From: Magnetococcales bacterium HCHbin5 | Lineage (GTDB): Bacteria > Pseudomonadota > Magnetococcia > Magnetococcales > Magnetaquicoccaceae | Length of the DNA stretch: 53,098 bases | Assembly: GCA_002753505.1 (NCBI GenBank) | Contig: PEAG01000016.1 | Span: 1 to 53,098, forward strand | Direction: 5' to 3' | Part shown: piece by piece, positions 1 through 53,098 of the stretch | How positions within the stretch are numbered: position 1 is the first letter of the stretch | How the letters are laid out: every line of letters starts with the position of its first letter | Notes under the pieces: generated by a model | Database searches by the model: none | The model's input: only the letters and a program-made list of their open reading frames with translations | Told to the model about the DNA's origin: nothing | Program-made: the position numbers and the translations under genes

Positions 1-164
1 TCGGTCGGGCTGCCGCCCTCCAGGAGTGCCCCTGCGGGGCGTTTTGGGCGCGCTGCGCAAATTTCCTGCGGAAATTTGCTTCGGTAAAAGCGCGCCCTTG
101 CATGCAGGGGCTTTGCCCCTGCACCCCACCGGGGACCGTGACGGTCCCCGGACCCCTGCAATTG
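1..164 (+). repeat. Structured repeat arm R0 (type I), left-truncated composite
   Basis: This G/C-rich arm begins at the window edge within the end of a spacer and runs from GTCGGG to CCCCTGCAATTG. It contains successive hairpins: a CGCCCC-type stem, a long stem GGGCGCGCT/AGCGCGCCC enclosing GCAAATTTCC-TGC-GGAAATTTGC, then GCAGGGGC-TTT-GCCCCTGC, then a palindrome with arms CCGGGGACCGT/ACGGTCCCCGG. It is followed by an A-rich flank with AAAAGATTA. The AGGAGTG tag marks it as type I, the same subtype as the right arm at 25266-25427, so it is probably the right half of a composite element. Nothing else is seen in 1-230. Confidence 0.85.
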
Positions 165-230
165 TTTTAAAAGATTAAACAACAGCCGGTACACGTTGCC
201 AGCGAACGATTGAACAAACGGATATATGAG

Positions 231-1364
231 ATGAATTCTCCCTTTTTTGAACTGTTGCATACCGATCCCAGCGGTGCCAGACGGGGCCGTTTTCATACCC
301 CCCACGGCAGCGTGGAGACCCCGATCTTTATGCCCGTCGGCACGGCCGCCAGCGTCAAAACCCTCACCTCCGCCGACCTGAAGGCGGTCGGAGCGCAAAT
401 TATCCTGGGCAACACCTACCACCTCTATCTGCGCCCCGGCCATGCCCTGATCGCCCGCCTGGGCGGACTGCATGCGTTCATGAACTGGCAAGCCCCCATC
501 CTGACCGACTCCGGCGGCTACCAGGTCTTCAGCCTCGGAGCCAATCAAGCCAACGCGGTCCGCATCCGGGAGGAAGGGGTCACCTTCCGCTCCCACCTGG
601 ACGGCAGCAGCCACTTCCTGAGCCCGGAAATCGCCATCCAAATCCAGGAGGCCCTGGGGTCGGATATCATGATGCAACTGGATGAGTGCCCCCCCTATCC
701 GGCGGAACGCGCCTACCTCGCCCAATCGCTGCAACTCTCCCTGCGCTGGGCCCGCCGCTCGCTGACAGCCCGCAACCCGACCAGCGGCCAAGCCCTGTTC
801 GGTATCGTACAAGGGGGAATGGAGGCCGACCTGCGACAAGAGTCCGCCGCCGGCCTGGTGGCCATGGGCTTTGACGGCTACGCCCTGGGAGGGCTCTCGG
901 TGGGAGAACCCAAAGAAAAAATGTGGGAAGTCCTCTCCTACGCCCCCGCCCTCCTCCCCAGCCAGCAACCCCGCTACCTGATGGGGGTGGGCAAACCGGA
1001 CGACCTGGTGCGAGCCGTCGCCGCCGGCATGGACATGTTTGACTGCGTCCTGCCCACCCGCAACGCCCGCAACGGCCAGTTGCTGACCCGCCACGGCCCG
1101 ATGAACATCAAACAGGCCCGCTTCCGCGAAGAGAATGAACCGATAGACAGTGCCTGCCTCTGTGAATGCTGCCAAAACTATAGCCGCGCCTACCTGCACC
1201 ATCTGTTCCGCAACAAAGAAATATCAGGACTGCGCTTGATGACATTGCATAATGTACACTATTATCTGGAGCTGATGGCTTCCATGCGGGAAGCGATTCA
1301 ACAGGACCGGTTTTTGGCGTTTCAAAACGATTTTTTTAACCACTTCTCCTGTTTGCCGGATTGA
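231..1364 (+). CDS. tgt: Queuine tRNA-ribosyltransferase
   Basis: The enzyme exchanges guanine-34 for the queuine precursor preQ1 in GUN-anticodon tRNAs (377 aa, usual family length). The substrate-binding DSGGYQVFSL motif has its Asp near residue 93. The GMDMFDCVLPTRNARNG motif supplies the nucleophilic Asp near residue 271. A C-terminal CLCEC...H cluster is the family zinc site. The ATG at 231 was chosen because it puts the conserved PFFELL segment at the usual distance from the N-terminus; an in-frame TTG at 210 would add seven residues. No clear Shine-Dalgarno precedes either start. It lies upstream of yajC-secD-secF, a classic proteobacterial arrangement, and follows a repeat arm directly. 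Confidence 0.96.
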   Translation: MNSPFFELLHTDPSGARRGRFHTPHGSVETPIFMPVGTAASVKTLTSADLKAVGAQIILGNTYHLYLRPGHALIARLGGLHAFMNWQAPILTDSGGYQVFSLGANQANAVRIREEGVTFRSHLDGSSHFLSPEIAIQIQEALGSDIMMQLDECPPYPAERAYLAQSLQLSLRWARRSLTARNPTSGQALFGIVQGGMEADLRQESAAGLVAMGFDGYALGGLSVGEPKEKMWEVLSYAPALLPSQQPRYLMGVGKPDDLVRAVAAGMDMFDCVLPTRNARNGQLLTRHGPMNIKQARFREENEPIDSACLCECCQNYSRAYLHHLFRNKEISGLRLMTLHNVHYYLELMASMREAIQQDRFLAFQNDFFNHFSCLPD

Positions 1365-1502
1365 TGGCCGCTTTTCGCGGGTAAAACTCTGACCTGCACG
1401 CCATTAAAATCCTTTACAATCAAGTTGCACTGCCCTAGCGTCACCCTGTGCCGTATGGGCATTTCCTGTGGATAGACCAGCCGTGTATGGAGAGTCACTA
1501 TA

Positions 1503-1892
1503 ATGTTTGATCTGATCAGTAGCGCACATGCCGCCAACCCCTCCGGCCCGGAGGCCGCCATGGGCAATATTATTTTCATGGTTGCCCTGTTTGCCATCTT
1601 CTACTTTTTCCTGATCCGCCCGCAACAAAAACAGGCCAAAGCCCACAAAGAGATGGTGGCCAACCTGGGACGGGGCGACTCCGTGGTAACCACCGGCGGC
1701 CTGGTGGGCCGAATCCATCGGGTCGAAGAGGAGATCATCGTGCTGGAAGTGGGAGATGTGGAGATTGGCAACAAACAGTACAGACCCGTGCGCCTGCGCC
1801 TGCGCCGGATCAACGTCATCGAGGTGACAGCCAAAGCCGGCCTCTCCCTGGAAAAGGAAAAAACGACCCCAACAGAAGAGAGTCAAGGTTAA
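1503..1892 (+). CDS. yajC: Sec translocase accessory protein YajC
   Basis: This 129-residue single-span inner-membrane protein is the accessory partner of SecDF. A short N-terminal segment precedes one hydrophobic helix (about residues 20-40, NIIFMVALFAIFYFFLIRP). Then come the diagnostic RPQQKQAKAHKEM stretch and the cytoplasmic GDSVVTTGG fold. A GGAGAG Shine-Dalgarno lies upstream of the ATG. The gene is followed after four bases by secD and is surely co-transcribed with it. The 138-bp gap from tgt has no convincing promoter or terminator. Confidence 0.96.
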   Translation: MFDLISSAHAANPSGPEAAMGNIIFMVALFAIFYFFLIRPQQKQAKAHKEMVANLGRGDSVVTTGGLVGRIHRVEEEIIVLEVGDVEIGNKQYRPVRLRLRRINVIEVTAKAGLSLEKEKTTPTEESQG

Positions 1893-1896
1893 AACC

Positions 1897-3477
1897 ATGC
1901 GACAGACTCCCTGGTGGAAACCAGCCACCATCCTGTTTACCTTGTTGCTCTCCCTGCTCTATGCCTTCCCCAGCCTGTATGGGGGTACCCCCTCCTGGTG
2001 GCCCGGTTGGCTGCCCAACCGGGCCATTGCGCAGGGACTGGACCTGCAGGGGGGACTGTACCTGCTGCTGAGTGTGGAGACCGACAAGACGGTGGAACAG
2101 ACCGCCGAGAATTTGGTGGATGAGGTGCGGGCCAGCCTGCGCAAAGAGCATCTGCGCTACAACAGTGCCGACCGGGAGGGGATCGATACGGTCGTGATAC
2201 AGCTGGCCGACAGTGCCGACTCCCCCAAAGTGCGGCAACTGCTGGAAAAAGAGCTACCCAATCTGCAAATGGTGGAAGATCCCGCCAGCAAAAAGTTGCG
2301 CCTGACCCTCAAAGCCGCCGAAAGCAAAGAGATCCGAAGATTTGCCATGGAGCAATCGATCCAGACCATCCGCTCGCGGGTGGATCAATTTGGCGTGGCG
2401 GAACCCACCATCCAGAAACAGGGCGAGGATCGCATATTGATCCAACTGCCCGGCCTGTCTGACCCGACCCGCGCCAAAGCCCTGATCGGTCGCACCGCCC
2501 GGTTGGAATTCAAGATGGTGGACGAAAAGGGGGATCTCTCCGCCGCCCTGGCCGGGCGCGTGCCGTTGGGAGATGTGCTGCTGTATGGCAACCGGGAGGC
2601 AGGGCAAAAAAATCGCCAGCCCTATCTGCTTAAAAAACGTACCGTCATCTCCGGCGATCTGTTGACCGATGCCCGGGTTAATTTCAGCCAATACAACGAA
2701 CCCTACGTCTCCATCACCTTCAACCGGCAGGGAGAACGCAAATTTTCCCAACTGACCGGCGAACATGTGGGCGAGCGGATGGCCATCGTGCTGGATAATA
2801 CGGTCTACTCCGCCCCGGTTATCCGGGAAAAAATTGAAGGCGGACGGGCCCAGATCAGCGGCAGTTTCAGCCCCGAAGAGGCCCACGATCTGGCCATCAT
2901 TCTGCGGGCGGGTGCCCTGCCGGCCCCGGTCAAGATTATCGAAGAGCGCACGGTCGGCCCCACCCTCGGCCAGGATTCGGTGGACCAGGGGTTGGCCTCC
3001 ATCCTGATCGGTGGCGCGTTAGTATTGATATTTATGGGCTTTTATTACAAAGGCTTTGGCTGGCTGGCCAATCTGGCGGTACTGCTCAACATGCTGCTGC
3101 TGATGGCCGCCCTGGCAATGCTGCAGGCCACCCTGACCATGCCCGGTATCGCCGGAGCCGTACTGCTGATGGGAATGGCAGTGGATGCCAACGTGTTGAT
3201 TTTTGAACGTATCCGCGAAGAGTTGCGCCTGGGCAAAACACCATTGGCTGCGATCGATCATGGCTATGGCAGAGCCTTTGTGACCATTCTGGACTCCAAC
3301 CTGACCACCCTGATCACCGGGCTGGTTCTCTATCAATTCGGGACCGGACCGGTTCGAGGGTTTGCGGTCACCCTCTCCATCGGCCTGGTCATCTCCATGT
3401 TCACTGCCATCTTTGTCACACGGGTGGTGTTGGATATGTTGCTGCAAGGTCGGCACGTCAAGACGTTGAGCATTTGA
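1897..3477 (+). CDS. secD: Protein translocase subunit SecD
   Basis: SecD is the larger half of the proton-driven SecDF export motor (526 aa). It has one N-terminal membrane helix (about 10-30) and the DLQGGLYLLL motif at the start of the periplasmic region. The P1 head follows, then five C-terminal helices (from about residue 365) including GMAVDANVLIFERIREE, the conserved SecD transmembrane signature. An AAGGTT Shine-Dalgarno precedes the ATG by about seven bases. The reading frame is intact and of usual length. It is flanked by yajC and secF as in many proteobacteria. Confidence 0.97.
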   Translation: MRQTPWWKPATILFTLLLSLLYAFPSLYGGTPSWWPGWLPNRAIAQGLDLQGGLYLLLSVETDKTVEQTAENLVDEVRASLRKEHLRYNSADREGIDTVVIQLADSADSPKVRQLLEKELPNLQMVEDPASKKLRLTLKAAESKEIRRFAMEQSIQTIRSRVDQFGVAEPTIQKQGEDRILIQLPGLSDPTRAKALIGRTARLEFKMVDEKGDLSAALAGRVPLGDVLLYGNREAGQKNRQPYLLKKRTVISGDLLTDARVNFSQYNEPYVSITFNRQGERKFSQLTGEHVGERMAIVLDNTVYSAPVIREKIEGGRAQISGSFSPEEAHDLAIILRAGALPAPVKIIEERTVGPTLGQDSVDQGLASILIGGALVLIFMGFYYKGFGWLANLAVLLNMLLLMAALAMLQATLTMPGIAGAVLLMGMAVDANVLIFERIREELRLGKTPLAAIDHGYGRAFVTILDSNLTTLITGLVLYQFGTGPVRGFAVTLSIGLVISMFTAIFVTRVVLDMLLQGRHVKTLSI

Positions 3478-3500
3478 TCCCGACCAGAAGGAGTGTTGCT

Positions 3501-4442
3501 GTGGAAATGATTCAATCCAAAACCCACTTTGATTTTGTCCGTTTCCGGGTGGTTGCGTTTTTTCTGTCGGGAGCGTTGCTGTTGTTGAGCGTTGGCTCGC
3601 TGCTGCTGCAAGGTCTCAATCTGGGCATCGATTTTTCCGGTGGTGCGCTGGTCCAGGTGCGTTTTGTCAAGCCGCCCCAGACCGACCAGATCCGCACCGC
3701 ACTGGCCGAACTGGAGCTGGGGGATGTGGTCATCCAGGAGTTTGGCAGCCCGGAAGAGATATTGATCCGGGTGGAAAAGCAAGCGACCGGTGCCGAAGCG
3801 CAAAATGCCCTGGCCGCCCGTGTGGTGGAGACCATCAAACCTTTGGCCGCAGATGGAAAGGTGGAGCTGCGGCGGGTGGAGTTTGTCGGCCCGCAGGTAG
3901 GTTCGGAGTTGACAAAAAGTGGCTTGCTGGCTGTCTTCTATTCCATGATCGCCATCCTGGTCTATGTAGGCTGGCGATTTGAGTGGCGTTTTGCCTATGG
4001 TGCTGTTGTCGCCCTCGTCCACGATGTCACCATCACGATGGGACTGTTTTCCCTCCTCCAGTTGGAGTTCACCCTGGTCGTGGTGGCTGCGGTACTCACG
4101 GTGATCGGTTATTCCGTCAACGATACCATTGTGGTCTACGACCGCATTCGGGAGGAGAGGATACGGATGAAAAAACGGCCCATGGGAGAGGTGATCAACC
4201 AGGCCATCAACGATACCCTCTCCCGTACGGTCATCACCTCCCTGACCGTGGTGCTGGTGCTGGTTGCCCTGTTGCTGTTTGGCGGTCTGGTCATCCATGA
4301 TTTTGCGCTGGCACTCTTCTGCGGGGTCGTCATAGGCACCTACTCATCCATCTTTGTAGCCAGCCCCATTGTGTTGCTGTTGGATCGCAACGAGACGGGC
4401 GAAGCGGAAAAACTGTTACCACAGGCGACGGAGGCCCTATGA
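3501..4442 (+). CDS. secF: Protein translocase subunit SecF
   Basis: SecF is the smaller SecDF subunit (313 aa), with six predicted membrane helices. Visible motifs are GIDFSGGALVQVRF after the first helix and VIGYSVNDTIVVYDRIREE in the C-terminal half. The GTG at 3501 was chosen because AAGGAG (3488-3493) lies seven bases upstream. An in-frame TTG at 3474, overlapping the secD stop, has no such site, and an ATG at 3507 is also possible. The 3' end overlaps the next gene by ATGA, implying translational coupling. Confidence 0.96.
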   Translation: MEMIQSKTHFDFVRFRVVAFFLSGALLLLSVGSLLLQGLNLGIDFSGGALVQVRFVKPPQTDQIRTALAELELGDVVIQEFGSPEEILIRVEKQATGAEAQNALAARVVETIKPLAADGKVELRRVEFVGPQVGSELTKSGLLAVFYSMIAILVYVGWRFEWRFAYGAVVALVHDVTITMGLFSLLQLEFTLVVVAAVLTVIGYSVNDTIVVYDRIREERIRMKKRPMGEVINQAINDTLSRTVITSLTVVLVLVALLLFGGLVIHDFALALFCGVVIGTYSSIFVASPIVLLLDRNETGEAEKLLPQATEAL

Positions 4443-4837
4443 AAAATTCCAAAAAAGAGATGCTGAAACCGGAACATGAAGACTACGATGCCCGGTTCGA
4501 GGTGGTCCAGCCAGGTTTTTCTGCCGATCAGGAGGAGATTCATGGTCGAGCCATCGACTTTTTACGCAAGCGGCTGAAAAAAGGGGTGGCCTGGAAAAAG
4601 ATGGTGGATGACCTCACCATCCAGGATGCCCCATTCAAAGCGGTCATTCTGGATGATTTCCTGAAAATTTTGTTGGCGGAACGCCATTTTCAAGCCGGAG
4701 AAGAGATAAAAAGCATTGCTCAACTTTTGCAGGTGCCGGTAGAATTGCTGGCGGCTGTCAAGGAAGATATGATCCGTGAGGTCCGGGATGCCTCGATTGA
4801 GGTCTATCACCGATCCCGCCCGGAACAAACCCCGTAA
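4439..4837 (+). CDS. Small conserved-looking protein of unknown function
   Basis: This 132-residue soluble, charged protein has no signal peptide or membrane segment. I do not recognise the family. It starts in an ATGA overlap with secF, so it is probably translated with the SecDF genes. The middle (roughly 30-120) looks helical, with repeated charged and leucine positions (AIDFLRKRLKKG, IAQLLQVPVELLAAVKEDM). The segment from about 90 to 115 could resemble a small helix-turn-helix or helical bundle, but this is only an impression. The C-terminus is short and polar. It may be lineage-restricted. Confidence 0.75.
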   Translation: MKNSKKEMLKPEHEDYDARFEVVQPGFSADQEEIHGRAIDFLRKRLKKGVAWKKMVDDLTIQDAPFKAVILDDFLKILLAERHFQAGEEIKSIAQLLQVPVELLAAVKEDMIREVRDASIEVYHRSRPEQTP

Positions 4838-4897
4838 GCGGTGATCAAACCGAGACAACACGGCTGATGTGGCACAACACGTTAAAGGGTACTCAAT

Positions 4898-5263
4898 ATG
4901 GCGCGAATTCTGATTGTGGATGATGACAGCTCTATCAGGGCCTTATTGCGGGAAATTCTGGAAGAAGAGGGCTACCAGGTAGAGGAGGCGGTTGATGGCA
5001 AGCAGGGAGTGCTCTGTTATCGGGAAAATCCGGCCGACCTTGTCATCACAGACATATTGATGCCAGAAAAAGATGGGGTTGAACTCATTATGGAGTTGCA
5101 GGAGAGCTTTCCGGAGATCAAAATCGTTGCCATGTCTGGTGGTGGGCGGGGACTGGATGCCCAGTTCAACCTGCGTATCGCCAAGGATTTTGGCGCAGTA
5201 CAACAGATGGAAAAGCCGTTTACCCGCAAGCATGTACTGGAGACCGTACGTCGCGCACTATAG
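4898..5263 (+). CDS. Stand-alone CheY-like response regulator receiver
   Basis: This 121-residue protein consists only of a receiver domain. The acidic pocket is VDDD at residues 8-10. The phospho-acceptor is D52 in DLVITDILMP, the conserved Ser is in AMSGGG, and the conserved Lys is in MEKPF near residue 106. No output domain follows, so it would act through protein-protein contact as a CheY/Spo0F-type shuttle. No kinase gene is adjacent; the nearest is the NtrY-like kinase 29 kb away. It lies between the SecDF group and ilvB with its own 60-bp upstream gap. A loop insertion (GGGRGLDAQFNLR) lengthens the beta4-alpha4 region compared with classical CheY. Confidence 0.9.
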   Translation: MARILIVDDDSSIRALLREILEEEGYQVEEAVDGKQGVLCYRENPADLVITDILMPEKDGVELIMELQESFPEIKIVAMSGGGRGLDAQFNLRIAKDFGAVQQMEKPFTRKHVLETVRRAL

Positions 5264-5342
5264 CGCAGTTCGACCTGCGGCGAACACTTGGTCCCCCCCC
5301 CTTCTGATAAATGCTGTTGTCGGCCCGGATGCGTGCTGTATC

Positions 5343-5375
5343 GAACCAGGCGGTTGTGGTCATCCCGCCTGGTTC
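5343..5375 (+). promoter_or_regulatory. Perfect 11-bp hairpin in the ilvB leader
   Basis: GAACCAGGCGG (5343-5353) is exactly complementary to CCGCCTGGTTC (5365-5375), with an 11-base loop. The stem ends immediately before an in-frame ATG at 5376 and 36 bases before the favoured GTG start of ilvB. No T-run follows, so it is not a standard intrinsic terminator. It could end the receiver-gene transcript with help, or modulate ilvB expression. No leader peptide rich in Ile, Leu or Val codons is evident nearby. Confidence 0.5.
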
Positions 5376-5411
5376 ATGGAAACACACCAAAGAGAGATTG
5401 GGAGTTGCAAA

Positions 5412-7118
5412 GTGCAATTGACAGGTGCAGAAATTGTGGTGCAGTGCCTGCTGGAGCAGGGAGTCCGAACGGTGTTTGGATATCCGGGCGGAGCGGCACT
5501 TTTTATCTACGACGAACTTTACAAGGCTGAACCGCGATTGACCCACGTGCTGTCCCGGCATGAGCAGGGGGCCTTGCATGCGGCGGATGGCTATGCCCGG
5601 GTTACCGGAGAGGTGGGGGTTGCCCTGGTTACCTCCGGTCCGGGAGCCACCAATGCGGTTACCGGCCTGGCGACCGCCTATATGGACTCCATCCCCGTCG
5701 TCTGCCTCTCCGCCCAGGTACCGGTTCCCCTGATTGGCAACGACGCCTTCCAGGAGGTGGACACGGTGGGCATTACCCGCTCCTGCACCAAACACAACTA
5801 TCTGGTGCGGGATGTGGAGGATTTGGCACGGGTGATCCGGGAGGCCTTTTATATTGCCAAAAGCGGTCGACCGGGGCCGGTGCTGGTGGATATTCCGAAG
5901 GATGTCAGCAACACCCGCTGTGCCTACAGCCCCTCCCATGCCAGCGTCAACATTCGCTCCTACCGCCCCACTGTCAAAGGGCATATTCGCCAGGTACGGC
6001 GCGCGGTTGAAATGTTGCAGGCGGCCCGGCGGCCGCTGCTCTATACCGGCGGTGGGGTTATCCTTGCCAACGCCTGGAAAGGGTTGCAACAGCTCACCAA
6101 GAGCCTGAACCTGCCGATTACCAACACCCTGATGGGGTTGGGAGCCTTTCCGGCTGCGGACTCCCAGTTTGTCGGCATGCTGGGGATGCATGGCACCTAT
6201 GAGGCCAACATGGCCGTCTCCCATTGTGACCTGCTGGTGGCCATCGGGGCCCGTTTTGATGACCGGGTGACCGGCAAGATTGCCGATTTTGCGCCCCACG
6301 CCAAGATTATCCACATCGATGTGGACCCCACCTCCATCTCCAAAAATGTTCGGGTGGATCTGCCCATTGTCGGCGACGTGCGTTCGGTGCTGGAGCAGAT
6401 GAATGGCCTGATCGAAGAGGAAAAAATCCCGGAAAAGCAGGCGGACATTTCAGACTGGTGGGCAAAGATAGAGGGGTGGCGCAAAAAGGATTGCCTGCGT
6501 TTTACCCAGGGTGAGCAGGAGATTGAGTCTCAATATGTGATCCAGACCTTGTGCAAGTTGACCAAAGGGCAGGCCATCGTCGCAACCGATGTGGGACAGC
6601 ATCAGATGTGGGCGGCACAGTTTTATGGTTTTCAGCAGGCGCGGCACTGGTTGACCTCTGGCGGCCTTGGCACCATGGGGTATGGATTGCCGGCCGCCAT
6701 CGGGGCCCAGGTGGCCAAGCCCAACGAGCAGGTTGTGGTGATCACGGGGGATGGTTCCATCCAGATGAATGTGCAGGAGCTGGGAACCTGTCTGCAATAT
6801 CAACTGCCCATCAAGATTGTCATCCTCAACAACGGCTTTCTTGGCATGGTGCGCCAATGGCAGGAGCTGTTTTACGAAAGGCGTTATGCGCATACCGATA
6901 TTGCCGTTTCACCGGATTTTGTCAAACTGGCGGAGGCCTATGGTGCGTTGGGGCTGCGCACGGACAAGCCTGCGGAGGTGGAGGCTGTGCTGCGCCAGGG
7001 GTTGGCCCACCCAGGCACCGTGATCATGGATTTCCGGGTACGGAAAGAGTCCAACGTCTACCCGATGGTACCAGCCGGCAAGGGGCTGAACGACATGATA
7101 CTGGGGGAGCTACTATGA
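5412..7118 (+). CDS. ilvB: Acetolactate synthase large (catalytic) subunit
   Basis: This thiamine-diphosphate and FAD enzyme condenses pyruvate to acetolactate, or pyruvate with 2-ketobutyrate, in Val/Leu/Ile synthesis (568 aa). The N-terminal ThDP domain has VFGYPGGAALFIYDEL and the catalytic Glu in SRHEQGALHAADGYAR. A central FAD-associated domain follows. The C-terminal ThDP-binding motif is ITGDGSIQMNVQELGT...NNGFLGMVRQWQE. The GTG start was chosen because GGGAG (5400-5404) is seven bases upstream. An ATG at 5376 would add twelve residues but abuts the preceding hairpin. The stop overlaps an 11-codon frame leading into ilvN. Confidence 0.96.
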   Translation: MQLTGAEIVVQCLLEQGVRTVFGYPGGAALFIYDELYKAEPRLTHVLSRHEQGALHAADGYARVTGEVGVALVTSGPGATNAVTGLATAYMDSIPVVCLSAQVPVPLIGNDAFQEVDTVGITRSCTKHNYLVRDVEDLARVIREAFYIAKSGRPGPVLVDIPKDVSNTRCAYSPSHASVNIRSYRPTVKGHIRQVRRAVEMLQAARRPLLYTGGGVILANAWKGLQQLTKSLNLPITNTLMGLGAFPAADSQFVGMLGMHGTYEANMAVSHCDLLVAIGARFDDRVTGKIADFAPHAKIIHIDVDPTSISKNVRVDLPIVGDVRSVLEQMNGLIEEEKIPEKQADISDWWAKIEGWRKKDCLRFTQGEQEIESQYVIQTLCKLTKGQAIVATDVGQHQMWAAQFYGFQQARHWLTSGGLGTMGYGLPAAIGAQVAKPNEQVVVITGDGSIQMNVQELGTCLQYQLPIKIVILNNGFLGMVRQWQELFYERRYAHTDIAVSPDFVKLAEAYGALGLRTDKPAEVEAVLRQGLAHPGTVIMDFRVRKESNVYPMVPAGKGLNDMILGELL

Positions 7119-7150
7119 GCGCGTACGCAGAGCGGGGAAGCCGGAGATGA
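7115..7150 (+). CDS. Possible 11-codon bridging ORF between ilvB and ilvN
   Basis: An ATG at 7115 overlaps the ilvB stop as ATGA. The frame runs for 11 sense codons (MSAYAERGSRR) and stops at 7148-7150 inside a second ATGA that contains the ilvN start. It thus fills the gap between the two subunits with overlaps at both ends. This could keep ribosomes engaged from ilvB to ilvN, or it could be coincidence. No function is claimed for the peptide. Confidence 0.25.
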   Translation: MSAYAERGSRR

Positions 7151-7644
7151 GACACATAATATCGGTGTTGGTGGAAAATGAGGCTGGGGTGTTGTCCCGC
7201 GTGGCCGGGCTTTTTTCCGCCCGGGGCTTCAACATTGAAAGCCTGACTGTCGCCCCGGTGGGCAATGGGGAGACCTCCCGCATCACCCTGGTCACACTGG
7301 GAAGTGATCCCATTATCGAGCAGATTCTCAAACAGCTCAACAAGTTGGTTCCGGTTATCCAGGTGTCTGACCTGAGTGAGGGGCCTCATGTGGGGCGGGA
7401 GTTGATGCTGGTCAAGGTATTGACAGAGCGGGGTCAGCATGACAAAAATCCCCGGGATGAGGTATTGAATGTTGTCCGTATTTTTCGTGCCCAGGTTGTG
7501 GATGCCACACCGGGCTCTCTGATCATTGAGGTCACGGGCGACAATGACAAGTTGAATGCCTGTTTGGCCATGTTGGAGCCTTTCGGCGTGGCGGAGATGG
7601 TGCGCACGGGTCAAGTGGCACTTTCCCGTGGCGTCCGGAAATAG
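7147..7644 (+). CDS. ilvN: Acetolactate synthase small (regulatory) subunit
   Basis: This 165-residue regulatory partner of IlvB confers valine feedback inhibition. An N-terminal ACT domain (VLVENEAGVLSRVAGLFSARGFNIESLTV) is followed by the C-terminal ALS_ss domain with GDPDK-like GDNDKLNACLAML. The length matches the long IlvH/IlvN type. A GGGGA Shine-Dalgarno lies about nine bases upstream. The start sits in an ATGA overlap with the 11-codon bridging frame. Confidence 0.95.
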   Translation: MRHIISVLVENEAGVLSRVAGLFSARGFNIESLTVAPVGNGETSRITLVTLGSDPIIEQILKQLNKLVPVIQVSDLSEGPHVGRELMLVKVLTERGQHDKNPRDEVLNVVRIFRAQVVDATPGSLIIEVTGDNDKLNACLAMLEPFGVAEMVRTGQVALSRGVRK

Positions 7645-7689
7645 TTGTCAAAAATTTTTCCATATTTTCAAACACAAGGAACCCTCTGA

Positions 7690-8706
<1,017 letters not shown>

Positions 8707-8724
8707 ACAGACTGCGATTGCTGG

Positions 8725-8748
8725 GGGGGAGCGGTTTGCCGCTCCCCC
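8725..8748 (+). terminator. Hairpin after ilvC, probable terminator
   Basis: GGGGGAGCGG (8725-8734) and CCGCTCCCCC (8739-8748) form a perfect 10-bp stem with a TTTG tetraloop, 18 bases after the ilvC stop. The downstream sequence is only weakly T-rich, so termination may be partial or factor-assisted. It separates the ilv genes from psd-pssA. Confidence 0.55.
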
Positions 8749-8802
8749 GATCCCACCCCGTTGTTGCTCGATTATTCCTTACCTACATGAAGAGGTTGAT
8801 AC

Positions 8803-9450
8803 GTGCGTAGCCCAATCGCTGCAGAGGGATTGCCCTTTATTGCCGGATTTGTTGGAGTGGCTGTGGCGGGGGAGATTTTTTGCCCCTCCTGGTTTGGTTC
8901 TCTGTTGCTTTGGGTATTGAGCGGCTGGTGTGTCTGGTTTTTCCGTGACCCGGAGCGTCAGCCTCCGCCTGGGGAGGGGTTGGTCATTGCGCCGGCTGAT
9001 GGCAAGGTGATTGCGATCGAGGAGGTGGCCGCTGCCCCGCTTTCCGGCAAACCGGCGCGGAAATGTTCGATTTTCATGAATGTTTTCAGTGTTCATGTCA
9101 ACCGTTGTCCGATCAGTGGTCAGGTGACGGATTTGGCCTATCATCCGGGCCGATTTTTCAATGCAGCGTTGGACAAGGCCTCGCTGGAGAATGAGCGGAT
9201 GGCCATTCTGGTGACTGCGCCCGATGGTGTGGCGATCACTTTTGTACAGGTGGCGGGTTTGATTGCCCGGCGTATTATTTGTCGGTTGCAGGTGGGTGAG
9301 GGTGTGGTGCAGGGTGATCGGTTTGGTTTGATTCGGTTTGGTTCGCGGGTGGATGTTTATTTGCCGTTATCGGCCAAGCTGGCGGTGATGTTGGGGGATC
9401 AGACCCGGGCGGGTGAGACGGTGGTGGCCCAACTGGAGTCACCGCAATGA
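8803..9450 (+). CDS. psd: Phosphatidylserine decarboxylase proenzyme, short form
   Basis: The enzyme decarboxylates phosphatidylserine to phosphatidylethanolamine (215 aa, short single-domain type). It has an N-terminal membrane-associated hydrophobic region (about 10-45), then FRDPER and the PADGKV motif. The C-terminal FGS motif at G180-S181 is where self-cleavage would create the pyruvoyl group. The GTG start is supported by AAGAGG about seven bases upstream. It overlaps pssA by ATGA, the common pairing of the last two steps of PE synthesis. Confidence 0.95.
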   Translation: MRSPIAAEGLPFIAGFVGVAVAGEIFCPSWFGSLLLWVLSGWCVWFFRDPERQPPPGEGLVIAPADGKVIAIEEVAAAPLSGKPARKCSIFMNVFSVHVNRCPISGQVTDLAYHPGRFFNAALDKASLENERMAILVTAPDGVAITFVQVAGLIARRIICRLQVGEGVVQGDRFGLIRFGSRVDVYLPLSAKLAVMLGDQTRAGETVVAQLESPQ

Positions 9451-10241
9451 GCGAGTTGATCAACAAGCGTGGGGTTTACATCTTTCCCAATTTATTGACC
9501 ACGGGGGGGATGTTTTTCGGGTTTTATGCCATCATGGCGGCTTTGGGGAAGGATTATGAGCGCAGTGCCCAGGCCATTGTAGCGGCTGGGGTCTTTGATG
9601 CGTTGGACGGGCGGGTTGCGCGTGCCATGAATGCGGCGTCGGCCTTTGGCAAGGAGTATGACAGTCTGGCGGATTTTCTCTCTTTTGGTATTGCGCCGGC
9701 GGTTTTGGTTTATTTATGGGCCTTGGAGCCGTTTCACCGCTTGGGGTGGGCGGCGGCCTTTTTGTATGCGGTTTGTGGTGCGTTGCGGTTGGCTCGTTTC
9801 AATGTGCAGCAGCACGTGATACAGGATGAGCGGGTTTCCAAGCGTTATTTTCAAGGTTTGCCCATTCCGGCGGCGGCCATTATTGTCTCTGCCATTATTC
9901 TTTTCTACCAGGAGTTGGGCATTCATGCAGAGGGGGGGTCTACGGTTGGGTTGTGGCGGTGGTTGCCGTTGATGTTGACCTTCATGCTGGGCATTTTGAT
10001 GGTCAGCACCATTCGTTTTCGCAGCATGAAAGATTTTCACTGGCATCGCAAGCGGCCTTTTCTGACCTTGGTGGGTGCGGTGGTTTTTATCGCGGTTTTG
10101 ACCATTCAGATGGCCTCCACGCTGTTTTTGATGAGTGTGGCCTATCTGCTCTCTGCTCTGCACAGTCATCGGGAATATTTGCGTCTGTTGGCGGAGGGCA
10201 AGGAGGTGGAAGAGGATGAGGTGCAGGATTTGACGGTTTAG
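9447..10241 (+). CDS. pssA: CDP-diacylglycerol--serine O-phosphatidyltransferase
   Basis: This 264-residue polytopic inner-membrane enzyme makes phosphatidylserine from CDP-DAG and serine. It carries the CDP-alcohol phosphotransferase signature DG-x2-AR-x8-G-x3-D-x3-D, seen as DALDGRVARAMNAASAFG then KEYDSLAD. Several hydrophobic helices follow, and the C-terminal tail is acidic. It starts inside the psd stop (ATGA). Codon third positions are very rich in G and T compared with genes to the right of the adjacent repeat. The stop lies 17 bp before composite element 1. Confidence 0.96.
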   Translation: MSELINKRGVYIFPNLLTTGGMFFGFYAIMAALGKDYERSAQAIVAAGVFDALDGRVARAMNAASAFGKEYDSLADFLSFGIAPAVLVYLWALEPFHRLGWAAAFLYAVCGALRLARFNVQQHVIQDERVSKRYFQGLPIPAAAIIVSAIILFYQELGIHAEGGSTVGLWRWLPLMLTFMLGILMVSTIRFRSMKDFHWHRKRPFLTLVGAVVFIAVLTIQMASTLFLMSVAYLLSALHSHREYLRLLAEGKEVEEDEVQDLTV

Positions 10242-10258
10242 CTGCATCTTTTTTTAAA

Positions 10259-10706
10259 CAATTGCAGGGGCCTGGGGACCGTCACGGTCCCCAGTGGGGT
10301 GCAGGGGCGAAGCCCCTGCATGTAACGGGCGCGCTTTCCCAAAAGCCCATTTGCGCAGCAAATGGGCGCAGCGCGCCCAAAACGCCCCGCAGGGGCACTC
10401 CTGGAGGGCGGCAGCCCGACCGAAAGCTGGCCAAATTGGGGAGGGCTTGGGAAAAGAGCGTTCCTGGCCTTATCTCAAACAAAACTTCGAACATCCGCAC
10501 GTTCTGGTTTCTTGTCCAAACATTTTCCATAACTGAAACGTGCGAGTCGGGCTGCCGCCCTCCCAAGGTCGCCCCTGCGGGGCGGTTTTGTGCGCGTTGC
10601 GCCCATTTTCTGCGAAAATGGGCTTTGGGAAAACGCGCAGTTCATGCAGGGGCTTTGCCCCTGCACCCCACTGGGGACCGTGACGGTCCCCAGACCCCTG
10701 CAATTG
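10259..10706. repeat. Composite inverted-arm element 1 (type I arm / spacer / type II arm)
   Basis: The left arm 10259-10420 (reverse orientation, type I, AGGAGTG tag) and the right arm 10546-10706 (forward, type II, AAGGTCG tag) face each other across a 125-bp spacer (10421-10545). Each arm contains several hairpins. The long one is GCCCATTTGC/GCAAATGGGC in the left arm and GCCCATTTTC/GAAAATGGGC in the right, both with a TGC loop. Both outer ends finish in CAATTGCAGGGG next to T- or A-rich flanks. The spacer shares blocks such as CTGGCCAAATT and TTCTGGTTT with the copies at 13761 and 25140. No transposase is present. The element fills the convergent gap between pssA and lpoB. Confidence 0.9.
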
Positions 10707-10748
10707 TTTATTAAAAGATACGGACGGGCGAGCGGGCGGGCGGCCAGT

Positions 10749-11387
10749 TTAACGGGTCGTGGTCTTGCGAATCTCCTTCTCATCCGCCCACTCAACTACA
10801 CCCGACTCGATGTCCGTCAACCGCAAACTGAATTTATAGTAGACATCGTGAAAATCCGGCGTCCGCTTGACAATGGAGCTGATGCTGCCCACCAGACGAA
10901 AATCCGCCCCCTCCATCCTGCCCATCTTCTTGGCCGAACTCTTTTTATACAACCCACTCTCATTCTGCCGCCCCAACTCATCCACCTGATCATCCATCTC
11001 CGCCATATCCACCACAAACCGAACCAAACCACTCTTGGTCAGTTGGGTCAAAATGGTGTCCGTAATGGCACGGGTGTCTATGTATTCGCTGCTCTTGTTC
11101 TTGACATGGTCCACCGTAATCAATGGCCGATGACGACCAGTGATCGCCGGCGACTGCAACAGGGAACGGGTCATGCTCTCCGCAATCATCTGCAAATCGG
11201 TGGAACCAAAACTGTTGCTCACACTCTCCACCGCCTTGGGATCACCATACTGGACACGACCCGAACCCACCACTCCCGGCCCGGAAGCCGGCCCCGATGC
11301 GGTGACACACCCGGCCCATACACCCATGGCCAACAATAAACCCAACCGCCACCCCAACCGCCGAATCCCGACACTCATACCATACAT
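10749..11387 (-). CDS. lpoB: LpoB-like outer-membrane lipoprotein, penicillin-binding protein activator
   Basis: The predicted mature protein resembles LpoB, which spans the periplasm to stimulate PBP1b (212 aa). A short basic start (MYGMSVGIRRLGWR) precedes a hydrophobic stretch and a lipidation cysteine in VWAGCVTA near residue 31. The LpoB fold follows (RSLLQSP...RPLITVDHVKNKSSEYIDTRAI), with GADFRLVGSISS and a C-terminal FSLRLTDIESGVVEW. The ATG at 11387 has AGGGAG six bases upstream; longer frames lack a signal-peptide-like start. It is the last gene of a three-lipoprotein unit with the YcfL-like gene, the pairing known from enterobacteria. Confidence 0.88.
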   Translation of the reverse strand: MYGMSVGIRRLGWRLGLLLAMGVWAGCVTASGPASGPGVVGSGRVQYGDPKAVESVSNSFGSTDLQMIAESMTRSLLQSPAITGRHRPLITVDHVKNKSSEYIDTRAITDTILTQLTKSGLVRFVVDMAEMDDQVDELGRQNESGLYKKSSAKKMGRMEGADFRLVGSISSIVKRTPDFHDVYYKFSLRLTDIESGVVEWADEKEIRKTTTR

Positions 11388-11459
11388 GACACACTCCCTT
11401 TCAGCCGCTGCCTGTTCCCCACAAACCATAACACACCAAACCCACCAGAACCCCACCCA

Positions 11460-11891
11460 TCAATGGGCAAACCACTCGGTCGGGGTACTGTTGTTGGGCG
11501 CGTGCATCTCAATGCGAAAATCCACCGCCTGGGGCGTTGGAGCCACCGTCTTGATAAACTGCCGCTGCTTGCCATGCAACAATAACGGCTTCCACGCCTC
11601 CTCCTCCAGGACGAGCCCCGACGCATCCAACCACCTGAACCGATAGGAAAGGGATTGATCATCCAGGGTGGGATTGATCACCTCCGCCTGGATATAAAGC
11701 AAATGGTTGCGCCGCTCCACCCGAATCTCCCCCGGTTGCAGGTCAAGCATCAACCCCATCTCCTCCACCTTGCTGGCCACATCCGGGCTCCTCTGGGGCA
11801 AAGATTGACAGCCACCAGTCAACACAATACATAACAGACCCAACAGAATGGCACCGTTCGGTTGGTATCGACGACTACAATGGGGCATCAT
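11460..11891 (-). CDS. ycfL: YcfL-like (DUF1425) lipoprotein
   Basis: This 143-residue protein has a basic N-terminus, a hydrophobic segment (ILLGLLCIVL) and a lipobox-like LTGGCQS. A compact beta-rich domain follows with VINPTLDDQSLSYRFRWLDASG. The family (COG5633/DUF1425) is encoded next to lpoB in many gammaproteobacteria; its exact role is unknown. The ATG at 11891 has AAGGAG nine bases upstream; a second ATG directly follows. It lies 72 bp upstream of lpoB and 72 bp downstream of the COG3014-type gene on the same strand. Confidence 0.82.
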   Translation of the reverse strand: MMPHCSRRYQPNGAILLGLLCIVLTGGCQSLPQRSPDVASKVEEMGLMLDLQPGEIRVERRNHLLYIQAEVINPTLDDQSLSYRFRWLDASGLVLEEEAWKPLLLHGKQRQFIKTVAPTPQAVDFRIEMHAPNNSTPTEWFAH

Positions 11892-11963
11892 CTGCGTGGA
11901 CTCCTTGAAGAGTGCGGTAACAAAAAACCCGCCGTTGCGGCGGCAAAACAACATGAAGAGTCG

Positions 11964-13379
11964 CTACTTTGTCAGAGCGCGCCCCCCCACCACCGGCAAA
12001 CTCCCGTACGAAGAGCCCGGCGTGTTGGCCAGATACAGCGTATCCCCCACCACCCGAATGGGTACCAGTTGATAACGCCCCCCGACATCCAACGCCATGC
12101 TGGCCCGGTTTCCGTAGGCAGTGTCAAACGAGAGGGTGTACCGACCCGGTTTCAACGCAGTACGGCCAAGAAAAATGGTGGCAGGCAAGGTGCGCCAGGA
12201 ACGTTCATCCGCCGATTCCAGCACCAACCCTGTCAACATGACAGCCAGGCCGACCAGTTCATTACCCTTTCTGTTGGCCTGTCCCTGCGCAATCCCCCGA
12301 CTGGCCGCCCGCAGGGTGCTGCGCAGCACGATGCCGGGCAGATCATCCCGCAAGGTCCGACGCGCCATGGCATCCACACTGGTCACCGCCGCCATCTCCA
12401 CCCATTTGTTTCCATCGATCTGCAACGGACCCGGGTGATAAGAGGCGGAAGGATTATCCGGCACCACCGGGAAGGAGAGGGTGACCAACCCCGCCGATGG
12501 AATGGGCAATGGAATCATGACGGAAGAGCGCGCCGGTGCCAGCCCCCCCTCCAGCACAAACAGCAGATCGGTTTTGCCAGCCGCCAACCGCTCCCGCCGC
12601 CGGTCCAACTGCTTCAACCCCTCCTCCAGCAACGGAATATCAGGACGCAACTCAATGGCCTGCCGGTATCCTGGTGCCGCCAACCCCGGCTCCCCCAACG
12701 CCTCGTAGACAAAACCGGCCAAATAGTGACTGAAAGCGTTCTGGTAGCTGTTCTTGAGCGCAATCACCTGGGGATCATTCAAAGTATCGACCGGGTAGCC
12801 CTGCAGCTCTTTGACACTTCTCCGCACATGCCGATTGCCGCTTTCCGCCTCCTCCTGCATCACCTTTTTGGCATGCAGATCGGCGATGATGGCCTCCCGT
12901 TCGTGGGTTTTTTTGATTTCGGTGCGGGCCGCCTCCCAATCTCCCAGCGCAATATGATCCAAGGCAATCTGGGCCGTCAACAGCACCTTTTCATAATCGT
13001 ATCCCTCATAGGTGCGCACCTTGTCGTTGACAACGACGCTGCCAATCGCCCCCAGCAGCTTGCCGGGATCGGTGCGGGCCTGTTCCTCCCACTGTTGCAC
13101 CTTCTGGTCCGCCGCCATCCAACTGCTGCGGCTGTCGGCAAACGCCCCTTGCAGGCGCAACAGCTCGCCCTTTTCCATATAGTAGAGCAGATCCTTTTCC
13201 GGATCGGCATTATTTTTTTCCAGGGTTTGCAGGGCCAGGTCCGGCCTGTTGACCCTTACCAACGATGTCGTGGCCCTCAGTTCTGCATCATAACTGCGCA
13301 GGGCCCCTGCGCAGCCGGTCTGCAGCAGTGGCAACAGCAACCACAGCACCCCAAGAGACAGTGTACGCTCTCTTTTCAA
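11964..13379 (-). CDS. COG3014-type lipoprotein
   Basis: This protein (471 aa from the chosen start) has a TTG start at 13379, with AGAGGA five bases upstream. That start gives a textbook lipoprotein signal (KRERTLSLGVLWLLLPLLQTGC). An in-frame ATG at 13508 would add 43 residues before it. A helical TPR-like region (about 25-280) includes LGDWEAARTEIKK and NAFSHYLAGFVYEALGEPGLA. A beta-rich C-terminal half ends in SYGSLPVVGGRALTK. The family is uncharacterised and co-occurs with YcfL and LpoB genes in several proteobacteria, so a role in cell-wall synthesis is inferred. It is first in the trio. Confidence 0.82.
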   Translation of the reverse strand: MKRERTLSLGVLWLLLPLLQTGCAGALRSYDAELRATTSLVRVNRPDLALQTLEKNNADPEKDLLYYMEKGELLRLQGAFADSRSSWMAADQKVQQWEEQARTDPGKLLGAIGSVVVNDKVRTYEGYDYEKVLLTAQIALDHIALGDWEAARTEIKKTHEREAIIADLHAKKVMQEEAESGNRHVRRSVKELQGYPVDTLNDPQVIALKNSYQNAFSHYLAGFVYEALGEPGLAAPGYRQAIELRPDIPLLEEGLKQLDRRRERLAAGKTDLLFVLEGGLAPARSSVMIPLPIPSAGLVTLSFPVVPDNPSASYHPGPLQIDGNKWVEMAAVTSVDAMARRTLRDDLPGIVLRSTLRAASRGIAQGQANRKGNELVGLAVMLTGLVLESADERSWRTLPATIFLGRTALKPGRYTLSFDTAYGNRASMALDVGGRYQLVPIRVVGDTLYLANTPGSSYGSLPVVGGRALTK

Positions 13380-13536
13380 CAAAATCCTCTCTAATATCCT
13401 GAAATGGCCTGAGTCTGCTGCAAGGCCCCGAAGCCCCCCCCGGGTTGGACAAACCGTCACATCGCGAAAAAATATACCTTCCCCCTCTGCTCGGCAATAA
13501 GAATCCATGGCCCACTGGATTTTGTCGTTTGATCCT

Positions 13537-13580
13537 TGCAGCTGTCACGCTCCCCGGCGGCTGCAGGGGCAACGCCCCGT
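13537..13580 (-). repeat. Degenerate fragment of the repeat arm
   Basis: The stretch includes TCACGCTCCCCGGCGG followed by GCAGGGGCAACGCCCC. These match the end-proximal palindrome and the GCAGGGGC hairpin of the full arms, but the outer end and inner half are missing. It lies 20 bp left of composite element 2. The remainder of 13380-13600 shows no gene and no convincing promoter, although the COG3014-type gene must be transcribed leftward from here. Confidence 0.6.
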
Positions 13581-13600
13581 GAACAGCTCCGCTCCAAACT

Positions 13601-14066
13601 ATTGCAGGGGTCCGGGGACCGTCACGGTCCCCGGTGGGGTGCAGGGGCAAAGCCCCTGCATGTAACGGGCGCGCTTTCCCAAAAGCCCATTTGCGCAGCA
13701 AATGGGCGCAGCGCGCCCAAAACGCCCCGCAGGGGCACTCCTGGAGGGCGGCAGCCCGACTGAGAGCTGGCCAAATTTGAGCGGGTTTGAAAAAAAACCG
13801 TTCCTGGCCTTGTATCAAACGAGAAGCTGAATATTCGAAGGTTCTGGTTTTTTATCCAAATATTTTCCACGACATAACCGTGCGAGTCGGGCTGCCGCCC
13901 TCCCAAGGTCGCCCCTGCGGGGCGGTTTTGTGCGCGCTGCGCCAATTTTCTGCGAAAATTGGCTTCGTAAAAGCGCGCAGTTCATGCAAGGGCTTCGCCC
14001 CTGCACCCCAGCAAGGGCTTCGCCCCTGCACCCCACCAGGGGGATGATCCCCCTGGACCCGCAATC
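13601..14066. repeat. Composite inverted-arm element 2 (type I arm / spacer / type II arm)
   Basis: The left arm 13601-13760 (type I, reverse), the spacer 13761-13885 (125 bp) and the right arm from 13886 (type II, forward) have the same order and orientation as element 1. The long hairpin of the right arm is GCCAATTTTC/GAAAATTGGC. The usual GGGGACCGT palindrome at the right end is replaced by CCAGGGGGAT/ATCCCCCTGG (14036-14056). A 25-bp tandem duplication precedes it. The element lies in the divergent gap between the COG3014-type gene and murF. Confidence 0.88.
13986..14035 (+). repeat. Two 25-bp direct repeats inside a repeat arm
   Basis: Positions 13986-14010 and 14011-14035 are identical 25-mers beginning GCAAGGGCTTCGCCCC and ending CACCCCA. 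Other arms have a single copy of this module, in the form GCAGGGGCTTTGCCCCTGC. It is a local duplication unique to this arm in the window. Confidence 0.9.
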
Positions 14067-14133
14067 CGTTTTGCAAGAGATGAAGAGAAGAGAAGATCCG
14101 ACAAAATCCTGGCCACTCCCCTGCAATAGTTTC

Positions 14134-14162
14134 AAGACAGAAGGCAGCTGTTGGGGTATAAT
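14134..14162 (+). promoter_or_regulatory. Probable sigma-70-type promoter for murF
   Basis: A consensus TATAAT (14157-14162) lies 17 bp downstream of AAGACA (14134-14139), which matches four of six -35 positions. Transcription would begin near 14169, about 50 bases before the murF ATG at 14218. This also excludes the in-frame ATG at 14161 as a start. It would drive murF-mraY-ftsW-murG. Confidence 0.6.
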
Positions 14163-14217
14163 GAAAGCCAGTGAACACTCGACATGCCCACCTTTCCAAC
14201 CGGACAAAAGGGGTCTT

Positions 14218-15618
14218 ATGGCTCTTACGCTTGCACTTTTCGGTGATACGACAACAGATGTGCCCCTGCGGGGCCTCTCCATCGACAGTCGAACCCTCCA
14301 ACCGGGAGAACTCTTCGCCGCTGTGCGCGGGGAACGGTTCGACGGACACCACTTTATTGAACAGGCCGTCGCCGCCGGCTGCGCCGCCGTGTTGGCAGAA
14401 CAGCCACCCGCAACACCCCCCCCGGTCCCGCTGCTGATCGTGGAAAATGTGCTGCAAACCCTGGGCGAGGCGGCCCGACGTTGGCGCGATCAGGTCAACC
14501 CCCTGGTGCTGGCCGTCACCGGCTCATGCGGCAAAACCACCGTCAAGGAGATGCTCACCCGCTGCCTGCAACAAAAATTTGCCAGCGTCCACGCCACCCG
14601 TGGCAACCTGAATAACCATATCGGCCTGCCCCTGACCCTGCTGGCCATGCCGGAAAACTGCCAGGCCCTGGTGGTTGAACTGGGCATGAGCGCAGCCGGC
14701 GAAATCGCCTACCTGGCACAACTGGCCAAACCGGATATCGGCATCATCACCAACGTGCAACCCGCCCACCTGGAAGCCTTCGCAAACCTCGACGCCATCG
14801 TCGAAGCCAAAGCGGAGTTGCTCGAAGCCCTCCCCACCCACGGCGTGGCCATCTTTCCCTTCGGGCAACCCTACACCCCGCGACTACAGCAAAAAGCAGG
14901 AGAGGTGAACACACGAACATTCGGCCCCAACCCACCCGCTGACATCTTCTACCGCAGCGCAACAACAACCGAACCCAACCCGCCGGAAAAAACAGCCGCC
15001 AACCTGTTCACCATCCATTGGCAAGCCGAACAAGATGGCGTACAAACCCGCCTGGGCCAGCACGGCGAACACCTGCGCCAAAACGCCCTGGCCGTGGCGG
15101 CCGCAGCCCGGGCCGCCGGCCTCACAACCAGCCAAATTGCAGCCGGCCTGGAAAACTTTGCACCACCAACCGGACGCGGAGGCATACGCCAAGCCCCCCA
15201 AGGCTGGCGCGTGGTGGATGACAGCTATAACGCCAACCCGGGCTCGGTACAAGCCGCCCTGCAAGCCCTGCCGGAACCCGCCCAACCGGGACGACGCATC
15301 GCCGTGCTGGGGGATATGCTGGAATTGGGCAAAGAGGCAGAAATGTTGCATGCAGGACTGCTCCCGGCCCTGATCAGCAGCGGCGTCTCCCTGCTGTTTA
15401 CCGCCGGCCCCCTGATGCAGGCCCTGCATCAAGCCGTACAAGCCCATCCCTGGCAGGCCGGAGAGCAGCCCATCACCGCATGGCATCGCCCCGACCCCGC
15501 CGATTGGCTTGAACAGATTGCACCCCAGCTTCAACCGCAAGATGTGGTGCTGGTCAAAGGATCCCGTGGGATGAAAATGGAACGTATCGTCAACAACTTG
15601 GTGACTCATGCTCTATAA
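14218..15618 (+). CDS. murF: UDP-N-acetylmuramoyl-tripeptide--D-alanyl-D-alanine ligase
   Basis: MurF adds D-Ala-D-Ala to UDP-MurNAc-tripeptide (466 aa). The N-terminal substrate domain has [20 protein letters not shown]. The ATP-binding P-loop is [14 protein letters not shown]. The central domain has [22 protein letters not shown] and [10 protein letters not shown]. The C-terminal domain has [15 protein letters not shown]. The ATG at 14218 follows AAAGGGG. It heads the first dcw block instead of following murE as in most bacteria. Its stop overlaps mraY by 11 bases. Codon third positions favour C and A. Confidence 0.97.
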
Positions 15619-16696
15619 TCTGCTCTTTCCGCTGAGCGACTACTGGTCGGCTCTGAACCTGTTCAAATATATTACTTTTCGCAGCATTGGCGCAACATTG
15701 ACCGCCCTGCTGCTCTCCTTTCTGGTGGGACCATGGCTGATCCGCTCTTTGCAAAAATTGCAAACCAGCGGACAACCGATCCGCAGCGACGGACCCCAGC
15801 GGCATATCCTGGAAAAAACCGGCACCCCCACCATGGGCGGCACCCTGATATTGCTGGCCATGGTCATCCCCACCCTGCTGTGGGCCAACCTGACCAACCC
15901 ATTCATTATCCTGGTGTTGTGTACAACCCTCAGCTTTGGTGCCATCGGATTCTGGGATGACTACCGCAAATTGACCCGGAAAAATACCAAGGGCATCTCC
16001 GCCCGTACCCGCTTTTTATTGCAAAGCGGCATCGCCCTGGCCGCCGCCTATACACTGCAAAATGTCGACCCTGTCGGCTCCTACGGCGGTCTGGCGATTC
16101 CGTTTTTTAAAAATCTCTCCCTGGATCTGGGCATACTGTTTTTTCCCTTTGCCATCCTGGTCATCGTGGGCACCAGCAACGCGGTCAATCTGACCGACGG
16201 CCTGGATGGCCTCGCCATCGGCCCCACCATGCTGACCGCCGCCACCTTTTTGATCATCGCCTACGTGACCGGCCACTCCCACTTTGCCAACTATCTCGGC
16301 ATCCCCTACGTACCTGGGGCGGGGGAGTTGGCCATCTTTTGCGGTGCCATGGTGGGAGCCGCCCTGGGCTTTCTGTGGTTTAACACCTACCCGGCACAGG
16401 TTTTCATGGGCGATGTAGGCTCCCTCGCCCTGGGAGCCGCCCTGGGCACCATCGGCATGATCACCCGCCACGAAATTGTGCTGGCCATCGTCGGAGGCAT
16501 CTTCGTGGTGGAAACCCTCTCGGTCATCGTCCAGGTCGCCTCCTTCAAACTGATCGGCAAGCGGGTCTTTCGCATGGCCCCCATCCATCACCATTTTGAA
16601 CTGAAAGGGTGGGCAGAACCCAAAATCATCGTCCGCTTTTGGATCATCTCCATCATACTGGCCCTGATCGGCATATCGACCTTGAAAATTCGCTAA
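15608..16696 (+). CDS. mraY: Phospho-N-acetylmuramoyl-pentapeptide-transferase
   Basis: MraY transfers phospho-MurNAc-pentapeptide to undecaprenyl phosphate, making lipid I in the inner membrane (362 aa, about ten helices). Motifs seen are TPTMGG, the catalytic [39 protein letters not shown] and the [11 protein letters not shown] histidine motif. The start lies inside the end of murF. The next gene is ftsW 24 bp downstream; murD, which normally lies between them, is absent. Confidence 0.97.
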
Positions 16697-16720
16697 GATC
16701 TGGAAAAACAGAGGGAACAG

Positions 16721-17944
16721 ATGCAATTCAACCTGCTCAAGGACCGCTTGAAAAAAGCCAACCCCGCCAAATCGACGGCTGATCGGGAAAACACCGCCAA
16801 TACCGGAGATGGCCCCATGGATCTCTGGCTGGCCGGTACCGCCTTCGCCCTGCTGATCATCGGTCTGGTCATGGTCTATTCCGCCTCAGCCCCCATCGCC
16901 GCACGCAATTTTGGCGACGCCACCCACTTCGCCCTGCGCAATGCCGTCTTTGCCCTGGTGGGCATCGTCTCCATGGTCGCCATCAGCCGCCTGCCCGTCG
17001 ATTCCATTCGCTATCTGGGACGCATCGGCTTCTGGATCTCCCTGCTGCTCCTGGTGGCCGTGTTGATTCCCGGTATGGGACTGGAGGGCGGGGGCGCACG
17101 CCGCTGGCTCAACTTTCGTGTGATCACCGTCCAACCCTCCGAACCCTTCAAGGTGATGCTGGCCCTCTACACCGCCCACCTGATCGCCCAGGATGCCGGC
17201 ATGGTCCACCGTATCCGGGATGGCATCGTCTACCTGCTGGCCATCTTTGCCCTGGGAGCGGCACTGCTGATGGCTGAACCGGACTTTGGTGCCACCGTCA
17301 TCAGTGCCGCCGTGGTCTTCGGCATTGTCTTCATCGCCGGCATCCCCCTCTCCTGGATCGCCACCCTGCTCACCATCGCCGTCCCACTGGCGGCCATGGC
17401 CGTCATCATGGCCCCCTACCGCTTCCGCCGCGTCACCTCGTTCCTCGACCCCTGGGACGACCCGCAAAACAGCGATTTCCAACTGGTTCAATCGCTGCTC
17501 TCTTTTGGCAATGGCGGCGTCTTTGGTACCGGGCTGGGACAGGGAGAGCAAAAACAGTTTTATCTGCCAGAATCCCACACCGACTTTATCTTTGCCGTCA
17601 TCGGTGAGGAGATGGGGTTGGGACTGGTCTGGTTGATTATTTTTCTGTTCGCGTTCCTCGTTTGGCGTGCCGTCCAGATCGCCCGCTTCAGCACCGATCC
17701 CTTTGTGCGTCTGAGCACCACCGGTCTGACCGTACTGATCGGTTCCCAGGCGGTTGCCAATATGGGGGTGGTGATGGGCCTCCTCCCCCCCAAAGGGTTG
17801 ACCCTGCCCCTGGTCAGCTATGGCGGCTCCTCTCTGGTCATCACGTTGAGTGCCATCGGCCTGCTGTTGGCCTTTTCCCGCACCGTCACCCTGCCCGACA
17901 AACCCAGAACATCAACCGCCAACCCACGGGAGAAAGCCTCATGA
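16721..17944 (+). CDS. ftsW: Division-specific lipid II polymerase FtsW
   Basis: FtsW is a SEDS-family peptidoglycan glycosyltransferase (407 aa) that works with FtsI at the septum. A polar cytoplasmic N-terminus of about 35 residues precedes ten predicted helices. Visible motifs are GGGARRWLNF, AEPDFGATVI, the catalytic-region FLDPWDDPQNSDFQLVQS, LPESHTDFIFAVIGEE and PLVSYGGSS. GAGGGAACAG precedes the ATG. It overlaps murG by ATGA, indicating coupling with lipid II synthesis. Confidence 0.96.
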   Translation: MQFNLLKDRLKKANPAKSTADRENTANTGDGPMDLWLAGTAFALLIIGLVMVYSASAPIAARNFGDATHFALRNAVFALVGIVSMVAISRLPVDSIRYLGRIGFWISLLLLVAVLIPGMGLEGGGARRWLNFRVITVQPSEPFKVMLALYTAHLIAQDAGMVHRIRDGIVYLLAIFALGAALLMAEPDFGATVISAAVVFGIVFIAGIPLSWIATLLTIAVPLAAMAVIMAPYRFRRVTSFLDPWDDPQNSDFQLVQSLLSFGNGGVFGTGLGQGEQKQFYLPESHTDFIFAVIGEEMGLGLVWLIIFLFAFLVWRAVQIARFSTDPFVRLSTTGLTVLIGSQAVANMGVVMGLLPPKGLTLPLVSYGGSSLVITLSAIGLLLAFSRTVTLPDKPRTSTANPREKAS

Positions 17945-19068
17945 CCGCCGAGGGAAAAAAATTGATCATTGCCGGTGGCGGAACCGGCGGCCATATTTTT
18001 CCCGCCATCGCCATCGCCGATGCCTGGGAAGCCAGTGGTGGCGAGGTGCTGTTTGTCGGCACCCCCCACGGCATGGAAAGCCGCCTGTTGCCTCAGCGGG
18101 GCAAACGATTGGAATTGCTGACAGTAGGGCAAATCAAAGGCAAGGGGCTGGCGGTCCGCTTGCGCACCCTGCTGGGCCTGCCCGCCGCCCTCTATTCGGC
18201 CTGGAAAATTATTCGCCACTACCAACCGGACGCCGTGTTGGGCATGGGCGGCTATGTCTCTGCGCCTACCGTGGTGGCAGCCCGGTTACTGGCCATTCCC
18301 ACCGCCTTGCATGAGCAGAATGCACGCCCCGGGTTGACCAATCGGCTGTTGGGCAAAATAACCGATCGGATCTTTGTCTCCTTTGCCGAGGCCATCCCTA
18401 CTTTTCAGGCTCAACAAACAGCCACAACCGCCCGGGCGTCACGGGTGGTTGTGACAGGCAACCCGGTTCGTACCGCCCTGCGGGAGGAGAGCCAACAGGA
18501 GGCCATTCTCGCCGGGGACCGCCCCTTCCGGTTGTTGGTTTTTGGTGGCAGCCAAGGAGCCCGCATATTCAGCGACCTGTTGCCCCCTACCCTGCAAAAA
18601 ATCATGGCCAGCGGCATGCCGGTGGAAATTCGCCACCAGGTACCTCAGGAGGATCTCGCCCGCGTGCAGGCCAACTACGAAAAACTGGGCATCACCGCCA
18701 CAGTTGCACCCTTTTTCCAGAACATGGCCGCTGCCTACCGGGAAGCAGACCTGATCATCTGCCGGGCCGGTGCCACCACCGTGGCCGAATTGGCGACTGT
18801 GGGCAAACCCGCTCTCTTCATCCCCTACCCTTTCGCCGCCGATGACCACCAGACCGCCAACGCCCTGGCCATGGTACGGGCCAACGGTGGCTGGATGCAA
18901 CCACAACAGGCATTGACCATCGAATGGTTGACAGAGTTTCTGCTGGCACGCATGGCAGACCCAGAGGGGTTGATCGCCGCCGGACGACAGGCTTTGAGCC
19001 TGGCCACCCCCCGATCCGCCCAGCTGATTGTCGATCAACTCTTGGCCCTGATTGCAAAAAAATACTGA
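17941..19068 (+). CDS. murG: UDP-GlcNAc--lipid I GlcNAc transferase
   Basis: MurG makes lipid II by adding GlcNAc to lipid I on the cytoplasmic membrane face (375 aa, GT28 fold). The glycine-rich N-terminal loop is IAGGGTGGHIFPAIAIADAW. GMGGYVSAP and HEQNARPGLTNR follow. The C-terminal donor domain has VFGGSQGARIFSD and ICRAGATTVAELATVGKPALFIPYPFAADDHQ. The start lies in the ftsW stop. It is the last gene of the murF block; a 134-bp gap with a promoter separates it from rsmH. Confidence 0.97.
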   Translation: MTAEGKKLIIAGGGTGGHIFPAIAIADAWEASGGEVLFVGTPHGMESRLLPQRGKRLELLTVGQIKGKGLAVRLRTLLGLPAALYSAWKIIRHYQPDAVLGMGGYVSAPTVVAARLLAIPTALHEQNARPGLTNRLLGKITDRIFVSFAEAIPTFQAQQTATTARASRVVVTGNPVRTALREESQQEAILAGDRPFRLLVFGGSQGARIFSDLLPPTLQKIMASGMPVEIRHQVPQEDLARVQANYEKLGITATVAPFFQNMAAAYREADLIICRAGATTVAELATVGKPALFIPYPFAADDHQTANALAMVRANGGWMQPQQALTIEWLTEFLLARMADPEGLIAAGRQALSLATPRSAQLIVDQLLALIAKKY

Positions 19069-19164
19069 ATGCCGCCCGCAGGACAAGCCTTGTTTGCCCA
19101 GGGCCAAAAATATCGTTAACACCCCCGCACCCTCTCATGGAACCGTGCCTCCAGCCCACTTCCT

Positions 19165-19173
19165 TGCTATAAT
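19165..19173 (+). promoter_or_regulatory. Extended -10 promoter for rsmH-ftsL-ftsI-murE
   Basis: TGCTATAAT (19165-19173) is an extended -10 element with a consensus hexamer. No good -35 is seen at 16-18 bp, as expected for this class. Initiation would fall near 19180, 14-23 bases before the possible rsmH starts. It makes the second dcw block an independent transcription unit. Confidence 0.55.
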
Positions 19174-19202
19174 TTGTCGAAAACTGTGATTGAGTGAAAC
19201 CG

Positions 19203-20303
19203 ATGAGAGAGAAAGCCAGGGGGAAATCCCCCGCTTCAACCGCACCTGGAGCCAAACATCAGAGCGTTTTGATGCAAGAGGTGCTGGCGGCTCTGCGTCC
19301 CGTGCCAGGGGGAACCTATGTGGATGCCACCTTCGGCGACGGCGGCCATACGGAGGCCATCCTGCACCACATCGGCCCTGCCGGCCGGCTGTTTGCGCTG
19401 GATCGAGATCCGTCCGCCTTCCATCGAAATGCGGCACTGTTGGAGCGGTATGGAGAACAACTGACCGTCATCCATACCCCCTTCAGCCAGTTGAAAACGG
19501 TTTTGGCCGCGCAGGCTGTTGTGGCCGTCCACGGCATACTGTTCGACCTGGGGGTCTCCTCTCGACAATTGGATGAACCGGAACGAGGCTTCTCTTTCCA
19601 AAGCGATGGGCCCTTGGATATGCGCATGGATCAATCTGCAGATGCCCTGTCACCTCAGACCGCCTCTCTGCAAAAACAGACACCTTCTGAACGGATAACG
19701 GCCGCCACCATTGTGAACACCTTTGAAAAAGAGGCCCTGGCAGAGCTGTTTTTTTGTTTTGGCGAGGAGCGTCATGCCCGCCGTATTGCGGCAGCCATCG
19801 TCATGGATCGTCAACGGCAGCCCTTTACCACCACCCGGCAATTGGCCGCCCTGCTGGAACGGATCATGCCCGGCGGTCAGGCCGCCATTCATCCCGCCAC
19901 CCGGGTCTTTCAGGCGTTGCGCATCGCTGTCAATCGGGAACTGGAAGAGCTGCAAACCGGTCTCTCCCACGCCATGGAGCTGCTGACCGATGGGGGACGG
20001 GCGGTCGTGATCAGCTTTCACTCCCTGGAGGACCGGATTGTCAAACAGCTTTTCCGCCAGGCAACAGACCCTTTGCAACGCCCGCCGGGCCCGTCGGCAG
20101 GACCCCATTTGCTGGTTCAACCCCACGCCGTGACGCCCTCTTTCCGCCTGCTGACCCGCAAACCGCTCTCGCCCGGCCCGGCAGAGATTGGCAACAATCC
20201 CCGCTCACGCAGTGCCCGGATGCGGGCCATCGAGCGGTTGAGCGGGGGCCCCGGTGGCGGCGTAGCCGCCTTGCTGCCCGCCCATCTCCACGGCCAGCCA
20301 TGA
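19203..20303 (+). CDS. rsmH: 16S rRNA (cytosine(1402)-N(4))-methyltransferase
   Basis: RsmH (MraW) methylates N4 of C1402 in 16S rRNA using SAM (366 aa, longer than the usual ~315). Motifs are HQSVLMQEVL, the SAM-binding VDATFGDGGHTEAIL, FDLGVSSRQLDEPERGFSFQ, ALRIAVNRELEEL and ISFHSLEDRIVKQLFR. An insertion near residues 140-170 and a Pro/Gly-rich tail account for the extra length. The start is ATG 19203, with a GTG at 19194 possible; neither has a strong Shine-Dalgarno. mraZ, usually upstream, is absent. It overlaps ftsL by ATGA. Confidence 0.95.
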   Translation: MREKARGKSPASTAPGAKHQSVLMQEVLAALRPVPGGTYVDATFGDGGHTEAILHHIGPAGRLFALDRDPSAFHRNAALLERYGEQLTVIHTPFSQLKTVLAAQAVVAVHGILFDLGVSSRQLDEPERGFSFQSDGPLDMRMDQSADALSPQTASLQKQTPSERITAATIVNTFEKEALAELFFCFGEERHARRIAAAIVMDRQRQPFTTTRQLAALLERIMPGGQAAIHPATRVFQALRIAVNRELEELQTGLSHAMELLTDGGRAVVISFHSLEDRIVKQLFRQATDPLQRPPGPSAGPHLLVQPHAVTPSFRLLTRKPLSPGPAEIGNNPRSRSARMRAIERLSGGPGGGVAALLPAHLHGQP

Positions 20304-20569
20304 GACCGGGTTGGCCCATCCTCATGTTTTTGAGTGTTCTCCTGGTGTTGACAGCAGCCATCACCATCTCTTCCCGTGTCTGGATGCTGGAGAGTCATCG
20401 GGAGTTGACTCAGGAACAAAAACGGTATAACGAGCTCCTGGACAAGGAAAACGCCCTCCAGATAGAGTTGATCTCCCGCACCGACATGAACACCATCGAA
20501 CGCCGGGCCCGTCAGGAGCTGGGCATGCAGCCCCTTTGGCCCACCCAGTGGCGGGTGCTGAAACCATGA
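20300..20569 (+). CDS. ftsL: Cell division protein FtsL
   Basis: This 89-residue bitopic protein has a short cytoplasmic tail, one membrane helix (about 5-25, WPILMFLSVLLVLTAAITISS) and a periplasmic coiled coil (MLESHRELTQEQKRYNELLDKENALQIE). It ends in an RTDMNTIERRARQELGM segment typical of FtsL. FtsL joins FtsB and FtsQ in the complex that activates FtsWI. Identity rests on topology, length and position between rsmH and ftsI, with ATGA overlaps on both sides. Confidence 0.9.
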   Translation: MRPGWPILMFLSVLLVLTAAITISSRVWMLESHRELTQEQKRYNELLDKENALQIELISRTDMNTIERRARQELGMQPLWPTQWRVLKP

Positions 20570-23343
20570 AACCCATCCGCAGCAAAGCAACCGCCCCCAA
20601 AGCCACCAAACCCCCCATCACCAGTCGGTTGACGGGCGGCAAGAGTTGCGCGGTTCCCAAGCAGCGTCCCCATCGGGGTTCCCTGTGGCGGACCGCCAGT
20701 GGGGAAAAGCGATTTTCCCTGACCTGGCCGCGGCTGCCCTCTCTCTCCAACCCCCTGACATGGCGCAAGAAGGCCCCCTCTGCACCCCCGATCGACTCCC
20801 AGGATACAGAGGGTACAGCCCCCCGCAAAAAACATGCACTGGCCAAGCGGTGGATGGCGGCTGGCAGTCGCCTTGCCCTGGGAAACAAAATTACGGCCAT
20901 TCATCGGCGGCTCACCGCAACCCGTACGGTGGCCACGACCGGACAGGAGAGTGCAGAGGCAGCGGAACGACCCGCCAAACGGCACCGCCTGCGGGAAAAG
21001 TTGGGTTCCATCGGGCACAGGTTGGCGACCCAAAAGATGCCTGGTCTGCCACTGCGGCGCACTGTTCCGCCCCAATCTCCGGAGCAACCCAAACCCACCG
21101 CCAAGCCCGCCACCAAGCCCGCCACCAGGCGTGCCGACCGACCACTGGGGGACTCTCTGGCCCGCTTTGGCCTGGCTCTGTTGGGGAGCGGTTTTGCCCT
21201 GCTTGCCCTGCTGCTGCCCACCCAGCGGGCCGGCACCCCCGCCCCGCGCAAGCGACCACCGGTTGCCATCCATCTGCCAAAGGTGCCCGCCTTTCTGGCA
21301 CGCCGCACCCTGCAGGTGCCGGTTCAGAGTCCGGAGTCCATCGAAAAGCGTCTGAAATTTTTATTTGGCATGTTTTTATTGGCCTTTCTTGTACTGGCAG
21401 CCCGGGCGGTGGATCTGACCGTGGTTCAACACGAGACGCTGAAGGCCCGGGCGCAAAGCCAATATCGCAAACGCATTGTCACCCCTGCCCATCGGGGCCG
21501 CATCCTGGACCGCAATGGCAAGACCCTCTCTGTCAGTCTGCCGGTCAAATCTCTCTCGGTGGATGTGGACCGGATGGAGGATGCCGGCTTGTTGGCGGAA
21601 CGGTTGGCACCGTTGATCGACTGGCCGCTGGAGCAACTGCGTCATCGTCTCAGCAGTGCGCGCAAGGGCTCGTTTCCGGTTTTGCAGCACCAACTGACCC
21701 CAATGGTCATCCACAAAATTCAACAGATGGAAAACCCGGCCCTCTTTTTGACACCAGAGGTTCAGCGATTCTATCCCATTGGCGAGGTCACCTCCCACAT
21801 TCTGGGATTTACCGATTTTGATGGCCATGGTGTCGAGGGGTTGGAACGGTCCTTGGAGGCGAAACTGCAGGGAAAACCGGGGGAGACCATCTTTACCCAT
21901 GACCGTCTGGGGCAGCCCATGCCGATGGATCAGGCCGTCGAGACCGATCAACCGGGGATGGATGTGGTGTTAACCATTGACACCAACATTCAATATATTG
22001 CCTATCGCTCGCTCCTCAAGGGGATTACCAAAGCCCAGGCCAAGGGGGGTACCGTGATCGTCATGAACCCCAACAGTGGCGAGATCTACGCCATGGTCAA
22101 TCAACCGGGTTTCAATCCCAACAATCTGAGTGGGAGCAAGGCGGACGAACGGCGTAATCGGGCCATTGCCGATGCCTATGAACCGGGCTCCACCTTTAAA
22201 ACTTTTACCGTTTCCGCTGCCCTGGATCTGGGCCTGGTGAACCCCACCACCGGTTTTGATGTCCATGGAGGAACCCTCCGGGTTGGTGGCCGAACCATAC
22301 GCGACTTTCACACCGGCAAGCGTTGGCTCTCCGTGGCCCAGATTGTGGAGACCAGCTCCAATGTGGGGGCGGCCAAAATCGGCCTGTTGATCGGCAACGC
22401 CCATATGGATGAATACATCAACCGGTTTGGTTTTGGCAAAGCCACCGGGGTGGGGTTTACCAATGAATCTCCCGGTTCGGTGCCGGATATTTCCGCCTAT
22501 CGTATCGTCGGTTTGGCCAACCGTTCCTATGGGTATGGCATCACGGCCACCCCCTTGCAGTTGGCAACCGCCACCGCTGCTGCCATCAATGGCGGCCTTT
22601 ATTACAAGCCTCGTTTGATTGCCGGCAACCGGGTAAATGGTGAATTTATCCCCAACAAGCCGGAGGAGCCGCACCGGGTTCTCAAACCTGAAACCTCGGC
22701 CACCATGCGGGAAATTTTGGCCCTGGCGGTTGGCCCGGATGGTACCGCCCCGCAGGCCCGGGTGGAGGGATACACGGTTGCCGGCAAGACCGGTACCGCC
22801 CGCAAGGCCATGGGGGCACAGGGCTATGTCCGAGGCCACTATTTTGCCTCGTTCGTGGGGTTCATCCCGGTGGACAAACCGCAACTGCTCATCTATGTCA
22901 GCGTGGATGAACCGAAAGGGGTTTTTTACGGCGGGTTGGTTGCTGCCCCCATTTTCCGGGAGATTGCGCAGGAAATTTTGCCGCTGTTATCCATCTTTCC
23001 TGAAAATCGTACCGACCCTGAGCTGCCGCCCCTGTGGAAACCGACTCCTGATCCCAAAGAGGCACCCCAAACAAAGGCGGCTTCTGCGCAAAAGGGGGCC
23101 GTCAAGGCAGACCACAAGGGCCACGCCGACAGCAAGTCGGCCAAGAAGGGGGATAAAAAATCGGCCAAAAAAGAGGAGCCGGAGACCCCGCCGGAGGAGC
23201 CTTCGCCACTGCTGGATCTCAGTCTGGCGGATGCCCTGGAACAGCTGAAAAAAGAGGAGATCATTCCGCTCATCGAGGGTCATGGCCGCGTGGTGCGGGT
23301 GGAAAAAACCGCCGACGGCACGCCGCGTCTGTTTCTTGAATGA
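20566..23343 (+). CDS. ftsI: FtsI/PBP3 septal transpeptidase with unusual N-terminal extension
   Basis: This class B penicillin-binding protein cross-links septal peptidoglycan (925 aa; usual length 550-650). Catalytic motifs are intact: SxxK at S542-K545 (GSTFK), SxN at S597-N599 and KTG at 741-743. The expected signal anchor is about 264-282 (KFLFGMFLLAFLVLAARAV), followed by RGRILDRNGK. Before it lie about 260 extra residues, rich in Arg, Lys and Pro, with a second hydrophobic stretch at about 202-217. A Lys/Glu-rich linker (about 825-880) and a PASTA-like domain close the protein. The ATG overlaps the ftsL stop. Upstream ATGs inside ftsL give no better start. Confidence 0.93.
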   Translation: MKPIRSKATAPKATKPPITSRLTGGKSCAVPKQRPHRGSLWRTASGEKRFSLTWPRLPSLSNPLTWRKKAPSAPPIDSQDTEGTAPRKKHALAKRWMAAGSRLALGNKITAIHRRLTATRTVATTGQESAEAAERPAKRHRLREKLGSIGHRLATQKMPGLPLRRTVPPQSPEQPKPTAKPATKPATRRADRPLGDSLARFGLALLGSGFALLALLLPTQRAGTPAPRKRPPVAIHLPKVPAFLARRTLQVPVQSPESIEKRLKFLFGMFLLAFLVLAARAVDLTVVQHETLKARAQSQYRKRIVTPAHRGRILDRNGKTLSVSLPVKSLSVDVDRMEDAGLLAERLAPLIDWPLEQLRHRLSSARKGSFPVLQHQLTPMVIHKIQQMENPALFLTPEVQRFYPIGEVTSHILGFTDFDGHGVEGLERSLEAKLQGKPGETIFTHDRLGQPMPMDQAVETDQPGMDVVLTIDTNIQYIAYRSLLKGITKAQAKGGTVIVMNPNSGEIYAMVNQPGFNPNNLSGSKADERRNRAIADAYEPGSTFKTFTVSAALDLGLVNPTTGFDVHGGTLRVGGRTIRDFHTGKRWLSVAQIVETSSNVGAAKIGLLIGNAHMDEYINRFGFGKATGVGFTNESPGSVPDISAYRIVGLANRSYGYGITATPLQLATATAAAINGGLYYKPRLIAGNRVNGEFIPNKPEEPHRVLKPETSATMREILALAVGPDGTAPQARVEGYTVAGKTGTARKAMGAQGYVRGHYFASFVGFIPVDKPQLLIYVSVDEPKGVFYGGLVAAPIFREIAQEILPLLSIFPENRTDPELPPLWKPTPDPKEAPQTKAASAQKGAVKADHKGHADSKSAKKGDKKSAKKEEPETPPEEPSPLLDLSLADALEQLKKEEIIPLIEGHGRVVRVEKTADGTPRLFLE

Positions 23344-23353
23344 GTATGCGCAC

Positions 23354-24889
23354 ATGATCGCAACCAGTTCTTGCCGGGCTTTGGCGGCTCGTTGTGAGGG
23401 GGTGCGGATGCAGGGCCCGGACCTGCCGATCACCGGCCTCAGTGCGGATTCCCGCCAGGTAGCCCCCGGTTTTCTCTTTGCGGCCCTGGCCGGCACCCGC
23501 ACGGTCGGCAGCCATTTTGTGACAGCGGCCCTGGCGGCCGGGGCGGTGGCTGTTCTCCACGATGGCAGTCTGGAGCTGCCGGCGTCGGTGGCGCAGTTCA
23601 GCCATCCCAACCCCCGTCATGCGTTGGCCCTGTTGGCGGCTGCCTTTTATGGCAATCCTGCCCGGCAGATGCGCATGGTTGCCATCACGGGCACCAATGG
23701 CAAGACCAGCACCGCAGCGATGGTGGAGGCCATTTTGTTGCAGCAGGGCGAACGGGTTGGTGTGATTGGCACGACCGGTATCCGTTATCCCGGCTTTGAG
23801 CAGGCCAACCCTCTGACCACCCCTGACCCGGTTGCCCTGCATCGGCAATTGCGCAACATGGCGGACAACCGGTGCAGTTCGGTGGTGATGGAGGTCTCCT
23901 CCCATGCCCTGGATCAGCATCGAACCGCCGGTATTCCCTGGCAGGTGGCTGTTTTTACCCATCTGTCGCGGGACCATCTGGACTATCACCAAACAGAGCA
24001 GGCCTATTTTGACAGCAAGGCGGCCCTGTTTTTGCGGGATGGCCCTGCCAGGGCGGTTATTGGTATCGAAGAGCCCTGGGGGCAGCGGTTGGCGCAGCGG
24101 TGTTTGGGGGTTTTGCCGGTTGCCACCTTCTCCATCGGCCCACCCGTACATGCGCCTGTGGTGCCGCCACTGACCGATCCGGCCCTTGTCGCGCAGCCGT
24201 TTTATGCGGACGACATTGCACTCTCCTGGCTGGGGTGTCGGTTCAGGCTTCACACTCCGGTTGGGACTCTGCCTGTCACCCTGCCCGGTGCGGGTCGGTT
24301 CAATGTGGCCAACGCGCTGGCCGCCGCCGCCACCGGTTGGCAATTGGGTATCCCCGAGGCGACCATTGCGGCGGGTTTGCGGCAGTTCAGCCCGGCACCT
24401 GGACGGATGCAAACCGTTCAGGGGGGACAGCCCTTTGCGGTCGTGGTGGATTATGCCCACACCCCGGATGCGCTGGAGCGGGTGTTGCAGACGGCCAGGA
24501 GTTTGACAACCGGTCGTATCATTGCTGTTTTTGGTTGTGGTGGGGAGCGGGACAGCGGCAAGCGGCCGTTGATGGGACAGGTGGCCGCCCGGCTGGCGGA
24601 GCAGACCATTGTCACCGATGACAATCCCCGTTCGGAAGATCCGCAAGCCATTCGCGACGCCATTGTGCAGGGCTGTCGACAGGAAGCGGGTTCGGTAGAG
24701 GTGTTGCCAGATCGGGCCGAGGCCATCGCGCACGCAATCGCCATGGCTGACCCGGGTGATGCGGTGATTATTGCAGGAAAAGGCCATGAAACCGTACAGA
24801 TAACGGCCAAGGGCTGTCAGCCTTTCGATGATGTGCAAACCGCACGTCATTGTCTGGCCGCCCAGGGGTGGAAAGAGGTTTTGCAATGA
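23354..24889 (+). CDS. murE: UDP-MurNAc-L-Ala-D-Glu--meso-diaminopimelate ligase
   Basis: MurE adds meso-DAP to UDP-MurNAc-dipeptide (511 aa). The N-terminal ITGLSADSRQVAPGFLFAALAG is followed by the P-loop ITGTNGKTSTAAM, then MEVSSHALDQHR, FTHLSRDHLDYH and VVDYAHTPDALERVL. The DDNPRSEDP segment carries the DNPR signature of DAP-specific enzymes. The ATG at 23354 lies 11 bp after the ftsI stop without a strong Shine-Dalgarno; an ATG at 23282 inside ftsI is less likely. Third positions are strongly G/T-rich. The stop codon abuts a repeat arm, so no murF follows. Confidence 0.96.
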   Translation: MIATSSCRALAARCEGVRMQGPDLPITGLSADSRQVAPGFLFAALAGTRTVGSHFVTAALAAGAVAVLHDGSLELPASVAQFSHPNPRHALALLAAAFYGNPARQMRMVAITGTNGKTSTAAMVEAILLQQGERVGVIGTTGIRYPGFEQANPLTTPDPVALHRQLRNMADNRCSSVVMEVSSHALDQHRTAGIPWQVAVFTHLSRDHLDYHQTEQAYFDSKAALFLRDGPARAVIGIEEPWGQRLAQRCLGVLPVATFSIGPPVHAPVVPPLTDPALVAQPFYADDIALSWLGCRFRLHTPVGTLPVTLPGAGRFNVANALAAAATGWQLGIPEATIAAGLRQFSPAPGRMQTVQGGQPFAVVVDYAHTPDALERVLQTARSLTTGRIIAVFGCGGERDSGKRPLMGQVAARLAEQTIVTDDNPRSEDPQAIRDAIVQGCRQEAGSVEVLPDRAEAIAHAIAMADPGDAVIIAGKGHETVQITAKGCQPFDDVQTARHCLAAQGWKEVLQ

Positions 24890-24941
24890 TTGCAGGGGTC
24901 TGTGAAACGTCACGCTCCCCAGCGGGGTGCAGGGGCTTAAG
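24886..24941 (-). repeat. Short repeat arm left of composite element 3
   Basis: This arm has only the outer part of the repeat: the TTGCAGGGG end, the palindrome module (CACGCTCCCC half intact, other half decayed as TGTGAAACG) and the GCAGGGGC hairpin. It is cut at GCCCCATATA. It overlaps the murE stop. A linker of about 38 bp, ending CTTTAAACG, joins it to element 3. Confidence 0.75.
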
Positions 24942-24979
24942 CCCCATATACGCTAACGTGATTGCGATCTTCCTTTAAA

Positions 24980-25427
24980 CGATTGCAGGGGTCTGGGGAG
25001 CGTCACGCTCCCCAGCGGGGTGCAGGGGCAGAGCCCCTGCTGAACTGCGCGTTTTCCCAAAGCCAATTTTCGCAGAAAATTGGCGCAACGCGCACAAAAC
25101 CGCCCCGAAGGGGCGACCTTGGGAGGGCGGCAGCCCGACGCGCACGGTTGTATCACGGATAAATGCTTGGATGAGAAACCAGAAGCTTCGGACATTCCGC
25201 TTTTTGTTTGACACAAGGCCAGGGGTGTTTTTTTTCCAAGCTATGCCCAATTTGGCCAGCTTTCAGTCGGGCTGCCGCCCTCCAGGAGTGCCCCTGCGGG
25301 GCGTTTTGGGCGCGCTGCGCCCATTTGCTGCGCAAATGGGCTTCGGTGAAAGCGCGCCCGTTACATGCAGGGGCTTTGCCCCTGCACCCCACCGGGGACC
25401 GTGACGGTCCCCGGACCCCTGCAATTG
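24980..25427. repeat. Composite inverted-arm element 3 (type II arm / spacer / type I arm)
   Basis: The left arm 24980-25139 (type II, reverse) and the right arm 25266-25427 (type I, forward) enclose a 126-bp spacer (25140-25265). The order of arm types and the spacer are inverted relative to elements 1 and 2. The end palindrome of the left arm has arms CTGGGGAGCGT/ACGCTCCCCAG, altered on both sides yet still fully paired. The right arm has the CCGGGGACCGT form. With the short arms on either side it fills the 735 bp between murE and murC, where no gene is seen. Confidence 0.9.
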
Positions 25428-25468
25428 TTTAAAAAGATAAAAGTATGGGTAGGATCACCATGGTAGCG

Positions 25469-25531
25469 CATATGGGGCTTTGCCCCTGCACCCCACCGGG
25501 GACCGTGACGGTCCCCGGACCCCTGCAATTG
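25469..25531 (+). repeat. Short repeat arm right of composite element 3
   Basis: This mirror image of the short arm at 24886 begins CATATGGGGC, has the GGGGCTTTGCCCC hairpin and an intact palindrome with arms CCGGGGACCGT/ACGGTCCCCGG, and ends in CAATTG. A GTTTAAAAAGAT flank on its left repeats to its right as TTAAAAAAGATTA. From 25532 to murC at 25625 there is A-rich sequence and an AAGGTG Shine-Dalgarno. Confidence 0.85.
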
Positions 25532-25624
25532 TTAAAAAAGATTAAAAAAATATGGGTATGATCACAACCATCCGAAGCCGCCCATACCCGGCGGTCGCGT
25601 TTTTTTGCTAAAAGGTGCCCCACC

Positions 25625-27034
25625 ATGTATGAAAAAATTCGCACACTCCATTTTGTCGGTATCGGAGGGATTGGCATGAGCGGCATTGCCGAAGTGCTGC
25701 TCAATCTGGGTTACCGAATCTCCGGTTCCGACATGGCAGAGAATGCCTCCACAGAACGACTGCGCCGGATGGGAGCCACCATCTACCTGGGACATCGAGA
25801 GGAAAATATCGTGGACGCCGATGTGGTGGTCCACTCCTCCGCCGTCACCCACAACAACCCTGAAATGCAGGCCGCCCGCCGACTGCGCATTCCCATCGCC
25901 CGCCGCGCCGAAATGCTGGCCGAATTGATGCGCATCAAATATGGTATCGCCATCGCTGGCACCCACGGCAAAACCACCACCACCTCGATGGTGGCCACCC
26001 TGCTGGGCCGGGCCGGCATGGACCCGACCGTGGTCAACGGGGGCATCGTCAAAGCGTTCGACAGCAATGCCCGCCTGGGACACGGCGATTTCATGGTGGC
26101 AGAAGCCGACGAAAGCGACGGCTCCTTTCTCAAACTGTTTCCCATCATCGCCGTCGTCACCAACATGGACCCGGAACACCTGGACCACTACGGCAGCTTT
26201 GATCAGGTGCGCGCAGCCTTCATGCGCTTTGTGGAAAAAATTCCCTTCTACGGCTTGGCCGTGCTCTGCCTGGATCACCCGGAGGTGGCCGCCATGGTGC
26301 CCAAACTCACCGACAAACGGGTGATCACCTACGGCCTGAACCCCGGAGCAGACTATCAGGCCATCAACATCAGAAGAGAAGCAGACCGTACCCGCTTCCA
26401 GGTGAAACGCCAGGATCCGGTACAAGGCACCTCTGCACTGCTGGGAGATGTGGGGCTGGCCATGCCCGGCCACCACAATATCTGCAACGCCCTGGCCGCC
26501 ATCGCCGTGGCCATGGAACTGGAAATTCCCTGGTCGGTCATCGACCAGTCACTGGATCAATACAAAGGGGTGAGCCGACGGTTTGATCTGCTCTGCAACA
26601 GCCCGGAACGGGTCATCGTCGACGATTATGCCCACCACCCCAAGGAGATTGCCGCCACCCTGCAAGGAGCCAGAGAGGGGTTTGGACAGGAGAGGCGATT
26701 GGTGGCCCTCTTTCAACCCCATCGATACAGCCGCGTCCGCGACCTGTGGTCAGAGTTTCTGGGCTGCTTCCGGCAGGCTGACCTGGTGCTGGTCGACCAT
26801 ATTCACCCCGCCGGAGAGAGCCCTCTGCCCAATATCTCCCCAGCCGAAATGCACGACCAACTGCTGACAGGCATTCAACAACACAGCGGCATCCCAACCG
26901 CCCCCCTGCCCGGCGGTGACCTGCTGGTCGAGGGACGACAGGAGCTGGAGGCACTGCTGCAACCGGGAGATGTCCTGGTCTTCCTGGGGGCAGGCAGTAT
27001 TACAAAAAAAGCCCGCAATTTTGCCAAGCCTTGA
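25625..27034 (+). CDS. murC: UDP-N-acetylmuramate--L-alanine ligase
   Basis: MurC attaches the first amino acid, L-Ala, to UDP-MurNAc (469 aa). The N-terminal Rossmann motif is FVGIGGIGMSGIAEVL. The ATP-binding loop is IAGTHGKTTTTSMVA. EADESDGSFLKL and TNMDPEHLDHYG follow, and the C-terminal domain has VDDYAHHPKEI and LFQPHRYSRV. AAGGTG seven bases upstream supports the ATG. It is the first gene after composite element 3. Its C/A-rich third positions contrast with murE on the other side. Confidence 0.97.
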   Translation: MYEKIRTLHFVGIGGIGMSGIAEVLLNLGYRISGSDMAENASTERLRRMGATIYLGHREENIVDADVVVHSSAVTHNNPEMQAARRLRIPIARRAEMLAELMRIKYGIAIAGTHGKTTTTSMVATLLGRAGMDPTVVNGGIVKAFDSNARLGHGDFMVAEADESDGSFLKLFPIIAVVTNMDPEHLDHYGSFDQVRAAFMRFVEKIPFYGLAVLCLDHPEVAAMVPKLTDKRVITYGLNPGADYQAINIRREADRTRFQVKRQDPVQGTSALLGDVGLAMPGHHNICNALAAIAVAMELEIPWSVIDQSLDQYKGVSRRFDLLCNSPERVIVDDYAHHPKEIAATLQGAREGFGQERRLVALFQPHRYSRVRDLWSEFLGCFRQADLVLVDHIHPAGESPLPNISPAEMHDQLLTGIQQHSGIPTAPLPGGDLLVEGRQELEALLQPGDVLVFLGAGSITKKARNFAKP

Positions 27035-27051
27035 CCCTGTTGCCGGAATCT

Positions 27052-27092
27052 GCTCTGATACCCCTCCCTCGTTGGGGGCGGGGTGTCAGAGC
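27052..27092 (+). terminator. Long hairpin between murC and murB
   Basis: GCTCTGATACCCC (27052-27064) pairs with GGGGTGTCAGAGC (27080-27092) over 13 positions with a single wobble. An inner TCCC/GGGG stem extends it. It lies 17 bp after the murC stop and is followed by a T-rich but interrupted CTTCTTATCTCC. It could end or attenuate the murC transcript before murB. Confidence 0.55.
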
Positions 27093-27126
27093 CTTCTTAT
27101 CTCCTAAAATATAACGAAAAAACGCT

Positions 27127-28062
27127 TTGCTATACCCTATCGATCACTGGCTGGCCGAACTGCAGGAGCCTGTTTGGGTCAATGCACCGCTGGCAGCCCG
27201 CACCACATGGAAAATTGGCGGCCCGGCCCGTTGGCTGATCCAACCGGAATCGGTTTCCGGGTTGCAACAGCTGCTGCTCACCTGGCCTGCGGAGTTGCCT
27301 CGGCTGTTGTTGGGGGGGGGCAGCAATATACTGGTTGACGATAATGGGTTCCATGGCGTAATCTTGGATCTCACGGGCCGGATGAATCGATTGACCCTGC
27401 TCTCCTCTCCGACCGACGACACGGTTTTGCTCCGGGCAGAGGCCGGTGCGAGCACCCGGACCCTGGCCCATTTTGCCCGCAGCCATGGCTTGACCGGTGC
27501 AGAGTTTTTGGCAGGCATTCCGGGCAGCGTCGGCGGAGCCTTGCGAATGAATGCCGGGGCCTACGGCAGCGAGATGGCCGCCATTGTCGTTGCGTGCGAA
27601 CTGTTGGACGCCGAAGGGGAAATGCATACCCTGCCCGTACAACAGTTGGGGATGGGGTACCGAACCACCCGGATCCCGGCCGACTGGATCTTTTTGTCGG
27701 CCCAGTTGGTGTTGCAGCGAGGAGACCCTGTGGCAATCCGTGAACGGATGCGCAGCTTGAACCGGGCCCGACGCAACAGTCAGCCGTTGGCCTTCCCTTC
27801 GGCTGGCAGCACCTTCAAAAATCCCCCCAGCGGACCGCTGGCTTGGCAATGGATTGAGGCAGCGGGCATGCGGGGAGCCTGGGAAGGACACGCACAAGTA
27901 TCAGAGAAACATTGCAATTTTTTGATCAACCGGGGCGGTGCCCGCTCTCGGGACATGCGCGTTTTGATCGACCGTGTTCGGACAGGGGTAGACAAAGCGG
28001 GCGGGGGAGAGTTGGCGTTGGAGGTCGGCATTGTCGGCCCCCTGGGTTTGCTCGCCCTGTGA
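27127..28062 (+). CDS. murB: UDP-N-acetylenolpyruvoylglucosamine reductase
   Basis: This FAD- and NADPH-dependent enzyme forms UDP-MurNAc (311 aa, short type). NTTWKIGGPA-like TTWKIGGPARWLIQP opens the FAD domain. LGGGSNILVDD, FLAGIPGSVGGALRMNAGAYG, YRTTRIP and the catalytic Ser in GSTFKNP follow. SEKHCNFLINRGGA lies near the end. The start is uncertain: no ATG fits, and the TTG at 27127 has no clear Shine-Dalgarno. It lies 92 bp after murC behind a strong hairpin. Confidence 0.93.
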   Translation: MLYPIDHWLAELQEPVWVNAPLAARTTWKIGGPARWLIQPESVSGLQQLLLTWPAELPRLLLGGGSNILVDDNGFHGVILDLTGRMNRLTLLSSPTDDTVLLRAEAGASTRTLAHFARSHGLTGAEFLAGIPGSVGGALRMNAGAYGSEMAAIVVACELLDAEGEMHTLPVQQLGMGYRTTRIPADWIFLSAQLVLQRGDPVAIRERMRSLNRARRNSQPLAFPSAGSTFKNPPSGPLAWQWIEAAGMRGAWEGHAQVSEKHCNFLINRGGARSRDMRVLIDRVRTGVDKAGGGELALEVGIVGPLGLLAL

Positions 28063-28123
28063 ACTGGGCAGATGCGCCGTTGCGGGCAGGCGTGAACCAA
28101 ACAAACATTCGCATGGGTTGGCC

Positions 28124-29122
28124 GTGGATAAGACAAAAAAAATTGGCGTATTACTGGGTGGTTCCTCGACGGAACGGGCGGTCAGTCTGCGAAGCGGGGC
28201 GGCTTTGCTGGCCGCTTATCAACGTCTGGGTTGGTCGGTCGTTGCCATCGACACCCAGTTTGGACGAGAGCTGCCTGCCCAACTGTTGGCCCACGGGATT
28301 GAGGTGGCGGTCATCGCCCTGCACGGCCCCATGGGAGAGGATGGCAGCGTCCAGGGACTGTTGGAGGTGATGGAAATTCCATACACCGGTTCTGGCGTCA
28401 CGGCCTCGGCTCTCTGCATGAACAAGTTGATCAGCAAGCGTTTTTTTCAACAGATGGGTATCGCCACACCGGCCTGGGAAGAGGTGCGGCTGGCCCCTGG
28501 GGATCCGGACGCCTTGTCCCGGATGGTGGCAGATTTGACCCCCAGGTGGCAGGACAAGAGCTTTTTTGTCAAACCCGCCTCAGCCGGTTCCAGCGTTGGC
28601 ATCCGACGGGTTGGCCAGATAGAGGAGCTGGCAGCCGCCCTGACCGCCGCCGCTGCAGCGGCGGCACAACCGGGAGAAGCGGCGGAGATACTGCTGGAGC
28701 AGGAGGTTGTCGGTGCCGAAGTGACCCTCTCCATTCTGGATGGCACCCCGCTGCCGCTGATTGAAATTTGCCCGGTGGAGGGATTTTACGACTATTTAAA
28801 CAAATACACTCCAGGTAAAACCCGTTATCTGGTGCCGACTGAGTCCCTGTCGGTACAGGATATCCAAGGCGCAACAGATACGGGGCTGGCGGCCAGTCAA
28901 CGAATGGGATGCCGGGGCCTGCACCGGGTGGATATGATTGTTGACCGGGCGGGTTGTGCCTGGGTACTGGAGATCAATACCATACCCGGTTTGACAGAGA
29001 CCAGCCTGGCACCCAAAGCCGCCGCTGCGGCCGGGTTGACCTTTGACGCCCTGGCAGAACGGATCCTGGCCGGGGCCACGCGGGATTTAAGTTGCGCAAA
29101 CAAATTGCCACACTCTTTTTGA
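28124..29122 (+). CDS. ddl: D-alanine--D-alanine ligase
   Basis: Ddl makes the D-Ala-D-Ala dipeptide used by MurF (332 aa, ATP-grasp fold). Motifs are VLLGGSSTERAVSLRSG, ALHGPMGEDGSVQGLLE, GSGVTASALCMNK, the ATP-binding KPASAGSSVGI, and the metal-binding EINTIPGLTETSLAPKAA. The GTG at 28124 gives the normal N-terminus (VDKTKKIGVLLGG); earlier frames add residues unlike the family. An alanine-rich loop (about 180-195) is slightly longer than usual. The 3' end overlaps ftsQ by 31 bases. Confidence 0.95.
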   Translation: MDKTKKIGVLLGGSSTERAVSLRSGAALLAAYQRLGWSVVAIDTQFGRELPAQLLAHGIEVAVIALHGPMGEDGSVQGLLEVMEIPYTGSGVTASALCMNKLISKRFFQQMGIATPAWEEVRLAPGDPDALSRMVADLTPRWQDKSFFVKPASAGSSVGIRRVGQIEELAAALTAAAAAAAQPGEAAEILLEQEVVGAEVTLSILDGTPLPLIEICPVEGFYDYLNKYTPGKTRYLVPTESLSVQDIQGATDTGLAASQRMGCRGLHRVDMIVDRAGCAWVLEINTIPGLTETSLAPKAAAAAGLTFDALAERILAGATRDLSCANKLPHSF

Positions 29123-29778
29123 TTGGCCTGCTTGCAGCCGGTGTGCTAGGCTGGCGCGAGGCGAACAAGCCGGGCTGGTTTCCCCTGCAGGAGATGCGCA
29201 TCTCCGGCTTGGCCAACACAACGGTTGTCCAGGCCACGGAGGTGGTCGGGATTGAAAAGGGCGTCAACCTGCTGGGCGTCGAACCCAGGAGCGTCAAGAG
29301 CCGCATGGAAACGCTGCCTTGGGTACGATCTGTCCACGTCAAACGGCAGTTTCCATCCACCTTGATCGTGCGGGTGGTGGAAAAGGTGGCCGTGGGAATG
29401 GTACGGGAAAAAGATCGGTTGTTTTTGGTGGACGAGTATGGGGCAATCATCAAGCCGCTGGAAAAGACGGACCCCTTGATGTTGCCCATTATTGTCTCGG
29501 CTCCGGGAGAGGAGAAGGCGGCACAGGTGGTCTGGTTGATCAATCTGTTGTCAAAGCATGCGTGGCTGAAAGGTCGCATCTCCGAAGCCGTCGGGTTGCC
29601 GGGCGGACGTTGGGCGTTATACACCAAACAAGGTGTCAAATTATTGCTCTCCCAACAGACAGATCAGGGGCTGGAGCTGCTGCGCCGATTGCAGGAGCAG
29701 TTTGCCGTCCTGGATCGAAAAATACGCCAGGTTGAGCTGCGCATCCCAGGTAAAGCGATGGTTCGGTTTGCCTTGTAA
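29092..29778 (+). CDS. ftsQ: Cell division protein FtsQ
   Basis: This 228-residue bitopic divisome protein has one N-terminal helix (about 4-20) and a periplasmic POTRA domain (FPLQEMRISGLANTTVVQATEVVG...NLLGVEPRSVKSRMETLPWVRSVHVKR). The beta domain follows with FLVDEYGAIIKPL. It links FtsBL to the rest of the divisome. The TTG start lies within ddl and has a GGGA six bases upstream. The cytoplasmic tail is almost absent, shorter than in E. coli. Confidence 0.92.
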   Translation: MRKQIATLFLIGLLAAGVLGWREANKPGWFPLQEMRISGLANTTVVQATEVVGIEKGVNLLGVEPRSVKSRMETLPWVRSVHVKRQFPSTLIVRVVEKVAVGMVREKDRLFLVDEYGAIIKPLEKTDPLMLPIIVSAPGEEKAAQVVWLINLLSKHAWLKGRISEAVGLPGGRWALYTKQGVKLLLSQQTDQGLELLRRLQEQFAVLDRKIRQVELRIPGKAMVRFAL

Positions 29779-29926
29779 AAATGTGTAACAGGTGTCGTGA
29801 CCCCTTTCACATCGTGGCTATTGATGGTAAATAGGGTGTTGGGGGGGAGTGTTTGTCTCCTGCGTTTGTGACGGGTTTCAGGTCTGAAACAGAGTTTATC
29901 CAATCCTTTTTCCAAATGGACATGTG

Positions 29927-31165
29927 ATGCCCATACAGGATCAAAATTTGATTGTCGGTCTGGATATTGGCACAACAAAAATATGCTGTATCGTTGCCGA
30001 TCTGCAGGCGGATGGTCGTCTGGATATTATCGGAGTTGGCAGCCACCCCTCCCGGGGGCTGCGCAAAGGTGTGGTGATCGACATTGACTCGACCGTGGAA
30101 AGCATGCGCATGGCGGTCGAGGAAGCGGAAATGATGGCGGGTGTAGAGATCAAAATGGTCTACGCGGGCATCGCCGGGGGCCATATCAAGAGTGGCAACT
30201 CCAACGGTGTGGTCGCCACCAAAGATGGTGAGGTCACCGCCAGCGATATTCAGCGGGTTTTGGATGCGGCCCGTGCCCATAACATCCCCATGGATCGGGA
30301 GATACTCCACATCATACCACAAGAGTACATACTGGACGGTCAGGATGGCATCAAGCAGCCCATGAACATGTCCGGGGTTCGGCTGGAGGCCCGTGTCCAT
30401 ATCGTCACGGGTGCCGTTGCCTCGGCGCATAACATTATAAAGTGCGTTAACCGTTGCGGACTGGATGTGGGTGATATTATCCTGGAGCAACTGGCTTCGG
30501 CTGAAGCGGTGCTCACCCCTGACGAGAAAGAGTTGGGCGTCTGCTTGTTGGATATCGGTGGTGGTACCACCGATATTGCGTTGTTCTGTGAGGGACATAT
30601 CAAACATACGGCGGTTCTGGCCATCGGGGGGGATCACCTCACCAATGACATTGCCGTCGGTCTGCGCACCCCGACACGGGAAGCCGAGTTGATCAAAAGA
30701 AAATATGGTTGCGCCCTCTCTTCCATGGTCAACCCGGAGGAGGTGATTGAGGTACCGAGCGTGGGGGACCGCAAGCCTCGCTCTCTGGGACGGCATATAC
30801 TGGCCGAGATTATCGAACCCAGAGTGGAAGAGCTGTTTACCCTGGTCAGCCGGGAGTTGGCCCGGTCCGGTTTCGAGGAGCAGTTGGCCGCCGGAGTCGT
30901 GTTGACGGGGGGTACCTCCATCACGGAGGGGATGGTGGAGCTGGCCGAGGAGGTGTTCAACAAGCCCGTGCGTCGTGGTGTTCCCCAAGGCATAGGCGGC
31001 CTGGTCGATGTGGTCAACAGTCCCGTTTATGCCACTGCGGTTGGGTTGGTGCAGTTTGCCAGCCATAACGAAAAAGAGTTTTCCAGGCAAATGGCCCCCA
31101 TCGGCGGCCAATCCGTACAAAACATATTCCAGCGCATGCGCTCTTGGCTGGGTGATTTTTTTTAA
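29927..31165 (+). CDS. ftsA: Cell division protein FtsA
   Basis: FtsA is an actin-like ATPase that tethers FtsZ to the membrane (412 aa). Motifs are VGLDIGTTKICCIVAD, the subdomain 1C region with SGNSNGVV, LLDIGGGTTDIALF and VVLTGGTSITEGMVELAEEVF. The C-terminal amphipathic targeting helix is FQRMRSWLGDFF. The ATG at 29927 is used; a GTG directly before it is equally possible, and the Shine-Dalgarno is weak. The 148-bp gap after ftsQ holds a small GTTTCAG/CTGAAAC hairpin and no gene. Confidence 0.96.
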   Translation: MPIQDQNLIVGLDIGTTKICCIVADLQADGRLDIIGVGSHPSRGLRKGVVIDIDSTVESMRMAVEEAEMMAGVEIKMVYAGIAGGHIKSGNSNGVVATKDGEVTASDIQRVLDAARAHNIPMDREILHIIPQEYILDGQDGIKQPMNMSGVRLEARVHIVTGAVASAHNIIKCVNRCGLDVGDIILEQLASAEAVLTPDEKELGVCLLDIGGGTTDIALFCEGHIKHTAVLAIGGDHLTNDIAVGLRTPTREAELIKRKYGCALSSMVNPEEVIEVPSVGDRKPRSLGRHILAEIIEPRVEELFTLVSRELARSGFEEQLAAGVVLTGGTSITEGMVELAEEVFNKPVRRGVPQGIGGLVDVVNSPVYATAVGLVQFASHNEKEFSRQMAPIGGQSVQNIFQRMRSWLGDFF

Positions 31166-31261
31166 TGATTCGCGGTACTTGGATGCTGCATCGACGCTCC
31201 GTCGGTATGGCTTTCGTCTGCGCTATGGATACGGCTATCTTTCTCTCCTTGGGGGATTTCG

Positions 31262-32509
31262 ATGATAATCGAAGAATTTGACCATACCAACCAGTTGGAT
31301 GCACGCATTAAGGTGGTGGGTGTCGGTGGGGGCGGCGGTAATGCCATCAACAATATGATTCAATCCCAGTTGGATGGGGTCGAGTTTATCGTCGCCAATA
31401 CGGATGCTCAGGCTCTGGCGCGCAACCTGGCTCCGACCCGCATCCAGATCGGCGAAAATGTTACCCGTGGCCTGGGGGCCGGTGCCAAGCCGGAGATTGG
31501 CATGCGCGCCGCCGAGGAGAGTCAGGACCGCATCCGTGAGTCTTTGACGGGAGCCGACATGGTCTTTATCACGGCGGGCATGGGAGGCGGCACCGGAACG
31601 GGAGCCGCGCCCATTATTGCCAAGATTGCCAAAGAGCTCGGGATTTTGACCGTGGCCGTTGTCACCAAGCCGTTCAACTTTGAGGGCAAGCGTCGTTATC
31701 GCTTTGCAGAAGAGGGTTTGGAAGAGTTACGCAAACATGTGGATACGGTCATCACCATCCCCAATCAAAAGTTGTTGGGCGTGGTCGGCAAGAACACCAC
31801 CATCCTGGAGGCGTTTCGCCGGGCGGACGATGTGTTGAATCAGGCGGTGCGGGGTATTACGGATCTGATTACCGTGCCGGGGTTGATCAATGTCGACTTC
31901 GCCGATGTGCGCACCGTCATGGATGAGATGGGACAGGCCATGATGGGAGCTGCGGAAGGCAGCGGAGATACCCGTGCCCTGGATGCGGCCACGCATGCCA
32001 TCTCCAGTCCGTTGCTGGATGACGTCTCCATCCACGGTGCCCGTGGCGTGCTGATCAACATTACCGGCGGTTATAACTTATCGCTGCAAGAGGTGGATGA
32101 GGCGGCCACCGTGGTGCGGGATATGGCCCACGAGGATGCCATCATTGTTTTTGGTGCCGTTCTGGATGAGACCATGGAGGATACGGTGCGGGTAACCGTC
32201 GTGGCCACCGGTATTGGTACCGCCGAAAAGGTCAATTTTCCCACCAAAAAAGAGCCTGCCCCCTCCTTTTATCCACAGGCCTCCTCTCAGCAACAGCCAC
32301 GACGTTATGCGCAGGCCGCCGCCGCCGCCGCAACCCCCCCTCCGACCACCCAGCGGAGAGCCGCCCCCACCTCTGCCCAGGAAGAGTTTCGGGAAAGAGG
32401 CGGTCGTGCCACCACCCGGAGACCAGTCAACCTGGAACAAAATCTGGACCAGGTCAACTCGGAAGACTCTTTTGACGTACCCACGTTTTTGCGTCGACAG
32501 ATGGATTGA
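31262..32509 (+). CDS. ftsZ: Cell division GTPase FtsZ
   Basis: FtsZ is the tubulin-like protein that forms the Z-ring (415 aa). The GTP-binding core has [13 protein letters not shown] and the tubulin signature [12 protein letters not shown]. The T7 loop region is [11 protein letters not shown]. After residue ~320 comes a variable linker rich in Ala, Pro and Gln. The C-terminal anchor peptide DVPTFLRRQ binds FtsA. GGGGGA six bases upstream supports the ATG. A terminator follows about 120 bp after the stop. Confidence 0.98.
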
Positions 32510-32631
32510 TCCGCGAACGCCCTGGAAAGTGACCGGAGAACGGTTGCCGGGTCAGTCTGTTTTCTCATAAAATACAATGTGTTGGTTTTCCTGCTTCCCG
32601 GATGACCGCGCGAATTGATTGCCGACCCTTG

Positions 32632-32683
32632 CCCCGCCTGCAGGCCTGTCAAATGCCCTGTCGGCGGGGTTTTCATTTTTTCC
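32632..32683 (+). terminator. Rho-independent terminator after ftsZ
   Basis: CCCCGCC (32632-32638) pairs with GGCGGGG (32663-32669). An inner CAGG/CCTG stem continues the helix after one mismatch and one wobble. TTTTCATTTTTT follows directly. It separates ftsA-ftsZ from lpxC. The remaining 275 bp to lpxC have no gene; TTGACA at 32834-32839 resembles a -35 but no good -10 follows at normal spacing. Confidence 0.8.
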
Positions 32684-32958
32684 TTTCCTCATTCCAATAA
32701 AAATCGTACTATTCCGTGTTCTTGGACGAATCGTGCATCGCGTCTGATTTTTGGCACTGAGATTGCTGTACTGGTTATCGGGTTAACGGAATTGATCAAA
32801 ACAGGCACAGACAAGCCGACAATTGATAATTCTTTGACACCCGCAAGGACGAACGCACCCAAAACATGACACATCAGCCGATGTCATGCAGGTGGGGGGG
32901 GAAGCGGTCCTGCACAGATCAAGCACCGGGCCAACTTTTTTTTACTGGGATCTGCCAA

Positions 32959-33912
32959 ATGATTTTCCAAAGAACCTTAAAAAACACAATTCGCTGCACG
33001 GGCATTGGCCTTCATAGCGGGAAAAAGGTTTATCTTTCTCTGCGTCCGGCACCGGTCAACACCGGCATCGTGTTTCACCGCACGGACATGAAAGGGGCGT
33101 TGGTCCCGGCCAAGGTGCAAAATGTGGTGGATACCCGCCTTTGTTCCAGCATTGCCAACCAGGATGGTGTTCGGGTGTCAACAGTTGAACATTTGTTGGC
33201 GGCCTTCGCCGGTCTGGGTGTCAATAATGCCTATGTCGATCTGGATGGGCCGGAAATTCCCATCATGGACGGCAGTGCTGCACCCTTCGTTTTCTTGATT
33301 CAGTGTGCGGGTGTTGTGCAACAAAAGGCATACAAACGCTGGATTCGGGTCAAAAAGGCTGTCTCCGTCTCCCACGGCAACAAAAAGGCCACCTTTGAAC
33401 CCTGCGACCGTTTCCGGGTCAGCTTTCTTATTGACTTTGATCATCCGCTCCTCTCGGAACAGGGGGAGGAGTTGGATATTACCGAAACCACCTTTATCAA
33501 AGAGATCAGCCGGGCCCGCACCTTTGGTTTCCTCAAAGAGGTGGAGCAACTCCGTTCCAACGGCTTGGCGCAGGGAGGCTCGCTCGATAATGCCATCGTC
33601 ATGGGCGATTTTCGCATCCTGAATGAGGGTGGGTTGCGTTATGAGAAGGAGTTTGTGCGTCATAAAATGATTGACGCCATCGGCGATCTCTATCTGCTCG
33701 GCCATCCCGTCATCGGCCATTTCAAGGGTATACGCTCGGGACATGCCTTGAACAACATGCTGCTGCGCAAACTGCTTTCCCATGCCAATGCCTGGGAGTT
33801 TGTGGAAGGAGAGCAGGTTGCACAGCTCCTGCAGGGAGAAAACCCAGCACTGCAAACAGACAATCCCGTACCGATGGAGGCTCTGACGCCTGCCATGGGG
33901 TTGTCGGCCTAG
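32959..33912 (+). CDS. lpxC: UDP-3-O-acyl-N-acetylglucosamine deacetylase
   Basis: LpxC is a zinc amidase that performs the first committed step of lipid A synthesis (317 aa). Zinc ligands fall in the expected places: H78 ([13 protein letters not shown]), H235 and D239 ([10 protein letters not shown]). The catalytic H262 lies in [10 protein letters not shown]. The N-terminal [18 protein letters not shown] is typical. The ATG has TGGGA eight bases upstream; a longer frame from 32866 lacks family similarity. It ends the dcw-lpxC order seen in many proteobacteria, but behind a terminator, so it is probably transcribed separately. Confidence 0.97.
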
Positions 33913-33924
33913 TCGACGTACCGC

Positions 33925-33959
33925 TTTTGGGGGGCGGCTCCCCGCCCCCCCCCAAAAAA
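33925..33959 (+). terminator. GC-rich hairpin after lpxC
   Basis: GGGGGGCGG (33929-33937) and CCGCCCCCC (33942-33950) form a 9-bp stem with a 4-base loop. Flanking TTTT and AAAAAA can pair across a CCC bulge. It lies 16 bp after the stop. No T-run follows, so intrinsic termination is uncertain. Confidence 0.45.
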
Positions 33960-34056
33960 GCTCCCTGTTTGGTTGTGCTCTCGTTCTCCCAATTGAAGTT
34001 CAAAGGTCAACCGGTCCCCGTGACCTTGTGAATCAGCCCAAACCCCCATAAAGACA

Positions 34057-34710
34057 ATGAATGTTCGCCCGCCCTCCCGGGGATGGTTGCTGCTCCTTCT
34101 TCCCCTGTTTATTGCCCTGTGGCTGGGGGGAGGTCTCTTTTCCGAAGAACAAACAGAAGCGTGTGAAGGAAGTCGCCTCTTTACCTGTCGCGAGTTCAAG
34201 GATCCCTCCAAACCCGGCGTCATTCAACATGCAGCCCTCTTCCAACAAGGGGAGAGGATTTACGCCAGGGCGGAGATGGAGCCGGAGATTCTCAAAGAGC
34301 TTACCGAGCTGTTGGACAATGGGGAGCCGCTTTGGGTGGTTTACCGGTTCCGCCTTTATCGCATCCATCCCTGGTGGCCTGACCTGCGTATCAGCCAGGC
34401 GATTCTGAAGCGACGCTTGCGTCTGCGTCTCATCACCCGTCGCTATGAAATGCTGGATGGCGAGACGGGTCAGATTCAATATTCAAACAACCCCGAAGAG
34501 GCCATGAATTTTCTGGGCGCGCCGCGTTATGTTCTGATGGGTGCGTTGCAAAAGAAAGGCAAATTTTTTACTGCCGACCGCAGTTACCGGTTAAATATCG
34601 ATTTGACACTGGAACATGAGGACATGTCCTATTTTTTCCATTTATTGGACCGTTGGTTCCAGTTTGGCCAATCCAGCATGTTCCACTTCCAGACCGGCTA
34701 CATACCATGA
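34057..34710 (+). CDS. DUF4390-family membrane-anchored protein
   Basis: This 217-residue protein has one N-terminal hydrophobic helix (about 9-27) and a beta-rich domain likely outside the cytoplasm. LLDNGEPLWVVYRFRLYR...WWPDLRI and the following RRLRLRLITRRYEML match my memory of DUF4390, a family encoded before NtrY-type kinases in betaproteobacteria. It overlaps the kinase by ATGA, so a role in the same signalling pathway is inferred. Function is unknown. Confidence 0.82.
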   Translation: MNVRPPSRGWLLLLLPLFIALWLGGGLFSEEQTEACEGSRLFTCREFKDPSKPGVIQHAALFQQGERIYARAEMEPEILKELTELLDNGEPLWVVYRFRLYRIHPWWPDLRISQAILKRRLRLRLITRRYEMLDGETGQIQYSNNPEEAMNFLGAPRYVLMGALQKKGKFFTADRSYRLNIDLTLEHEDMSYFFHLLDRWFQFGQSSMFHFQTGYIP

Positions 34711-36947
34711 AAACAAACTCCAACCCACTGAAATTATGGTTGTTACCCCTGTTGTTTGCCGTGGTGGTCATTGCGGTGCTGACCGGGCAGGGGTTGCGGG
34801 GCATGGCTGCCCTGGAAGGGGGCAAATATGGAATGTTTTTCTTGATTTTGCTCTATGTCAACCTGTTTCTGGTGTTGGCATTGGGTGTCCTGGTGGTCCG
34901 CAATCTGCACCGTCTTTGGCTGGACCGCCGCCAGCGGCGTACCGGCTCCCGATTGCGTACCCGGATGGCCATGCTGTTTGTGACGCTGTCATTGGTGCCC
35001 ACCTTGATCGTCGCCATTTTGTCGGTCAATTTTCTCAACCGTGGTGTAGACACATGGTTTTCAGACAAGATTTCCCACGCTCTGGAAAATTCACTGGAGG
35101 TTTCCAGAGCCTATTATGGTGAAAATCAGCGTGTTGTACGCCATGATGCCGAATCCATCATCCGCAACCGGGCGATTACGACCGCCTTGGCCCTGCAGGA
35201 TAACGAGGAGGCCTCTGCGGTGTTGGAGGCGGAAAGAGAGGCCCGCAGTCTGGATGAAATCACGATTATTCGGGCCGATGGCACCCGTATCGCCAGCGCA
35301 GGCAATTTGCCCTTTGATCCCATACCGGATCTCGGCCCCCTGGCGGATGACTCTTCCCGTTCCCTGTTGACCACCAGTGACAGCGGTGAGCGGGTGCGAG
35401 CCTATGTGCGCCTGGGGGATGATCTTTATCTGTCGGCAGGCCACTGGATAGATCGCCAGATTCTGGCCCAGATGGATACCATTGAGTCGGTCTATGTGCA
35501 TTACCATCGTCTGCGAGCCTCCCATGGTCTGCTGAAGGCCAACCACACGGTCACGCTGGCATTGATCACCCTGTTGTTGCTGTTGGCTGCCATCTGGTCC
35601 GGGCTGCATATTGCGGATGAACTCACCAATCCGATTACCGAACTGGTCATTGGTACCCGCAAAGTGGCCATTGGGGATCTCTCCGTCACCTTGTCGGTTA
35701 CCGGGGATGACGAACTGGCAACCCTCATGGCCTCCTTCAATGCCATGACGCAAAAGTTGATGGAAAACCAGCAGGAGTTGCAGAGCACCAATGCCCTGTT
35801 GGAGGAGCGGCGCAGTTTCATGGCGGCCATTGTGGGCAATATTTCGGCCGGTGTGGTCAGCGTCAACCGTTTTGATGAGATCACCCTGATGAATCCTGCG
35901 GCGGGTCTGTTGTTGAACTGTTCTCCCGAGCGGGCGATGGGTCAGCCGTTCATGCAAATCCTGCCGACAGAGGCATTGCAGGCGTTGCAGCCCCTGTTGC
36001 AACTGGGCAAGGCCAGGCAGGCCTATCTGACCCGTAGTGCCTCCGGCACTCCTTGGGTTGGCGAAGGAGAAGAGGCCCCCTCCCCCACCAATAAAAATTT
36101 ATCGGTTCAAATCCAGATAGAGGGTCCGGAAAAGCCCAAAACGTTGCTGGCACGTTTGACCTTGTTGGAAGACAATCAGGGGGCCAGTCGCGGGTTTATT
36201 TTGACTTTTGATGACTTGACTGAAGTATTGATCGCCCAGCGCACCCATGCCTGGAGCGAAGTGGCCCGGCGTATTGCCCATGAAATCAAAAATCCTCTGA
36301 CCCCCATCCAGCTCTGGGCACAGCGCATGCGGCGCAAATATTTGCAACCTCCCGCAGGCAAGGAACGGCGTGATTGGCGTGTTCTGGACGAGGGAACCGA
36401 GACCATCATCAATCAGGTGGAAGAGTTGCGGACATTGGTCAATGAGTTTTCCACCTTTTCCAGACTGCCGCGTCCCAGTTTAAAAAAGGATGATATTTCC
36501 GTGACCATTCGGGAGGCACTGCGGCTGCATGCAGCGGAGTTGAGCAAGATCACCGTAACAACCCACCTGACCAAAGAGGGCTCCAATTGTCCCCACGATC
36601 GTGGTCAGATCAAGCAGGTGATCACCAATTTGATCAGCAACAGTTTGGCAGCCATCGCGGAACGGGACGAGAAGGGACTGTTGGCCATTTCCACGGACAT
36701 CACGGCGGATGGGGAGTGGTTTTTGTTGCAGGTTGCTGACAGTGGCGGCGGTATTGCGCCGGCCAATCGGGATCGGGTCTTTGAGCCCTATTTTACCACC
36801 AAGAAAAAAGGCACGGGTTTGGGTTTACCCATTGTCAAAAAAATTATTGAGGATCATGGTGGCATGATCCGCATTACCGAGTCCCAATGGGAGGGGAGTC
36901 TGGTGGAGATTCAACTGCCCTTGCGAACAGCGGCTTTTACTGAATAG
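34707..36947 (+). CDS. ntrY: NtrY-like membrane sensor histidine kinase
   Basis: This 746-residue kinase has three N-terminal helices (about 9-29, 41-65, 88-110), an extracytoplasmic sensing region, and a fourth helix (about 280-300). HAMP, a PAS domain (about 375-495), HisKA and HATPase_c follow. The phospho-accepting histidine is H525 in RRIAHEIKNPLTPIQLWAQR. ATPase boxes are ITNLISNSLAAI, DSGGGIAPANRDRVFEPYFTTKKKGTGLGL. The topology and the NPLTPIQL sequence are NtrY hallmarks. The nitrogen link is known from alphaproteobacteria and is not shown here. The ATG overlaps the DUF4390 gene. The gene name is by similarity only. Confidence 0.92.
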   Translation: MKTNSNPLKLWLLPLLFAVVVIAVLTGQGLRGMAALEGGKYGMFFLILLYVNLFLVLALGVLVVRNLHRLWLDRRQRRTGSRLRTRMAMLFVTLSLVPTLIVAILSVNFLNRGVDTWFSDKISHALENSLEVSRAYYGENQRVVRHDAESIIRNRAITTALALQDNEEASAVLEAEREARSLDEITIIRADGTRIASAGNLPFDPIPDLGPLADDSSRSLLTTSDSGERVRAYVRLGDDLYLSAGHWIDRQILAQMDTIESVYVHYHRLRASHGLLKANHTVTLALITLLLLLAAIWSGLHIADELTNPITELVIGTRKVAIGDLSVTLSVTGDDELATLMASFNAMTQKLMENQQELQSTNALLEERRSFMAAIVGNISAGVVSVNRFDEITLMNPAAGLLLNCSPERAMGQPFMQILPTEALQALQPLLQLGKARQAYLTRSASGTPWVGEGEEAPSPTNKNLSVQIQIEGPEKPKTLLARLTLLEDNQGASRGFILTFDDLTEVLIAQRTHAWSEVARRIAHEIKNPLTPIQLWAQRMRRKYLQPPAGKERRDWRVLDEGTETIINQVEELRTLVNEFSTFSRLPRPSLKKDDISVTIREALRLHAAELSKITVTTHLTKEGSNCPHDRGQIKQVITNLISNSLAAIAERDEKGLLAISTDITADGEWFLLQVADSGGGIAPANRDRVFEPYFTTKKKGTGLGLPIVKKIIEDHGGMIRITESQWEGSLVEIQLPLRTAAFTE

Positions 36948-37033
36948 ATCACATTTTCCACCGCATTGCCCCGGCCCATGGCTCTCCGGGTCATGGACGG
37001 CTGGGCTTTGCCAAGAGAAAACAGGCTTATCGA

Positions 37034-38431
37034 ATGGGAGGTATCCAATCCGTTACCATGAATCACACCGTATTGATTGTGGATGATGAAGAGTCCATCC
37101 GTACCAGTTTGCGCGGCATTCTGGAAGACGAAAAGTATAGTGTCCTGGAGGCATCGTCCGGCGAAGCTGCCATGGAACTGTTGGAAAAGATACCTGTTTC
37201 ATCTGTGTTGTTGGATATCTGGATGGAAGGGATCGATGGTGTGGAGACCTTGCGTCGGATCAAGACACAGGGTGTTGGCAAAGAGTTGAACGCGGATGTG
37301 CCGATCATCATGATGTCTGGTCATGGCACCATTGAGACGGCGGTCACCGCGACCAAAGAGGGGGCCTATGATTTTCTGGAAAAGCCCTTGTCGTTGGATC
37401 GGATTTTGTTGTTGCTGGAGCGGGCCATCCGGGAGTGGTTGCTGATTCGGGAAAACCGTGATTTGCGGGCCCGGGTGGAGGGCCCCCCCCCCATGATTGG
37501 CAATGCCCCCGTCATGCAGGCTTTGGAGCAGCAGATATTGCGCATGGCACCCACAGAGGGTTGGGTATTGCTGACCGGGGAGAATGGCACAGGCAAGGAG
37601 GTTGCGGCCCGGCGGGTGCATGAGTTGTCCAAGCGTGCCAATGGGCCGTTCATTGCGGTCAATTCGGCGGCCATTCCGGAAAAATCCATTGAGGTCGAGC
37701 TGTTTGGCCGCGAAAAGATCGGGCCGTCCGGCGCGCTCATCATCCAGCCGGGTCGCTTTGAGCAGAGTAACAATGGTACGCTTTTTCTGGATGCTGTGGC
37801 GGACATGCCGCTCAAAACCCAGGCAAAAATATTGCGTGCCCTGCAAGAGCAGCAGTTTGAACGGGTGGGTGGACAACAGCCCATTCAGGTGGAGGTTCGG
37901 GTGATTGCCGCGTCCAATAAAAATCTGGAGGAAGAGTTGGCGGAGGGGCGTTTTCGGCAGGATCTCTATTATCGGTTGAATGTCATCCCGCTGCATATTC
38001 CGCCCCTGCGGGAGCGTTTGGAGGATATTCCTGCGCTGGTGGAATATTTTGTCTCCATGCAGCAGCCCAACATGGCACAAACCCGGCATTTTTCCCCGGA
38101 GGCTTTGCGTATCATGCAAAGTTATCATTGGCCTGGCAATGTGCGTGAGCTGAAAAATCTGGTGGAGCGGTTGTTGATCATGGCTCCGGGCCCCGCCATC
38201 GAGCCGGCCGATTTGCCGGAATTTATCTATAAAAAAGAGGCATCGGATTCCAGTTATCCCTGGCAGGCACTGTTGGAACAAAATCTGCGCGATGCCCGTG
38301 AGACCTTTGAGCGTGTCTATTTGAAGGCCCAACTGGAGCGGCAGCAGGGCAATATTTCCCGTACCGCCGAAGTGATTGGCATGGAGCGTTCGGCTCTGCA
38401 TCGAAAATTGAAAACCTTGGGGTTGGGATAG
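37034..38431 (+). CDS. ntrX: NtrX-like response regulator with degenerate AAA+ domain
   Basis: This 465-residue protein has a receiver (phospho-acceptor D61 in VLLDIWMEG), an AAA+ domain and a Fis-type helix-turn-helix (NISRTAEVIGMERSALHRKL). Walker A is intact (LTGENGTGKEVAARR). The sigma-54-contacting GAFTGA is replaced by IGPSGA, and Walker B reads TLFLDAVADMP with Ala in place of the catalytic Glu. It probably acts as a DNA-binding regulator without sigma-54 remodelling, as reported for some NtrX proteins. Start: ATG 37034, or ATG 37058 (MNHTVLIVDDEES). It pairs with the upstream kinase. Confidence 0.9.
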   Translation: MGGIQSVTMNHTVLIVDDEESIRTSLRGILEDEKYSVLEASSGEAAMELLEKIPVSSVLLDIWMEGIDGVETLRRIKTQGVGKELNADVPIIMMSGHGTIETAVTATKEGAYDFLEKPLSLDRILLLLERAIREWLLIRENRDLRARVEGPPPMIGNAPVMQALEQQILRMAPTEGWVLLTGENGTGKEVAARRVHELSKRANGPFIAVNSAAIPEKSIEVELFGREKIGPSGALIIQPGRFEQSNNGTLFLDAVADMPLKTQAKILRALQEQQFERVGGQQPIQVEVRVIAASNKNLEEELAEGRFRQDLYYRLNVIPLHIPPLRERLEDIPALVEYFVSMQQPNMAQTRHFSPEALRIMQSYHWPGNVRELKNLVERLLIMAPGPAIEPADLPEFIYKKEASDSSYPWQALLEQNLRDARETFERVYLKAQLERQQGNISRTAEVIGMERSALHRKLKTLGLG

Positions 38432-38595
38432 GTGGAATGTGAGCGTCGTGCATGACCTTTTTTGAAATCTTTCCATCAGGAAAGAGAGACTTCCTGCCAA
38501 AAGAGATGTGTGCTACCATGCAGGCCGGATGGGTGGTCGTGGTCCTCGCCCCCAGGTCGGTAACGTCTCGCACTGCGCGAAAGGATTAAAACCGC

Positions 38596-39321
38596 ATGAA
38601 AGAGATCCTGCATCTGACACCCGAACAAATTGTCAAAATTATCAGATCATTGCCATTTTTTGCCGCCTTTGACCCGGATGAACAGATCCGGTTTGTCGGC
38701 GATGAAACCCGGCTGTTCTGCTACCACAACGGTGAATTTCTTATCCAGGAAGGGGAAGAAGATCACGCACTCTTTTTTTTGCTGGTCGGAGCCGCCAGCG
38801 TCGTTAAAGAGGGCACCGTCATTCCCCTGGCCATGCTCGGACCGGGTGACATGTTCGGCGAGGTAGGCTTTCTGATGCCGCGCAGACGCACAACCAACGT
38901 CATTGTCCACCCACCGGCGATGCCCCCCCCTGAGACCGCCACACACCCAGAGGATCTCACACCCTCCATTTTTCACGCCCTCCTGGCCGAATCCGATCCG
39001 ACCGCGACCGCCGTCGCCATCCGGTTTCGACGCTCCATTCTGCAAAAACTGGAACGGCAGACCCGGATCACCTTGAAAAATCAGATTATCCAATGTCTGA
39101 TGGAGCGGGTGGAAAACATGAATGAGCGTCTGACCCACCTGACAGGCTACCCCCCCCAGTTGCCCATCGATCAAGAGCTGGAGCGTGCCCTGCGCCAGGA
39201 AAAAAAACCCTCCCCTGCCACACTGGAACAGACCAAAGAGCGCATCATCAGTCAGTTGGTGGCGTTTGTGGAGGAGTTGAATCGACAGATGGTCGCCATG
39301 CCCGCCTCGCTTCGATCCTGA
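38596..39321 (+). CDS. Cyclic nucleotide-binding domain protein without HTH
   Basis: This 241-residue protein has a Crp-type cNMP-binding beta-roll (about 20-110) with FLIQEGEEDHALFFLLVGAASVV and PGDMFGEVGFLMPRRRTTNVIV. A Pro-rich insertion, PPAMPPPETATHPED, follows. The rest is charged and helical (LERQTRITLKNQIIQCLMERVENMNERL), with no winged helix, so it is unlikely to bind DNA like Crp. The phosphate-cassette Arg/Ser pair of CRP is not obvious, so ligand binding is uncertain. AAAGGA lies ten bases upstream. Third positions turn C-rich here relative to the ntrX gene. Confidence 0.85.
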   Translation: MKEILHLTPEQIVKIIRSLPFFAAFDPDEQIRFVGDETRLFCYHNGEFLIQEGEEDHALFFLLVGAASVVKEGTVIPLAMLGPGDMFGEVGFLMPRRRTTNVIVHPPAMPPPETATHPEDLTPSIFHALLAESDPTATAVAIRFRRSILQKLERQTRITLKNQIIQCLMERVENMNERLTHLTGYPPQLPIDQELERALRQEKKPSPATLEQTKERIISQLVAFVEELNRQMVAMPASLRS

Positions 39322-39327
39322 AAATCC

Positions 39328-39912
39328 GTGGCCAACAACACGCCCTCTTCAGCACCCGAACGACAACCGCAAAACCTGCCCCTCCGTATTGGCGTCAGTG
39401 GCTGTCTGCTGGGGGCACGGGTACGCTACGATGGCAGCGATCGATACAATTCATGGTTGAGAGGAAACTGGGCCAATGAGATCCTTTTCATCCCCTTCTG
39501 CCCAGAAACCGAATGTGGCCTGGGGGTGCCCAGAGAACCCATGCGCCTGGAAAAAGATGCCGACAACCCCCGTCTGCGTACCCTGCACACCGGCATCGAT
39601 CATACCCATCGCCTGCGCCAGTGGTCACAGGCGTATATCCAGCAGGCACAAGCAACCGCCTGGGCCGGATGCCTGCTGAAAAGCCGCTCTCCCTCCTGCG
39701 GAGTGGCGAATGTCACTGTTTTCCTGGACGATACCCATACGGCACCGGGCAAAGGTCTCTTTGCACAACAACTGCTGCTTGCCAACCCCACCCTGCCCGT
39801 GGTCGAAGGGGATCTGCTCCAGGATGCGGCAGCAGTCCAACAATTTTATGACCGCGTCATGGCCTATGCCCAAACGCAACCAGCGGTCCAGACAGACAAA
39901 AACAACCTTTAA
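39328..39912 (+). CDS. DUF523-family protein
   Basis: This 194-residue cytoplasmic protein carries family landmarks: IGVSGCLLGARVRYDG, FCPETECGLGVPREPMRL and LLKSRSPSCGV. The conserved cysteines suggest a metal or cluster site, but the function is unknown. The start is GTG at 39328, only six bases after the preceding stop and without a visible Shine-Dalgarno. It has an N-terminal polar extension of about 18 residues. It is followed by rsmD within 22 bp. Confidence 0.87.
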   Translation: MANNTPSSAPERQPQNLPLRIGVSGCLLGARVRYDGSDRYNSWLRGNWANEILFIPFCPETECGLGVPREPMRLEKDADNPRLRTLHTGIDHTHRLRQWSQAYIQQAQATAWAGCLLKSRSPSCGVANVTVFLDDTHTAPGKGLFAQQLLLANPTLPVVEGDLLQDAAAVQQFYDRVMAYAQTQPAVQTDKNNL

Positions 39913-39934
39913 TCGTCATTTCACGGGAGAAGAG

Positions 39935-40516
39935 TTGGTCAGAATATCCGGTGGCCTGTTCCGTGGCCGTCTCCTGCACCTGCCCAATGATGGCTGGATC
40001 CGCCCCACCATGGGTCGGGTGCGGGAGAGTCTCTTCAGCATGCTGGCCCGCCACGTCATCGGTGCCACCAGCCTGGATCTGTTCGCCGGTTGCGGTCTGC
40101 TGGGTCTGGAGGCCCTCAGCCGCGGTGCGCAGACCACCTTTTTTGTCGACATTGAACGGAAAGCCGTGCAATCCATCGAAAAAAACGTCACCTTATGCGG
40201 CGTCCATGGACATAGCGTCATCCTGCAGGGCGACGCACTGCATCCCCATACCCTGGACCAGATCACAGCCTGGACAACACAACGAGCCGATGGCCACCAG
40301 CCGTTCAACCTGGTCTTTCTGGACCCCCCATACCGACGAGGGTTGGTGACCAGTGCGGTGCAACGACTGGCGCAAAGCACCCTGTTGGCCCCGGGTGCCA
40401 TTATCGTTGCGGAACAGGAGGCCGAAACGGAACCGGAAGCCTCCTCCCCCTGGCAACTGTTGCAAAACAGACGCTATGGTGATACCCGTATTATTTTTTG
40501 GCAAACGCCGCCATGA
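39935..40516 (+). CDS. rsmD: 16S rRNA (guanine(966)-N(2))-methyltransferase
   Basis: RsmD is a SAM-dependent methyltransferase of G966 (193 aa, usual length). Motifs are RISGGLFRGRLL, RPTMGRVRESLFSML, SLDLFAGCGLLGLEALSRGA and the catalytic-loop FLDPPY. TTG 39935 is chosen because GGGAG lies five bases upstream and the protein then begins at the family's normal N-terminus. It is next to coaD, a very common pairing. Confidence 0.95.
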   Translation: MVRISGGLFRGRLLHLPNDGWIRPTMGRVRESLFSMLARHVIGATSLDLFAGCGLLGLEALSRGAQTTFFVDIERKAVQSIEKNVTLCGVHGHSVILQGDALHPHTLDQITAWTTQRADGHQPFNLVFLDPPYRRGLVTSAVQRLAQSTLLAPGAIIVAEQEAETEPEASSPWQLLQNRRYGDTRIIFWQTPP

Positions 40517-40560
40517 GTGGGGAAAGATCCCCCGGCCTGCCACCATTGACTGGAGTGCCC

Positions 40561-41052
40561 ATGCAGAGAGTTGCAGTCTACCCCGGTACCTTTGACCCGG
40601 TTACCCTGGGACATGCGGATGTCATCCAACGAGGCGCGACCTTGTTTGATCGCCTGATCGTGGCTGTCGCAACCAACCCGGCCAAACAATCCCTTTTTTC
40701 GATCCAGGATCGAGTGGAATTTTTGCAAAAACAGACCTCTGGCATGGTCAAGGTGGAGGTGTGCCACATGGACGGCCTGTTGGTGGATTTTGCGGTTCAA
40801 CACAATGCCGGTTTTATTCTGCGGGGACTGCGTGCCGTCTCCGATTTTGAGTACGAATTTCAAATGGCCGCCATGAACCGTAAACTGAACGCCCACCTGG
40901 AAACGGTCTTTTTAATGTCCGGGGAATCCACCACCTTTATCTCTTCCCGGCTGATCAAGGAGATTGCCAGCATGGGCGGCGATGTCAGCCCGTTTGTCCC
41001 CCCCTGGGTCGTTGCCGCCTTGCATCAGCGTCTCACACCAAGAAATGGTTAA
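40561..41052 (+). CDS. coaD: Pantetheine-phosphate adenylyltransferase
   Basis: CoaD adenylylates 4'-phosphopantetheine in coenzyme A synthesis (163 aa). The nucleotidyltransferase motif is YPGTFDPVTLGHADVI. RGLRAVSDFEYEFQMAAMNRKL and the ISSRLIKEIASMGGDVS ending are typical. A GGAG lies five bases before the ATG; an upstream in-frame start would overlap rsmD and adds non-family residues. It lies 44 bp downstream of rsmD. Confidence 0.97.
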   Translation: MQRVAVYPGTFDPVTLGHADVIQRGATLFDRLIVAVATNPAKQSLFSIQDRVEFLQKQTSGMVKVEVCHMDGLLVDFAVQHNAGFILRGLRAVSDFEYEFQMAAMNRKLNAHLETVFLMSGESTTFISSRLIKEIASMGGDVSPFVPPWVVAALHQRLTPRNG

Positions 41053-41058
41053 ATAGCC

Positions 41059-42423
41059 TTGAAAACTCTTTTTATCAAGACTTTCGGCTGTCAGATGAAT
41101 GACTATGACGCCGCCCGTATCGTCGATCTGTTGCGTGCCAGCCATGGCTATCAGCCGGTGGAACAGCCCGAACAGGCCGATCTCATCATCTTCAACACCT
41201 GCCATATCCGGGAAAAGGCGGAAGACAAGCTGTTTTCCGAGTTGGGTCGTCTCCATAAACTTGTTCAAATGGCCCACCCCACCCTCAAAACGTCACAGAC
41301 CCTCTTCGCCGTGGGAGGCTGCGTGGCCCAGGCGGTCGGCCAGGAAATATTTCGCCGGGCCCCTTTTGTACAGTTGGTGTTTGGCCCTCAAACCTACCAC
41401 CGCTTGCCCACCATGTTGGACCGACTGGCTCGGGAAGGGGGACAGATTGTCGATGCAGAGATCGCCCCTGAATCCAAGTTTGACGAACTGCCCCACAACC
41501 AGGGCAGCGGCCCCATCGGCTCGGTCACCGTCCAGGAGGGTTGCAACAAATTTTGTGCCTTCTGCGTCGTTCCCTTTACACGGGGTCGGGAGTGGAGTCG
41601 CCCCGTGGCTGCCATTCTGGACGAAATCACCCGCCTGGTGGCACAAGGGGCCGTTGAGATCCAGCTGCTGGGGCAAAATGTCAACGCCTACGAGGGGCTG
41701 GACCCCTCTGGTCTCCACCATGACCTGGCTCTGCTGATCCGACGGGTCGCCCTGTTGCCGGGGGTGGAGAGGATTCGCTTTGTGACCTCCCACCCAGCGG
41801 ATATGACCGACGAACTGGTGGAAATCTTTGCCGACATTCCCCAATTGTGCCCCTATTTTCACCTGCCCATCCAGAGCGGCTCCAACCGGATTCTGGACCG
41901 GATGGGCCGCGGTCATACCGTGGAAAACTATCTGGAATGGGTCAACAAGCTGCGACAGGCTGCACCGGATATTGCCATCGCATCCGATTTTATTGTCGGT
42001 TTTCCGGGCGAAACCGAAGCGGATTTTCAGGAGACCCTGGATCTGGTCGAGACAGTCTCCTTCGACCATGCCTACTCCTTCTGCTTCTCCTCCCGTCCTG
42101 GCACCCAGGCGGCCAGCTTGCCGGATCAACTGCCTGCCGCCGTCAGCACCGCCCGCTTGGCTATCCTGCAGGAGCGACTCAACGCCCACCAACTGCAACG
42201 CAATCAGAATCGGGTCGGACGACTGGAAGCGGTCCTGGTGGAGGGAGCCGCCAAAAAAGGCTCGGGAGAGTGGACAGGCCGAACACCCGGCTTCAGAAAG
42301 GTCAATTTTCCCGCCGCCGCCACCAACCTGGTGGGTCAAATTGTCCCCGTACGCATTACGGAAGGGCTGCCCAACTCCCTGCGGGGCATCATGGAACCGA
42401 CATTTTTGCCGGTGAGACCATAA
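41059..42423 (+). CDS. miaB: tRNA-2-methylthio-N6-isopentenyladenosine synthase MiaB
   Basis: MiaB is a radical-SAM methylthiotransferase acting on i6A37 of tRNA (454 aa). The N-terminal domain has three cluster cysteines (FGCQMN, NTCHIREKA, GGCVAQA). The radical-SAM motif is CNKFCAFC, followed by RGREWSRP. Then come SHPADM, HLPIQSGSN and VGFPGETE, with a C-terminal TRAM domain. TTG start six bases after the coaD stop. It begins the miaB-phoH-HD-ybeY-lnt series. Confidence 0.96.
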   Translation: MKTLFIKTFGCQMNDYDAARIVDLLRASHGYQPVEQPEQADLIIFNTCHIREKAEDKLFSELGRLHKLVQMAHPTLKTSQTLFAVGGCVAQAVGQEIFRRAPFVQLVFGPQTYHRLPTMLDRLAREGGQIVDAEIAPESKFDELPHNQGSGPIGSVTVQEGCNKFCAFCVVPFTRGREWSRPVAAILDEITRLVAQGAVEIQLLGQNVNAYEGLDPSGLHHDLALLIRRVALLPGVERIRFVTSHPADMTDELVEIFADIPQLCPYFHLPIQSGSNRILDRMGRGHTVENYLEWVNKLRQAAPDIAIASDFIVGFPGETEADFQETLDLVETVSFDHAYSFCFSSRPGTQAASLPDQLPAAVSTARLAILQERLNAHQLQRNQNRVGRLEAVLVEGAAKKGSGEWTGRTPGFRKVNFPAAATNLVGQIVPVRITEGLPNSLRGIMEPTFLPVRP

Positions 42424-42426
42424 AAA

Positions 42427-43464
42427 ATGACAGCCGACCCCACCCCTATGGGCAAACCATCCCCCACCCCCCTCAGCAGAACCAGGATAGAATTTCCCAG
42501 TAATGCCTTGCTGTTGAGCCTGTGCGGCCCGTTAGACAGCCACCTCAAACAGATGGAAGAGCGTCTCGCCGTCTCCCTCCATCCCCTGGGCAACAGCATT
42601 ACCATCACGGCACCGGAGCCGCAAACAAAAAAGGTACAACAGTTGCTTGAGAGTTTGTACGCCGCCCTGGAACAGGGGCACGCGGTGGATCAGCAGTGGG
42701 TGGAAAAGGGCATCCTGAAACTGGAAGAGGAGGCATTTCGCCACACCCCGTTGCCCGATTGCCCGGAGCTGGCAGAGTTCGTGTTGCGCACACCGCGCCG
42801 GGTTCTCTACCCCCGCACCCCCAGACAGGCCGAATATCTTCAGGCCCTGTCCACTGCGGCATTAACCTTTGCCATCGGACCGGCTGGTACCGGCAAAACC
42901 TTCCTGGCGGTGGCGGTGGCCGTCACCCACTGGCTGGAAGGGCGCGTTGCCCGTATCATCCTGACACGACCGGCGGTCGAAGCCGGGGAGCGGTTGGGAT
43001 TTTTGCCAGGGGATTTGCAGGCAAAAGTGGATCCCTATCTCCGCCCGCTTTACGATGCCTTGCACGTCATGCTCGGTCCTGAGAAAGTAGAGCGCATGCT
43101 GGTGCGTAATGAGTTGGAAATTGCTCCACTGGCTTATATGCGCGGCCGCACCCTGGAAGAGGCCTTTATCATCCTGGATGAGGCACAAAATACCACAACC
43201 GAACAGATGAAAATGTTTTTGACCCGCTTTGGGGAGGGATCCCAGGCTGTCGTATCCGGGGATGTCACCCAAATGGACCTGCCCAAAGGACAACCGTCCG
43301 GGCTGGTTCAGGCCGCAAAAATTTTGCAAAATATACCAGAGGTGGCCTTTGTCCATTTTACCCATCGGGATGTGGTCCGGCACCCACTGGTCCGAAAAAT
43401 TGTCCAGGCCTACGAACAGGCGGGGCAATCGAGAAAAACTCTTTCAGGGAAAACAGATCATTAA
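42427..43464 (+). CDS. ybeZ: PhoH-like (YbeZ) ATPase
   Basis: This PhoH-family P-loop ATPase (345 aa) is associated with RNA metabolism and ribosome maturation together with YbeY. Walker A is IGPAGTGKTFLAVAVAV and Walker B is FIILDEAQNTT. LTRPAVEAGERLGFLPGDLQ and SGDVTQMDLP are characteristic. A small N-terminal KH-like region precedes them. Only three bases separate it from miaB. Confidence 0.94.
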   Translation: MTADPTPMGKPSPTPLSRTRIEFPSNALLLSLCGPLDSHLKQMEERLAVSLHPLGNSITITAPEPQTKKVQQLLESLYAALEQGHAVDQQWVEKGILKLEEEAFRHTPLPDCPELAEFVLRTPRRVLYPRTPRQAEYLQALSTAALTFAIGPAGTGKTFLAVAVAVTHWLEGRVARIILTRPAVEAGERLGFLPGDLQAKVDPYLRPLYDALHVMLGPEKVERMLVRNELEIAPLAYMRGRTLEEAFIILDEAQNTTTEQMKMFLTRFGEGSQAVVSGDVTQMDLPKGQPSGLVQAAKILQNIPEVAFVHFTHRDVVRHPLVRKIVQAYEQAGQSRKTLSGKTDH

Positions 43465-43468
43465 CGTC

Positions 43469-45958
43469 ATGTCCATCTCCAGGGGAAAATGGTCGGTGAG
43501 ACCGTTGCAAAACATTGTCGCGTTCTGTTTCCAGACCAGACAGACAATACGGGAAGCACGAGGCGACATCAGCGGCACCAGCGATTTTAACTTTCCAAAT
43601 ATTGTCCATATCTTATCATTCGTATTGCTGGTTATCACTCTGGCACTCGTCTACTCGCCTGTGGTCTTGCGCCCCGCCTATCTGCCCGATGTGGGTGAAG
43701 TGGCCATCCGCAATGTGAAAGCCAACCGGGATCTGCTGGTTGAAGATTTGGAGACCACTACCCATCGTCGCCAACAAGCCGCCGTGGCGGTGCCGCCCGT
43801 CTACGAATGGGATAACGGCATGCTTGAGCCGATTATCCTCCAGTTGGAAGAGGCCCTGCTTTGGCTTGATGCCTCTCGGATTGTCCATGCTCCCCCCACA
43901 CCAACTGTTGATTCCTCCAAGGAGAACCCAGCCCCCTCCGGTGCAGCCCCCGCCACGGTGACAAAACAGCCCAGTACCAAGGCGGCAGCACGGGACATCC
44001 GGCGTGAAACCTTTTCCCAGACGTTGGAAGAGGAGATCCCGGAAGATGCCTATCAGGCACTGCTGACACTGCCACAAATCAAACCGTTGGCAATCGGCAT
44101 CCGCAACTGGCTGAGCAGTCTGAAACAACAGGCGGTTGTGGACAGTCCGGAGGTGTTGGAAGAGTTGCAACGACTGCCTTTTTACGTCGTGCGCTCGGTC
44201 AGCGATGGAACAGAAAAGCAGGTGTCGGACACCACCGGGCTGGTGGACCTGGCGGGTATGCGTCGCCTGCTGGAGGAGTCCATTCATCAATGGCTGGGGG
44301 ATTTTCCCATCGAAATACGGCGATGGATATTGGAAGAGACCAGTGCCCAACTCCGCCCCAACACAAGTTATAACTTTACCGAAACCCAGGCAAGACGCAA
44401 ACTGGCCTATAATGCCGTTGAGCCCGTCTATTTGCAATCTCGCCAAGGTCAAATGCTGGTGCGCGAGGGTGCAATTGTCTCCGAAGAGATCCGCATGAAA
44501 CTGGAGGCGATGCAGCAGACCCAATGGACCAACGCCATGATATGGCGCATCCTGGGCCTGATCATTACCTTGGGCAGCCTGCTCTGGATTGGCCGCTGGT
44601 TTCTGTTGGCCACCTCCACCACCTTTCCCCGCGATCAAAAAACATTCTATCTGCTGGGAACCATTCTGCTCATCACCTCGTTGCTCTCCACCATCACGCT
44701 GGCAACCGGGCAGGGGGGGGTGGAGCTGTTGAACTGGCCATCCAACATGGTGATCTATCTCCCCTTTGCCGCCCTGGGCTCCGCCTTGGCCTCTCTGACG
44801 GTGGGTGCCCGGGCTGGCATCCCCGGTGGGGCGTTGGTGGTCGGGACCATCCTCTCCTTTCTGGGGGCTCTGGTCACCAATGGGGGGTTGCCGCTGTTTA
44901 TTTATGACATCGTTGGCTCCCTGGTTGGGGCGGCCACCCTGCGGGCCTGCCGCCGCCGCTTCGATGTTTTGTACGCGGGCGTCAAAATCGGGGTGGCGCA
45001 AACACTGTCGGTCCCCGTGATCGAACTGCTCTCCGGCAACGATCCCTCCTGGTACTGGTTGGCCGGCGCAGCCATGGCCATGACCAGTGGTCTGATGACC
45101 GGCCTCTGGGCATTGGCCATCATTCCCATGTTGGAGACCCTGTTCAATATCACAACCGATTCCCGTCTGGCAGAGTTGGCATCGGGGGATCATCCGCTGG
45201 TGCGTGAACTCTCCCTCCGCAGCCCTGGCACCTACCACCATTCGGTCATGATGGGCAATCTGGCAGAGGCCGCCGCAGAGAGCATTCATGCCAACCCCCT
45301 GTTGGCACGGGTCATGGCTCTTTACCACGATATTGGCAAGATGAACTCTCCCCACTATTTTATCGAAAATCAATCGGGTGAAAATCGTCACGACCAGCTG
45401 ACCCCCTCCATGTCTACCAAGGTGATCATGGCCCATGTCAAAGGTGGATTGGAGTTGGCCAGAAAATACAAGCTGGGCGGGCTCATCCAGGAGGCCATCG
45501 CCACCCACCACGGCACCTCCCTGCTCCAATACTTTTACAATCGGGCATTGAACCAAGCCTGTGAACGACATGAGACCGTCTCTCCAGAGGACTATCGTTA
45601 TCCCGGTCCCCGCCCCCGCTCCCGGGAAGCGGGTATTCTGATGCTTGCCGATTCGGTGGAAGCCGCCTCCCGCACCCTGAAAAATCCGGTACCCGCCCAG
45701 ATTCAAGCCCTGGTCAAGCGCATTGTCGGTGCAAAAATTCGCGAAGGCCAATTGGATGAGTGCCTGTTGACCTTGCGGGAGATCACACGGATCGAAGAGG
45801 CCTTTACCCGTGTGCTCACCCTGGGATTTTATCATCACCGCATCGAATATCCCGATCCCGCCAATATGGCGAGACTCTCTCATTCCAAGCAAACGGTATT
45901 GCGCAGCCATGTCAAAAATTCTGCTCCGCCGCGATTACAAGCCGTGGCCCCCCATTGA
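43469..45958 (+). CDS. 7TM-HD family membrane phosphohydrolase
   Basis: This 829-residue protein has one N-terminal helix (about 45-68), a large extracytoplasmic 7TMR-HDED-type domain, a multi-helix 7TM segment (about 350-560) and a cytoplasmic HD domain. The HD motif is YHDIGKM, with H620-D621, plus THHGTSLLQYFY and LADSVEAASRTL. In Firmicutes this architecture (PgpH/YqfF) degrades cyclic-di-AMP; the substrate here is not known. The extracytoplasmic domain has a Pro/Thr/Ala-rich insertion near 150-175. The ATG lies four bases after the phoH stop without a clear Shine-Dalgarno. It overlaps ybeY by 50 bases. Confidence 0.9.
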   Translation: MSISRGKWSVRPLQNIVAFCFQTRQTIREARGDISGTSDFNFPNIVHILSFVLLVITLALVYSPVVLRPAYLPDVGEVAIRNVKANRDLLVEDLETTTHRRQQAAVAVPPVYEWDNGMLEPIILQLEEALLWLDASRIVHAPPTPTVDSSKENPAPSGAAPATVTKQPSTKAAARDIRRETFSQTLEEEIPEDAYQALLTLPQIKPLAIGIRNWLSSLKQQAVVDSPEVLEELQRLPFYVVRSVSDGTEKQVSDTTGLVDLAGMRRLLEESIHQWLGDFPIEIRRWILEETSAQLRPNTSYNFTETQARRKLAYNAVEPVYLQSRQGQMLVREGAIVSEEIRMKLEAMQQTQWTNAMIWRILGLIITLGSLLWIGRWFLLATSTTFPRDQKTFYLLGTILLITSLLSTITLATGQGGVELLNWPSNMVIYLPFAALGSALASLTVGARAGIPGGALVVGTILSFLGALVTNGGLPLFIYDIVGSLVGAATLRACRRRFDVLYAGVKIGVAQTLSVPVIELLSGNDPSWYWLAGAAMAMTSGLMTGLWALAIIPMLETLFNITTDSRLAELASGDHPLVRELSLRSPGTYHHSVMMGNLAEAAAESIHANPLLARVMALYHDIGKMNSPHYFIENQSGENRHDQLTPSMSTKVIMAHVKGGLELARKYKLGGLIQEAIATHHGTSLLQYFYNRALNQACERHETVSPEDYRYPGPRPRSREAGILMLADSVEAASRTLKNPVPAQIQALVKRIVGAKIREGQLDECLLTLREITRIEEAFTRVLTLGFYHHRIEYPDPANMARLSHSKQTVLRSHVKNSAPPRLQAVAPH

Positions 45959-46376
45959 CAAGGCCATGTGTCGCGTTGCCAAGGCGGCTCTGGCTGCCTT
46001 TGATCACACCAAAAAGATGGAGGTGGGCATTCTGTTGACGGAAGATGCGGTTGTTCGTGACCTCAACCGCCGCTATCGACAACGGGACCAGGCCACCAAT
46101 GTCCTCTCCTTTGCCATGGAGGATGGACAGGAAAAGCCCAAAAAGATCAAAAAGCACCGTCTGCTGGGAGATGTTGTACTGGCATACGAAACGGTGGACC
46201 GGGAGGCCAAGGCTTATCATATTTCCCTTGAACATCACGCATCCCATCTGGTAGTACACGGGGTGCTGCATCTGTTGGGCTATGATCATGAACGTTCTCC
46301 CGCCGAAGCCCGGCGGCAGGAGTCAAAAGAGATTGCCATTTTGGCACGGTTGGGCATCAAAGATCCGTATCGGTAG
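45909..46376 (+). CDS. ybeY: Endoribonuclease / rRNA maturation factor YbeY
   Basis: YbeY is a 155-residue metal-dependent RNase involved in 16S rRNA 3'-end maturation. The zinc motif H-x3-H-x5-H is seen in HLVVHGVLHLLGYDHE. LNRRYRQRDQATNVLSF is the conserved substrate-side loop. The ATG at 45909 lies inside the HD gene; the N-terminal MSKILLRRDYKPWPP makes the length normal. The position between the HD hydrolase and lnt is a widespread arrangement. The 94-bp gap to lnt holds a TTCCAG/CTGGAA hairpin (46417-46446). Confidence 0.94.
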   Translation: MSKILLRRDYKPWPPIDKAMCRVAKAALAAFDHTKKMEVGILLTEDAVVRDLNRRYRQRDQATNVLSFAMEDGQEKPKKIKKHRLLGDVVLAYETVDREAKAYHISLEHHASHLVVHGVLHLLGYDHERSPAEARRQESKEIAILARLGIKDPYR

Positions 46377-46470
46377 TGCAACTCGTTGCAGAAACATGAA
46401 CAAACACCATATCCCATTCCAGTCCGCCAGGCGGTTTGGGCTGGAACGTTCCGATTCACCGTGAGCTGAG

Positions 46471-48015
46471 ATGAATTTTCGTAATGCCATTGGATATGCC
46501 CTGCTGGCTGGCGGCGTGGCGGTGTTGGGTCTGCCATCCGGTCCGACGCCTGTGGCCTTGATGGCAGGGTTACTGGTTTTGATCCGGCTCATCTGCCAGT
46601 TCCCGCCTCGTCAGGGAGCCTGGCTGGGCTTTTATTTTGGCCTGAGCTATTTCAGCCTGGGGTTTTCCTGGCTGCTCACCAGTTTGCATCAATTCGGCGA
46701 TATTCCCTTTGTCGGTTCCCTGCTGATGTTGCTGCTGTTTTCAGCCGCCATGGCCCTCTATCCTGCCCTGTTTGGGGCGTTGCTTGCCCGTCTGGCTCCG
46801 CGCCCCATGTTGCTGCCGTTGGTTGCACCGGCCTTGTGGGTATTGACCGAATGGTTGCGCAGCCGACTGTTTGGCGGCTTCGCCTGGAATCTGGTGGGGT
46901 ATGGCTGGGACCGCTGGATAGAATTTTTGCAAATTGCCGATCTGGGCGGTGTTTTTTTGCTCTCCTGGCTCATGGTATTGCCGGCTGCCGTCGGGGCGGC
47001 CTTGTGGCTGCGCCCCTCCACAAAGCGTGAAGTGGGAATCGCCTGCGGTGCCATTGCCCTCTTGATGACACTGGTCTTGGCGTATGGCGATTGGCGCATC
47101 ACCACCCTTGCCGACCGCCAAGAGAGAGAAAAACCTCCCACCATTCGGGTGGCGATTGTACAGGGTAATATTCCCCAACAACTCAAATGGGCCACCAATC
47201 AGCAAAAGAGCACCCTCGACCGTTATTTGGAGCTGAGCCGCTCGCTCTCCTTGCCGGTGGATCTGGTGGTTTGGCCAGAGACGGCCATGCCGTTTTTTTT
47301 CCGTTCCCATCCCGATTATCTGGCCCAGATCAGTCAATTGAGTCGAGAGATTGCGGCCCCCATCCTGACCGGGGCTCCCATGGTTGACCGGGAGGAGGAG
47401 AACGAACCCTGGCGTTATTATAACAGCATGCTCATGCTGGACGAGACAGGATCGCTGGAACAACGTTATGATAAATATCATTTGGTTCCGTTTGGTGAAT
47501 ATATTCCCTTGCGTGCTTTTGTGCCTGCCACATTCAGTAAATTTACCGCTGGCACCGAGGATTTTTCCAGCGGTCCTGGTCCGCTTCCCCTCTCCTGGAA
47601 CAAAGGGGATATTGGCCCGCTCATCTGCTATGAGGCCATTTTTCCGGATGAGGTGCGTGCATTGGCCGACACCGGTGTTCGCTGGTTGATCAATATCACC
47701 AACGATGCCTGGTTTGGCGATTCGGCCAAGCCGCAACATTTGGCCATGGTTCGGTTGCGCGGCATTGAAAACCGGCTCCCCATGGTGCGGTCTGCCAATA
47801 CGGGCATCTCTGCCGTATTTGATGAAATCGGGCAGGAGCTGGCCCGCATCGCCCCTGACCAGGCTGGTGCGGTGGTGGTTGCGCTCCACCAGGGTAGCGG
47901 GCAGAGTTTTTATCGTAGTTACGGTGATTTATGGCTCGGCATATGGTTTGGTTTGTTGGGGATTGCGGGCATATTGGAAAAAAAGCTCCCCCCCGCCCGG
48001 CGTTATTCCGGCTGA
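46471..48015 (+). CDS. lnt: Apolipoprotein N-acyltransferase
   Basis: Lnt adds the third acyl chain to lipoproteins in the inner membrane (514 aa). About seven helices are followed by a periplasmic nitrilase-like domain. The catalytic triad is E270 (VVWPETA), K335 (YDKYHLVPFGEYIP) and C386 (LICYEAIFP), nearly the same numbering as E. coli. NITNDAWFGDSAKPQQH-like NITNDAWFGDSAKPQHL is present. It would mature the three lipoproteins encoded at 10.7-13.4 kb. Confidence 0.97.
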   Translation: MNFRNAIGYALLAGGVAVLGLPSGPTPVALMAGLLVLIRLICQFPPRQGAWLGFYFGLSYFSLGFSWLLTSLHQFGDIPFVGSLLMLLLFSAAMALYPALFGALLARLAPRPMLLPLVAPALWVLTEWLRSRLFGGFAWNLVGYGWDRWIEFLQIADLGGVFLLSWLMVLPAAVGAALWLRPSTKREVGIACGAIALLMTLVLAYGDWRITTLADRQEREKPPTIRVAIVQGNIPQQLKWATNQQKSTLDRYLELSRSLSLPVDLVVWPETAMPFFFRSHPDYLAQISQLSREIAAPILTGAPMVDREEENEPWRYYNSMLMLDETGSLEQRYDKYHLVPFGEYIPLRAFVPATFSKFTAGTEDFSSGPGPLPLSWNKGDIGPLICYEAIFPDEVRALADTGVRWLINITNDAWFGDSAKPQHLAMVRLRGIENRLPMVRSANTGISAVFDEIGQELARIAPDQAGAVVVALHQGSGQSFYRSYGDLWLGIWFGLLGIAGILEKKLPPARRYSG

Positions 48016-48087
48016 TTGGGCGAAGGGCGGTGTTTGGCCACCCCCCCGCCCGATAAAAAAGCCGTTTTGGCCAAGAAAAATACAGGC

Positions 48088-48204
48088 ATGATGTCAAACA
48101 TGGATCAATTTTTACGCAACCTGATGATCGCGCTGCTGGTCGGGCTGGCGGTCGGGTGGATGGTCAAACTTTTTCTGGTCGAGTTGATACTCTGGACCCG
48201 TTAA
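48088..48204 (+). CDS. Possible 38-aa single-span membrane protein
   Basis: A short frame beginning MMSNMDQFLRNL gives one clear hydrophobic helix (MIALLVGLAVGWMVKLFLVELIL) with a charged N-terminal side and a WTR ending. Starts at 48088, 48091 or 48100 are possible; the Shine-Dalgarno is poor. It lies 72 bp after lnt, in the same direction, and ends four bases before the convergent gene. A real small protein is plausible but not shown. Confidence 0.4.
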   Translation: MMSNMDQFLRNLMIALLVGLAVGWMVKLFLVELILWTR

Positions 48205-48208
48205 CCCG

Positions 48209-48520
48209 CTACTTGTCCGGCAAGGTGCTTTGAATTTTTTTCTCCTGCTCTTCCAGCTTTCTTTTTTGCTCTTGTATTTTCTGTAATTTTTGTCTCTTTT
48301 CCTGCATTTCATGCTTCTTGCTGATCTGTTCGCGGCAATTTTTCATCGCCTCTTTACTCTGTGCCCCCTCGACACAGGCCAGCAGTGCCTTTAAATCCTG
48401 CACCTTTCTGGCTTTGACCTTTTCAAAACTGACCTCTGCCTTGCCCTCCCCCTCTTTGGCTCCGGCAAAACCCGGAACAAGCCACATCACCAGGGCGACC
48501 AGTACGAACCATTGCTTCAT
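48209..48520 (-). CDS. Secreted coiled-coil protein of unknown function
   Basis: This 103-residue protein has a signal peptide (MKQWFVLVALVMWLVPGFAGA, cleavage after AGA) and then a highly charged helical body. Two cysteines (LLACVEGA, MKNCREQ) could form a disulfide. A strong coiled coil (KRQKLQKIQEQKRKLEEQE) ends at the C-terminus. AAGGAG seven bases before the ATG makes the start firm. I do not recognise the family. It is convergent with lnt and downstream of ligA on the same strand. Confidence 0.72.
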   Translation of the reverse strand: MKQWFVLVALVMWLVPGFAGAKEGEGKAEVSFEKVKARKVQDLKALLACVEGAQSKEAMKNCREQISKKHEMQEKRQKLQKIQEQKRKLEEQEKKIQSTLPDK

Positions 48521-48649
48521 TATGCAGCTCCTTGGCTGGAATGGATTGTCCGGCCAGGATAGCGCAAAACAACCTCTACCAAAAGAACTTTTTTCACCCG
48601 GTATGCCGCAGGCACGCAAGGCGTCGGCCGTTGCGGCTCAATCTTTTTT

Positions 48650-48700
48650 ACAACGGCAGGGGTCTGGAGAGCATGAGGATCCCCAGACCCCTGCCGTTGT
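48650..48700. repeat. Minimal repeat: 18-bp perfect inverted repeat
   Basis: ACAACGGCAGGGGTCTGG (48650-48667) is exactly complementary to 48683-48700, with a 15-base loop. The GCAGGGGTCTGG part matches the outer end of the long arms, so this looks like two outer ends joined with the interior lost. A TTTTTT run lies outside the left arm, the wrong side for a terminator of ligA. It fills the ligA-downstream gap (48521-48728), where no other feature is seen. Confidence 0.8.
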
Positions 48701-48728
48701 GCAACAGAATACAGTGTTTGGGGGCAGG

Positions 48729-51853
<3,125 letters not shown>

Positions 51854-51890
51854 GACCCCCCGGGTTGGCAGGCAACCCTGCTCTGAATGC

Positions 51891-52433
51891 TCATGGCAAA
51901 ATATAGGTGGGCAGGCCATCGATACTGGTCTGATTGTTTTTTTCCCAATAGTCTTGAATGCCCTGCTCCCCCTTTTTTTCTGACCAACGCTGGAGTTGTT
52001 CCCGTTCGCCTTGATAGGCAAAAAAGGGCACCGCATAACCGCAGGAGCTCTGCACCAGATCGATGGTTGCCAAAACCAGCTGCCGTTTCCCGGGCCAATC
52101 CGGAAAATGGCCCACGTAGGTTGCCCACTCCGCATCCCTGGGATGGATCACCCGGCCCTGGCCGTAGAGACGCAATATCAGCGGTTGTTCATCAAAGCTG
52201 CAAAACATCAGCGTCATCCGCCCCCCCCCTGCCAAGTGAGCGGCGGTCTCGTTGGCACTACCGGTCAAGTTTAAAAAGCAGACCGTATGGGCATCCAGCA
52301 CCCGAAAGGTATCCATCCCCTTGGGAGAAAGATTGATCCGCCCATCCGGCATGGCGGTCGAGACAAAAAAAATCTTTTGCCGAGCGATAAAATCCTGGTT
52401 CTCTTCATTGATTTCATTAAAAAATTTTGCCAT
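51891..52433 (-). CDS. Pyridoxamine 5'-phosphate oxidase-family protein
   Basis: This 180-residue protein has a split-barrel flavin-binding fold. FFNEINEENQDFIARQKIFFVSTAMPDGRINLSPKG is the typical beginning. FLNLTGSANETAAHL and GRMTLMFCSFDEQPLILRLYGQGRVI follow. Such proteins bind FMN, F420 or heme; which one is not evident. The ATG at 52433 starts the family domain; longer frames (to 52556) run into the divergent intergenic region. It is the first gene of a leftward set with the DegT-fold gene and ligA. Confidence 0.85.
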   Translation of the reverse strand: MAKFFNEINEENQDFIARQKIFFVSTAMPDGRINLSPKGMDTFRVLDAHTVCFLNLTGSANETAAHLAGGGRMTLMFCSFDEQPLILRLYGQGRVIHPRDAEWATYVGHFPDWPGKRQLVLATIDLVQSSCGYAVPFFAYQGEREQLQRWSEKKGEQGIQDYWEKNNQTSIDGLPTYILP

Positions 52434-52491
52434 TTGACCCAACGCTCCCACCCATAGAAAGTAATCCTTGACCACCACCCACTCCCCCATG

Positions 52492-52509
52492 ATACTCTTT
52501 ACAGAGTAT
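52492..52509. promoter_or_regulatory. Operator-like palindrome in a divergent gap
   Basis: ATACTC-TTTACA-GAGTAT is an inverted repeat of 6-bp arms around 6 bases, a typical dimer-binding layout. It lies between the PPOX gene (start 52433, leftward) and the small membrane protein gene (start 52545, rightward). A TGCTATAAA element at 52526-52534 resembles an extended -10, but it would place initiation within a few bases of the rightward ATG. Confidence 0.4.
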
Positions 52510-52544
52510 TCATAAAGACCCAATTTGCTATAAAGGAACAGAAG

Positions 52545-52853
52545 ATGGTTGCACAAGGAGAATTATCTGTTTTGCCAACAACGGCAGGGCAGTCTGTCAG
52601 CCAGGAGAGGGTCAAAACCAGCCAACAGAGACGACGAGTCCGTCGTGTTGGTCATGAGCTTTCCAAGACTGGCATGATTGCCTCGCTGACGGTCATTGCC
52701 CTGACGGGTTTTCGGATATTGAAACCCATGATGCCGCTGCACCCGATGGCGGGGTTGGCGTTTATTGGTTTTGCCCTTTGGCATGTATACCAAAAGGACC
52801 AACGGGCGGCTTACACGGAGGCGGTTCAGCCCTCCAGGGTTGAAGATCGTTAA
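52545..52853 (+). CDS. Small two-helix membrane protein
   Basis: This 102-residue protein has a basic, polar N-terminus of about 40 residues (QQRRRVRRVGHELSK). Two hydrophobic helices follow (MIASLTVIALTGFRIL and MAGLAFIGFALWHVY). Histidines at the two ends of the second helix (LHPMAG, LWHVY) could serve as heme or metal ligands as in small cytochrome b-like or DUF4405-type proteins, but this is speculation. AAGGA seven bases upstream supports the ATG. I do not recognise the family. Confidence 0.72.
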   Translation: MVAQGELSVLPTTAGQSVSQERVKTSQQRRRVRRVGHELSKTGMIASLTVIALTGFRILKPMMPLHPMAGLAFIGFALWHVYQKDQRAAYTEAVQPSRVEDR

Positions 52854-52944
52854 TAAGATCCGTTATCGACATACCTTCCTCCTCCACGTCCAAATGGTGG
52901 GCCGTTCCGGCTGCACACATCTCGTCTTTACTCGTTTTTTTTAA

Positions 52945-53007
52945 CAATTGCAGGGGTCTAGGGACCGTCACGCTCCCCGGCGGGGTGCAGGGGCAAAGCC
53001 CCATATG
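52945..53007 (-). repeat. Short repeat arm at the right edge
   Basis: This arm has the same form as the short arms beside element 3: it runs from CAATTGCAGGGG to GCCCCATATG. Its palindrome is decayed (CTAGGGACCGT against ACGCTCCCCGG), while the GGGGCAAAGCCCC hairpin is intact. A T-run lies outside it. Linker 53008-53051 ends CTTTTTAAA, like the linkers at 24942 and 25428. The rest of 52854-52944 shows no feature. Confidence 0.8.
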
Positions 53008-53051
53008 CACCAACATGATGACCACGCCTATGCTTTTCTAATCTTTTTAAA

Positions 53052-53098
53052 CGATTGCAGGGGCCTGGGGACCGTCACGGTCCCCAGTGGGGTGCAGG
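53052..53098 (-). repeat. Repeat arm running off the right edge
   Basis: It begins CGATTGCAGGGGCC and contains an intact palindrome with arms CTGGGGACCGT/ACGGTCCCCAG, then GTGCAGG at the window end. By analogy with 24886-25531, this is probably the left arm of a fourth composite element. Confidence 0.8.

Follow-up and report, generated by a model that had tools for sequence, protein, structure and literature searches.

The window analysed here, i.e., the whole stretch of 53,098 nt, is one contig (C112) of a 4.19 Mb genome in 200 contigs, the nearest named relatives of which are, in a protein comparison, Magnetococcales MAGs, and carries a cell-wall and division gene cluster, recognizable by Mur ligases and a penicillin-binding protein as markers. 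In addition, it contains three complete copies of a composite palindromic element, several solitary end modules and one element truncated at each contig end (Table 1). Repeat copies lie at both contig ends (1 and 53098) and likewise at many contig ends of this genome and of related MAGs, so that short-read assemblies of Magnetococcales are probably interrupted at the elements.

Table 1. Arms, cores and end modules of the palindromic element in the window.
Feature	Position	Strand	Remarks
A-type arm	1..172	+	element truncated by contig start; long hairpin 46-96 (R1 match C112:46-96), inner stem GCAAATTTCC/GGAAATTTGC; end palindrome ~129-151
A-type arm, element 1	10253..10424	-	long hairpin 10327-10378, stem GCCCATTTGC
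Core, element 1	10425..10541	.	variable, ~117 nt, flanked by both inverted arms
B-type arm, element 1	10542..10711	+	long hairpin 10591-10639, stem GCCCATTTTC, outer stem GCGCGTT/AACGCGC
A-type arm, element 2	13595..13763	-	long hairpin 13667-13718
Core, element 2	13764..13881	.	
B-type arm, element 2	13882..14060	+	long hairpin 13931-13979, stem GCCAATTTTC; end hairpin duplicated; CCAGGGGGATGATCCCCCTGG (~14039-14059) in place of the usual end palindrome
Solitary end module (2 terminal hairpins)	24885..24945	-	left of element 3
B-type arm, element 3	24974..25142	-	long hairpin 25046-25094
Core, element 3	25143..25261	.	
A-type arm, element 3	25262..25433	+	long hairpin 25308-25359
Solitary end module	25474..25542	+	right of element 3; 99% identity to element 3's own end
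Solitary end module	52937..53002	-	
End module or arm, truncated by contig end	53044..53098	-	

The seven arms of the window belong to a large family of repeats, as can be seen from 482 arm markers in the 4.19 Mb genome: with at most two mismatches, the 18-mer GTCGGGCTGCCGCCCTCC matches the two strands 240 and 242 times, compared to 1 + 1 for the reversed control pattern. This corresponds to ~240 elements of ~460 bp, each built from an A-arm, a ~118-nt core and an inverted B-arm, and each arm is a string of five hairpins with a length of ~170 bp. The inverted arrangement around the core was found in all 91 recovered arm pairs, with a core length of mostly 116-121 nt, and wherever both arms of a pair could be typed, one was of type A and the other of type B. 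The AT-rich core itself is a mosaic of recurring blocks in these 91 elements, a pattern that seems to imply frequent recombination between copies.

Comparison with relatives points to mobility. The junction between the two Mur-ligase genes measures 735 nt with the element in the window and ~130 and ~160 nt without it in two relatives, and in one relative (L093) an arm is present at a different junction within this cluster, which spans only 126 nt in the window. Target-site duplications were not enriched over permuted flanks in 77 elements, the exact ends of which are uncertain. None of 48 elements overlaps with a gene predicted by a simple gene finder, and the flanking genes of 47 elements are convergent in 23 cases, tandem in 20 and divergent in only four. 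This distribution, with many convergent and few divergent neighbours, could reflect promoter avoidance or a terminator-like role.

In layout and spread the element resembles a REPIN or a MITE. As in REPINs and BIMEs, in which REP doublets are mobilised in trans by a RAYT (TnpA_REP), inverted palindromic units flank a spacer that varies, each genome holds hundreds of intergenic copies, end units occur alone and compensatory changes have been reported (PMC3116915). In contrast to the short REP, the Magnetococcales arm comprises five hairpins, and in the 172-column consensus of the arms of this genome the palindrome foot has no GTAG or CGTC tag. Moreover, the presence of Y1_Tnp, the RAYT domain, does not follow the motif. 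No arm lies in the 3.3-kb locus of the only Y1_Tnp gene of the genome, the hairpin motif occurs without a Y1_Tnp match in the incomplete genomes G005, G013, G015, G018 and G046, and elsewhere Y1_Tnp occurs without the motif, so that we rejected RAYT as a universal mobiliser. With MITEs the element shares its small size, the lack of coding sequence, terminal inverted repeats, dispersal and presence or absence at orthologous sites, but it differs in that no target-site duplication was detected. The search for Y1_Tnp revealed no parent autonomous transposon or mobilising transposase.

The sequence-only reading had described paired base changes in the stems of the seven arms, and the alignment of these arms reproduces every one of them. 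The TGC loop is present in all seven arms; position 9 of the long stem is G-C in the copies at 10259, 13601 and 25266, T-A in those at 10546, 13886 and 24980 and C-G in the arm at 1-164; position 4 alternates between C-G and A-T, and the outer stem between GCGCGCT/AGCGCGC and GCGCGTT/AACGCGC. Position 3, which had been overlooked, is also switched as a pair in the 1-164 arm. The end palindrome shows the three paired forms described for it in six arms, whereas the 13886 arm carries another sequence at this place (Table 1). As evidence these four examples differ in value: covariation is supported for position 4 and for the end palindrome (see below), but the G-C/T-A difference at position 9 follows the division into A and B arms, as does, for the most part, the outer-stem switch, so that the evidence of the window is partly pseudo-replicated and these two examples are not independent within it.

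The check that had been proposed, covariation among all genomic copies, was performed with 183 arms of the same genome, gathered from search matches and ~150 genome stretches in which similarity-ranked and contig-ordered loci are mixed. Our R-scape-like test combines a G statistic and average-product correction with a null model that redistributes the substitutions of each branch on a FastTree tree; this tree is approximate and the single-tree assumption of the null is violated by recombination. Both sides vary in seven of the stem pairs, and mixed states are very few except at the stem foot. In arm columns, these are 61/79 (CG 100, AT 80, mixed 0), 62/78 (CG 96, AT 84, mixed 0), 131/151 (CG 112, TA 65, CA 3), 137/145 (CG 135, GC 44, mixed 2), 49/97 (GC 122, TA 48, mixed 10), the outer-stem pair 55/91 (CG 92, TA 88) and position 9, i.e., 67/73 (TA 92, GC 63, CG 24, CA 1). 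Covariation beyond phylogeny was obtained for four of them, 61/79, 62/78, 131/151 and 137/145, which include position 4 and the end palindrome, and for no pair outside the structure. Position 9 and the outer stem were not significant against this tree-aware null within the genome, because the three-versus-three split of the window is the split between A and B arms and few events are involved (four double changes on the tree at 67/73 and two at 55/91).

For these two pairs the data agree with a reading in which pairing is not actively maintained at all and a few old haplotypes, recently amplified, have passed on their paired differences as pseudo-replicates, and private mutations are indeed rare in most columns of the 183 arms. 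For the family as a whole we consider this reading very improbable. The adjacent pairs 61/79 and 62/78 occur in four combinations (91, 75, 9 and 5 arms) with no broken pair, and 55/91 and 61/79 do so as well (65, 53, 35 and 27). Nested and adjacent pairs that reassort four ways unbroken cannot be explained by two linked haplotypes; the two halves of a pair act as one site while neighbouring pairs reassort. Furthermore, 7-16 double events were inferred for each of the four significant pairs, and dozens of different perfect stems exist across 16 genomes (see below). Unless recombination badly misleads the trees, the tree-aware tests refute inheritance from old haplotypes family-wide.

For the long hairpin, a covariance model (R1) was searched in 61 genomes, and most of the genomes compared are fragmented MAGs. 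The motif is present in 21 of them, all Magnetococcales (21 of the 48 genomes of the class searched), and in none of the 13 other genomes of the phylum. In 101 instances from 15 other genomes 97.5% of the cells pair, compared to 78.0% in shuffles, and the covariation score of 0.415 contrasts with 0.084 in shuffles and at most 0.091 with partners slid. An alignment of own and related copies (A4; 110 distinct rows, 16 genomes) revealed five significant inner-stem pairs (E<=0.005) and none outside the structure, and position 9 (column pair 20/26) becomes significant once other species are included. These cross-species alignments are fitted to the structure of the model; hairpins of the relative G013, which were obtained structure-free, are in agreement. 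In 129 of 140 motif copies from 16 genomes the stem is perfect down to a loop of at most 8 nt, with stem lengths of 8-15 bp and dozens of versions; the 27 copies in G025 alone include 11 different perfect stems. The outer stem with its asymmetric bulge is conserved in sequence across the class. Inverted motif pairs at a distance of ~150-250 bp are also found in relatives, which indicates an old origin of the composite layout.

Covariation between paired bases is the standard proof that an RNA fold has a function. The arms could be transcribed and selected as a folded RNA, a bidirectional terminator or an mRNA stabiliser, with ordinary compensatory evolution of the RNA. The significant covariation, the intergenic position, often between convergent genes, and, in some relatives, element ends at which a T-run follows a hairpin fit such a role. 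Nevertheless, a transcribed and selected RNA is disfavoured, and we regard it as improbable: not a single G·U pair occurs among 1,068 inner-stem cells, compared to 32 in 843 (3.8%) in tRNAs of the same clade, and wobbles in the outer stem show no strand bias (16 G·U versus 12 mirror A·C). The few elements between divergent genes likewise speak against it, as does the lack of an Rfam match at the gathering threshold in the whole window and at E<=1 in element 3. A terminator role was not retained, since terminator-like sites at element 3 do not exceed those in shuffles and the gene context is only suggestive. No tRNA-like feature was found in the window.

The kind of changes on the tree points to the DNA level. 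In the inner stem, 53 branch events of the A4 tree convert one Watson-Crick pair directly into another, one leads to GU and six to a mismatch, whereas in the sequence-constrained outer stem eight such double events are accompanied by 11 changes to GU and 22 to a mismatch. Homologous hairpins of 25 bp and 21 bp in G013 are hypervariable between copies (e.g., CAGGCCCTCTTCC..., GCAGGTCCACTGCC..., GCAGGCTCACGTTC...), and their stems comprise 438 Watson-Crick cells and a single mismatch, which was confirmed by an anchor search without the requirement for a perfect stem. Even the lengths are mirrored, as the stem at locus L294 is 2 bp shorter and that at L292 3 bp longer on both arms; it is very unlikely that such matched indels are independent events. 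Thus, both-sided changes, including mirrored indels, are in excess, as expected for template switching. Taken together with the absence of G·U from the inner stem, the wobbles without strand bias and the perfect hypervariable stems, this favours copying of DNA from one hairpin arm to the other.

Inversion of the spacer is a side product of intermolecular template switching. A clear loop inversion was detected only once in 171 own arms (C24:4853, GCTGCGC -> GCGCAGC), the few TGA/TCA loops seen are explained equally well by a point change, and the loop orientation is constant in G013. Because loop inversion is so rare, intramolecular switching or selection on the loops must be assumed. Template switching at quasipalindromes with homogenisation of the arms is established and has been proposed for RNA genes too (PMC8794818, PMC8604942, PMC7202029), and loop inversion was also rare in one of these studies (PMC8794818). 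The Magnetococcales arms share with such hotspots the homogenised arms and the both-sided and multi-base changes, but the hotspots are isolated sites, whereas here a dispersed family with conserved loop orientation extends across a bacterial class.

On balance, we lean towards the view that the family of the seven arms is a REPIN-like mobile palindromic element, the stems of which are perfected by DNA hairpin templating, perhaps in combination with selection on the folded strand. Hairpins would extrude when the DNA is single-stranded, and DNA synthesis could switch template inside a hairpin and resynthesise one arm on the other. Any substitution or indel in one half would thereby be copied to the other half in one step, and recombination between copies might then reassort the paired alleles that arise in this way. 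Judging from the conserved outer stem and the asymmetric 3' bulge (TT....AAA), the folded strand is perhaps also recognised by a protein, possibly a putative mobilising enzyme. The sequence-only reading had left open whether selection or conversion keeps a folded RNA or DNA hairpin. Active upkeep of the pairing is supported, and the choice is now narrowed towards DNA-level copying between the halves of a hairpin; the palindrome-specific gene conversion named there as a refuting alternative is favoured over RNA selection.

Conversion between the two arms of one element is unsupported, as the inner stems of partner arms are, if anything, anti-correlated. In this genome, the A and B arms within one element tend to differ in their inner stem at arm columns 61/79 and 62/78 (17/34/15/5; p = 0.003 in a Fisher test at column 61). 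This looks like an avoidance of identical inverted arms but is not general, as the arms in G013 are alike.

A possible, though unlikely, alternative to hairpin templating is a selected single-stranded or cruciform DNA hairpin that is read by a transposase or nuclease, with ordinary mutation followed by compensation and mismatched copies that cannot spread. The class-wide conservation of the outer stem and bulge is as expected for a recognition site, the REPIN-like layout with many copies would suit it, and the arms, folded as single-stranded DNA, lie far below shuffles (z = -4.8 for 25288-25360 in the A-arm of element 3). REPINs show compensatory changes too (PMC3116915). In a large population of copies, fast compensatory change under such selection could produce a very similar pattern in many respects. 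However, each change would require two matched substitutions and the mirrored lengths two matched indels, one-sided events are few in the inner stem compared to the double ones, and perfect pairing at all 21-25 positions exceeds what stability needs. Bolder, and in our estimation rather doubtful, is the idea of a new mobile element that multiplies via a single-stranded fold-back. In this case each round of copying would resynthesise the hairpin halves, so that the stems drift while their pairing is renewed, and a putative Magnetococcales enzyme would read the outer stem and bulge.

The conserved boxes of integron attC sites are GTT/AAC. As in attC sites, the folded single strand seems to matter, the stem is variable and extrahelical bases mark the strand. 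In contrast, the conserved outer stem of the Magnetococcales element is GGCGCGCT/AGCGCGCC, no cassettes are present, and GTT...AAC core boxes were found neither in the arm consensus nor in the class-wide consensus.

The family is a strong natural case in which covariation that persists after correction for the tree most likely originates from copying within DNA hairpins, and it provides hundreds of copies per genome as well as dozens of stem versions that are independent of each other. It can serve as a control set for covariation methods, with the absence of G·U, the lack of strand bias and mirrored indels as warning signs, and offers a way to measure bacterial template-switch rates. Template switching as the maintenance mechanism is already known; what is new is that it appears to drive an entire dispersed family throughout a bacterial class. 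The order-wide element appears to be undescribed; our literature search found no paper on such repeats in Magnetococcales.

The element ends are variable in their own right. In the 13886 arm the GCAAGGGCTTCGCCCCTGCACCCCA hairpin is duplicated in tandem and followed by a differing end palindrome (window 13973-14060), which suggests a modular exchange of element ends. The solitary end modules at 24885-24945, 25474-25542 and 52937-53002, beside complete elements, come with a repeated spacer of ~40 nt (AAAGATTA...CATGTTAGCGCATAT), and element ends growing in tandem are common across the genome. Another, longer near-perfect palindrome is located at 48643-48697 of the window and has GGCAGGGGTCTGG in common with the end module.

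Follow-up and report, generated by a model that had tools for sequence, protein, structure and literature searches.

The genome of Magnetococcales bacterium HCHbin5 (4.19 Mb in 200 contigs) contains a hairpin-rich repeat of 445 bp in ~280 copies, mostly at gene ends; multiplying ~280 copies by ~445 bp gives an estimate of roughly 3% of the genome. The repeat probably belongs to the REP/BIME/REPIN class as an interspersed, non-autonomous foldback element, in a form specific to one Magnetococcales lineage, and it is proposed to spread in trans. In the window, i.e., the whole stretch of DNA that was analyzed (contig C112, 53,098 nucleotides), the three complete copies and the copy cut by the left edge that were described in an earlier note are indeed present, and a fifth copy, cut by the right edge, can be added (Table 1). 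A motif search of the entire genome with up to three mismatches yielded 282 type I and 193 type II arm motifs, and the same search with a reversed control pattern gave no matches. Among the 40 of 423 candidate regions that BLAST scored, the full-length matches listed were 90-93% identical to copy 1.

Table 1. Copies of the repeat and solo hairpins in the window. The core of the element runs from ATTGCAGGGG to CCCCTGCAAT.
Feature	Position	Strand	Basis
Copy 1, whole core	10261-10704	+	sequence
Copy 1, type I (left) arm	10261-10417	+	sequence; alignment of 64 copies
Copy 1, 131-bp spacer	10418-10548	+	arm-pair search; alignment of 64 copies
Copy 1, type II (right) arm, inverted vs. type I	10549-10704	+	sequence, arm comparison
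Copy 2, whole core	about 13601-14066	+	sequence
Copy 2, type I arm	13601-13757	+	sequence, arm-pair search
Copy 2, spacer	13758-13888	+	arm-pair search
Copy 2, type II arm, outer hairpin altered	13889-14066	+	sequence
Copy 3, whole core, reverse orientation, between murE and murC	24982-25425	-	sequence
Copy 3, type II arm	24982-25136	-	sequence, arm-pair search
Copy 3, spacer	25137-25268	-	arm-pair search
Copy 3, type I arm	25269-25425	-	sequence, arm-pair search
Copy 4, type I arm plus the initial bases of its spacer end, truncated by left contig edge	1-162	-	
Copy 5, arm fragment (outer end), truncated by right contig edge	53054-53098	+	repeat family D1
Solo outer hairpin beside copy 3	24889-24944	.	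repeat families D1, D3
Solo outer hairpin, other side of copy 3	25475-25534	.	repeat family D4
Solo outer hairpin beside copy 5	52947-53002	.	repeat families D1, D3

Each arm is about 157 bp long and is a chain of perfect hairpins. Its outer hairpin (GGGGACCG TCA CGGTCCCC) is followed inward by a second one (TGCAGGGGC AAA GCCCCTGCA) and by the arm hairpin, which is enclosed by GGGCGCGC and has a TTTCCCAAAA-like bulge on one side; next come a GCCCC hairpin and the tag, and a GGGC/GCCC junction completes the arm. The initial description of the arms as two unlike structures was overstated: they are inverted copies of each other with a mean identity of 87%, and the element as a whole is a long foldback repeat. 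The spacer is shared between copies, as had been claimed, but its length is not the 125-126 bp given at the time. Between the GGGCTGCCGCCC junctions, it mostly measures 131-132 bp, with a range of 121-366 bp, the longer spacers holding variable internal tandem repeats, e.g., five copies of TGAATATCCGAACCTT. Also the limits originally assigned to the element were too short, since conserved AT-rich flanks, TAATCTTTTAAAAC and GTTTAAAAG, lengthen it by ~20 bp on the left and ~14 bp on the right. At the right end of copy 2, the sequence is altered, with GGGCTTCGCCCCTGCACCCC duplicated and CCAGGGGGATGATCCCCCTGG as end hairpin. Solo outer hairpins adjoin the element in many copies and are apparently tandem duplications. 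Short tandem arrays were found in 14 of the 89 element-bearing intergenic regions vs. 1 of 321 others; these arrays, with units of 4-12 bp, adjoin the elements, e.g., in L051 (about 15440), L054 (about 5000), and L038 (about 3300). Such an array also often forms the linker that joins end hairpin and arm in relatives (e.g., L175 and L074). A separate near-perfect palindrome, CGGCAGGGGTCTGGAGAGCATGAGGATCCCCAGACCCCTGCCG, which resembles the outer hairpin, stands alone at 48643-48710 in the window.

The pairing of the arms was surveyed in ~1.1 Mb of the genome, divided over a first sample of 735 kb and a second one of about 396 kb. The first sample contained 89 facing pairs, comprising 78 I/II pairs, 10 I/III pairs, and one type I arm facing an unclassified right arm, and the second one added 17 pairs (11 I/II, 5 I/III, and one I/hybrid of II and III). 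Type III arms, which carry the tag AGGAGTCTG, are related to type II. The left arm, at the constant end of the spacer, was type I in all 106 facing pairs, and the right arm was type II or III in 104 of them, a II/III hybrid in one and unclassified in one; neither I/I nor II/II pairs were found among these 106. Hence, the pairing of type I with type II on a common plan, as proposed from the window, is strict in the pairs checked, with type II or the related type III as the right arm. The picture that the earlier note had set against its own proposal, i.e., mostly single arms that do not share a spacer, is not what is seen: unpaired arms occur at contig or stretch ends, as partial duplicates adjoining complete copies, or in one split remnant. 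This remnant on contig C190 (L070, 669-5600) consists of a degenerate type I arm and a degenerate type II junction, between which lie two paralogous genes for proteins of about 518 amino acids each; this suggests that a copy was broken by duplication or insertion. Two copies in L036, 2.6 kb apart (at about 7700 and 10290), are nearly identical and share their flank, which looks like a recent segmental duplication.

The positions of the elements relative to genes were determined with a simple codon-usage caller, in a first sample of contigs that were chosen for having copies and in a less biased second sample. In the first sample, 75 of the 89 elements were located in an intergenic gap, and the other 14 had no called gene nearby. 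Elements occupied 33 of 53 convergent gaps, 36 of 225 tandem gaps, and 6 of 53 divergent gaps, which corresponds to an odds ratio of 9.3 for convergent gaps (p = 6e-12). In the second sample, 8/25 convergent, 6/125 tandem, and 0/22 divergent gaps were occupied (p = 1e-4), and convergent gaps were enriched also in the same-genus sister genome G006 (7/30 vs. 9/119, p = 0.02). In favoring convergent and unidirectional gaps over divergent ones, the element resembles REP dimers, which are mainly found between convergent and unidirectional genes (PMC3733652). Pneumococcal repeats, too, are enriched between convergent genes, one reading of which is that insertions downstream of genes are tolerated (PMC3049150). 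In gaps between tandem genes, the element was oriented opposite to the genes in 30 cases vs. 6 in the same orientation (p = 7e-5), and in 6 vs. 0 cases in the second sample; therefore, transcription from the upstream gene enters the element through the right (II/III) arm. An orientation driven by replication was rejected, as the inferred leading strand was matched in only 48 of 89 elements. In the window, a mur/fts cluster for cell-wall synthesis and division (14218-31165; gene names read from translations) has the order murF, mraY, ftsW, murG, mraW-like, ftsL-like, ftsI-like, murE, murC, murB, ddl, ftsQ-like, ftsA-like, and is interrupted by copy 3 between murE and murC.

The whole element, as RNA or DNA, folds into one foldback with a z score of about -24 to -26 relative to shuffled sequences. 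The long pairing between arms I and II shows no covariation in an alignment of 64 full-length copies (82.7% paired vs. 82.3% shuffled), and a I-II mega-hairpin as a selected structure was therefore rejected. The local stems within the arms do co-vary, with 81.2% of the variable-column cells paired vs. 71.2% after shuffling in the same 64 copies. In eight clean hairpins, 4,150 cells match the consensus, 174 show double Watson-Crick changes, 2 are G-U pairs, and 4 are mismatches; half-changed stem pairs thus represent 6 of the 180 changed cells. Selection on RNA alone is commonly expected to proceed via G-U intermediates. Since G-U and other half-changed pairs are nearly absent, a simultaneous change at the DNA level is favored; the pattern fits a mode of evolution in which both sides of a stem would change at once, by hairpin-templated copying or by replacement of the whole hairpin. 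Template switching can maintain hairpins by simultaneous changes, as was reported for RNA genes, and the near absence of half-changed pairs in this element makes a clear case for that idea (PMC8794818). It also calls for caution, as covariation alone is not proof of an RNA function.

Among the 64 aligned copies, the mean pairwise identity is 91.1% and the median nearest-neighbor identity 94.9%, and the only near-identical pair is the product of a segmental duplication. Linkage between variants (mean r2) drops from 0.32 at 1-5 bp to 0.045 at 31-60 bp and is at chance level beyond 120 bp (0.016-0.020, with an expectation of 0.016). Distances calculated from far-apart segments are essentially uncorrelated, and in the spacer all four combinations of variants are present at 85% of the site pairs that are 6-10 bp apart. 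Thus, the copies look mosaic because variants in distant parts are unlinked, with the caveat that the assembly is fragmented and probably based on short reads, so that chimeric joins could add to this signal at long range and less at 16-60 bp. Short-read assembly, or recurrent mutation at a limited set of permissive sites, could make the copies look more mosaic than they are.

At three loci where a copy is present in this genome, the orthologous gene pair in G006 is separated by a short, element-free gap. Among the other gaps compared, one holds an element in both genomes and another in G006 alone. The empty sites that the earlier note recommended to look for therefore exist, and they show gain or loss of the element. 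After pssA, G006 has its own version of the element, G025 related hairpins, and G003 none. More generally, relatives have elements of the same architecture whose arms and spacers are different; some of these elements pair unlike arms. The search for target duplications, recommended along with that for empty sites, had a negative outcome, with no excess of direct repeats at any tested offset in 75 copies. Absence of target duplication is expected for REP-type elements. As reported before, no transposase was seen inside the copies or beside them. In about 1.1 Mb of this genome, no autonomous relative that shares the ends was found; the sole widely spaced I...II pair (about 809-5370 in L070) was rejected as an autonomous parent, as it is the split remnant in L070 around paralogous non-transposase genes. 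Phages, plasmids, and viral contigs gave no match. As for a REP-associated transposase, which had been suggested as the enzyme to search for, a single RAYT-like gene was found in the genome, on contig C130 (L090, 1189-1863, minus strand), but its product scores 72.6 bits with NF047646, below the family cut-off of 80, and linkage to elements was not found. No element motifs are present at this locus or at sampled Y1 transposase loci of relatives, and an action of RAYT in cis was rejected. The gene adjoins a tyrosine-recombinase-like frame and a possible broken IS91-like transposase, both recognized from translations only. Because it is below the cut-off and not flanked by elements, and because G005 contains element matches and no detectable RAYT, the encoded protein is only a candidate for the mobilizing enzyme.

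The element might alternatively be a MITE, i.e., a deletion derivative of a cut-and-paste (DDE) transposon, with the arms as terminal inverted repeats that differ from each other by descent from one master copy. Such an origin would explain the long inverted ends, the left/right polarity fixed in 106 of 106 pairs, and the presence/absence differences with the sister genome. It is nevertheless unlikely, considering that target-site duplications, which characterize MITEs, are absent at every tested offset, that no copy was found with a transposase between the arms, the one wide pair holding non-transposase genes, and that variants in distant segments are unlinked, unlike what simple descent from one master would give.

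The orientation of the element, which follows transcription (30:6, then 6:0) and not the inferred direction of replication, and the covariation of the local stems would also suit a structured RNA element of 3' untranslated regions that is kept by selection on its fold, e.g., for protection of transcript ends. The possibility of a structured RNA had been raised before; in its pure form, it is weakened by the low number of G-U and half-changed pairs (6/180 changed cells), which points to simultaneous change at the DNA level, and it is rather improbable also in view of the variation in spacer length via tandem repeats, the lack of matches of the window to Rfam at gathering scores, the many empty convergent gaps, and the sister genomes without copies at orthologous gaps. 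That the element separates convergent genes as a bidirectional transcription terminator or insulator is very improbable, even though this would account for the strong convergent enrichment and although the pssA gap of G003, which lacks the element, contains by eye a hairpin-like feature followed by a T-rich stretch. Ordinary terminators are not depleted at element-bearing convergent 3' ends (8/82 vs. 5/66; few were detected overall, which makes this a weak test), and replacement of terminators by the element was rejected on this basis. Furthermore, there is no clear T-run after the end hairpins, and copy 3 is located inside the mur/fts cluster.

By its location and form, the element is within the broad REP/BIME class: it is a high-copy, extragenic, palindromic interspersed repeat, which supports the earlier suggestion of a BIME-like or non-autonomous mobile nature. 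The assertion that no described element has such a heterodimeric plan was too strong, since heterodimers and hybrid dimers of REPs had already been described, in some cases with a conserved spacer (PMC3733652). REP dimers of the GTAG and CGTC families likewise consist of inverted palindromic units around a spacer, often with unlike partners and in high copy number, but their units measure 20-40 bp and carry a GTAG or CGTC tag (PMC3733652), whereas the arm of the element comprises ~157 bp with several hairpins, the tag is not conserved, and heterodimers are universal (106/106). GTAG is present on either strand in only few of 77 copies, and CGTC lies inside the outer hairpin; next to the junction stem, it is present in only a minority of copies. 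REPINs are similar in being non-autonomous, extragenic pairs of inverted palindromic units that can form one hairpin, with remnant-looking singlets and tandem clusters with flanks; they differ in their short REPs, usually variable spacers, and linked RAYT, whilst the element has far larger arms, a conserved spacer, and an unlinked RAYT-like gene (PMC3116915, PMC8049555). Enterobacterial BIMEs are also extragenic and high in copy number, and share with the element a mosaic of REPs in alternating orientation, but their sequence is another one and their mosaic is variable, unlike the fixed, polar unit of 445 bp (PMC2817692). Pneumococcal BOX elements resemble the element as composite modular repeats with variable internal tandem units that are overrepresented between convergent genes; their sequence is unrelated, and boxA and boxC are described as distinct modules around boxB arrays, whereas the arms of the element are inverted copies (PMC3049150). 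Novel features of the element are its large and complex arms, a polarity that is strict in 106 of 106 pairs amid reassorting variants, the scarcity of half-changed stems, and the orientation linked to transcription.

If the element is a trans-mobilized foldback repeat of the REP/BIME/REPIN class, its working unit would be a single arm that folds on itself, in single-stranded DNA or at transcript 3' ends, rather than a giant hairpin of both arms. The stems may be kept perfect by hairpin-templated copying (template switching) or by whole-hairpin replacement, and exchange of short tracts between copies would generate the mosaics. If the arms were identical, they would form a long perfect palindrome of a kind removed by nucleases such as SbcCD, which may be why they stay different. 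A similar idea was raised earlier for REP heterodimers, whose preferential formation has "no obvious explanation" and was proposed to allow for escape from hairpin-cutting enzymes (PMC3733652). Spread would occur in trans, with the unlinked RAYT-like protein as the only candidate enzyme, and the copies may be tolerated or used at 3' ends as putative transcript-end structures. Points against this assignment are the size of the arms, which exceeds that of any REP unit several-fold, the lack of a conserved GTAG/CGTC tag, and the below-cut-off score and missing linkage of the RAYT-like gene.

More tentatively, the copies may form a population of large heterodimeric palindromes that recombine with one another; segments would move freely between copies, but the arms would never become alike and the two sides of a stem would change only together. 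If true, the element would be a natural record of hairpin copying at the DNA level and of selection against perfect long palindromes, with a placement that is tied to transcript 3' ends. With ~280 copies, all 106 checked pairs heterodimeric and other variants mixing freely, the puzzle of the REP heterodimers (PMC3733652) is directly testable in this organism.

Follow-up and report, generated by a model that had tools for sequence, protein, structure and literature searches.

The spacer of a high-copy composite palindromic element in a Magnetococcales genome is open in one frame by descent and is probably a passive core

The 125-base stretch studied here is the middle of a repeat of about 470 bases, built of an arm, a core and an inverted arm, which occurs in more than 130 copies in a Magnetococcales genome. 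The spacer is most probably (about 0.75) the non-coding, unstructured and passive core of a high-copy composite palindromic element of the REPIN/MITE type, open by descent, drifted and exchanging tracts among its copies. The open frame that had been reported for the spacer is itself ordinary, the core being open by descent. Among known palindromic repeat elements, the one described here is a variant specific to its lineage, and its notable features are the mosaicism of the cores and its direction behind genes.

The window, i.e., the whole stretch of 53,098 nucleotides that was analyzed, contains three spacers with their arms and several further parts of the element (Table 1). The element begins with an arm of small palindromes, followed by a core of 115 to 127 nt and the inverted arm; by inspection, A and T are more frequent in the core than in the arms. 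The strand that carries the reported open frame is referred to as the A strand, and left and right are defined on it. The spacer of copy 3 is sense to both of its neighbors, a murE-like and a murC-like gene. The names murE, murC and murF are predictions from a reading of the translations.

Table 1. Parts of the composite element in the window (strand "-" or "+" is that of the open frame).
Feature	Coordinates	Strand	Remarks
Spacer, copy 1	10421..10545	-	A strand, open frame; 125 nt
Arm of copy 1, right in A orientation	10251..10420	.	array of short palindromes
Arm of copy 1, left in A orientation	10546..10720	.	
Spacer, copy 2	13761..13885	-	125 nt; before murF-like gene
Arm of copy 2	13596..13760	.	
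Other arm of copy 2	13886..14062 (approximate end)	.	outermost stem unlike that of copy 1
Spacer, copy 3	25140..25265	+	126 nt; additional base near position 21
Left arm of copy 3	24970..25139 (outer end approximate)	.	
Right arm of copy 3	25266..25440 (outer end approximate)	.	
Single arm of a further copy, cut by the window start	1..172	.	spacer outside the window
Solitary outer palindrome unit, left of copy 3	24868..24947	.	stop codon of upstream gene overlaps unit start
Solitary outer palindrome unit, right of copy 3	25462..25546	.	

The called stop codon of the upstream gene falls on the start of a palindrome unit, or no more than a few bases away from it, both in the window (24868-24889) and in the left flanks of three other loci (L050, L016 and L024). 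In four left flanks (L110, L131, L046 and L074), the composite element is accompanied by tandem solitary outer units, and locus-specific linkers are repeated together with the units. This pattern looks like a local duplication of the unit and the adjoining unique DNA.

The genome (G000; 4.19 Mb in 200 contigs) was searched with two exact 14-nt anchors from the inner arms, 100 to 130 nt apart. This search detected 132 places, compared with none in the reversed control; 127 distinct spacers were oriented and read, and 105 of these copies had full arms. Spacers of 125 or 126 nt accounted for 104 of the 127 (51 and 53, respectively). The exact anchors miss eroded copies, and blastn showed unanchored ones (e.g., C41 and C106). 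For a number of copies, the nearest contig end is no more than a few hundred bases away. The element thus probably interrupts the assembly, and the real copy number may exceed the count.

The arms are rows of small palindromes whose stems co-vary. Among the 105 full copies, 10 stem column pairs were variable on both sides; nine of them had an r2 of 0.94 to 1.0 and the remaining one, in an outer stem, 0.59, compared with a mean r2 of 0.125 for 139 unpaired arm column pairs 3 to 60 nt apart. Over 79 stem pairs, 7,742 cells were unchanged, 312 carried Watson-Crick double changes, 26 were G-T and 81 were broken, where cells count copies and not independent events. The left and right arms of a copy did not co-vary with each other: the identity was 0.851 for own pairs and 0.850 for cross-pairs in the 105 copies. 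A long hairpin between both arms was therefore not supported as the selected unit, and the small palindromes are what is kept. The rarity of G-T pairs in the stems suggests pairing at the DNA level or hairpin-templated correction. Template switching at quasipalindromes is a topic of published work.

The orientation of the copies relative to genes was strongly biased. A gene was called on both sides of 62 of the 127 copies at the middle threshold, and 65 copies were excluded (32 with a short flank and 33 unresolved). The gene on the A-left side pointed into the element in 55 of the 62 copies, whereas the right gene was neutral (31:31). The resolved copies comprised 28 in tandem sense, 4 in tandem antisense, 27 convergent and 3 divergent arrangements; the tandem ratio of 28:4 has a binomial P of 2e-5. 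At looser and stricter thresholds the ratio of sense to antisense was 35:7 and 20:3, respectively, and an earlier version of the caller gave 45:10. Genes were called by a custom codon-usage score. For 14 of the 32 tandem copies, 28 called proteins were compared with Pfam, and 23 of them gave a match. These matches place one copy with a PALP-domain gene on one side and a tryptophan synthase alpha gene on the other, and another copy between genes for a DegT-family aminotransferase and a dTDP-sugar epimerase. Replication direction alone was rejected as the factor that sets orientation, as neighboring copies on a contig agreed in just 32 of 53 cases. The direction bias may be caused either by polar insertion or by the loss of copies that disturb transcription. 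It could also reflect a transcribed function that these tests missed.

Such a function is the content of the strongest alternative, according to which the element acts as a transcribed 3' untranslated RNA (a terminator, a 3'-end protector or a processing site), with the spacer tolerated in it as a linker. The direction of the left gene and the tandem bias are consistent with this, as are the strictly kept stem pairing and the positions of copies between the PALP-domain and tryptophan synthase alpha genes and, from translations, between the murE- and murC-like genes. However, the 26 G-T cells against 312 Watson-Crick double changes point to pairing or copying at the level of DNA and not of RNA. 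Moreover, no promoter-like site was detected around copy 3, and terminator-like sites there were not in excess (2, compared with 1.6 in shuffles). Positions 10000-25800 of the window gave no Rfam match at an E value of ≤1. We regard this alternative as possible but unlikely.

The cores vary more than the arms and are mosaics. The mean pairwise identity in 2,000 random pairs of the 105 full copies was 0.80 for the spacer and 0.93 for the arms; finding copies by anchors biases conservation beside the spacer upward, and the arm figure excludes the anchors. Linkage was studied at 33 two-state sites of the spacer. The mean r2 was 0.114 below 10 nt, 0.018 to 0.029 in the bins of 50 to 99 nt and 0.004 at 110 to 119 nt (0.004 to 0.03 overall beyond 50 nt), and all four combinations were present in 481 of 528 site pairs. 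None of 1,000 permutations of the positions gave as strong a fall of r2 with distance. Little linkage between variable spacer sites is thus left past about 50 nt. Recurrent mutation alone would be independent of distance, indicating that the copies have exchanged short pieces. Gene conversion or another form of recombination would be the route.

A reading that seeks to explain all of these features at once holds that sequence is copied between elements, tens of bases at a time, by a process coupled to transcription or templated by RNA or a single strand. The approximately 130 cores would then form one recombining population within a single genome, with little linkage past 50 nt, copying would treat each arm palindrome as a Watson-Crick unit, and transcription of the upstream gene would polarize insertion or survival. 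We consider this reading improbable.

The sequence-only reading had proposed that the spacer may matter as sequence, for example as a binding site or as RNA. This found no support. RNAalifold on the 127 aligned spacers gave an energy of 0.0 and no pair on either strand. Conserved pairing with covariation was not detected in the spacer, the highest r2 between spacer columns being 0.64 for columns 2 nt apart. Rare variants left no protected block (variance/mean 0.54); the test is weak, because no more than three alleles can be counted per column. Distinct rare alleles were more numerous per column in the spacer (0.94) than in the arms (0.74 and 0.66). The spacer drifts more than the arms do. In 60 related genomes there was no convincing match to the spacer, though 32 matched other parts of the element. 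The view that the spacer is conserved and hence constrained does not hold. Random drift in other copies, which had been named as evidence against any constraint, was largely what we observed, except that the copies are mosaics and not independent lineages. Given the direction bias, the spacer may still act within an element that is transcribed.

RIP and RIB elements are REP-associated elements that bind nucleoid proteins. A spacer that likewise serves as a protein binding site, for instance for a nucleoid protein, would be in line with the A and T richness of the core and with the high copy number in intergenic positions. It is at odds with the unprotected distribution of rare variants (in that weak test) and with the 60 relatives, in which arm-like arrays were present but the spacer was not convincingly matched. 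We consider a binding site highly improbable.

The open frame was confirmed in the window. One frame is open in all three spacers (reverse, reverse and forward for copies 1, 2 and 3, respectively) and runs into the arm, giving the peptides WTRNQ/WIKNQ/WMRNQ, FEIRPG/FDTRPG/FDTRPG and NLAS(F/S)(R/Q)SGCRPPG. The reported gapless alignment over at least 35 codons is valid from the Trp codon, with about 33 codons in the spacer and the rest in the arm, but not from the spacer start: in copy 3 an additional base precedes the Trp codon, so that the common frame begins at Trp. A recount from this codon of the differences between copies 1 and 2 gave 6, 9 and 9 at codon positions 1, 2 and 3, close to the earlier hand count of 6, 8 and 9. 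The conservation of the spacer is only relative. Copies 1 and 2 are identical at 95 of 125 spacer positions (30 differ), compared with 159 of 164 positions in one arm, and 15 of their 16 changed codons are non-synonymous. The statement that the frame is open in all copies applies to the three in the window, but 28 of the 127 genomic copies have a stop within the spacer in that frame.

Across the spacer and 60 nt of added arm, the frame is open in 99 of the 127 copies, and the other five frames average 0.8 to 1.1 stops. Mononucleotide shuffling leaves any one given frame open in about 12 of 127 copies, and six frames exist; taken alone, an open frame is therefore unsurprising. The openness of 99 copies is accounted for by descent from an open founder. 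The spacer lengths modulo 3 are split 55/52/20, and since lengths of 125 and 126 nt occur almost equally often, the copies enter the arm in different frames.

Tests of nonsense and non-synonymous changes were limited to the first 84 alignment positions, ahead of the part that varies in length. With a transition weight of 3, five distinct stop-creating alleles were found in the reported frame, compared with 5.87 expected, and the other five frames ranged from 3 (6.17 expected) to 10 (9.07 expected). The ratio of non-synonymous to synonymous alleles relative to opportunity, a check that had been proposed for all genomic copies, was 1.03 for the 127 copies, indicating no purifying selection on this frame; the ratio in the other frames was 1.03 to 1.23. 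Variability at the three codon positions was 0.154, 0.140 and 0.237 (permutation P = 0.09). Mutations do not avoid breaking the frame, and purifying selection on one frame, which is expected of a protein-coding gene, was not detected in the genomic copies. The earlier judgement that protein selection has little support was thus borne out by the nonsense alleles, the ratio of 1.03, the length classes and the periodicity. That the spacer and the following arm encode a small protein under selection is scarcely credible: the 99 open copies, the stops in the other five frames and the slightly more variable third positions speak for it, but nonsense alleles at the level of chance, the ratio of 1.03, the periodicity P of 0.09, the frame shift into the arm between the 125- and 126-nt classes and the non-synonymous changes between copies 1 and 2 speak against it.

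A composite DNA query matched 32 of the 60 relatives, in arm parts among the rows listed (ten candidates scored per genome). Those arms of relatives that were read enclose or precede sequences other than this core. A sequence-only model of the spacer, built from 64 of the 127 spacers, reached a minimum of 107.8 bits among the 57 own copies that were scored. It gave eight weak matches in 7 of the 60 relatives (17 to 21 bits; E values of 4e-4 to 8e-3) under stricter filters and with at most 57 candidates per genome, settings that may miss weak relatives. The stretches around the three best of these (L241 to L243) show no arms by eye. The exact core pattern had no match in genome contigs or viral contigs, and a distant blastn search of the composite had none in plasmids or phages, in searches that may exclude records of the own or very near genomes. 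The inner arm was found in at least eight named records, from two Magnetococcales MAGs, among the matches listed. At seven loci of the MAG YD0425bin7 (L233 to L235 and L237 to L240), the same inner palindrome is mostly followed by a short stretch of its own that is similar among them, often starting with ATGCAC, and then by other DNA; six of the seven have no inverted arm in the 330 nt printed.

At copy 2, by eye, the gap before the murF-like gene contains no such element in two relatives (G001 and G006), which are the only clean comparison. A third relative (G004) has a different palindromic repeat before the same gene, and the locus of a fourth (G003) stops short of the gap. At copy 1, the flanks of the relatives are dissimilar by eye, so that no clean comparison of presence and absence is available, and G006 has its own arm-like array there. 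No clean target-site duplication was seen in the 60 of 97 flank pairs read by eye, and the ends merge into further repeated units. A non-exhaustive search identified no mobilizing enzyme or parent transposon. The lone Y1 transposase-like match in the own genome (L225, contig G000:C130) had no palindromes of the element in its locus, with flanks of up to 1.5 kb per side, and RAYT was therefore rejected as the mobilizer. This match lies beside frames that, from their translations, are predicted to resemble a tyrosine recombinase and an IS91-type transposase. An arm is present in just one (L222, in G006) of 12 Y1 loci from 12 genomes; this was judged to be due to chance, because G006 has many arm candidates (206 in an initial look).

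Several known systems resemble the element. MITEs are short, non-coding, lineage-specific elements with inverted-repeat ends and many copies. The element shares the short non-coding build, the inverted arms, the many copies and the lineage specificity, but a parent transposon and a clear target-site duplication were not seen in the non-exhaustive search. BIMEs (bacterial interspersed mosaic elements) consist of modular palindromic units between genes. Such units, solitary and in tandem, are present here as well, but unit sequences, size and core differ. A search of the literature, judged by title and abstract start, found no report of such a palindromic element in Magnetococcales among the papers listed.

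REPINs are, in the parts of the source consulted, REP doublets that form hairpins (PMC3116915). The element has the two inverted palindromic units, the spacer, the many copies and the location between genes, and it further resembles REPINs as described there in its high-copy conserved palindromic arms, less conserved spacer, compensatory stem changes and non-autonomous nature (PMC3116915). In contrast, its arms are about 170 nt long with several palindromes, compared with one short REP in the REPIN (PMC3116915), its spacer of 115 to 127 nt has no conserved structure, and the two arms of a copy do not show compensatory changes with each other. A Y1 gene flanked by the same palindromes, as in the REP-RAYT system, was not found in the own genome. 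According to the parts consulted of another source, REPs occur mainly between unidirectional and convergent genes, and some REP dimers have conserved spacers (PMC3733652). The GTAG/CGTC-tagged REP dimers are thus similar in placement and, in some cases, in the conservation of spacers, but for their stems the frequency of G-T pairing is pointed out (PMC3733652), whereas here nearly all of the stem changes are Watson-Crick double changes. Placement is also directional here, and no direction is reported for those dimers in the parts of PMC3733652 consulted.

The passive-core reading can be put as follows. Within this single Magnetococcales lineage, the element would have spread as non-autonomous elements of the REPIN/MITE type do. 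The founder core would have been open in one frame by chance and would then have drifted. The dispersed copies have swapped short tracts, as the decay of linkage with distance shows, probably by gene conversion or another form of recombination. Drift together with such exchange would make the copies resemble each other without selection on the core. The pairing within each small arm palindrome is kept, as are the position and direction behind genes, both seen in the copies; insertion polarity or the loss of copies disturbing transcription may keep the direction. We counted against this reading the lack of a mobilizer, a parent or a clean target-site duplication, the direction bias, the third-position variability (P = 0.09) and the comparison at copy 2, with just two clean relatives and another palindromic repeat in G004.

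These results remove a false small-gene or small-RNA candidate that, with more than 100 occurrences in one genome, is at risk of being annotated. The 127 copies in a single genome form a natural data set on sequence exchange among dispersed short repeats, and the same set bears on whether stem pairing is kept at the DNA or the RNA level. Their biased direction behind genes offers a testable starting point for explaining the insertion of such repeats or their effect on transcripts.
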